Shown here: positions 1 to 33,943 of the stretch, in pieces | Layout: every line of letters starts with the position of its first letter | Numbering within the stretch: position 1 is the stretch's first letter | Virus record (IMG/VR): IMGVR_UViG_3300025570_000054 | Location: 1-33,943 of that record | Source of the DNA: a virus | Reading direction: 5' to 3' (one strand) | DNA length: 33,943 nt | Position numbers and translations under genes: made by a program | Notes under the pieces: model-generated | What the model was told of the DNA's origin: nothing | What the model saw: only the letters and a program-made list of their open reading frames with translations | Database searches by the model: none

Positions 1-286
1 CTTTTCTTTCCTTGATTAAATCAAGTATTCCTGCATTTGTACAATGATTTATTGCAGTATCAGACCCTTCAACTGGTTCAGTAAAAATAACTTTTATAGT
101 ATTATTTTTTACTAACTCTACAATTTTGTCAACATGCTGCCGAGTTTGATCATAACCTATTAGGTATACGGCGCCTGGCACAAAAGTATGTTTTTCAAGG
201 TCGTAAAATTTATCATCTACAAAGGGTGTGAGTTCTTTAACCACTCCGCAGTTGACATCAACAATTATTTTACGATTGCCGAGCAT
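1..286 (-). CDS. Partial unknown protein, N-terminal 95 residues, cut by the window edge
   Basis: An open frame starts with ATG at 286 and runs off the left edge without a stop. The protein begins MLGNRKIIVDVNCGVV and continues through a segment rich in alternating hydrophobic strands and helices (AVYLIGYD, then IKVIFTEP). That pattern would suit the first half of a Rossmann-like alpha/beta fold, but I recognise no family. The start lies 17 bases inside the 3' end of the radical SAM gene, so the two are probably translationally coupled and belong to the same operon. Only a weak GAG-type ribosome site precedes the ATG. Given its neighbours it may take part in the same envelope or glycan modification cassette; that is inference from position only. 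Confidence 0.6.
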   Translation of the reverse strand, partial: MLGNRKIIVDVNCGVVKELTPFVDDKFYDLEKHTFVPGAVYLIGYDQTRQHVDKIVELVKNNTIKVIFTEPVEGSDTAINHCTNAGILDLIKERK

Positions 287-1694
287 GATACTCACATTCT
301 ATCCACCAGCTTTTCATTTCTGGAAACACTTTGGCAAAGTCTGTTGCATGCCTACGATCTGCTTCGCTGAAGAAACGATAAAAGTCTGCTTTGTTTGTTT
401 GCAAATACTCTTTGTCTAACTGTTGTCCGTTACGCATCCACGCTATGTCACGATCGAGACGGGCTATTTCGTAATCTTTAAAACCATGGAATCTGGTTGC
501 TTCAGTTTCAATGTTGTGTTGCATTGAAGTTTTTAATTTTTCCAATTGTGCCACATAACTTTCTGGTAATAGTTGTAAACTTTGCCAAGCGGGTCGACGC
601 AACACCGGAGTATCAAACCACACACGTTGATATGTGCTACTGTGTTTTTTTCTAAGATCAAGTATGCCATCAATTAGTTTTGGCAAACTTGTGACACTTA
701 GGTTGTTCATTGTAACGATAAATGTAATGCTGTTACGGTAAGGAACTTCGGTTAAGAATTGATTTACTCTGGACCAGACTAACTCAAAGTCAAGTCCGTG
801 TCGCATGTATTCTGCTTGTTCGCCCCATCCATCCAAACTGATGTACTGCATAAAGTGTTCGAGTACACCTTCTTGACACAGTTGTTTGGTGTACGCAAGA
901 TACTTTTGCCATAGTTTTTCGTCTACACTAAAGTTACTGGTCACATTCAAGTGCAAATCAGGCTTTGGATTGGCCAACACATAGTCAAACACTCTGTATG
1001 TGTTTTTATCCATCAAGGGTTCCCCTCCAGTCATACGGAAGTGTTCCAGTTCTGGATACAGTGTGGGCCACCATGCCCAAAACGCATCCACATAAGGATT
1101 GTGTTCACGAACTGGAATAGGTTTACGTTCTCCTGCAAAGTGTTCAGGTGCATTGTGCGGAGTTGACGTAGGATAAGCACCATGGCGATCTGTTTCTTGT
1201 TGCCATGTGCTACTGAACTGTGGGCTACAATAACTGCAAGCAAGGTTACAAGCATTGTTGAAATTTACTTCTACATAGCTGGGAGTAATATCAGCATCCC
1301 ACTCAGCATTGACAATCTTACCAAAGTCTTTGGCGGCCCATGGCTCACCTGATCTATAATGGCGATCGCTTAGTTTACCGTTGTCTTCCATTGTCCAGCA
1401 ATAGCTACACTCTGCAGGCCGTGTGCCTTCCAGCATCTGTTTACGCTGTTGTTTTTTATGGTCTGTGTTGTGTAATGCACCAGGATTGCGACCTATTGCT
1501 TCTACTGGAATACGATGTAAAGGCGGGTGATAACAACTGTTGTTGAGTCCCGTGGTCAGGTGTAGACTGACTTGTTTCCATTTGGCCAGGCACATGCTGG
1601 GACTAACAGTGTCCAACTGTTCTTTGATTAGTTCTGCATCGCTTAAAAACTTTGATTTAAAGTCTTTATTGACTTCGTCGCCTTTGTTATTCAT
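270..1694 (-). CDS. Radical SAM protein with N-terminal twitch-like domain
   Basis: The 474-residue protein carries the radical SAM cluster motif CxxxCxxC as CNLACSYC, with Cys149, Cys153 and Cys156, followed by a TGGEP segment typical of the radical SAM barrel. Before the barrel, residues 35-100 hold four further cysteines (Cys35, Cys54, Cys96, Cys99) in the order CLAKWK...NNSC...ECSYC. This spacing resembles the auxiliary-cluster half of a SPASM/twitch domain, which normally follows the barrel. A family of radical SAM proteins with an N-terminal twitch domain is known, and this looks like a member. Such enzymes cleave S-adenosylmethionine to make a radical and often modify peptides or sugars; the substrate here is unknown. 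Its start overlaps the SGNH-like gene by 8 bases. The ribosome site is weak, consistent with coupled translation. Confidence 0.85.
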   Translation of the reverse strand: MNNKGDEVNKDFKSKFLSDAELIKEQLDTVSPSMCLAKWKQVSLHLTTGLNNSCYHPPLHRIPVEAIGRNPGALHNTDHKKQQRKQMLEGTRPAECSYCWTMEDNGKLSDRHYRSGEPWAAKDFGKIVNAEWDADITPSYVEVNFNNACNLACSYCSPQFSSTWQQETDRHGAYPTSTPHNAPEHFAGERKPIPVREHNPYVDAFWAWWPTLYPELEHFRMTGGEPLMDKNTYRVFDYVLANPKPDLHLNVTSNFSVDEKLWQKYLAYTKQLCQEGVLEHFMQYISLDGWGEQAEYMRHGLDFELVWSRVNQFLTEVPYRNSITFIVTMNNLSVTSLPKLIDGILDLRKKHSSTYQRVWFDTPVLRRPAWQSLQLLPESYVAQLEKLKTSMQHNIETEATRFHGFKDYEIARLDRDIAWMRNGQQLDKEYLQTNKADFYRFFSEADRRHATDFAKVFPEMKSWWIECEYHARQS

Positions 1695-2259
1695 CTAAAA
1701 TATTTTGTAGTAAATTAAAAAGTGTTACGGTCCCGTCTTTGCTTAGGTGTCCGTCGTCTAATCGTTGTGCAGGAGCAATGTATGGGTAAGCAAGTTGGCA
1801 TTGCACATTTCTGTGCTGCCACGAAAATCCTGCAACCTTTTTATTTTTTGAAATTAAAAAGTTAACCAATGTATCGATTAGCATATCACTTAGATTATCA
1901 CTATACGGCGGTCCGTACACTGAGTAAAAATACTTATACATTTGTACATGTGCAACATCAAGTGAGTCGTTGTTTAGATTTAGCCCTTGCCCGTGAAATC
2001 CTGGGAAAAAATCTAAATTTTGATCCTGATATTGAATACCAAACCGATCTGCGTAACTAAATCCCAAAACAAATGTGTCAAAGTTTTTGTAATTTTGATA
2101 TGTATCAACTGCAATTGCAATATTACTTTTGCCTGGGCGAGATTTGTCAAGTACATCATACCCACCAGGAGTTTTAAACAGCGAGCCGAGAGAATCGTTC
2201 CTGGGCAAGCCTTGACCGTATGTCAAACTGCACCCATCCAAGTATAATCGTTTTACCAT
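1687..2259 (-). CDS. SGNH/GDSL-hydrolase-like protein
   Basis: The 190-residue protein opens with LYLDGCSLTYGQG, where Ser11 sits in the position of the GDS nucleophile block (here GCS). Near the end, RLDDGHLSKDG supplies the DxxH pair Asp168 and His171 expected of block V. GKSN around residue 43-46 may be the block II glycine region; a clear block III GxND is not visible (the segment reads FVLGFSYAD), so the oxyanion residues are uncertain. SGNH enzymes are esterases, lipases or carbohydrate O-acyl (de)acetylases. It has no signal peptide or membrane segment. The gene overlaps both the glycosyltransferase-like gene upstream (7 bases) and the radical SAM gene downstream (8 bases), so I infer a role in adding or removing acyl groups on the same substrate. 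Confidence 0.72.
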   Translation of the reverse strand: MVKRLYLDGCSLTYGQGLPRNDSLGSLFKTPGGYDVLDKSRPGKSNIAIAVDTYQNYKNFDTFVLGFSYADRFGIQYQDQNLDFFPGFHGQGLNLNNDSLDVAHVQMYKYFYSVYGPPYSDNLSDMLIDTLVNFLISKNKKVAGFSWQHRNVQCQLAYPYIAPAQRLDDGHLSKDGTVTLFNLLQNILDE

Positions 2260-3179
2260 CCTTCTTGACTGCGTATTACATCAATTTCTCTCACAGCAAC
2301 ACCGCGATTATGCCAGTTGCTACGGTAATGGTGCTTGAAGAATTTGCTAGTGGGTTCATCAAACCATACCATTGGCAAGTCCAACTGAGTGCCGAGATCT
2401 TCTGCTACTTTGCTTAATACAATTTCCGGATCAGTGTCTTTGACTGTGTCCCACAATTGTTCAAGTGCAGCAAAGTCTTGTACAGTACGATAGTCCCAGT
2501 CTGTCAGCATGGTCATGTAAGAGCCCATACGTGATCCTGCCATGCTCCAAATGCCGTGTTCGGCGTCACGGCCCACATTGTGCCATACAGTCAAGTTGTC
2601 GAGATTGCGTTGATGTACACGATCTCGAAACTCGGTTACTGTGGGTTTCTTGCCCACATTCAAACACATCTTGACACCTTCTCTAAATCCTGCACGCCAT
2701 GCGTGGAACGCAGATCCATTTGGAAATGTTGTTGAATAACAATCATGCATGGCCCAATACAACGGGTCAAAACAAAACTCTACTTCTGTTTCTGTTCGTC
2801 CATCTGTGGCTTCGTGTGTTTGCATATCATTGACAAATTTTCTTGTCCAACTACTTAGTCCACCATTGCCGTACATCAATCCGTTGACATGATTACGGGC
2901 TCTCCAGCGAAACACTGCTGATTCCCACTGTGCATCTGGCAACTCCAGTGTCAAGTTAAAAAACTCAGGGTCTGGCATGTTGTCGCCATCAATCAAGACA
3001 AAGCGTTCTGTATCACTTGCGGCCGCGGCTGCTTTGTGTGCGGCGTCACTGCCTTTAACTCCGTCAACACGTTTGGCCCACGGAACCATGTTGCGAATCT
3101 TTACCCAGAATTCTTCCTTCTGCGGCTCGTCGTATGTCAAGTAAATGCAGTCAAGGTCTGCAATGTCAATCCGATTCAT
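2253..3179 (-). CDS. Glycosyltransferase-like protein (GT-A type, DGDN motif)
   Basis: The 308-residue protein has the layout of a GT-A nucleotide-sugar transferase: an N-terminal beta/alpha region, then FVLIDGDN with Asp64 and Asp66 as the likely metal- and nucleotide-binding DxD motif, and a conserved-looking NGLMYGNGG at about residues 99-107 followed by a tryptophan. Similar proteins occur in T4-like environmental phages, usually annotated only as putative glycosyltransferases. It has no signal peptide or transmembrane segment, so it should act in the cytoplasm. A GGAG site lies about 11 bases before the ATG, and the gene overlaps its upstream neighbour by 14 bases. Sugar donor and acceptor cannot be told. 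It is not a close relative of the two glycosyltransferase-like genes at 4037-5561. Confidence 0.72.
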   Translation of the reverse strand: MNRIDIADLDCIYLTYDEPQKEEFWVKIRNMVPWAKRVDGVKGSDAAHKAAAAASDTERFVLIDGDNMPDPEFFNLTLELPDAQWESAVFRWRARNHVNGLMYGNGGLSSWTRKFVNDMQTHEATDGRTETEVEFCFDPLYWAMHDCYSTTFPNGSAFHAWRAGFREGVKMCLNVGKKPTVTEFRDRVHQRNLDNLTVWHNVGRDAEHGIWSMAGSRMGSYMTMLTDWDYRTVQDFAALEQLWDTVKDTDPEIVLSKVAEDLGTQLDLPMVWFDEPTSKFFKHHYRSNWHNRGVAVREIDVIRSQEGW

Positions 3180-3513
3180 GCGATGTCAATCTCCATTTGA
3201 TGTTGGGTTGTTGCTGATCAACAACAATACTAATGTTGTCAGGCAAACAAGGTGTTCCTGTATCGCCAGGCACTAATTTAGCAACTGTTTTCTTTGGCGT
3301 TATGTGTACAAGTTTGCCGCCGACTACACGCACATTTCGTGAACCAAGTTGGTATGTGGCAGCATCTATGTCTATATAATTACCTGGCAAGTGTTCCATG
3401 CTGTAAGATAATGGCCGACCTTGGTCATCATAGTACAGTCTGAAAAATACAGGCACAGGTTCTGGCGCAGGCTCTGCCCAGGCTTTCCAGAAATTTTCTT
3501 CAGTTTCGTTCAT
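3166..3513 (-). CDS. Conserved-looking phage protein of unknown function
   Basis: This 115-residue soluble protein has the sequence FFRLYYDDQGRPLSYSME followed by PGNYIDIDAATYQLGS. From memory, proteins with this pattern (a Tyr-rich strand pair, then a PGNYI/AATY segment) recur in environmental T4-like phages without a known role. No catalytic motif, signal peptide or membrane segment is visible. A proline-rich stretch (EPAPEPVPV) links a short acidic N terminus to the beta-rich body. It overlaps the genes on both sides by 14 bases, so it belongs to the same operon as the small membrane protein and the glycosyltransferase-like protein, which is the only hint of a role. Confidence 0.65.
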   Translation of the reverse strand: MNETEENFWKAWAEPAPEPVPVFFRLYYDDQGRPLSYSMEHLPGNYIDIDAATYQLGSRNVRVVGGKLVHITPKKTVAKLVPGDTGTPCLPDNISIVVDQQQPNIKWRLTSHESD

Positions 3514-3775
3514 TGTCTAGCGCTTTAATTTTATAATATCTAACTAGTCCGTATGCCGCTATAATAAACCATACTGCTTCAATAATTATACTACTGATGT
3601 TGGGTTTGTAGTACAAGTTAATACCTAACAGAACTGCCACTATTAGATTAGCTAAATTATATTGCCACCCTTTGCTGTCTATTTTGCCAGCTACATTAAG
3701 ATAATAACTGGTGAGCAGTATGACAACCCCAATGTTGCCAACAAAGTCGCTCCAGGTGTAATCGTAATCAAACAT
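3500..3775 (-). CDS. Small integral membrane protein, CBU_0592-like
   Basis: The 91-residue protein has three hydrophobic segments, roughly residues 11-27 (FVGNIGVVILLTSYYL), 40-56 (LANLIVAVLLGINLYY) and 60-80 (ISSIIIEAVWFIIAAYGLV), followed by a short basic tail. The pattern, including the first-segment layout and the ASLI/ANLIVA-type second helix, is reminiscent of the CBU_0592-like small membrane protein family of bacteria. Function in that family is not established to my knowledge. It should sit in the host inner membrane. Being the only membrane protein in the cassette, it could anchor the glycosyltransferase or radical SAM proteins or move a product, but this is inference. It overlaps its upstream gene by 8 bases and its downstream gene by 14. 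Confidence 0.68.
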   Translation of the reverse strand: MFDYDYTWSDFVGNIGVVILLTSYYLNVAGKIDSKGWQYNLANLIVAVLLGINLYYKPNISSIIIEAVWFIIAAYGLVRYYKIKALDNERN

Positions 3776-4040
3776 CAGTTGGTGGTATGCCGTTGCTGTG
3801 TCGATCGTTGGGTGTATCTATATCTTGATACATTCTTTTTTCTTGTGCAGTTAACTCTTTATTGGCCTTGTGCGGAATATTCTCGTCCATCACATGATGC
3901 TTGGCAAAACGATGTGGTTCATCTTCAACTAGATTTTTATCAACACCGTGTTGTAGTGCAATTGCTTGTTGTCGATGAATAGCATTTTCTTGTTTTTGCA
4001 AACGCTTGCTGTGTTTAAATTTGTCTTCTTCTGTACTCAT
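3768..4040 (-). CDS. Small highly charged phage protein
   Basis: This 90-residue protein is mostly hydrophilic: a Lys/Gln-rich helix-forming N-terminal half (KRLQKQENAIHRQQAIALQ), a PHRFAKHH segment, and a C-terminal part with EKRMYQD and RHSNGIPP. From memory, small phage proteins with the same PHRFAKHH and QEKR-type order usually carry a CGNPxCxxC cysteine knuckle between the two; here that place reads MDENIPHK and has no cysteine. If the resemblance is right, this copy has lost a metal site. The ribosome site is the best in the cassette: GGAGGT five bases before the ATG, inside the last codons of the preceding glycosyltransferase-like gene, with which it shares an ATGA stop/start overlap. 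Confidence 0.68.
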   Translation of the reverse strand: MSTEEDKFKHSKRLQKQENAIHRQQAIALQHGVDKNLVEDEPHRFAKHHVMDENIPHKANKELTAQEKRMYQDIDTPNDRHSNGIPPTDV

Positions 4041-4810
4041 ACTAACCTCCAGTCTTTGTTATGATAATGCACAAATCCCCATTGTGCCACTGTTTGTATT
4101 CGTAGTCCGGGATTGGTGTTTTCCCATACTAGTTCTTTTGTCCAATTGTTAGTGTGTGTTGCAACAATACCAGGTTTCATGTGAACCATGCTGGGCCCAT
4201 ACCCCACAGGCAACGTCACTTGTTCTCTGCCCATAATATCTGCAGCCATCGCATACACAACATCAGTTGACGGCGTTTCCTCTGGGAACTTTAACAATGT
4301 TTTAAAGTCTGTCCAATTTTCAAATATATTTCTTACCCATTGAAAAAACTCTTGTGCTGTTTTACTTACACGCCAATACGTTATAGCATTATAAACATCT
4401 GGCAAGTTGTTGGTATCAAACAGTTTTCGGTAACGACGGTTGTTGCTGGGCTGGTCATAAAAGTCTCTACAGCCTTGACTGACAACTACATCTCGATGTT
4501 CAAACATGGTCCACAAATGATCTATCGGACTAGCAACAATCATATCTGCTTCTAGTTTGATTGTTTGCCGATAAGGGCTTGCTCTAAACACTTGCCAATC
4601 ATTTGCAAAGCCACCTTTGTTGCCGTACGGCAACATTTCTTTTGTCAAAACAGTTATGTTGGCATCAGGATGCCATGCTCGTATGCTAGAAGCCAGTTGT
4701 TCTGCACAAGCAACATAGTCCACTGTGTTGGTGTTGATGGCCGGGATCAAATACCCACGTTCAGCAAGAATTGGCAACGATTGCTCCCAGTTGTTGTTTG
4801 CCCATGGCAT
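4037..4810 (-). CDS. Glycosyltransferase-like protein, second of a tandem pair
   Basis: The 257-residue protein looks like a GT-A-fold transferase. IKLEADMIVASP gives an ExD motif at residues 87-89 in place of DxD, and the C terminus has FVHYHNKDW, compatible with a late metal- or sugar-binding histidine strand. It is clearly related to the gene upstream: SPYRQTIKLEADMIV here aligns with SPWEQTLVLDADYVV there, and both begin with a strand followed by NTxxxDYVA/NKHTDYVA. The chosen ATG lies 50 bases inside the upstream gene; it has an AGGA six bases before it, which favours it over a later TTG. No signal peptide is present, so it should act in the cytoplasm. Donor and acceptor are unknown. Confidence 0.7.
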   Translation of the reverse strand: MPWANNNWEQSLPILAERGYLIPAINTNTVDYVACAEQLASSIRAWHPDANITVLTKEMLPYGNKGGFANDWQVFRASPYRQTIKLEADMIVASPIDHLWTMFEHRDVVVSQGCRDFYDQPSNNRRYRKLFDTNNLPDVYNAITYWRVSKTAQEFFQWVRNIFENWTDFKTLLKFPEETPSTDVVYAMAADIMGREQVTLPVGYGPSMVHMKPGIVATHTNNWTKELVWENTNPGLRIQTVAQWGFVHYHNKDWRLV

Positions 4811-5561
4811 GGAAATCCTGACCCAATGCGATCCAACGTGGTTTTTTGTCAGGAGTGAAAAAGTCTACTCTATATGAGTCCGGTGATAGTTGTGTCAATT
4901 TGTGTTCTGGTGTAATACTGGCCAATGTTCCGGGTATTTGATCAACTTGCAATGTGTGCCCGTTTAACGTATTTAACGCTATGCTAAGAGCATGGTCATT
5001 TCTGTAAGTGGGCGTGTTGTTTTTATATAAATTTCTGTAGTGTGTCCAATTGTCACGAACCATTTGCATTGAATCAAACAACAATTCGACTGCTGTGCTA
5101 CGACGAAACATCATAACAGTTGCCCACCACATAGGCATACGATTATTGCCAAAATAATTTAAGTCATCAAATGTACGCAAACCTGTTAGATCTGATGCCC
5201 ATCTGTAACATAAAAAGTCTTTGTTGGTTTGTAACACAGTTGATAACTGATTACCAGCAACAACATAATCTGCATCCAATACCAGTGTTTGCTCCCACGG
5301 ACTTAATTGATAAGCATCCATGCGATTGGTGTTGTGCCAGACCACATTTGAATCATAATCTGAAAAGTATCTTGTGCCGCCTTGTGCTGGGTCAGCAAGT
5401 ATTACTTTATCAAAAGAATGCCCGGCAGCGGGTTCTTCTCGTGTGACAAGACAAACAGGAATATTCAAATGCCGTTGTATATTTTTAGCAGACCAGTTGG
5501 CCATTGCAACATAATCAGTGTGCTTGTTGTTGAACGCAAATATTAATGCACCAGCAGTCAT
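4761..5561 (-). CDS. Glycosyltransferase-like protein, first of a tandem pair
   Basis: The 266-residue protein begins with ALIFAFNNKHTDYVAMANW, a first strand and helix typical of GT-A nucleotide-sugar folds in phage glycosyltransferase-like proteins. LVLDADYVVAGN contains the likely metal-binding DxD at residues 96-98. The middle region (RMPMWWATVMMFRR) matches the acceptor-side strand seen in such enzymes. It is a diverged paralogue of the next gene and overlaps it by 50 bases; it also shares an ATGA stop/start with the 101-aa gene upstream. I see no signal peptide or membrane helix. Virion proteins, host surface glycans or DNA are all possible acceptors; the sequence does not decide among them. 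Confidence 0.7.
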   Translation of the reverse strand: MTAGALIFAFNNKHTDYVAMANWSAKNIQRHLNIPVCLVTREEPAAGHSFDKVILADPAQGGTRYFSDYDSNVVWHNTNRMDAYQLSPWEQTLVLDADYVVAGNQLSTVLQTNKDFLCYRWASDLTGLRTFDDLNYFGNNRMPMWWATVMMFRRSTAVELLFDSMQMVRDNWTHYRNLYKNNTPTYRNDHALSIALNTLNGHTLQVDQIPGTLASITPEHKLTQLSPDSYRVDFFTPDKKPRWIALGQDFHAMGKQQLGAIVANSC

Positions 5562-5863
5562 CGTGTTTTATTTGTTTCTTCGTATTCAGCTAGCCATGCG
5601 TTCATTTGTTCTTGCCATCTCTGCATTGCAATACCCCGCAGTTCTTCTGGATTGACCCGAATAGGGGTTTCATACAAGTCCAACACAACTGCATCCCCTG
5701 GAGGTACAGTAGCAAGCAATACCAACAATGTTGGTTCAGCATTCCACATGCCGCCGTTGTAAGCAAACAGCATTTTGGCTTGGTATTTTTCTTTGAGTAA
5801 CCGGCGTGCAGCCACGTGTTCAAAACGGGCGCGACCAATTTTGATTAATTCTTCAGTGTTCAT
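5558..5863 (-). CDS. Conserved small phage protein of unknown function
   Basis: The 101-residue protein starts MNTEELIKIGRARFEHVAAR, a helical N terminus, then KMLFAYNGGMWN and a strand pair ending VVLDLYETPIRVNPEEL, with a C-terminal helix of WQEQMNAWLAEYEE. From memory, this arrangement (helix, GGxW segment, LLDxYxxPIxVN strand, C-terminal helix) recurs in T4-like environmental phages as a hypothetical protein. No enzymatic motif is visible. It is the first gene after the UUCG hairpin and the promoter at 5871-5899. There is no Shine-Dalgarno sequence before the ATG and only 7 bases between the -10 element and the start, so its message may be almost leaderless; Met31 is a later alternative start but would remove the conserved-looking N terminus. 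Confidence 0.7.
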   Translation of the reverse strand: MNTEELIKIGRARFEHVAARRLLKEKYQAKMLFAYNGGMWNAEPTLLVLLATVPPGDAVVLDLYETPIRVNPEELRGIAMQRWQEQMNAWLAEYEETNKTR

Positions 5864-5870
5864 AAAAATT

Positions 5871-5899
5871 ATTATACAGCAAATACGGACAAAAGTAAA
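5871..5899 (-). promoter_or_regulatory. Putative sigma-70-type promoter for the accessory operon
   Basis: On the minus strand TTTACT (5894-5899) is followed after exactly 17 bases by a perfect TATAAT (5871-5876). The -35 matches the TTGACA consensus at 4 of 6 positions. It lies immediately downstream of the UUCG hairpin, sharing its last three bases, and 7 bases before the ATG of the 101-aa gene. Transcription would therefore begin at or next to the start codon. This would let host RNA polymerase express the accessory cassette separately from the late structural block. Confidence 0.6.
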
Positions 5900-5917
5900 G
5901 GGCCCGAAGGCCCTTTT
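5897..5917 (-). terminator. Hairpin terminator with UUCG tetraloop after the structural block
   Basis: Read on the minus strand, AAAGGGCC pairs with GGCCCTTT over 8 bp around a TTCG loop closed by C-G, the extra-stable C(UUCG)G form. The U tract is imperfect (TTT, then ACTTTTG). It lies 21 bases after the stop of the 330-aa fibre gene and before the next gene, where a terminator for the long tail operon would be expected. T4-like phages commonly use UUCG hairpins of this kind. Confidence 0.75.
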
Positions 5918-5937
5918 GGTAAAAAATTACAGTTTAA

Positions 5938-6930
5938 TTAAGCAACTGTGGCTGCAATAGTTGGTGTTCCCCATGACGCACTTGTCAAGTAAGTGGCACT
6001 TGGTACAAATAATGTAACTACTGTGGCAGGTGCTGTGCCAAACGTTGAGAATGGTGAAGCAGTTGCTGTACCACCTGTAATGATGTTGTTGCCGCCTGGT
6101 GCTGCATCGCCGCCTGGGTCAACCCAAGTTGTGGTCAATACTAATTGTGTTCCTGAACCTGCTGTCTTGGCGTTGATAGCAATGTATTGCCCGGTGTATG
6201 GAGCAGTATCAGAGTATTGTTGGTATATTTGTGTATCGCTTGTGGTAAAATCATACCAACCTACATTTGTTTGTAATTGATTTGGTGTACCTGTGCCGCC
6301 AACTTTGGTTGTACCAGTGTATGAACTGCCAGCAATAGTTTGTGTAGCAGTGCCACCAGTGATATAAATGTCGCCTACTAGTGTGTTGGCAGTGTCGTTC
6401 CACTCAGCATCGCCATCATTGCCAGTTGATGTTTTACTTGTTTGCCATTTGATGCGTCCACCAGCGTTGAAGAAATAGCGTGCAGCATCAGCACTTGCAA
6501 AAGTCACTGTATGAGTAAATGTAATTGTCCAGGCATCATTAGCAGTCCCAGTGTCTGTTGTTTTGCTTGTTGTGCCACTGAATGCAACAGTTTCTGCACC
6601 ACTGGCAGCAGCATTGCCGCGGTTGGTCTGAAGATTAGTGATATCTGTGGCCAAATTTGTTAAAATTTCAATAGTATCACCTGTTGTTGGATTTGCTCTA
6701 CTGGTAATGGTAGTGCCTTGATGGCTTGCCATTGAACTAATTTTACTGTTTAGTGTGGACCACTGTGTTGCTGTGATAGTTGCGGCAGCAGCCACTGTGC
6801 TTAATGCTGCCTCGCCATAACCAGAGTCTCCGGTGCCGGTTGCCCAGATTACGTTTACGTTTGCACCGTTTGTACTAACAAATCCATTGTAATCTGCTGC
6901 TAAAATTGTACTACCAGCTGTATATGCCAT
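5938..6930 (-). CDS. Virion structural or fibre protein
   Basis: The 330-residue protein is rich in Thr, Ser, Ala and Gly and low in charge, as expected of a beta-rich appendage. It begins MAYTAGSTILAADYNGFV, then has a helical region with TATQWSTLNSKISSMASHQG, and a central block with TFASADAARYFFNAGGRIKW followed by an asparagine-rich strand region. The ARYFFNAGGRI segment recurs, to my memory, in structural proteins of environmental T4-like phages. No adhesin or enzyme motif is recognisable. The start has GGGAAA about 7 bases upstream. It is the last gene of the tail block, before the UUCG hairpin, a position often taken by fibres or receptor-binding proteins; the exact role is not proven. 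Confidence 0.7.
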   Translation of the reverse strand: MAYTAGSTILAADYNGFVSTNGANVNVIWATGTGDSGYGEAALSTVAAAATITATQWSTLNSKISSMASHQGTTITSRANPTTGDTIEILTNLATDITNLQTNRGNAAASGAETVAFSGTTSKTTDTGTANDAWTITFTHTVTFASADAARYFFNAGGRIKWQTSKTSTGNDGDAEWNDTANTLVGDIYITGGTATQTIAGSSYTGTTKVGGTGTPNQLQTNVGWYDFTTSDTQIYQQYSDTAPYTGQYIAINAKTAGSGTQLVLTTTWVDPGGDAAPGGNNIITGGTATASPFSTFGTAPATVVTLFVPSATYLTSASWGTPTIAATVA

Positions 6931-7004
6931 TTTATATTTCCCTTTGTATTAGTTGATCAATTTCAACGCGAATAATTCTCGCTGGGTGATTTTAACCATT
7001 ACTG

Positions 7005-7030
7005 TTGTTAAAATTAATTAATTTTAACAA
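7005..7030. repeat. 26-bp perfect palindrome overlapping a stop codon
   Basis: TTGTTAAAATTAA is followed directly by its exact reverse complement. It covers the last five codons and stop of the 426-aa fibre gene. As RNA it could fold into an AT-rich hairpin, but there is no built-in loop and no following U run, so it is not a convincing terminator. It could be a weak terminator, an RNA-end stabiliser or a protein-binding site. Confidence 0.7.
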
Positions 7031-8294
7031 TAGCTTCCACGATTCCTTGTTCTTGTGTTAATTTGTCATTCAATGAACGACCAATTACGTTGAACGCAGT
7101 TGCTTCTCCTGGGGCAGCGGCTCTCGCCAATCCGTTACCAGCAGAAACTAGTCTGTCTCCTTTGCGTACTAACCCAACAGTGTTGACTGGGACGCGGCCT
7201 GTCATTGCAACAGCAGGGTGAGTGTCGTCGGATCCAGCAAGACTGTTCATCAAGTAAGCAGCTCGTGTACTTATGACTCCGAACACTTTTTCGCTTAGTT
7301 CGTCTGTAACTTGAGTAATTTCGTTGGCGCCGCCAAGCTCAACCACAGTACCTGCTTCCATTACATCATCAGCTGCAAAACGTTCTGCAACGTCAGCGTA
7401 TTGTGCGCTGATGTTTGTGCCACTGATGCCGCCTGTGGCTCCATTGATTGTCATTACAGTGGTTGGTACATTGTTTTTGTTAACGTTAAATGTTATGTTG
7501 CCGTTGTTGGTTTGATTATAAAACGTTGCTGTTGTGCCAGCTACACCAAGACGGATATCTTGGTTAGAACCAACTGATAGTCCGGTGTTGTTTAATACTG
7601 CAAACGTTCCAGTTGTTGTTTCGGCTACGTTCTTTAACAAGAAGTCTGTGGGATCGTAACCTTCAAGTGTTTGCGCAACACTTGCTGTTCCTTGGAATAA
7701 AGGAACTTGTGCACCAATTAATGTACTCAGCGTAATGCCAGGACGGATTGTTGTATAACCCGAAATACTACTTGCCGGAGTAAATGCTGCATCCTTACTG
7801 ACAATGCCAACTATATCATCTTCTACGAACAATTTAATTACAACGTGACTTACTGCTACGTTGTCAGTAATAGAATCAGCAATGGCGCCAGTTGTGCCTT
7901 GTCCAGATGTAAATGCTGGGCCAACTAATAACCACGCACTACCTGTCCACACTTTTAACTGAGCATTAACAGTATCATACCATAAATCGCCTGTTACGTT
8001 GTTTGTAGGAGCGCTTGCTTGAGCAGTGGTAGACGAAATTGTTTTCCACTGAGAGCCGTTATAGACTTTCATTAGCCCGTTAGCACTATCCCACCAAAGC
8101 TGACCAGTTAATGGTGCTCCGGGTGCTGTTGTGTTGGAAGAATTTTCCAACAAGTGGATGACGTTTTCGTTTAAAAATTCACCGTAACCAGCGTAGTTTT
8201 TACCAACCAGAATCATTGAACTGGAAGTGTTGATGGTTCCATCTGCAACTGTAGCAAATATTGTACCGTCAGTTAAGTTAATTGTATATGCCAT
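7014..8294 (-). CDS. Tail fibre-like protein with C-terminal chaperone/autoproteolysis-type domain
   Basis: The 426-residue protein has an N-terminal region with two similar short modules, QLWWDSANGLMKVYNGSQW and DLWYDTVNAQLKVWTGSAW, a pattern familiar from fibres of environmental T4-like phages. The middle is a beta-rich shaft. From about residue 295, YADVAERFAADDVMEAGTVV, KVFGVISTRAAYLMNS and GRVPVNTVGLVRKGDRLV resemble the C-terminal domain of phage appendage proteins related to the Peptidase_G2 intramolecular chaperone family, which in some phages cuts itself off after trimer folding. I cannot confirm a cleavage site. A CATAAATA late-promoter-like element and a GGAG ribosome site precede the gene. 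Being the better fibre candidate here, it may contribute to host recognition. Confidence 0.75.
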   Translation of the reverse strand: MAYTINLTDGTIFATVADGTINTSSSMILVGKNYAGYGEFLNENVIHLLENSSNTTAPGAPLTGQLWWDSANGLMKVYNGSQWKTISSTTAQASAPTNNVTGDLWYDTVNAQLKVWTGSAWLLVGPAFTSGQGTTGAIADSITDNVAVSHVVIKLFVEDDIVGIVSKDAAFTPASSISGYTTIRPGITLSTLIGAQVPLFQGTASVAQTLEGYDPTDFLLKNVAETTTGTFAVLNNTGLSVGSNQDIRLGVAGTTATFYNQTNNGNITFNVNKNNVPTTVMTINGATGGISGTNISAQYADVAERFAADDVMEAGTVVELGGANEITQVTDELSEKVFGVISTRAAYLMNSLAGSDDTHPAVAMTGRVPVNTVGLVRKGDRLVSAGNGLARAAAPGEATAFNVIGRSLNDKLTQEQGIVEAIVKIN

Positions 8295-8316
8295 TTGTAG
8301 CTTACTCCGTTAATTG

Positions 8317-8324
8317 TATTTATG
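8317..8324 (-). promoter_or_regulatory. T4-type late promoter-like element CATAAATA
   Basis: The minus strand reads CATAAATA, one base from the T4 late consensus TATAAATA, ending 22 bases before the ATG of the 426-aa fibre gene. It overlaps the stop codon of the 206-aa gene. The spacing leaves room for a short leader with the GGAG site. An eight-base AT-rich word can arise by chance, so confidence is moderate. Confidence 0.45.
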
Positions 8325-8940
8325 CCGCACTAAGGTTCGTTAAAGTTTGTATACGAATCGTGTAATCAATTTGTATCTGTCTGTTCAAACTCTTTTGTAC
8401 CGGGTGAAAAATTACATGGGTAATCAAGCGCAAATCTGTAGCACTTCCGTTCCATGTTTTAAGTCCTAGCTCGTCAAACACATATTCACCATTGAAATTT
8501 GTGCTGTTATCAAACGCTTGTTGTCCATTTGGTTCTCCGTAGTCCAACAAACATGTCACTAAAATATCCGTATATACCTTGCCAGCAGTATGTAACACCT
8601 GCATTTTGTTATTGGCAGTGTCTGTGTTGGCAGCAGAATTATCATCTACTACTTTAGAATAAGTTTGGTTGTATAAATTGGCATTTTGACCAACTGTGTT
8701 TGGGGGCAAATATGTAATAATACCTGTGGGGTCTACACTAGATCCGCCATTGCCAAATGCCATTGAGTATATCCAACCGCCACCTTGAGCAGATGTTCTA
8801 TTGCTAAGGGTTTGTGCCATTGCATACGATATATTTTCGTAATGGATTGCGTTCTTTTTATCCACTAATACTTCGCCGGTGGCGGGATCATGGATTTTGA
8901 CAAATCCTTCAATTTTGGCCAAGCCTGGCTGAATTATCAT
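8320..8940 (-). CDS. Virion structural protein, fibre-associated
   Basis: The 206-residue protein starts with AKIEGFVKIHDPATGEVLVD, followed by KNAIHYENISYAMAQTLSNR and a segment with MAFGNGGSSVDPTG. The second half has NGEYVFDELGLKTWNG and LITHVIFHPVQKSLNRQIQI. Such proteins, with a DP-T-GEV opening and an FDELGL strand, occur widely among environmental tailed phages as structural proteins; no enzymatic function is visible. The gene shares an ATGA stop/start with the 45-aa gene upstream, whose last 24 residues resemble its own start. Its position between the giant baseplate protein and the fibre suggests an adaptor or short fibre, which is inference. Confidence 0.72.
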   Translation of the reverse strand: MIIQPGLAKIEGFVKIHDPATGEVLVDKKNAIHYENISYAMAQTLSNRTSAQGGGWIYSMAFGNGGSSVDPTGIITYLPPNTVGQNANLYNQTYSKVVDDNSAANTDTANNKMQVLHTAGKVYTDILVTCLLDYGEPNGQQAFDNSTNFNGEYVFDELGLKTWNGSATDLRLITHVIFHPVQKSLNRQIQIDYTIRIQTLTNLSAA

Positions 8941-9074
8941 GCTCGCTTCTCCACTATGACTTCCTTGGTTTTGGGGTCAAAAATACGAATGTGTCCTTCA
9001 ACAGAAATAGTCCCAGTTTCCTGGGGCGGTTTGGCCGGTGCTACAGGCTGTTGTGGTGTTGTATTTTGATTCAT
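8937..9074 (-). CDS. 45-residue protein resembling the N terminus of its neighbour
   Basis: This short frame begins MNQNTTPQQPVAPAKPPQ, a Pro/Gln-rich unstructured part, and ends VEGHIRIFDPKTKEVIVEK followed by RA. The second half closely parallels IEGFVKIHDPATGEVLVDK in the next protein. The stop overlaps the next ATG (ATGA), an AAGG ribosome site precedes the start by about 9 bases, and it fills what would otherwise be a 149-base gap. Together these make a real gene likely. It may be a truncated duplicate of the 206-aa protein or a small partner that adds the same beta strand pair to a virion assembly. Confidence 0.7.
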   Translation of the reverse strand: MNQNTTPQQPVAPAKPPQETGTISVEGHIRIFDPKTKEVIVEKRA

Positions 9075-9090
9075 ACTTTATTTACCTTGA

Positions 9091-12000
9091 TTATTTGCCC
9101 TGTAAAAACCTTGCGGCATCTGTGTCAGTGTCTTGCAATGCAACGCCGTTGCTTGGTGTTCCAACGCCTGGCGCATACCATGTTACCCCGCGGCGAACCA
9201 AAATAGTAACTTCTGAACCTTCTGCAGGGGCAGTATCAAACAATACAGTTACAGGGTTTTCGTTGGTAACTGTGTATCCCGCTGTTTGCAATGTGCCGCC
9301 TACATACACTTCGATTGCTTCGATATCAACAGTGCTATCAGCAGCTGACACATCAATCAGTGCAGCAACAAACGATGTTGTGACTCCGTCGCCTAAGTTT
9401 ATACCAGACTCTAACGGATAAGTCACGTTGGACACAACGTAGTTTTGATACTGTGATTCTAACAAATTACCACGACTGATGTTGTAAACATCTGTGTTTA
9501 TGGCATGACTGGCTGCACCTGTTCCTGCTGTGCCGCGACGTAGTCCACTGACAGTATTGGCAACAGTATCACGGTTACGGTACATAATTCTCTCACCATT
9601 TATAGTTAATAGTCCCCAAATATTACTAGTTAAATTTGGTTGGTTAAGTGCGGCAGCATTATAAACATGAATTGTATCGTCTGTTGCACTCAGCGCTTGA
9701 GTCAAATATGTTGTAGTTGCAGTAGTGATTCGATATGTTGCTTGTACCCCGCGCATGTCTTGGAATATGCGGAATGCCATTGCCAATGGAGCAACACTTG
9801 ATGTAAACTCTGTAATCATCACAGTATCAGTAACTGATAACGTGTATCCACCTGCTAATATAATTTCGTTGTCGACAATTGTATAATCAACGTTGTTGAA
9901 TATCGCACGTCCGTTTAATGTAACAAACAATCGATCTGGATCTATATTTGTATGATCTAAGAACAAATTGTTGAGTGACACTGCTTGTGTTGCACTATAG
10001 TCAAATGATCCCGGCTGGTTGATTACTGTACCAACATCAAAATTTAAATTATCAAACGGTTCTGCTAGCGTTTGTGTTCCCACAACAGGACCAACATACA
10101 CTTGAGTTAATAAATCTTGTTGGCGAGTGTCATTCCAGCTTGTTACAGAAACAGTTTCGCCATTGGCTGGTACAAAACCACCATACTGATTAAACAACAG
10201 TTGGTCGCCAGTTACTACTGCTTGTGCATTGGTTGTTACACAAATTAAAATCTTTTCGCCATCCGATGGGGTGGTGGCAAATATCACAGAACGTGGCGTT
10301 TCAGTATCATACGGCTCTACCAAGTAATCAATATTAAGAATCAACGGAACATCGTTCATGTACACACGAACTTCGTTATCAGCAATCAATGCTTGACTAA
10401 ATCCCAATCGTTGTGGCAACAAATATTCACTTGTGCCATCAGCCAAATATTGTGCGCCTGCAGCAGTTCTGACACGGCGTCCGTCGATGGTGACGTACAC
10501 GTTGTCTGGGTTGGTGTATGCCATGCTGTTGGTCAACGTGTAACTGTATTGCCCAGTAACACCTGCAATATTTTGAGTAACCGGAACTGACCAACTGTAA
10601 TCTATTGTTGCACTATCTTCACTCAATGTTGTTAATCCAATGGCTGCAATCATCAAGTAATCATCAGCAGTATAAGTGTCAATAAATGTCAACAATGTGT
10701 TTATACCGTCTTGTGCATAAGTGTAATTGGTAATCAAGTTGCCGTTGACAAAGATAGCAAATTCTTCAATCAATGAGAACTGCACCGGCACTACCAATGA
10801 GTTGCCAACTTCGGCGCCGTTATACGAACGCTTGAGCAACTGGTTTCCGCCTCCAATTTCATATAAAGAAACTACAATTGTATCGCCAGCGGTTGTTTCG
10901 CTGTTGAATACTGTAACAGTGCTGGCTGCCCAGTCGACTGTGTAATCTACATCACGGTGTAATAATAACCCAGTGGTTTGATTTGTCACAATCATAGTGG
11001 CAGGCACTTGTGCCACTCCGGCAAAACTAAATGTTTCTGGAAGTGTTGTTACATTGTATTTGATAACTTCAATTCGGAAGCCATGACCGTCACGTGCCCA
11101 ATCAGCGCCAGGTGTTGTGTAAACACGCAAATCAAGTGTATCAAACTCGCTGCCGGGTATTAATTCTTCCGGGGCATGACTTGAATATGTGTCAATGTAT
11201 TCGCCGCCGTCGGCGTTGATGCTGGTGGCCAACGTTCCCAAGTACGGATCGTTATATGGACTTTCGTAAATGGCATCCAATATAGTTTGATCGTAAGTTG
11301 GGCGTCCTTCTGGGCCGTATGTCAAGTTGTCAAAAGGTACTGTGTCAAAAGGTGCCAAGTCAAATCCTGGGTATTGGTCGTATCCCACTCCAAACATTTG
11401 TACACCTGGATATTCAACTCCATCAATCAGCAATGGTAAACTCAATCCAGGCTCGTTGGCAGTAGGAGTATACAATCCCATAGTACGATCAACACCACTT
11501 AACAAAGCAGGGTTAACTATTGTCCACTGATCTGGGTCAAAGGTGTCACTTTGAATACCTGTACTGTCATCGGCGTTGGCTTCCCATACACGATTTAAAT
11601 AACGTACCTGAGTGCCGTTGTCGTAATTTGCGCCTGCTTGCCATTCAACAATATCAGATGAGTATTCGTATCTATCGTACTTGATTCTGGTGGTGATCTG
11701 ACGAACTAGATCATTGCCCATTGTTGCTGCGGCTGCGGCGCCAGTTCCGTTGCCACCAACGAATGTTATTATGGCTGTGGTTGTATAACCGCTGCCATAA
11801 TTGTCAATTGTGACTCCAGTTACTTGACCTGCTCCGTTGATTATAGCAGTCATTTCTGCTTGTTCGACACAATTGCCGGTTACTGTGATTGTTGGTGCAA
11901 CTGTGTATCCAGCACCACTGCTTGTAATTACAACGCTTTGAATACTCAATGTGTAATTTGCATACCATTCGTCCCACGGAGATTGTGCCCACAATGTTGA

Positions 12001-15000
12001 ATTGGAAAGAGTATCAGCATTGAAGTTTGTATTGCCGACAGCCGTTGATTGCGTGTATGGCAACAGAACTGGACTAATGAATTCTGGGACAGTCAATGTT
12101 GCATCCCAGTATGCTGGTACATCAAAGTCAGTTACTGAACCGGGGTAAGCATCGTTACCGTTGTAAGACAAGTTAAACTCACGAATTTGTGTATGATAAG
12201 GTTTAACTTCTTGTATATAGTTCAATACAAAATCTTGGTTGTCTTGATTGTAAAACTGGTACGGTAACAAATCACGGATTTTATGATCAACATCAATCAA
12301 ACTTGTTTTAATTAACCATTCTGGTGCTGCAACTTCGCTCATTATGTATTCAAACATCAGTGTCAATGAACGGTTGCGCTCAATCAACAACTCGTTCACA
12401 AACAACTGTTCGTTGATTGCTTGAATAATTTTACGAGTTTCGATCACTGGTTCTTGGTCAAAATACTGGGCATCAAACACTTCAACATCAAATCCAAAAT
12501 TGCCAACAGTATAATTCCATAATGACTCGCTGAATTCAATGGTGCCATCTTCTAACCCTACGCGATCCCACCCAAGTTCAGTGCGTTGATAAATTTCAAA
12601 CTTACCTGTTCCCAGAATGTTCGACACTGTAACACTAGCGCCAACTGGTGCTGTAGTTAATGTCAGTGTGGATAGGCCAGAATAGTTTGATACTGTGGCC
12701 ACTGGATTTAGATTTTTATTATAACCTGGCAAGTACCAGTTGATATAACTCCAGTAACGACGTGTATCGTAGTTTTGTACACGAATTAACGTTAATGCTT
12801 TTGATCCAATTAACGATCCTGTGCCAACTTCGTAAATTGTCCAGAATCCAGAATTGCTCGAATCTGACGATACCAAATACTTGTATCCATAAGGTACAAT
12901 AATTAAATTTTGATAACTTAATTCATCTAAGTCTGCAACACGCTTGTTCCAGGCGCCTGAACTTGCTGATGGTTCTGGCTCTCTGCTGTTGAGCAACGCA
13001 AAACTCTTTGTTTCACTAATGGGATACTGTGCCAATACAGTATTGGCACGACCAAGATAATTTTCCAATGCCGAGAAGCGATTGACAAACATGCTTTGAC
13101 GCGGACGGAATTCAACACCATACCGCATTGCTGGACTTAGTCCAGCGTCGGGCACGTCAGCACCAACTGTGTTGACACCAGAGAAACTGTCTTGTAATTT
13201 TAAATATAAGTTATCGCTTAAGAAACTGTTTTCGCGTCCTGCGGCAATTAATTCATATTCCTGGTGCACATTGTCATTGTTGACCAAACGATCATATTCA
13301 ATGTGAAGGATTGTGTCTTGGGCACTTACCAAATCAAGTACGTTGTATATTGCAACAGTGCTCGCATCCAATGGCGCAAGATATGCAATACCGCTGGCAC
13401 GCGGGTATTCAATATAGTTTGCAATAGCAGTAGTACTGAGTTTTTTACCTGCTACAGTATTGACTGTAGAAATATTTCTTACCCAGAAATAATAACGAGT
13501 AGCAAAAATATTTTCAGAATTTAATTCAGCACGAGTGGTATAACTCAAGAAACTCAACGGAGTTCCTGGGCCTGTATAGTTGGCAGGTGTTACATCACTT
13601 TCTACCCATTGATAAATGTCAATGCGGCTGCCTGGGAATGTTTGACCCCAACGACGGCTTGCGTAAACAATGTCGTCTTGATTTGGATCAATGAAACGAA
13701 CTGAGTTAGTGTCCCACCAAATTTCACCAACTCTTGATGCGCTCCATGGATTACCAACATTGCGAACTGGGCCATTGCTATAATTTGCAGGATCCACTGC
13801 GCCAATGTAATCAATATTTTCACGAGCAACACCAAGTATTTTGCCTTGCAATGGATTAAAGAAATCCAAATAACTGGTAACCTGAGATTCTAATTTATCG
13901 TACATGTAAACAGAGTTTAACAACGCAACATCTACCACTGGTGTTTGCTGATGTTTAACTGCCCATGCTTGTGTGCGGTCAGGGTTGTCAAATACAACAA
14001 CTTGACCAAAATTAGCAAACTGGCTATCTTCTAAATCGTTGCCGGGCGCACCAACTAGTAGTTTACCTGTAACGTAACTAAGACCTGTTCCGTAGTTGTC
14101 GAGCTCGTTGGTTGTGTCGTTGTACAACTGTTGGCCAAATACAAACTTGCCAGGGTCAGTAACTGTGTCGGTTGCACTTGGCAAATAATCAAATGTGTAA
14201 GCTACACCACTTTGTGTAACTGTAGTTGAAAATACTGTACTGCGGTCGTCAAAGTAAGTTGTATCGGCATCAAATGTAACTGGCTTGTACATGTTGCCGT
14301 TTGGAGCACCGACTACCAAGACAAGCGCAGTCGAATCAACTGCAACGCTGGATCCAAAACGGGCAAACTGGCTTGGGTTTGGACTTGTTATAGTTTGTGT
14401 GTATGAATAGTTCACAAAACCAATATCAGCAAATGCTGTGCCTGTTAGGCCAGGCAATACATTTAATTTTGTTCCTGGCAATGCAGCAGCAGAGTTTATA
14501 ACACTGATAGTCAATATGCCGGATACCACACGAATTATAGTTCCGTCGGCTGGTACGCTAGCAAATGTAACAATGCCAGTGCTGTTGTTGTATGTGTAGT
14601 TGACATTTAATGTTTGCAACACAGTGCCAGCATATACAACTGGCGTATAACTGTCATATTGTGAATATGTTACGCCAATGTCGTATGTTTTTGTAAGACC
14701 GTTGGCAGTAAAGTACAAATCGTCGCTTACAGAAGCTGTAACGTTTGGAATACCAATTCCGTTGTTCAAAGCGGTAATTGCCGAAACTAGTCCAGCCACA
14801 GTATTGTTAGGAATTGCTGGTACAGCAACTTCGTAATTGTTAACACGGATTGTATCACCTGCTGTCAATACTGGGTTTGCAATCGGTGATGAAATTATTC
14901 CGTATACACGAGCTTGGTTAACGTTACGCTGTACTGCGCCAGCGTCATTGTTGACGTTTTGCGGAGCACCAGAGTATACGCTACAATTTTGCGGACATAA

Positions 15001-18000
15001 ATCTACATCCCACCCAAGTTGTGCTTGGTAAATTGGCGTGTTGTCTGCTGTTTGATTTAGCGTATCCCAGTCTGATGTAGTTACAATTTGTTGTACTTGA
15101 TTGAATATGTTGCTTTCAATTTCAACAATGTCGCCAACTGCCAATGTAACAGCACTGGTCAACACAACATCATTGCCAACTACATTAAACCCACCGTTGA
15201 TGTATTGTTCGGCATTGGTCAAGAATACGTTATTGATTAATACACTAACAGGTGTTATCCATCCTGATGGCAATGCAAAAGTTGTTGTGGCAGTTTCGTT
15301 TGTGCCAATTTGATATCTTAATACGCTACGATCGTAAACATATGTGCTGCCTGATTCTAACGTACTGACAGTGGTGGTCGGCGCACCAATTACAACTTGA
15401 CGTCCATCAGTTGATGCAGCAACACTATAACCAAAGTTAGCACTGCCGGCCGGGCCGTCAATTTTATCAACGTATTTAAAATATGTGTTGGCAGATGCCA
15501 TAATGATGGCGCTAGGACTTGGATTTGAACCAGCTTCGAATGTGACTGTTGTGCCAGTAAATGTATAATCGATGTAAGGACGCTGTACTTCGCCGTCAAC
15601 TGTTAATGTGAACGAGTTGGTAGTTGTTGCAGTATACAAATACTCTGCTAAATCAAAGTTAGTTGTGTTGTTGACACCAGACCCGGCAGGTGTAAATGTC
15701 ACAATGCCACCAACAGTCACAGTATCAACTGTGATAACCAAATCATTGGCCGGGGATGTGCCACCGCCGATGGTGGCAGCATTGATTGTGAGAGTGTCGC
15801 CGGGTGCATAACTTAATCCAGGAGCAGTCAATGATACAACATATGTTCCGCGGGTGCGGTCAACTGTAAATGTTGCTTGTGAACCGGAACCAGACGTAGA
15901 ATCTTGTGTTACGCCGTAGTAAACTTGATTGTCAAGTTGAACCGAGTCTCGACGTGCAATTACAATTGTTAATCCAGAATCAGGAGCAGTAGTAAACAGC
16001 ACTGCACTTGCGCCTACTGTGTAATCAATACCTTCTGTTTGTGCAGTGTTGTTGACAACAACTACCAATTGTCCTGGCTGCGTATAATCAATAATAATAT
16101 CGTCTGCGTATGTGAATTGTTGTGTTACCCCATTTGCTGTGTACGTAACTGACTGCAATGACGAATCAACACGCCCGTATGCATAAACTGCATTTTCAGC
16201 AGGTGCACCGACATAAACAATACGTTCGTCTTTGCTTATTGCAACTGACGTACCAAAACTTCCTGCACTGGCAGCATAGTCTGGTGCAACTAGCAACTGA
16301 GGCTGTGTAAAAACACCTGACTCGCTTCTATTAATAATTGATGCATATCCAACACCACTGGCACTGAGACTTGCTCCTGCTACTGCCCATGTTTGATTGC
16401 CAAAATCAATATCGTTTCCGTAACCCAATGTTCCGGGTGCAGTCAAGAACAATAAATTATCTTCTATGTATGTTCCTGTTGTGCCACGTTGATAAGGATA
16501 TATTGCGCCTGTTGCTGTACCAGTTGAATCGTTGAAATAAGCAGGTGCCCCAATCAATGCGCCAAGATTGTTGTAAGTTTGTGCAACGCTTGTGCCGTAA
16601 CTGGTATTTTCTACAGGTATAGATTGTGATAAAGACTGGCTATCGCCAAATACATCTTGTTTTTCTAATACTTCCCATAACCCGGCGCCGTTGTTGTCAA
16701 CCCAGGCCAATGCGCCCGGCACCAAGTCATTGGCGTATGATAACGAGCCAATATCACTTGCTTGCGATACACGCATTGTGTCAAGATAAAATGCTAAACC
16801 AGATCCAGTTGCAGTGGTTTGACCACCGTTAGGGAAAGCATATGCCACTGTTAATGTAGTTGGCTTGGGTGTTGTTAACACGCGGTATACACCATTAAAT
16901 GATTCGTTGAAGAAGCGAACAATCAACAAATCGCCTCGATTCAGATTGTGTACTGCCGAGAATGTAACTACACTTGTTCCGTCAAGGTTATCACTTACCC
17001 GATTAATTTTTCCTGGTGTTTGTGTTGCACGATATACATTCCAGTCAAAGCTGTTTGTTTTGGCTACCCAAATACGTGTGCCGTCACCGACATTGTCAAG
17101 CTCGGCTGCAATAGTGCTTGGGTCATCTAATGAAAATACTGTGATGTCAACATCGTCAATGTTTACATAGCCTGCACTTGGCAAGGCTGTATCTGTAACC
17201 GTGGACGTTGTTGTAGGGAGGATATTTGGCGATGTTAATTTATAGCTTTGACTCCATACATCATTCAAGAACACAGTTTGATTTGCTACACTTGTTTCGC
17301 CAACATTGATAACTTGGATTGTCGAAGGATCACTCTGTAAAAATGATTCGTTTAGTTGCAACTCAAAGTAGCTACGGTTTGCGTTGGCGCCATACGTTCC
17401 ACGACGAATAGCCCAGTTTTCGTAAATTTGATAATCGGCAACTTCCTTGCCAAGGTTTGCACCTGTGAATATGTCAGTGGCAAGCGTTGTGCCTTTGGTA
17501 CTGATAAATTGTTGGTATAAGTTAACTTGACTTGTGTCGTCAAGATTCAACGCAACCATATAGTCGCGTGGCTGGAATCCGATCAATCCATAACTTAACA
17601 AATCATTGTCGCCCTCTAAGTTAGCTGTTTGTGTATCGTAACTGTTGGCCAATTGATCTGCTTTGTTGGCAATGTTGGGCAACAATCCTTTTTGTATTTT
17701 GGTATAGTCACTCTTGATCCAATCAGAATACGCAAACTCTCTTTTGGGTTGCACGATTGTTTGCGCAGACCAGTAGTTGTTTTTAAAATTTACAATTTCG
17801 CCTTTGGCGTACTTGCGATTTGGTATCCAACTCTGCACGTTGTCTTGGTTAAGAATAAATCCTTGTGCATTTAATGTTCCTTCCCACTCGGTGGTGGTCA
17901 TTGCTACAACGTTGATACGACTTTGTCTTGCAGCAGTTGTTGGGTTATATATCAAGTCGTTAAAAATACTAACGTTGTCGAGAATTACAAGATTTTCGTA

Positions 18001-21000
18001 ACTTGTATAGCGCAAGTTAGCATACGCAATTGCTCGGCCGTCGGCGCTGGTTACACTGAATCTATTTTCTAAACGTTCAATAATTAAATTTCTAGCATCA
18101 AACGGCTGACGGTTTTGATCCAACATTATATTTTCAATGTTTTGCATCATGACATTGTCAATGACCGCACCTGGTTGTTCAGCAATCAACTGTGTCGCTG
18201 CCGGGTTTAAATTAATTAAGCTATTGACACCCCATCCTTGGTTGGCCCAATATAAAAATTCTCTGGCCATTTGTTGCCAATCAAGCGGATATCCGTTTTC
18301 TCTGTCTTCACCAAATATTAATCCTTGGGTGGTCAAGTATTGACCGTAACTCAACAAAAAGTCAACCATTGACGATTGATTTGTGAATACAAACCCGTAT
18401 GGTACTTGCACAACATCTGTTGTGTATTGTTTTGGTACACGAACACTGCTGCCGCCTGATGCAACTGTTTGTAATTGACCATTGGTGCGACTGGCCAAAA
18501 TATTAAAATACGGGTCAGTGGTGCTGTATCCAAGAACAGCATATCCATTCTCAACTGCTTGCACAATAACAGCACTGTACGCTACAGAACTAAACGGTAC
18601 ATTTTTGTACAATAATAAATTGTAGCTTTCGTCTGGCAATAGTAAACTTGAGTTCTGACTATCAGGGCTAGAACGCTCTGTGTATACTTTGAGGTATTGT
18701 TTGTCTGTAAAGCTGGCTGTTCTCCAGCACAAGCGAACATCGAGACTTGCTAATGCATCTTCTAATACATTAGTTGAGTTGATGCCCAACTGTTGATTGT
18801 AATCTACAATCCAGTTAATGTAACTTGCTTTGCTAACAGGCGTAATAGTTCCATTGGTGGCAGCAGACACATGTCCGCCATACACTTGAACGCCATTGGC
18901 ATCTAATCTATAACGTCCGTTGTATAGATATTGCTCAAGTTCGGCATTGTATTTGTAAAGATCGCGGTCAGCAAACAAGCTGAAAAATTCTGCAGGGCGT
19001 GTTAACGCTAGTAAACGCATAACAGCAAATGGATAGCTACTGCTTGTCCACCAGGCAGCTTCGGCAGGTCCGCCATCCCCGACTACCCAACTCTTACGGA
19101 AAGCATTAGGATCATAAGACCCAACTACACTTTGTAGTGGTGACAACAATGCACCTTCTGATCCAGAAGGAATAAAATATGTTGACAAGTTTGGACGTTT
19201 GTATTTTTCAAGTACATAAGGTCCTGCAGGATCGGCAACATATCCTGCTTGCATATCATCCCATAGCACCAAGTTATCACTTGTGTAAGGCACAGGGCCG
19301 TAACGGCCGGTCCACCATGCGGGCTGTTGACTAAATCCAACCATTTCCCATGGTGTGGTAGCAGGAGTTAATGTATCGTAAAAGTCTCTGTAAATTCCAC
19401 GCCATGCACCAAGCAACGGTTGGTTCTTTTGTTTGTCTCCAGCCTGGCTGTAATTGTATGTAAACTCGTTACTACTGATGTATTGTTGAGTTTTATAATC
19501 TATTTTGTTTTGGCCAACCCAGGTCAAGAAACTTTCACCAAGTATGTTTGTAATTTCGGCAGCAGTGTAATCAGTTGTACGGAAGTAGCCGGGAATTACA
19601 TCTTCGGCAACAAGCGGCACAGGATTGCCTTGTGTTTTTAAGTTGTTAAAAATTCTACGTTCGAATTCTAACAGTACATCGTCGCGCATGTCGCCAAAGG
19701 CAGCGGTGATACTGCCGTCATGGCCGCGGATGACCATTGTGGGATTGACATAGTTTGTGTCCAGGAACATTTCAGGTTTAAATGCTGGATATAAACCTAA
19801 CTTGGTGGGAGTATTGGGAACAAAACTGCCAGTGGTTGTGGTGTACTCACGGATAGTGACAATGTCACCAACGGCCAATGTTGCAGATACGTCAATACGT
19901 GGTCCATCTGTGGCCACTGTATAATCGTGGTTCAATGTTAATAAATTGCCGTTTAGATAAACCAACACACCCAAGAAGTTGGCAGATGTAAATGTGTATG
20001 TTTGAACAGTATCAAACACACCAGTGGTAATTGGAGTTACGGTATGGTCAACTTCTGTATACACACTTCCACTTGGAATCATGTCGCTGTAGAAAAAGCT
20101 GTTTACATTTGATTTGCCCAAACTCATGTCAGTGATGATAGAATCAAGAATCTGACTTGTTGTATATGTGCCCCATTCACTTAGAATAGAATTTTCTAAC
20201 ATTCTATTCTTGAATTTATTGTATTCTCTGTCGTTGAACTCTAATGACTTAAAGATATTATACTCGGGTTCTCTCATAAAGAAGCCGGCCAGCGTCATTG
20301 GAGAACTTTGTTGCAATATTGTTGTGCCATACCGGCTTATATTGCCCAAGTCTCGGGTATTGTTAGAGCCGTTGATGCTGCCAGAGAAATTTATTAGATT
20401 TTCTGCAATACTTTCGTAATGTGTTCTGACTGTGCCGAGTGTGAACGAAGGACTGTTTGCGTTGAACGGGTTATTTTCTAAGTTAACAGGAACTTCATAA
20501 AATCCCGTTTTGCTAACTTGGTCACTTAACACCTGTACTTCAATTACAGAGTCAGGAACATAAATTTTACTCAGCGTAATTACCGTTGTGGTTGCATTTC
20601 TTGTAACTGTGTAATCTTGGGGCAACACAAACTCATTGGCCACATACAACAAAATTGCAGGGACTACATTGTTTTCAGGAACAACAATGTCTAATTGTAA
20701 AGAGCGTCCGTCATAAACAAACTGAAACTGTTGTCGTATTTGACTAGGTGTGGCAGCAACTTCCCATCCAATTTTGCGTGCATATAAAACACGATCAGCA
20801 TATTGATACACAAAACCATCACTGACATTGCCAACAACGCCAGTGGTACCGGTTACATAATTAAATGTATCAGTATATAAATTGTTATCAAACACAATGT
20901 CGCCGATGTTGGCAAGACTCAGGTAACGAATTGGAAATTCTAATACAGGGTCTGCTGTTCCTGTGCCTGTTGCATAGCTGAATAACTTACTGCCAACAAA

Positions 21001-23532
21001 AGTAGTACTGGGGTATGATGTTTGATTGCTGAGACTTACCCCAGCAGAATCAAACACATCAAACAAAGGTGCCTGATTGGCAGAAGTCTTTTCTTGCGCC
21101 AGTATCCAATTGACACCGTCAAAGTAATAACTCAACCCTTGTTGAGTTATTCCGCTTAGTGCAACTACAGTTTGATTAACAAGCACGGTAGAATCATACG
21201 CAGGTGTTAAATTTATAATAGGTTGGTTAATCAATGGATCAACTGTGTCAGGCTCAATAAATGTCACTTCGTATATTTTGTTACGAACTTGTAAGTCTGA
21301 GTCATTGGCAAAAATAATGCGGCTACCGGTGATAAGTGTATACCCGTCGGTGCTGTACCCAATTGAGCCGTTGATATTGCTAAATGCGTCAGTTGAATTA
21401 AAATCAACAATATTAACTGGCTGTTTGCCTTGTGTACCGAATCCAAATAATTTTGTGCCAGCATTGAATTCTAAAATTGGGCGCTTGGCTCTGAATTCAT
21501 TGTTCAGCACTGCTACAGTATTGTTATATGCGGCACTGGCATTGATAACATCAATGTGGAACCAACGGTTAGAGCGTGTCCACGCATTTAAATCAGGACT
21601 GGCACGATTAATTGTCAAATAGTCAGGAACCAGCGGAGCATTGTCTGTGGCATCATAATTTCCAACGTCGTACCCAATGCTGTCGTACGGAACACTTGCA
21701 CTTTGTGTATATGTTTCGGGAGTAATAAAATCAGCAACTGGTAATAATTTAATTGCAGTTCCTACACCTTCGACATAGTATTCTTGGTTTTCGTAACTGG
21801 CAGGAAATGTTGTTCCACGGAATTGCACTTTAAGACCATTGGTAAACTTTACTCCGGTTGGACTGGTATATGTAGGTTGTCCAATGATGTCGCTGATAAA
21901 AATTGTATCAGCCTGCTCTTGGTCAATTACTCGTATCTGTCCAAATATTTCTGGGTCAGTGCCGTCCTGGTAATATAAAACATCTTTAATTGCTGTCAGC
22001 AAAGGAATCTGTTCAAACACACCGTTGGCATTTTTATACCATTCGGTATTTGAGTATTCAGTTCCAAACAATATGTTAAATTTGTTCAAATTATCAACAG
22101 ACAATACGCTGTTCAATCTAATGTATTGTTGGCCGTCTGTTGTGGTAACATATTCAATTCTCCATACACTGTAACGTTGTGTCTGAGTCAACGGCGTTGC
22201 TTGTGCAAACGGAATGCTGTCAAAAGAACCGGCTCCGGCAACGCCGCCGCCTGTGTTGATCAACGGATCAAATTGTGTAGTAACATCCCACCCGCCTTGG
22301 TCAGGATCGGCATTATTAATAAATGCAACTGTGCGGCCATCTAAATTGGTAATGCCATCGATGCCACTTGGATTTTGTGTCAAAAACTCAGTTAAAAATT
22401 GATTATTAATTTGTTCAAATTTTAAATTAGTTATTAAATCAACTGATCCGATGCTAGGTAGTGAATAATAAAAACTTTGTGCAGTTGCTGATGGAACATC
22501 AAATGTGACTGTGCCAAGATCTTCACCGTTGTTAGATACACCCAACACGTCTCTACTGCTGATATTGGGTGCATACGGAAGAGTTCCAGTGACACCGGGT
22601 TCTGCTTGAATCCAAAAGCCAGGGCCTGTTCCAGGTGTGCCGTCCACAATTGCAAATGTTCCTTGCATGTTGAATTGCGTTTCGCTGGCATAGTACAAAT
22701 TATCTGGTGCGTCCTGTGGAACAGTAAATGTAATATTTCCAGTTTGTGATCCGTTGCGACTTACGCCTGTGTTGTATTGATCGCCTGTGCCTTGGCTAGG
22801 AGCAGATTTAATCCAAAAAGGCGATGCTACATCAAGGTTTAAGTTGAAGACATAAGTGTTGCCACGAATCAGTGTCAATGCCGGATTTGGCACATAGTCA
22901 ATTACGTATGCAGATATGCCAGTTGACGTGACACGAAAATTTACCGATTCTTTATTATTTTGTGCTACATTAAATGTGTAGTTGCCGCCTCGAACAAGAG
23001 TAATGGCCGGATTGTTTGTGGTGTAGTTAGAAAAAGTGTATACGCCATTTGCTCGTGTAACTGTATAATTGGCTGTTAGTGGAATAGCAGTGGCGCCTAC
23101 GTCAACAGATGACGGCCCTGCTGGTAACCAATAATATTGACTAAAGTTTACAAACTTGTCAAAGTCAACTTGTGGATTCCATGTATAATACTGGCTGGTG
23201 TAAAGTCGATCGCTGTTGTCAGTAAACGCCCCTTGAGTGGCCAGCGCATCACTGATGCCAGGATATGTAATGGCATCTTCGACTGTGTCACTATCAGTCT
23301 TCAACATAACAACACCGGGTTCTAACTGATAGTTTCGGCGGTCAGTTGTTGGCTCGACTACATATTGACTGCTGGCGTCAACGCCCGGGCCAACACGACG
23401 GCCAACAAAACCTTGTGTCTTTTTAAATTTTGGTTCTTGAACCAGTTGATCTAATGTAGCAGCCAAAAACTGCTTGTTTGTAGATGTTTGAAATATTTCA
23501 GGTAAGAAATCTACCGTTCTCACTTTTGCCAT
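9091..23532 (-). CDS. Giant baseplate/tail structural protein, 4813 residues
   Basis: An uninterrupted frame of 14.4 kb starts at ATG in a TAATG overlap with the gp6 stop, seven bases after GGAG. The N terminus (KVRTVDFLPEIFQTSTNKQF) and segments such as SNRWFHIDVI (about residue 650), RGHDGS and RDDVLLEFERRIFNNLK (about 1265), WWTGRYGPVPY, and NYIQEVKPYHTQIREF (late) match, to my memory, very large structural proteins of environmental T4-like phages. Internal regions are: cupredoxin-like repeats (about 172-358), seven FG-GAP-type repeats (about 2305-3190), a pair of GsGYT repeats (about 3865-3937), and at least ten fibre-like beta modules, several in the last 650 residues. It follows gp6 directly, the place of gp7 and gp8 in T4, so it may build the wedge periphery and carry fibres. 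It ends AARFLQGK. No lysin motif was seen. Confidence 0.88.
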   Translation of the reverse strand: MAKVRTVDFLPEIFQTSTNKQFLAATLDQLVQEPKFKKTQGFVGRRVGPGVDASSQYVVEPTTDRRNYQLEPGVVMLKTDSDTVEDAITYPGISDALATQGAFTDNSDRLYTSQYYTWNPQVDFDKFVNFSQYYWLPAGPSSVDVGATAIPLTANYTVTRANGVYTFSNYTTNNPAITLVRGGNYTFNVAQNNKESVNFRVTSTGISAYVIDYVPNPALTLIRGNTYVFNLNLDVASPFWIKSAPSQGTGDQYNTGVSRNGSQTGNITFTVPQDAPDNLYYASETQFNMQGTFAIVDGTPGTGPGFWIQAEPGVTGTLPYAPNISSRDVLGVSNNGEDLGTVTFDVPSATAQSFYYSLPSIGSVDLITNLKFEQINNQFLTEFLTQNPSGIDGITNLDGRTVAFINNADPDQGGWDVTTQFDPLINTGGGVAGAGSFDSIPFAQATPLTQTQRYSVWRIEYVTTTDGQQYIRLNSVLSVDNLNKFNILFGTEYSNTEWYKNANGVFEQIPLLTAIKDVLYYQDGTDPEIFGQIRVIDQEQADTIFISDIIGQPTYTSPTGVKFTNGLKVQFRGTTFPASYENQEYYVEGVGTAIKLLPVADFITPETYTQSASVPYDSIGYDVGNYDATDNAPLVPDYLTINRASPDLNAWTRSNRWFHIDVINASAAYNNTVAVLNNEFRAKRPILEFNAGTKLFGFGTQGKQPVNIVDFNSTDAFSNINGSIGYSTDGYTLITGSRIIFANDSDLQVRNKIYEVTFIEPDTVDPLINQPIINLTPAYDSTVLVNQTVVALSGITQQGLSYYFDGVNWILAQEKTSANQAPLFDVFDSAGVSLSNQTSYPSTTFVGSKLFSYATGTGTADPVLEFPIRYLSLANIGDIVFDNNLYTDTFNYVTGTTGVVGNVSDGFVYQYADRVLYARKIGWEVAATPSQIRQQFQFVYDGRSLQLDIVVPENNVVPAILLYVANEFVLPQDYTVTRNATTTVITLSKIYVPDSVIEVQVLSDQVSKTGFYEVPVNLENNPFNANSPSFTLGTVRTHYESIAENLINFSGSINGSNNTRDLGNISRYGTTILQQSSPMTLAGFFMREPEYNIFKSLEFNDREYNKFKNRMLENSILSEWGTYTTSQILDSIITDMSLGKSNVNSFFYSDMIPSGSVYTEVDHTVTPITTGVFDTVQTYTFTSANFLGVLVYLNGNLLTLNHDYTVATDGPRIDVSATLAVGDIVTIREYTTTTGSFVPNTPTKLGLYPAFKPEMFLDTNYVNPTMVIRGHDGSITAAFGDMRDDVLLEFERRIFNNLKTQGNPVPLVAEDVIPGYFRTTDYTAAEITNILGESFLTWVGQNKIDYKTQQYISSNEFTYNYSQAGDKQKNQPLLGAWRGIYRDFYDTLTPATTPWEMVGFSQQPAWWTGRYGPVPYTSDNLVLWDDMQAGYVADPAGPYVLEKYKRPNLSTYFIPSGSEGALLSPLQSVVGSYDPNAFRKSWVVGDGGPAEAAWWTSSSYPFAVMRLLALTRPAEFFSLFADRDLYKYNAELEQYLYNGRYRLDANGVQVYGGHVSAATNGTITPVSKASYINWIVDYNQQLGINSTNVLEDALASLDVRLCWRTASFTDKQYLKVYTERSSPDSQNSSLLLPDESYNLLLYKNVPFSSVAYSAVIVQAVENGYAVLGYSTTDPYFNILASRTNGQLQTVASGGSSVRVPKQYTTDVVQVPYGFVFTNQSSMVDFLLSYGQYLTTQGLIFGEDRENGYPLDWQQMAREFLYWANQGWGVNSLINLNPAATQLIAEQPGAVIDNVMMQNIENIMLDQNRQPFDARNLIIERLENRFSVTSADGRAIAYANLRYTSYENLVILDNVSIFNDLIYNPTTAARQSRINVVAMTTTEWEGTLNAQGFILNQDNVQSWIPNRKYAKGEIVNFKNNYWSAQTIVQPKREFAYSDWIKSDYTKIQKGLLPNIANKADQLANSYDTQTANLEGDNDLLSYGLIGFQPRDYMVALNLDDTSQVNLYQQFISTKGTTLATDIFTGANLGKEVADYQIYENWAIRRGTYGANANRSYFELQLNESFLQSDPSTIQVINVGETSVANQTVFLNDVWSQSYKLTSPNILPTTTSTVTDTALPSAGYVNIDDVDITVFSLDDPSTIAAELDNVGDGTRIWVAKTNSFDWNVYRATQTPGKINRVSDNLDGTSVVTFSAVHNLNRGDLLIVRFFNESFNGVYRVLTTPKPTTLTVAYAFPNGGQTTATGSGLAFYLDTMRVSQASDIGSLSYANDLVPGALAWVDNNGAGLWEVLEKQDVFGDSQSLSQSIPVENTSYGTSVAQTYNNLGALIGAPAYFNDSTGTATGAIYPYQRGTTGTYIEDNLLFLTAPGTLGYGNDIDFGNQTWAVAGASLSASGVGYASIINRSESGVFTQPQLLVAPDYAASAGSFGTSVAISKDERIVYVGAPAENAVYAYGRVDSSLQSVTYTANGVTQQFTYADDIIIDYTQPGQLVVVVNNTAQTEGIDYTVGASAVLFTTAPDSGLTIVIARRDSVQLDNQVYYGVTQDSTSGSGSQATFTVDRTRGTYVVSLTAPGLSYAPGDTLTINAATIGGGTSPANDLVITVDTVTVGGIVTFTPAGSGVNNTTNFDLAEYLYTATTTNSFTLTVDGEVQRPYIDYTFTGTTVTFEAGSNPSPSAIIMASANTYFKYVDKIDGPAGSANFGYSVAASTDGRQVVIGAPTTTVSTLESGSTYVYDRSVLRYQIGTNETATTTFALPSGWITPVSVLINNVFLTNAEQYINGGFNVVGNDVVLTSAVTLAVGDIVEIESNIFNQVQQIVTTSDWDTLNQTADNTPIYQAQLGWDVDLCPQNCSVYSGAPQNVNNDAGAVQRNVNQARVYGIISSPIANPVLTAGDTIRVNNYEVAVPAIPNNTVAGLVSAITALNNGIGIPNVTASVSDDLYFTANGLTKTYDIGVTYSQYDSYTPVVYAGTVLQTLNVNYTYNNSTGIVTFASVPADGTIIRVVSGILTISVINSAAALPGTKLNVLPGLTGTAFADIGFVNYSYTQTITSPNPSQFARFGSSVAVDSTALVLVVGAPNGNMYKPVTFDADTTYFDDRSTVFSTTVTQSGVAYTFDYLPSATDTVTDPGKFVFGQQLYNDTTNELDNYGTGLSYVTGKLLVGAPGNDLEDSQFANFGQVVVFDNPDRTQAWAVKHQQTPVVDVALLNSVYMYDKLESQVTSYLDFFNPLQGKILGVARENIDYIGAVDPANYSNGPVRNVGNPWSASRVGEIWWDTNSVRFIDPNQDDIVYASRRWGQTFPGSRIDIYQWVESDVTPANYTGPGTPLSFLSYTTRAELNSENIFATRYYFWVRNISTVNTVAGKKLSTTAIANYIEYPRASGIAYLAPLDASTVAIYNVLDLVSAQDTILHIEYDRLVNNDNVHQEYELIAAGRENSFLSDNLYLKLQDSFSGVNTVGADVPDAGLSPAMRYGVEFRPRQSMFVNRFSALENYLGRANTVLAQYPISETKSFALLNSREPEPSASSGAWNKRVADLDELSYQNLIIVPYGYKYLVSSDSSNSGFWTIYEVGTGSLIGSKALTLIRVQNYDTRRYWSYINWYLPGYNKNLNPVATVSNYSGLSTLTLTTAPVGASVTVSNILGTGKFEIYQRTELGWDRVGLEDGTIEFSESLWNYTVGNFGFDVEVFDAQYFDQEPVIETRKIIQAINEQLFVNELLIERNRSLTLMFEYIMSEVAAPEWLIKTSLIDVDHKIRDLLPYQFYNQDNQDFVLNYIQEVKPYHTQIREFNLSYNGNDAYPGSVTDFDVPAYWDATLTVPEFISPVLLPYTQSTAVGNTNFNADTLSNSTLWAQSPWDEWYANYTLSIQSVVITSSGAGYTVAPTITVTGNCVEQAEMTAIINGAGQVTGVTIDNYGSGYTTTAIITFVGGNGTGAAAAATMGNDLVRQITTRIKYDRYEYSSDIVEWQAGANYDNGTQVRYLNRVWEANADDSTGIQSDTFDPDQWTIVNPALLSGVDRTMGLYTPTANEPGLSLPLLIDGVEYPGVQMFGVGYDQYPGFDLAPFDTVPFDNLTYGPEGRPTYDQTILDAIYESPYNDPYLGTLATSINADGGEYIDTYSSHAPEELIPGSEFDTLDLRVYTTPGADWARDGHGFRIEVIKYNVTTLPETFSFAGVAQVPATMIVTNQTTGLLLHRDVDYTVDWAASTVTVFNSETTAGDTIVVSLYEIGGGNQLLKRSYNGAEVGNSLVVPVQFSLIEEFAIFVNGNLITNYTYAQDGINTLLTFIDTYTADDYLMIAAIGLTTLSEDSATIDYSWSVPVTQNIAGVTGQYSYTLTNSMAYTNPDNVYVTIDGRRVRTAAGAQYLADGTSEYLLPQRLGFSQALIADNEVRVYMNDVPLILNIDYLVEPYDTETPRSVIFATTPSDGEKILICVTTNAQAVVTGDQLLFNQYGGFVPANGETVSVTSWNDTRQQDLLTQVYVGPVVGTQTLAEPFDNLNFDVGTVINQPGSFDYSATQAVSLNNLFLDHTNIDPDRLFVTLNGRAIFNNVDYTIVDNEIILAGGYTLSVTDTVMITEFTSSVAPLAMAFRIFQDMRGVQATYRITTATTTYLTQALSATDDTIHVYNAAALNQPNLTSNIWGLLTINGERIMYRNRDTVANTVSGLRRGTAGTGAASHAINTDVYNISRGNLLESQYQNYVVSNVTYPLESGINLGDGVTTSFVAALIDVSAADSTVDIEAIEVYVGGTLQTAGYTVTNENPVTVLFDTAPAEGSEVTILVRRGVTWYAPGVGTPSNGVALQDTDTDAARFLQGK
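9094..11052 (-). repeat. Tandem fibre-like beta modules at the giant protein's C terminus
   Basis: At least five modules of roughly 70-110 residues share the order: strand, (I/V)xVNGxxx, a Tyr/Asp-Tyr-Thr (DYT) strand, a TVTF-like strand and a final DxVxI strand. Examples are HRDVDYTVDWAASTVTVF, EEFAIFVNGNLITNY, DRLFVTLNGRAIFNNVDYT and IEVYVGGTLQTAGYTV. The pattern resembles the T7 tail-fibre N-terminal/beta-sandwich modules. Further copies lie earlier in the protein, for example near LVYLNGNLLTLNHDYTV (about residue 1190) and VVVVNNTAQTEGIDYTV (about 2490). Confidence 0.6.
11718..11940 (-). repeat. Two GsGYT beta repeats inside the giant protein
   Basis: SSGAGYTVAPTITVTG and DNYGSGYTTTAIITFVGG are two copies of a short beta repeat, each followed by an Ala-rich strand (AEMTAII; GAAAAAT). 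Repeats of this type occur in phage fibre and structural proteins. Their purpose is probably to form a small beta solenoid or hairpin stack. Confidence 0.6.
13970..16620 (-). repeat. Seven FG-GAP-type repeats (beta-propeller candidate) in the giant protein
   Basis: Seven copies of a YG/FGxSVA ... GAP pattern can be read in order: SYGTSVAQ...LIGAPAY, GYGNDIDF...AVAGAS, SFGTSVAIS...VYVGAPAEN, NFGYSVAAS...VVIGAPTT, QLGWDVDL...VYSGAPQN, RFGSSVAVD...LVVGAPNG, and NYGTGLSYV...LLVGAPGND. FG-GAP repeats form seven-bladed propellers in integrin alpha chains and related proteins. Between blades 3 to 6, fibre-like beta modules are inserted, so the repeats are spread over about 880 residues. Confidence 0.75.
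22460..23020 (-). repeat. Cupredoxin-like repeats in the giant protein, copper ligands absent
   Basis: Residues about 216-297 read LTLIRGNTYVFNLNLD, then SPFWIKS, NITFTVPQDAPDNLYY and FNMQGTF. This is the order of a cupredoxin-like domain (RGxTYxF, HPFxI, FTVPxDAPxxLYYxC, HxxM). A weaker copy follows (GFWIQAEPG, TVTFDVPS, FYYSLP) and a fragment precedes it (ITLVRGGNYTFNV). The usual His and Cys ligands are replaced by Ser, Ala and Gln. Confidence 0.6.
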
Positions 23533-26500
23533 TAAATTACTCCGCTGCCTGGGGCAGTTCTAAGGTTAGTACTTGTTAATGCTTCGATAACTTGAATGTC
23601 GACCACTGTGGCAGCGTTGACAAATATCTCGTTAGGTGCTGATCTAATTTCGTATAGATCACCAAAACTCTTTTGTGGGTTTAGCGGAACCAATACAACA
23701 GAACTCACAATGTCACCCATTTGTTGGTGCAAGTATGATGAAAGTTCTGAAAAGTAAAATACATCACCAAAGTCCCAATTTTCAATTGCAAAATACGCAT
23801 CTAAGTTGGCTACCACAGTGCTTTTAATTTCACTGATAGATGCAGTTGAATTACTAGCACGAATAACTTTGATAGTTGCTCGTAATTGTTCGGCTGCTTT
23901 GGCACCGAACAATGGTTTAAACTTCACAGGATTCACAATCATGTTGTCCGAGATCATTTTATAATTTTGTAATCCTGCATACTCTGTACTTAGCTGATCA
24001 ATTGTGGGGGGTATTGGCTCTGCCACTGTGTTGGTAGAGTCTTGAATATAATTTCTATAAGCAGTATAATAGTCTTGCGTTACCACATACAAATCAATGA
24101 TGTTTGTTGAGCCAGGATCAATGCGATTGGTCAATGCACTGTTGTGACGATACTGAAAGTATAAATCTTGTCGACCAACACGAGTTTGATATTCTGTTGT
24201 TGCTACCAATGCAGTTGTTCCAGATGCGGTCAAACTTAAAATATAAAATAACTTGTCTGTGTACGCATAGAAAACTTGTCCAACAACGTATTGAGCTTTT
24301 TCTAATGTGATATCATCTAATGTAGCATACTGGTCATTGACAATTCCTGATGCAACCAAAACATAACGCTCAAGATTATCAAAGTCCACAATCTTTTGGA
24401 AGAATACCAATTTGGTAGTTGCGGCCACATCTGGAGCAACAATTTCGTCAAAGAAATCTGGATTATCAGGAACGCCATCGGCATCTTTGTCTTGCCACGA
24501 TACCAATACCTGATAGTCATCAACATAGCCGTCTGACAGCACTGGTTGTGCAATAATACGCATTGTAACATCGCTGTCGAGTGGCAAGTTTGAATCAGGG
24601 CGGCTATTTGTTTTCAACACTCTTACAAAATCACGAATAACTGTTCCTGTGCGACTGTCGTACACTTGCTCGTCGCCGTAGAAGAAAAATCGTGTTTCGA
24701 GAACGCTGCCAAAGTAGTAGTTGAGTGCTCGTGTTGTCACTGTGTACGACTCGCCATCTGTGACAAACTGTACGACCCAACTTGCATCAAGGTTGGCACC
24801 CGACGTGTCTTGTGCATAATCCTGACTCCAGGCAGCATTGACTGCGAGATTTGATGCCGTGATCACATACCAAGTGTTGGTTAAGTTATTGTAACCTAGG
24901 CCAAAATTGCGGTATAGTTCAATTTGTGACCGTGCATCTTGTTTAACAGTTGTTCCTAAATCAGTTACAAACAAAGGAATAACTTCAACACATTGTGCAT
25001 TTGTTGGAACATAGTTGTTGAGCACAACTGGACCTAGACCATTGGTGAAGTTGCCTCGGCCTTGATTGGTTCCATCAATATATACCGCAGTAGCAGAAGC
25101 CCAAATAGTCAATTTTTCGTCTGCTCTTGTGGGTGTGCCCAATACCAATCTATTGTTGGCATCAAAGTAATAACCAGTTGGGGAGCTAAATTTAATCAAA
25201 CTGCCAATTTGCACATATTGCATATTGTTGCTGGAATATGTGCCCACTGGCACAGGATTCCCGGCGGTATTTTTAAAATAACCAGTTGTCTCATTGGCCA
25301 ATGTTGTACTTTGATTCCAACTGACTGCCAACGCAGTTAATGATGGTCTTGGAAAATTTGCATAATAAAATTGCTTGGCAGCTTCTGTTGCTATCAACGG
25401 CTCGACTCGATTAGAAAGCACATCACTGATGTCATTGGTTGTTAACCAGCTAAACAAAAATGTTGGCAATTCGTTTGATTCGTACAACGCACCGTCGCTG
25501 CCAAATGTATTGGTAGAACTGTACTTGCCGGTGTTGTCAACCAAGTCAAGATAGCGACTTGTACCAATTGATGCACGGTTGAGTGCTTTGGATTTGATAA
25601 TTGAATTGTAGGCAGTAAACGGAAAGTTGTTGTAGTCTTCGCCGTTGACCATACGGTTTTGCGTATAGTAACGAGCCGGGGCACGTTGCTTGATTTCATC
25701 AATCGTTTCACGAGCAAGTGCATTGCTCACTGGTGCTGTGATGCCACAAGTAACTGTCAGTGTTTCTAATTGGCCAGTGCGGCTAACATAACTGATACTT
25801 AAAATCACATTTTGCATTTCTTCTGGATTGATAATATACTGCAATCCATTTGATGAACGAACATAAGAACGGAAAAATCCCACAGGAATTTCGGAAAAAA
25901 CGCCGTCGCCAAAGTTCAATGTAATTTGATCATTTGCTCTACTGGCAACTGAATATATAGGACGCAGGTTTTCTTGTTGTTCGACCGCGGCAGTGTAAAC
26001 GCTTTCGACATAATCCCATTCGCGGGCAATATTCCCAACGTTGTCCAACTGATACAACCAGCGATCTGTGTTGTTTACACCTTCAATGTTGACGTTGACT
26101 GCGCGGTTGGCAATGCGCTCAGGCAAATTAAAATCTTGATTCTGTAATACGCCCTGTTTGAAATAAAAGAAGAAACCAGTGTCAGCAGACGCAAAACCCA
26201 ATTGGTCGTTTCGGAACAGCATGCCAAACTGCCCGTTGGGCTGTGGACTTGGTTCGTAAACATACTCTACACCTGCAGGCAACCCAGTGGCAGTGGCACT
26301 CACAGCTTCAAATGGCATGTTGACACCATCAACCACTGCACTAAACGGAATCACAGGAAGGAATCCTGGTACCAAGTTGACTGTGTATTCATCTGTGCGA
26401 ATACCTTGAATTGTTGTTCTATTGCCAGGGCGGCCAACACGCTGAGTGTTTACCAGTGCAGAATTTATAATGGCATTGAATTGTTCTTGCCAGTCAAAGT

Positions 26501-26945
26501 TTGTAGGGTCAGCCCAGTTAACAGTAATGTTGGCCAAGTTGATGCCGTTGTAGTCAATGACATTTTCTGTTGTTTGTATTGAAAATACTTTGAGATATCC
26601 GTTGGCTTCGGTGTTGCGCTTTGGGGTGTAACCTACCAAGTTTGCAAGTTTGACCACGCTGTCACGACGTTCAGCAGTGTCTAAATAATTTTCGCGAGTG
26701 TTTAAATCTGTACGGAAGGCCAATGACTGGCCCATAAATGCCATTACATCTAGTATGGCAATAAATTCTGATGATTCAATGTAGTCATTGAATGTTTCTG
26801 GATAGTACAATCGTACATAATCAACAAAGCTCTTGCGGAGAGTTTCAAAGTCATAGCTTTGGAAGTCAGCTTCGCGGTAAGTTTGATAGATTCGTTTCCA
26901 ATCTTCAACTCCAAATACTGCGGTTTGTCTAGTAGTTTTTGCCAT
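23532..26945 (-). CDS. 6: Baseplate wedge protein gp6 (baseplate J-like)
   Basis: The 1137-residue protein has the T4 gp6/baseplate J start: FQSYDFETLRKSFVDYVRLY, then NDYIESSEFIAILDVMAFMG and RTDLNTRENYLDTAERRDSV, followed by LVGYTPKRNTEANGYLKV. The QRAPARYYTQNRMVNGEDYN segment in the middle is another hallmark of the family. gp6 dimers form the inner ring that links the baseplate wedges and undergoes the sheath-triggering change. T4 gp6 is about 660 residues, so this version is much longer, with a large beta-rich C-terminal half. It lies directly after gp25, its wedge partner, and is start/stop coupled to the giant gene. A CATAAATA element and a GGA ribosome site precede it. Confidence 0.92.
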   Translation of the reverse strand: MAKTTRQTAVFGVEDWKRIYQTYREADFQSYDFETLRKSFVDYVRLYYPETFNDYIESSEFIAILDVMAFMGQSLAFRTDLNTRENYLDTAERRDSVVKLANLVGYTPKRNTEANGYLKVFSIQTTENVIDYNGINLANITVNWADPTNFDWQEQFNAIINSALVNTQRVGRPGNRTTIQGIRTDEYTVNLVPGFLPVIPFSAVVDGVNMPFEAVSATATGLPAGVEYVYEPSPQPNGQFGMLFRNDQLGFASADTGFFFYFKQGVLQNQDFNLPERIANRAVNVNIEGVNNTDRWLYQLDNVGNIAREWDYVESVYTAAVEQQENLRPIYSVASRANDQITLNFGDGVFSEIPVGFFRSYVRSSNGLQYIINPEEMQNVILSISYVSRTGQLETLTVTCGITAPVSNALARETIDEIKQRAPARYYTQNRMVNGEDYNNFPFTAYNSIIKSKALNRASIGTSRYLDLVDNTGKYSSTNTFGSDGALYESNELPTFLFSWLTTNDISDVLSNRVEPLIATEAAKQFYYANFPRPSLTALAVSWNQSTTLANETTGYFKNTAGNPVPVGTYSSNNMQYVQIGSLIKFSSPTGYYFDANNRLVLGTPTRADEKLTIWASATAVYIDGTNQGRGNFTNGLGPVVLNNYVPTNAQCVEVIPLFVTDLGTTVKQDARSQIELYRNFGLGYNNLTNTWYVITASNLAVNAAWSQDYAQDTSGANLDASWVVQFVTDGESYTVTTRALNYYFGSVLETRFFFYGDEQVYDSRTGTVIRDFVRVLKTNSRPDSNLPLDSDVTMRIIAQPVLSDGYVDDYQVLVSWQDKDADGVPDNPDFFDEIVAPDVAATTKLVFFQKIVDFDNLERYVLVASGIVNDQYATLDDITLEKAQYVVGQVFYAYTDKLFYILSLTASGTTALVATTEYQTRVGRQDLYFQYRHNSALTNRIDPGSTNIIDLYVVTQDYYTAYRNYIQDSTNTVAEPIPPTIDQLSTEYAGLQNYKMISDNMIVNPVKFKPLFGAKAAEQLRATIKVIRASNSTASISEIKSTVVANLDAYFAIENWDFGDVFYFSELSSYLHQQMGDIVSSVVLVPLNPQKSFGDLYEIRSAPNEIFVNAATVVDIQVIEALTSTNLRTAPGSGVI

Positions 26946-26964
26946 AATAATCCATCTTGTAGAT

Positions 26965-26972
26965 TATTTATG
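26965..26972 (-). promoter_or_regulatory. T4-type late promoter-like element CATAAATA
   Basis: The minus strand reads CATAAATA in the 53-base gap between gp25 and gp6, 19 bases before the gp6 ATG. The same eight-base word stands at a similar distance before the 426-aa fibre gene. T4 late promoters have TATAAATA at -10, recognised by gp55. This would give gp6 and the giant gene their own late start. Confidence 0.48.
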
Positions 26973-26998
26973 GCGAAAATAAACCGCCCAGTTTATGT

Positions 26999-27373
26999 TT
27001 ATGCGTAGCTTGCGCTGGCGGTTTGTTGGTCGAAGTACAAAGATAAAAATTCAGTTGTTTGCCCTGGAACCAACATCAGTTCAATTTCGATCAATATACC
27101 ATTCAGTTGCGGGTACATGTTGGCAGATTGCAAATAAATTCTTGGATCCAAGCTGGCTACTCGTTGTATTTCTGCTAGTATGGCACGTTCTGTGTCTTGT
27201 GTTTGATTTTCAAATATGTAACTCCATATCATGGTTCCGTACCCAGGACGGCCAACAAGTTGCCCTTGTGTTATATTAAGTGCATTTAATAGATCACGCT
27301 TGACCAACTCAAAATCTACCAAAGTAAATTTCTTTGTTTGTCCTATTGTGTTGAAACCTCTGAATGTTGTCAT
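26999..27373 (-). CDS. 25: Baseplate wedge protein gp25
   Basis: The 124-residue protein matches gp25 in length (T4: 132) and pattern: DFELVKRDLLNALNITQGQL, then RPGYGTMIWSYIFEN, a helix with AILAEIQRVASLDPRI, and a C-terminal beta pair GILIEIELMLVPGQ. gp25 is the small core subunit that joins the gp6 wedge to the first sheath disc and is related to TssE of type VI secretion. The family's EPR motif reads DPR here, with the acidic residue kept as Asp. The gene is 19 bases after the 444-aa gene and followed by a 53-base gap with a late-promoter-like element before gp6. Confidence 0.92.
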   Translation of the reverse strand: MTTFRGFNTIGQTKKFTLVDFELVKRDLLNALNITQGQLVGRPGYGTMIWSYIFENQTQDTERAILAEIQRVASLDPRIYLQSANMYPQLNGILIEIELMLVPGQTTEFLSLYFDQQTASASYA

Positions 27374-27392
27374 AGTTGTATTTACTTGTATT

Positions 27393-28727
27393 TTAAGAGA
27401 AATCGCCGTCGTCTAACTCATTCACAGGTGGCAATCCTAATCTTGCTCTAATAATAGGATCGTCGCCGGTGTACGGGGGTGCATCAGGATCGCCTAACGC
27501 ATTAACACCTCTGTCAAGTCCTGCGCCTAGACCTTGTAAACTATCAAGGCCGCCGGGAAACGCCCCGCTGAGTATGCTCTTGGCTTGATTGCCTGCTTTT
27601 TCTAATGTAGAATTATCAATTGCCTGCGGACTAAATCCTTGTACAGCTATTTTGGCACTGCCCACCAGTTTGGTAAATGCAGAATTCAATGTTGATCTAT
27701 CAACAGTTGCTTTAAACCCTGCGGCCGGTACAACACCTGCTACAGCGGCTGGCAATTTGAAATCACTAAAATTAACTGCAAATTGTCCTTGTTTGGCCAA
27801 TGAATCCATTTGGGGTTTTAAACTTATTGCCAATGCCTCTGCGCTGCCTTTAAGGCCTGACAGCGATCCAGGTATAGACTGCAAACCGGTTGTAATACTA
27901 TCTATAGACGATGATACACCGTCGGCAATACCATTGACTGCATCAAGTGCAGAATTTCCTGCGCCTTTTGCCCATGCAACTGCGGTGTCAACACCAAACT
28001 TACTAGAATTTGCCAACAATCCGCCGAGGTCGGCTGCTCCGCTATTGTCCACCATTGCCGGACCGACACCACCAAATGCATCTAGGCCAACTTGTCCCAC
28101 AGCAGGTAGCCCTAGTCTTGCTCTAATAATTGGGTCGTCGCCTGTGTATGGTGGTGCATTAGGATCATTTAATAAATTCACAGCAGAATCAATACTGCCG
28201 CTTATTGTTGACCCCAAACTACCAACTCCGCCACTGACAGCTGATCCTATGTTGTCAAGAGTGCTGGTTGCTTTGTCTTTTAACGACGCCAATGAATTTT
28301 GTAACCCACTGCTGGACAAATTGCTTAGTACCTTGGGCGCTGCCACAAGTCCGGCGCTCATTGATATTAAATTTTTACCGGCATTGGCTGCTGCATCATA
28401 CAATTGTCCAATGGGTGCTGTTGTATCTGTCGAAGGTGTTACAATTTGTCCAGTCTTGACCAACGTATCAAAACTGTTTTTCATAAGTCCAAATTGAACT
28501 TTATCTTGTAGTGCTGGATTTGACAGTAACGCGGTTACACCGGCTACACCGTCTTTGCCAGTCCATACACCAGGACTGCCCAGTACGCTGGTAAAATTAC
28601 TTGGATTCATTAGACCTGAGCCGACTAGTGCCGTATTACGGTCAATTTGCGCTTCTGCTTCCGCACGAGTCATTCCTGGATTACTGGCCAATACCTTTGC
28701 AATATCTTCTTCTCTATCGTAAGCCAT
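27393..28727 (-). CDS. Ala/Gly/Ser-rich structural protein with duplicated YTGDDPIIRARLGLP motif
   Basis: The 444-residue protein starts with DREEDIAKVLASNPGMTRAE, then a segment GSPGVWTGKDGVAGV, followed by long low-complexity helical stretches rich in Ser, Gly, Leu and Ala (for example SGGVGSLGSTISGSIDSAVN). The motif YTGDDPIIRARLGLP occurs twice, near residue 190-205 and at the C terminus. It overlaps the 175-aa gene in TAATG form; from memory, homologous segments of the two are joined in one protein in other phages, so they may be a split pair. Lying between the spike and gp25, it is probably a hub- or tail-end-associated virion protein. No enzyme motif was seen. A long open frame on the opposite strand is a composition artefact. 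Confidence 0.75.
   Translation of the reverse strand: MAYDREEDIAKVLASNPGMTRAEAEAQIDRNTALVGSGLMNPSNFTSVLGSPGVWTGKDGVAGVTALLSNPALQDKVQFGLMKNSFDTLVKTGQIVTPSTDTTAPIGQLYDAAANAGKNLISMSAGLVAAPKVLSNLSSSGLQNSLASLKDKATSTLDNIGSAVSGGVGSLGSTISGSIDSAVNLLNDPNAPPYTGDDPIIRARLGLPAVGQVGLDAFGGVGPAMVDNSGAADLGGLLANSSKFGVDTAVAWAKGAGNSALDAVNGIADGVSSSIDSITTGLQSIPGSLSGLKGSAEALAISLKPQMDSLAKQGQFAVNFSDFKLPAAVAGVVPAAGFKATVDRSTLNSAFTKLVGSAKIAVQGFSPQAIDNSTLEKAGNQAKSILSGAFPGGLDSLQGLGAGLDRGVNALGDPDAPPYTGDDPIIRARLGLPPVNELDDGDFS
27423..27497 (-). repeat. C-terminal copy of the YTGDDPIIRARLGLP repeat
   Basis: The 25 codons here match the 25 codons at 28098-28172 at 22 of 25 amino-acid positions, but with many silent base differences. 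The protein repeat is therefore kept by selection rather than by recent duplication. Confidence 0.85.
28098..28172 (-). repeat. Internal copy of the YTGDDPIIRARLGLP repeat
   Basis: This is the internal partner of the C-terminal copy at 27423-27497. Each copy follows an Ala/Gly/Ser-rich helical stretch and a DPNAPP or DPDAPP turn, so each may end a structural unit. Confidence 0.85.
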
Positions 28728-29254
28728 TATGGTCCTTGTAAAAATTTAGCCGATGTGCCAGGTTTTAAATAACCTGCGGCTTCGAGTTGTTCTGCATTAA
28801 ACCCGTATTTGCCAACGCCGAGTGCATTAGTGATCACATCAGCAGGTTGGCATACACTTGCTGCCACCGCTGCCATCACTGCTTGTACTTGTGTAGCAGA
28901 TAGCGGACCAATTGGTTCAGTTACAACAGATGTGTCAACATAATCAGAAACAGTAATGCCGTTGTTGATCGGAACGTTGGCCAGCGTTGGCAACGAAGAA
29001 ATTATACCATCATTATAAATGGCCAATAACGGAATATTCGGAACACCTGCTGTCCCTCTGTCAAGCCTTGACAATGCAAACTGTACACCAGTGGTGGTTG
29101 GCGATTCTAACACATCGCCGGCACTTAAACCAATAAATGCGCCTGCTGCCAACTGCTCAAGATAAACTCGTTCAGCTTGGGCAGCGGTAGTTCCAGCTGG
29201 CGCTTCTAATGTAAATAGCTTTCCATTGGGAAGATTAAAAGTAAACTTGGCCAT
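28727..29254 (-). CDS. Small structural protein, coupled to the 444-aa protein
   Basis: The 175-residue protein begins KFTFNLPNGKLFTLEAPAG followed by a helix TAAQAERVYLEQLAAG, a compact beta-grasp-like start. The second half has IGPLSATQVQAVMAAVAAS and then GVGKYGFNAEQLEAAGYLKP, a helix-turn segment that I recall from hub-region proteins of environmental myoviruses. It ends SAKFLQGP, like the C terminus AARFLQGK of the giant protein. No enzymatic motif or signal peptide is visible. The stop is coupled to the next ATG (TAATG) with AAGGACC as ribosome site, and an AAAGGA site lies in the end of gp5 before its own start. A role in the hub or tail tip is inferred from position. Confidence 0.72.
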   Translation of the reverse strand: MAKFTFNLPNGKLFTLEAPAGTTAAQAERVYLEQLAAGAFIGLSAGDVLESPTTTGVQFALSRLDRGTAGVPNIPLLAIYNDGIISSLPTLANVPINNGITVSDYVDTSVVTEPIGPLSATQVQAVMAAVAASVCQPADVITNALGVGKYGFNAEQLEAAGYLKPGTSAKFLQGP

Positions 29255-29255
29255 A

Positions 29256-30770
29256 TTATGATACTGTTCCTTTAAATCCTGGTGGCAATGATGCTGTATT
29301 TGGCGGGGTCGACGGTTGTCCTGGTTCCATTTTTACTTCAACACTTACACCTTGGTTATGGAACGGCCAAGGCTCATGTGTGGGTGCCCGTGTCACAATA
29401 CTTTCTAATCCGACAGGTGCAACTTGCCAACCTGTTGCCTGATTAAATTCTGTGTCGGGCATTACTCGTTTTTCTAATTTCTTTGGTGGTTCTACATTTT
29501 CTGCTGATCCACCATTGAGGTCAATGCCTCCGGCTTGTAACGTCATGTCAGAGCCGGCATTCCACGATCCTTTTCTGCTTACCAAAGCCAAACTGCCATC
29601 AGCCCGAACAGCAATGCGAGCTTTGCTATACATAATAGTTTCTTCGGTACTTGACAGCGTCAATTTCTTTTCAGTTTCAATGGTTGTGCCGCCTGCACTT
29701 TTCATATTGATTTTACCTCCAGCAAACATATTGATATCTTCATCTGCATGCAGATTGATTGTGCCCTGAGTACGCACATTCACAGAGTTTGTGGCGTACA
29801 CATCCAGTGTGCCTTCTTGTCCTAACTCTAACCATGCCTGCCCATTGGCATGGATGATGTACAAAAAATTGCCATCATCGCTCATTGTGATTTGATGACC
29901 GCCGCTGGTACGGACACGCACAAGATTGTCTTTGCCTTCAATATTGCCGTCGTCCATGACAAGACTATGTCCGCCTCGACGTCCAATTACATTTACATCA
30001 CTTGAAGTGATAGAGTTATCCTCAATACGTTTTTGAATGTCGGATTCAGATAGGCCGCCGTTGTATACTGGGCGCCCGGGTGTACTGATTCCAAAAACTG
30101 CACTGGGACTTTCGCGTTGACTTGTTGAACTGATGGGACCACGTTGTGTATCTGCCAATGTGCCTTGTTGGAACATTTCGGCTGCTAAAAAACTATGTAC
30201 TGGTTTTGGTTGATTATAGAACTGCGGGTTGTCGTCGATCTGTTCGTTGTTTGGATTGATTTCAGTAACTGGCAGTACTGTTGCGCCCAAGTAATAACTT
30301 TTTTGATCGCTATTTTGTAAATCAAATTTTGTACTTGCTCCAATAGCTGGAATCATGTGTGTCATTCCTTGATCAGGAATACACCCCATATAGTAACCCA
30401 AGTTTGGATCGCCGCCTGCAAAGAAACACAATACACTAACTCCAAGATCAGGTGGAGTAAACCACATGCCGTAACTTTGTGGGTTTCCGTCTAGGTATCC
30501 ACCAACAGTATCGGTTGAACCTTTTTTACCTGGTTGCGGTGGAGTGGCTCCGTAAAATGGCGAACAATAGCTGACAGTGCGCCATAAGGTTTCGTCTTCT
30601 GGATTGGTGCCAGCAAGCTGTTCAATAAACACTTGTAAACGACCTTGTCTAGTGGGGTCAACATTGTTTTTTACTACGCCAACAAATGGGCCAAATATTG
30701 CGGACATGCCGCCGCGATCAAACCTGTAGTTAGATGCTACACCTTTGTTTCGTTGAATATTATCTGCCAT
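29256..30770 (-). CDS. 5: Baseplate central spike protein gp5-like, without lysozyme domain
   Basis: The 504-residue protein has an OB-fold-like N-terminal domain (FGPFVGVVKNNVDPTRQGRL, then LWRTVSYCSPFYGATPP and a PDLGVSVLCFFAGGDPNLGY strand group, about residues 25-135). From about residue 265 to 418 short strands such as GGHQITMSDDGNFLYI, GTINLHADEDINMFAGGKIN and TLQAGGIDLNGG form the regular pattern of a triple-stranded beta-helix, as in gp5 and VgrG. The C-terminal tail holds RAPTHEPWPFHNQG. In T4, gp5 (575 residues) carries a lysozyme between the OB domain and the helix; here the two are joined by about 130 residues with no lysozyme-like catalytic motif. It should be the membrane-piercing needle. 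An AAGGA ribosome site precedes the ATG. Confidence 0.88.
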   Translation of the reverse strand: MADNIQRNKGVASNYRFDRGGMSAIFGPFVGVVKNNVDPTRQGRLQVFIEQLAGTNPEDETLWRTVSYCSPFYGATPPQPGKKGSTDTVGGYLDGNPQSYGMWFTPPDLGVSVLCFFAGGDPNLGYYMGCIPDQGMTHMIPAIGASTKFDLQNSDQKSYYLGATVLPVTEINPNNEQIDDNPQFYNQPKPVHSFLAAEMFQQGTLADTQRGPISSTSQRESPSAVFGISTPGRPVYNGGLSESDIQKRIEDNSITSSDVNVIGRRGGHSLVMDDGNIEGKDNLVRVRTSGGHQITMSDDGNFLYIIHANGQAWLELGQEGTLDVYATNSVNVRTQGTINLHADEDINMFAGGKINMKSAGGTTIETEKKLTLSSTEETIMYSKARIAVRADGSLALVSRKGSWNAGSDMTLQAGGIDLNGGSAENVEPPKKLEKRVMPDTEFNQATGWQVAPVGLESIVTRAPTHEPWPFHNQGVSVEVKMEPGQPSTPPNTASLPPGFKGTVS

Positions 30771-30779
30771 TGTTTATCC

Positions 30780-32456
30780 TTAATCGTCTTTAGACATTAG
30801 CTGGTTATTGAAAATTTGTGCTTCTGGATCATCTGCGTTTACTGCTGAATTAACGTCTGAGGCAGCAGAAGGGCGTAATTTAGGCGGAGGTGCAAACGAC
30901 GGTACAAACACTTGTGCTTCTGGATCGTCTGCATTGAAGGCCGAGGTGCTATCGGGTTCGCCCGGAGTAAACGGACGGATGGATGGTAGTTGTACTGAGT
31001 TTTCGAGAGGATCAATATCAGAAAATTCGTTTGATGCGTTGTATGCTGCTGTAGCATCTTCGTTGATTTTTAAAACTTCGGCATCTCTGACTTGTTGTGC
31101 TGTTGACCTTGCTGCCGGTCTATCCCCGGCTACTAGTCTATTCCCCTCAGCTGCTCTAACTGCTCTTAACGGTCCGTCGTCGTATGTACTTCCATTAACT
31201 GCTTTTTTGTCTTCGGGCAACGGCAATTGCACTAACACACCAGTTAACTCTTGTTCGAACTTTCCGCGACTAAAGGTGCTAGTAACGGTTGCAGCTTTGT
31301 AAGTGTAAATTGCTTGTGGATCTTGTCCAACATTTGGATTTGCTAACCCTGTGCCATTTACATCATAATCAACTCCGGGATTCCATTGCAAGTCAAAAAT
31401 AATTTCTTGTGCGTCAAAGTTTATTGCACCGTCTGGCTCAAAAGGATTAAAATTAAAGTTTAAAGAATCTATCCCGGTTGACGACTCTCCTTGCTGTAAC
31501 CAGGCAGGATCACCAATTAATCCTATACGAGTCCTAGCAATATCTGTTGGACTATACAAGTAATCAGCTGCCGACGCACCTATTGAATTAGACTTGCCTT
31601 CGGCACCTTGACTGCTACTGCTGCCCACTGCTGCTTGATACACATAAGTAGGACTTTCTCTATGATTTGTTGCAGCACGAGTTCTTGCCAATGTGTCAGG
31701 ATTAGTAAATGTCACTGCGTACAATTTATTAAACTGTTGTTCAAACCGTGTCACTTGCGTATTTTCACCAGTGAACCAGTATTTGTAACTTTTGTGTCGG
31801 CCGCGTAATCTTGCCTCAGGATAAAACTCACTGTTCATGTCGTTGATGCCGTATGTACTAATGACATATTTGATGTTGTACACAAAATCTCTACGTCCGG
31901 GATCAAATTCAATGGGAGTAGTCTGAACAGAAATTTTATACCATGCTAAATCGCCTAGCGGTTTTTGCGGCTTTGTTTCTTGTGTTACTTCATCAATTAT
32001 TACGTTTGCTTGGTCAGTGATGTAACTGCTGTTTTTTAATATAGCATCCAGCACTGTTACAATTGGTGTGCCCGCAGTAATGCTAAATGTTCTTACATCG
32101 TAATCAGCTGAATTACTTTTAGGATTGACCTTGTCTGCAGGGTTCTTGGACCGTTGCATTGGTGTCTTAGATTTGTTAGGCTTGCCGCCTTTGACAACAC
32201 GAGCATCTCCAAGAATAGCAGGAGCAAACTCTATGTTGTACACATTAGCTTTTGTAAAGGGGCCATCCTTTACCATATCAGCTTCTTGTTTGTTTAGTGC
32301 GGCAATAAGGCCGACTGCAACATTTTTACTTACACTGGGTGCAGCATTTGCCTTGGGTGGATTTGATGCTGGTGCAGCAGTGTTTTGTGCAGCAGCACCG
32401 TCGCCAGCGCCACTTGCGGTACTCTCAGATTCGTTTAATTTACGTACATCTGCCAT
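30780..32456 (-). CDS. Virion structural protein, hub/tail-end region
   Basis: The 558-residue protein begins with a charged, Ala/Pro-rich tail, then a basic low-complexity stretch (KGGKPNKSKTPMQRSKNPAD). A structured core follows with TAGTPIVTVLDAILKNSSY, LAWYKISVQTTPIEFDPGRR and RGRHKSYKYWFTGENTQVTR, which I recall from unassigned large structural proteins of environmental T4-like phages. The C terminus repeats NADDPEAQ (V/I) F twice. It sits between the 454-aa protein and the gp5-like spike, so it may replace part of the gp27-type hub. I see no enzyme motif. AGGAGGAG lies just before the ATG, a strong ribosome site. Confidence 0.75.
   Translation of the reverse strand: MADVRKLNESESTASGAGDGAAAQNTAAPASNPPKANAAPSVSKNVAVGLIAALNKQEADMVKDGPFTKANVYNIEFAPAILGDARVVKGGKPNKSKTPMQRSKNPADKVNPKSNSADYDVRTFSITAGTPIVTVLDAILKNSSYITDQANVIIDEVTQETKPQKPLGDLAWYKISVQTTPIEFDPGRRDFVYNIKYVISTYGINDMNSEFYPEARLRGRHKSYKYWFTGENTQVTRFEQQFNKLYAVTFTNPDTLARTRAATNHRESPTYVYQAAVGSSSSQGAEGKSNSIGASAADYLYSPTDIARTRIGLIGDPAWLQQGESSTGIDSLNFNFNPFEPDGAINFDAQEIIFDLQWNPGVDYDVNGTGLANPNVGQDPQAIYTYKAATVTSTFSRGKFEQELTGVLVQLPLPEDKKAVNGSTYDDGPLRAVRAAEGNRLVAGDRPAARSTAQQVRDAEVLKINEDATAAYNASNEFSDIDPLENSVQLPSIRPFTPGEPDSTSAFNADDPEAQVFVPSFAPPPKLRPSAASDVNSAVNADDPEAQIFNNQLMSKDD
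30811..30842 (-). repeat. C-terminal copy of the NADDPEAQ(V/I)F repeat
   Basis: VNADDPEAQIF close to the C terminus of the 558-aa protein repeats FNADDPEAQVF at 30906-30938, about 32 residues upstream. The linker between is Pro/Ser/Ala-rich, so these look like two short docking peptides on a flexible tail. Confidence 0.75.
30906..30938 (-). repeat. First copy of the NADDPEAQ(V/I)F repeat
   Basis: FNADDPEAQVF lies in the disordered C-terminal tail of the 558-aa structural protein and matches VNADDPEAQIF at 9 of 11 positions. Confidence 0.75.
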
Positions 32457-32457
32457 A

Positions 32458-33822
32458 TCATGCTCCTCCTATATAAGGATCAGCGGAGTTCAACAGTTGA
32501 TCGGCTGCTAGTTCAGGATTGTAAGTTGTGGATCGAGGGTCTGTTGATGCATTTAATCTAGAATGTCTGCCATCGGGCACTGTGGAAGTTTTTCTGCCAT
32601 CCGACGGTGAAACTTCTGCTAATACCACACCACTGGTCAGCAAATCTTTTACTGTCGCCCCAGAAATTTCAATGTTTGATTTTACCACACCCAAATTGGC
32701 ACCAAAGCCAACCAGATAGGGAATTGCTGTGCCTTTGACAGTGTATTCAACTAATTTATTAGCAACCGAAAAGCTAATATCGGCAATTTTAAAAGGTATA
32801 ATTTTTTCAACCACAACATTGTTGTTTGCTGCTTGTGCTATTTTTCCTTCTTCGTCATAACCATAAAATCTAATAACCAATGCGTAAAATGCAGTAGAAT
32901 ACGGAACTTCTGTGTTTTGATATTGATCTTTTACTGCTTTCCACAAATTGTCAATCAATGTTATGTTAGCAGGTTCTGTTACAGTGAATTCTAACGAATT
33001 TGCATTGTGTGCTAGGTTACTGCCTTTGCCAGTTACTGTGCTTTCAATTTTCAAATTGTCAATGTAGTAATCGTTTTTAAAAAACGGACTGCGTCCCGCA
33101 ATATTATTTTTTATGTCGCCAAAATCAGACGGTGCACCACCGCTTTGTATCAACAAACTATAGTTGCTTAACACTGGCTTGTGGCTTTTTTGCATTTCTG
33201 TGTATGCATTGGGCTTTAACAAATACCATCCAATGTTGTATGTATAACTGGCGTATTGATCCAGCACGTTTGGTTGCGGTGCAAACGGTTGTTTGTTAAA
33301 CGAATTGAGAATTCTTGTTGTGTTGGTGGCTGTTTGTCCGTCTTCGCCTTGTGCACCAACTCCAGGCGCGCCGCCCGCAGTTGGTAGTGATGGGTCGGCT
33401 GTGTTGGCACCAGTGCCAGGTGCATAGTATGGACTGGTTATAACACCCGGGTCAGCATTGCTGTCATCGGGGGATACACTTTGTGTTTCTGTTAGTTTTT
33501 TTACAGGAGGGTTAGTTCCAGTTTCTGTTTCGCCTGCTAACGCAGCCGCTTGTTGAGTGTTGAGCCGTTCGTTGACATCTGTTGCAGGCAATGCCGGTGC
33601 TTGTGTTGCGCTGCCATCGTTACCAGCTAATTCTCCCGCGGCGGTGGTTGAATTTGGTTGTAGCAGACTTTCAATATCAGCTACCACTGCTGCTAGTTGT
33701 GTATTAATTTGTCGGATTTGTTGTGTTGCCGCGTTATCGCCGGCCAGCGCTTGCTGTGCCAATGCCGCTCGTTGACTCAACAGTCGCTGTCGCTCTGCTT
33801 CTAAACTGTTAATATCTGCCAT
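32458..33822 (-). CDS. Virion structural protein with N-terminal coiled coil
   Basis: The 454-residue protein starts with a strong coiled-coil-like segment, residues 1-55 (SLEAERQRLLSQRAALAQQA, then QQIRQINTQLAAVVADIESL). A long Ala/Gly/Pro/Thr-rich linker follows to about residue 175. The structured C-terminal part opens with NVLDQYASYTYNIGWYLL and contains LVIRFYGYDEEGKIAQ and FSVANKLVEYTVKGTAIPYL. The LDQYASYTYxI segment recurs, from memory, in structural proteins of many environmental phages. It has no signal peptide or catalytic motif. It precedes the 558-aa protein by only one base and may form a hub complex with it. The ribosome site is weak. Confidence 0.75.
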   Translation of the reverse strand: MADINSLEAERQRLLSQRAALAQQALAGDNAATQQIRQINTQLAAVVADIESLLQPNSTTAAGELAGNDGSATQAPALPATDVNERLNTQQAAALAGETETGTNPPVKKLTETQSVSPDDSNADPGVITSPYYAPGTGANTADPSLPTAGGAPGVGAQGEDGQTATNTTRILNSFNKQPFAPQPNVLDQYASYTYNIGWYLLKPNAYTEMQKSHKPVLSNYSLLIQSGGAPSDFGDIKNNIAGRSPFFKNDYYIDNLKIESTVTGKGSNLAHNANSLEFTVTEPANITLIDNLWKAVKDQYQNTEVPYSTAFYALVIRFYGYDEEGKIAQAANNNVVVEKIIPFKIADISFSVANKLVEYTVKGTAIPYLVGFGANLGVVKSNIEISGATVKDLLTSGVVLAEVSPSDGRKTSTVPDGRHSRLNASTDPRSTTYNPELAADQLLNSADPYIGGA

Positions 33823-33825
33823 TGA

Positions 33826-33943
33826 TTAGAACCCCAACACTGATCTCAGTGTGCTCAATTTAGGAATATAGATATTGGTATTCATTACAAAATCCAACGG
33901 CGGCTTGGTCAATGTGTTTGGGTTGCGTTGATAAAACACCCAC
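33826..33943 (-). CDS. Partial structural protein, C-terminal 38 residues, LysM-like end
   Basis: A frame open from the right edge reads WVFYQRNPNTLTKPPLDFV, then NTNIYIPKLSTLRSVLGF and a TAA three bases before the next ATG. The pattern (a helix with WxxxxRNPN, then PLDFV, then TNIYIPKL) resembles the second half of a LysM domain, found at the end of some baseplate proteins. In T4, gp53 stands just before gp5, so gp53 or another baseplate protein is possible. With only 38 residues visible I cannot assign it. Confidence 0.55.
   Translation of the reverse strand, partial: WVFYQRNPNTLTKPPLDFVMNTNIYIPKLSTLRSVLGF

Follow-up and report, generated by a model that had tools for sequence, protein, structure and literature searches.

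A predicted integrin-type seven-bladed propeller with inserted modules in a giant jumbo-phage protein encoded at the gp7 position

Jumbo-phage baseplates bear giant proteins of unknown purpose, and the locus described here poses that puzzle in a specific form: what is a run of FG-GAP-type repeats, the repeats of integrin alpha chains, doing in the middle of such a protein? The window, by which we mean the whole stretch of DNA analysed, is a 33.9-kb viral contig (33,943 nucleotides) with nearly every gene on the minus strand; its features are collected in Table 1. In the direction of transcription, the gene order includes a hub/lysozyme-like protein, a gp25-like protein, a gp6-like protein and then the giant protein. 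Since T4 gp7 comes after gp6, and the giant gene of the window directly follows the gp6-like gene, it occupies the gp7 gene position. Homology to gp7 was not detected by hhalign with a single T4 sequence as the comparison (probability <1%). Gene order, together with PHROG and Pfam matches, points to a putative place for the giant protein in the baseplate, where a location at the edge is presumed, as is the copy number of the propeller-bearing protein. The homologue in phage PA5oct is annotated as having been found by mass spectrometry.

Several neighbouring features were recorded in addition. A radical SAM domain protein (270-1694) has relatives among other radical SAM proteins of phages (phrog_14086). 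Fibre-like proteins are encoded just downstream of the giant gene (5938-8294), and one of them (7014-8294) shows a weak, sub-threshold match to the Peptidase_G2 autoproteolytic domain. Residues 198-297 of the giant protein (22642-22941) match proteins of Prochlorococcus phages P-SSM2 and P-SSM5, the former annotated as tail-fibre-like.

Table 1. Coordinates of the features in the window (aa, residues of the giant protein)
Feature	Residues (aa)	Position	Strand	Match or remark
Giant baseplate-region protein, 4813 aa, bears the propeller	1-4813	9091..23532	-	phrog_10938 virion structural protein, E=0
gp6-like baseplate wedge subunit, 1137 aa, directly upstream of giant gene		23532..26945	-	phrog_10646, E 5.8e-278
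gp25-like baseplate wedge protein		26999..27373	-	PF04965, E 2.9e-7
N-terminal scaffold part	1-2238	16819..23532	-	large stretches common to cultured jumbo phages, ~21-36% identity
C-terminal scaffold flank	3181-3823	12064..13992	-	common to cultured jumbo phages
Predicted propeller region with inserts	2293-3193	13954..16656	-	VIA-align model range 33..933 vs integrin alpha
Blade 1	2312-2363	16444..16599	-	
Blade 2	2371-2414	16291..16422	-	degenerate repeat
Blade 3, strands A-C	2426-2454	16171..16257	-	
Blade 3 C-D insert	2455-2684	15481..16170	-	modules M1, M2, M3
Blade 4, strands A-C	2700-2736	15325..15435	-	
Blade 4 C-D insert	2737-2809	15106..15324	-	module M4
Blade 5, strands A-C	2839-2872	14917..15018	-	
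Blade 5 C-D insert	2873-3041	14410..14916	-	
Module M6	2930-3008	14509..14745	-	nested in blade 5 insert
Blade 6	3059-3136	14125..14358	-	
Blade 7	3147-3195	13948..14094	-	
C-terminal module	4362-4431	10240..10449	-	related to insert M1, E 8.9e-7
C-terminal module	4714-4778	9199..9393	-	related to insert M1, E 4.5e-8

Seven FG..GAP-type motifs lie at aa 2312, 2371, 2426, 2700, 2839, 3059 and 3147 of the giant ORF, all of them inside the interval 13970-16620 to which the initial annotation had assigned seven repeats. Pfam FG-GAP_2 (PF14312) matched the giant protein with 56.3 bits (cut-off 23; E=3.5e-15), three stretches being individually significant. When each repeat was searched with an HMM built from the other six, five proved independently significant (repeats 1, 3, 4, 6 and 7, recovered at 1.1e-4, 2.2e-7, 1.4e-8, 1.2e-4 and 5.7e-4, respectively), repeat 5 was weak (E 0.07) and repeat 2 was not recovered. 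Repeats 2 and 5 are thus degenerate, and their probable standing as blades rests on conservation and predicted structure. All seven motifs aligned across the 26 relatives first collected, save that blade 7 is missing from a truncated contig. When viral contigs were searched in two profile scans, 464 stretches proved to be relatives of the propeller region and at least 587 to be relatives of the C-terminal flank. The full set of seven repeats recurs, its order unchanged, in 124 distinct sequences; the non-redundant subset, which numbers 115 with the window included, spans 38-86% identity to the window. The repeats are therefore not a product of chance, and the count of exactly seven holds.

Structure prediction suggests how these repeats are arranged. 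AlphaFold2, given aa 2261-3240 and an alignment of 27 sequences, returned a single ring with the extra modules looped out (pLDDT 82, pTM 0.82). In VIA-align, integrin alpha propellers superpose on model residues 33-933 (best Z 38.1, to integrin alpha4; rmsd 2.8 Å over 358 aligned residues, 19% identity), with integrin alpha chains accounting for 50 of 50 among the matches listed and ~540 residues within that range falling outside the integrin-aligned core. The region is therefore predicted to form one closed seven-bladed ring, and the proposal of an integrin-type propeller gains support from structure prediction, fold comparison and conservation alike. Of the two outcomes that the initial annotation had named as refuting it, separate beta sandwiches and fewer than five significant FG-GAP hits, neither was seen. 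A PDB sequence-profile search with the propeller profile gave only a marginal match to integrin alpha-M (E 0.2), and BFVD matches include a UniProt 'FG-GAP repeat' entry from an uncultured tailed phage. The top Foldseek match, chain 9k09_U of cyanophage A4, was not accepted as a homologue (TM 0.11).

The giant protein abounds in beta-rich, fibre-like modules, which lends some appeal to the idea that each repeat forms a beta-sandwich fibre module of its own and that there is no single ring. We regard this as extremely improbable, given that AlphaFold2 and VIA-align give one ring across model residues 33-933 and that compact relatives carry seven repeats without large inserts. The propeller might instead be an enzyme, for example one that cleaves glycans, as do the active propellers known from phages K1F and phi92 (endosialidases cited in PMC4901313); this too is very unlikely, as the fold matches the non-enzymatic integrin propellers and Pfam gives only FG-GAP_2.

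The likeness to integrin alpha propellers extends to FG-GAP repeats, seven blades and a matching fold. Integrins, however, have DxDxDG calcium loops in several blades, whereas the window propeller has none, and only 2 of 126 sequences contain a candidate loop (one each). Lacking these calcium loops, the propeller works, if at all, without that chemistry. Some integrins carry an inserted domain too. In the window protein, blades 3, 4 and 5 each appear to have a large insert between strands C and D, a register worked out from the listed secondary structure and from what is generally known of the fold, not from coordinates. The C-D hairpin would be the outermost one and would lie on the face opposite the upper, ligand-binding face of integrins. 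Predicted structure, fold comparison and conservation thus bear out the suggestion that fibre-like modules are inserted between some blades, and the further suggestion that they project from the propeller rim was roughly right, the probable point of insertion being this outermost hairpin.

The inserted modules belong to a family of parts used elsewhere in the same protein. M1, M3 and M6 are mutually related, and between them they match modules at aa 1175-1228, 4362-4431, 4521-4560 and 4714-4778; none of the window's own inserts matched a known lectin or carbohydrate-binding module (CBM) in Pfam. M2 is missing in six relatives (L020, L022, L024, L027, L029 and L033) and M6 in 10 of 26. The spacing between blades 3 and 4 is bimodal (~195 or ~275 aa), as is that between blades 5 and 6 (~150 or 200-220 aa); blades 6 and 7 are separated by ~88 aa in nearly all sequences, and rare relatives (L086, L027) are longer between blades 1 and 2 or between blades 2 and 3. 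Modules thus come and go among relatives and the number of blades does not, so that the ring is constant and its decorations move.

The protein that surrounds the ring is more widespread than the ring itself. Nine cultured jumbo-phage homologues have both scaffold flanks (~21-36% identity) and the position after a gp6-like gene; the giant proteins of RaK2, GAP32, PBECO4, PA5oct and Atu_ph07 share these flanks and this place. Propeller blades were not detectable in any of the nine, even with an iterated blade HMM, which indicates that baseplate function does not in general depend on the propeller. The flanks are ~15-41 aa apart in RaK2-like phages, compared with 942 aa in the window. Unrelated material fills the same site in Salicola phage SCTP-2 (~390 aa) and in Atu_ph07 and Phosso (~1500 aa), and ~820 aa without blades lie between the flanks of contigs L244-L248. 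A hidden propeller or lectin fold, suspected by eye in the PA5oct and SCTP2 inserts, found no blade-HMM match in either, and the SCTP2 segment had no Pfam match.

With the PA5oct flank as query, 56 further contigs were found. Many of them encode a compact region of ~540 aa that has exactly seven blades and no large inserts; these distant relatives are a natural case of the comparison, proposed in the initial annotation, between the ring with and without its inserted modules. Others have only three to six detectable blades and longer gaps. In one subgroup (L207), nearly 600 aa lie between the second and third detected blades. A CBM_5_12 carbohydrate-binding module scores above the Pfam cut-off inside the L207 propeller region (L207:6698-10000). 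Weaker CBM matches were seen in L191, L235, L244 and L248 and in the PA5oct and Atu_ph07 homologues. Used as query, the flank of Vibrio phage 2.275.O retrieved no contigs, DNA and protein searches found no propeller in cultured phages, and no relatives were found in bacterial and archaeal genomes. For the scaffold, PDB sequence-profile searches gave chance matches only, and an AlphaFold2 model of aa 1236-2300 (pLDDT 50) was not used.

When a tree was built from the C-terminal flank, a single branch (SH-aLRT 99) had all 58 rows with a propeller on one side of it. This was a quick tree with a midpoint root only and several long branches; it therefore shows clustering and permits one origin, without separating gain from loss. 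A break separates blades 5 and 6 in the giant ORF of L052 and L134 (contig 3300032250_000760), for which sequencing error, a split gene or decay are candidate causes.

Conservation is unevenly spread over the ring. It is highest in strands A-C (0.70-0.77) and lowest in the D-A loops (0.48), the class situated on the ligand face of integrins; because loops vary in most proteins, the variability of this class is weak support for surface binding. Blade 6 and the C-flank that follows are among the most conserved parts. The B-C connection of blade 6 contains a conserved FD..TTYFD stretch that recurs in distant compact propellers (L188, L189) and is a candidate docking contact. Blade 5 (14917-15018) has a C-x3-C pair in its A-B loop, possibly a disulfide or metal site, that is kept in 116 of 126 sequences. 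In our reading of these patterns, the ring is anchored to the scaffold in the neighbourhood of blades 6-7, one face presents the variable loops, and blades 3-5 carry the modules that can be exchanged.

Together, these observations lead us to favour, with modest confidence, a wedge scaffold bearing a once-placed ring that displays exchangeable surface-binding modules around the baseplate. The giant protein would be a baseplate-wedge scaffold at the T4 gp7 gene position that, on the simplest account, received a complete FG-GAP_2-type seven-bladed propeller a single time in the history of the phage group. The ring would serve as a rigid platform, blades 3, 4 and 5 would bear beta-rich, fibre-like modules on their outer hairpins, and the likely job of the whole would be to display these modules, which most probably contact host-surface glycans. 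Such a role is likely because modules have been gained and lost while the ring stayed constant. We counted in its favour the kinship of the modules, the compact seven-bladed relatives, the single-branch tree, the CBM_5_12 module of L207, the D-A loop variability and the gene order. It draws on the repeats, fold, conservation, modularity and distribution observed or predicted above, from which we infer a binding function for the propeller. A more elaborate version, in which a large uncultured jumbo-phage clade has turned an integrin-like propeller in the wedge scaffold into an adhesion head whose specificity changes as modules, including nested insertions and carbohydrate-binding modules, are shuffled at blade hairpins, seems to us doubtful.

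Surface contact is our first choice, and fibre docking would be its serious rival. The propeller may be an architectural or docking part that clamps neighbouring wedges or attaches separately encoded tail fibres, with the modules acting as linkers or spacers, a proposal that we hold tentatively plausible. The conservation of blade 6 and the C-flank, and the recurrence of FD..TTYFD in distant relatives, are what a fixed protein contact would be expected to produce; the ring is kept in 124 distinct sequences, and the fibre-like gene with its weak Peptidase_G2 match lies just downstream. RaK2-like phages, however, have only those ~15-41 aa at the propeller site, so that docking does not require a propeller in general, and module turnover and the CBM of a relative suit surface binding better. 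Nature provides versions with and without the propeller, and with and without inserts, and their distribution on the scaffold tree is compatible with one origin. Adhesion and fibre docking by baseplate propellers thus become directly testable alternatives, the choice between them having also been left open for PhiKZ gp131. One of the giant proteins of jumbo-phage baseplates now has a defined central domain.

The initial annotation called a propeller in the baseplate periphery unusual, which was overstated because PhiKZ gp131C and phi11 Gp45 were already known as baseplate propellers (PMC4901313). In PhiKZ, a jumbo myophage, gp131C (PDB 4GBF) forms a propeller of seven blades at the periphery of the baseplate, its function unproven (PMC4901313). 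It resembles the window ring in blade number and in belonging to a jumbo phage, the folds of 4GBF and the window being compared by description only. It differs in being the C-terminal domain of another virion protein, whereas the window ring lies within a giant protein encoded at the gp7 position, is of the integrin/FG-GAP type and has modules inserted between strands. The phi11 Gp45 propeller is a receptor-binding protein for host recognition (PMC4901313), but it comes from a staphylococcal siphophage, is trimeric and has five blades rather than seven. Compared with Pfam FG-GAP_2, to which the match is significant, the window propeller has three large inserts of modules in addition, a nested one among them, and sits in a phage baseplate scaffold. 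Among the openly available papers searched, we found none that pairs FG-GAP with bacteriophage and propeller, with jumbo phage, or with phage baseplate or tail fiber. What is new here is the placement of a propeller in a giant wedge-position scaffold, and an invariant ring with nested module insertions that is distributed on a single branch.
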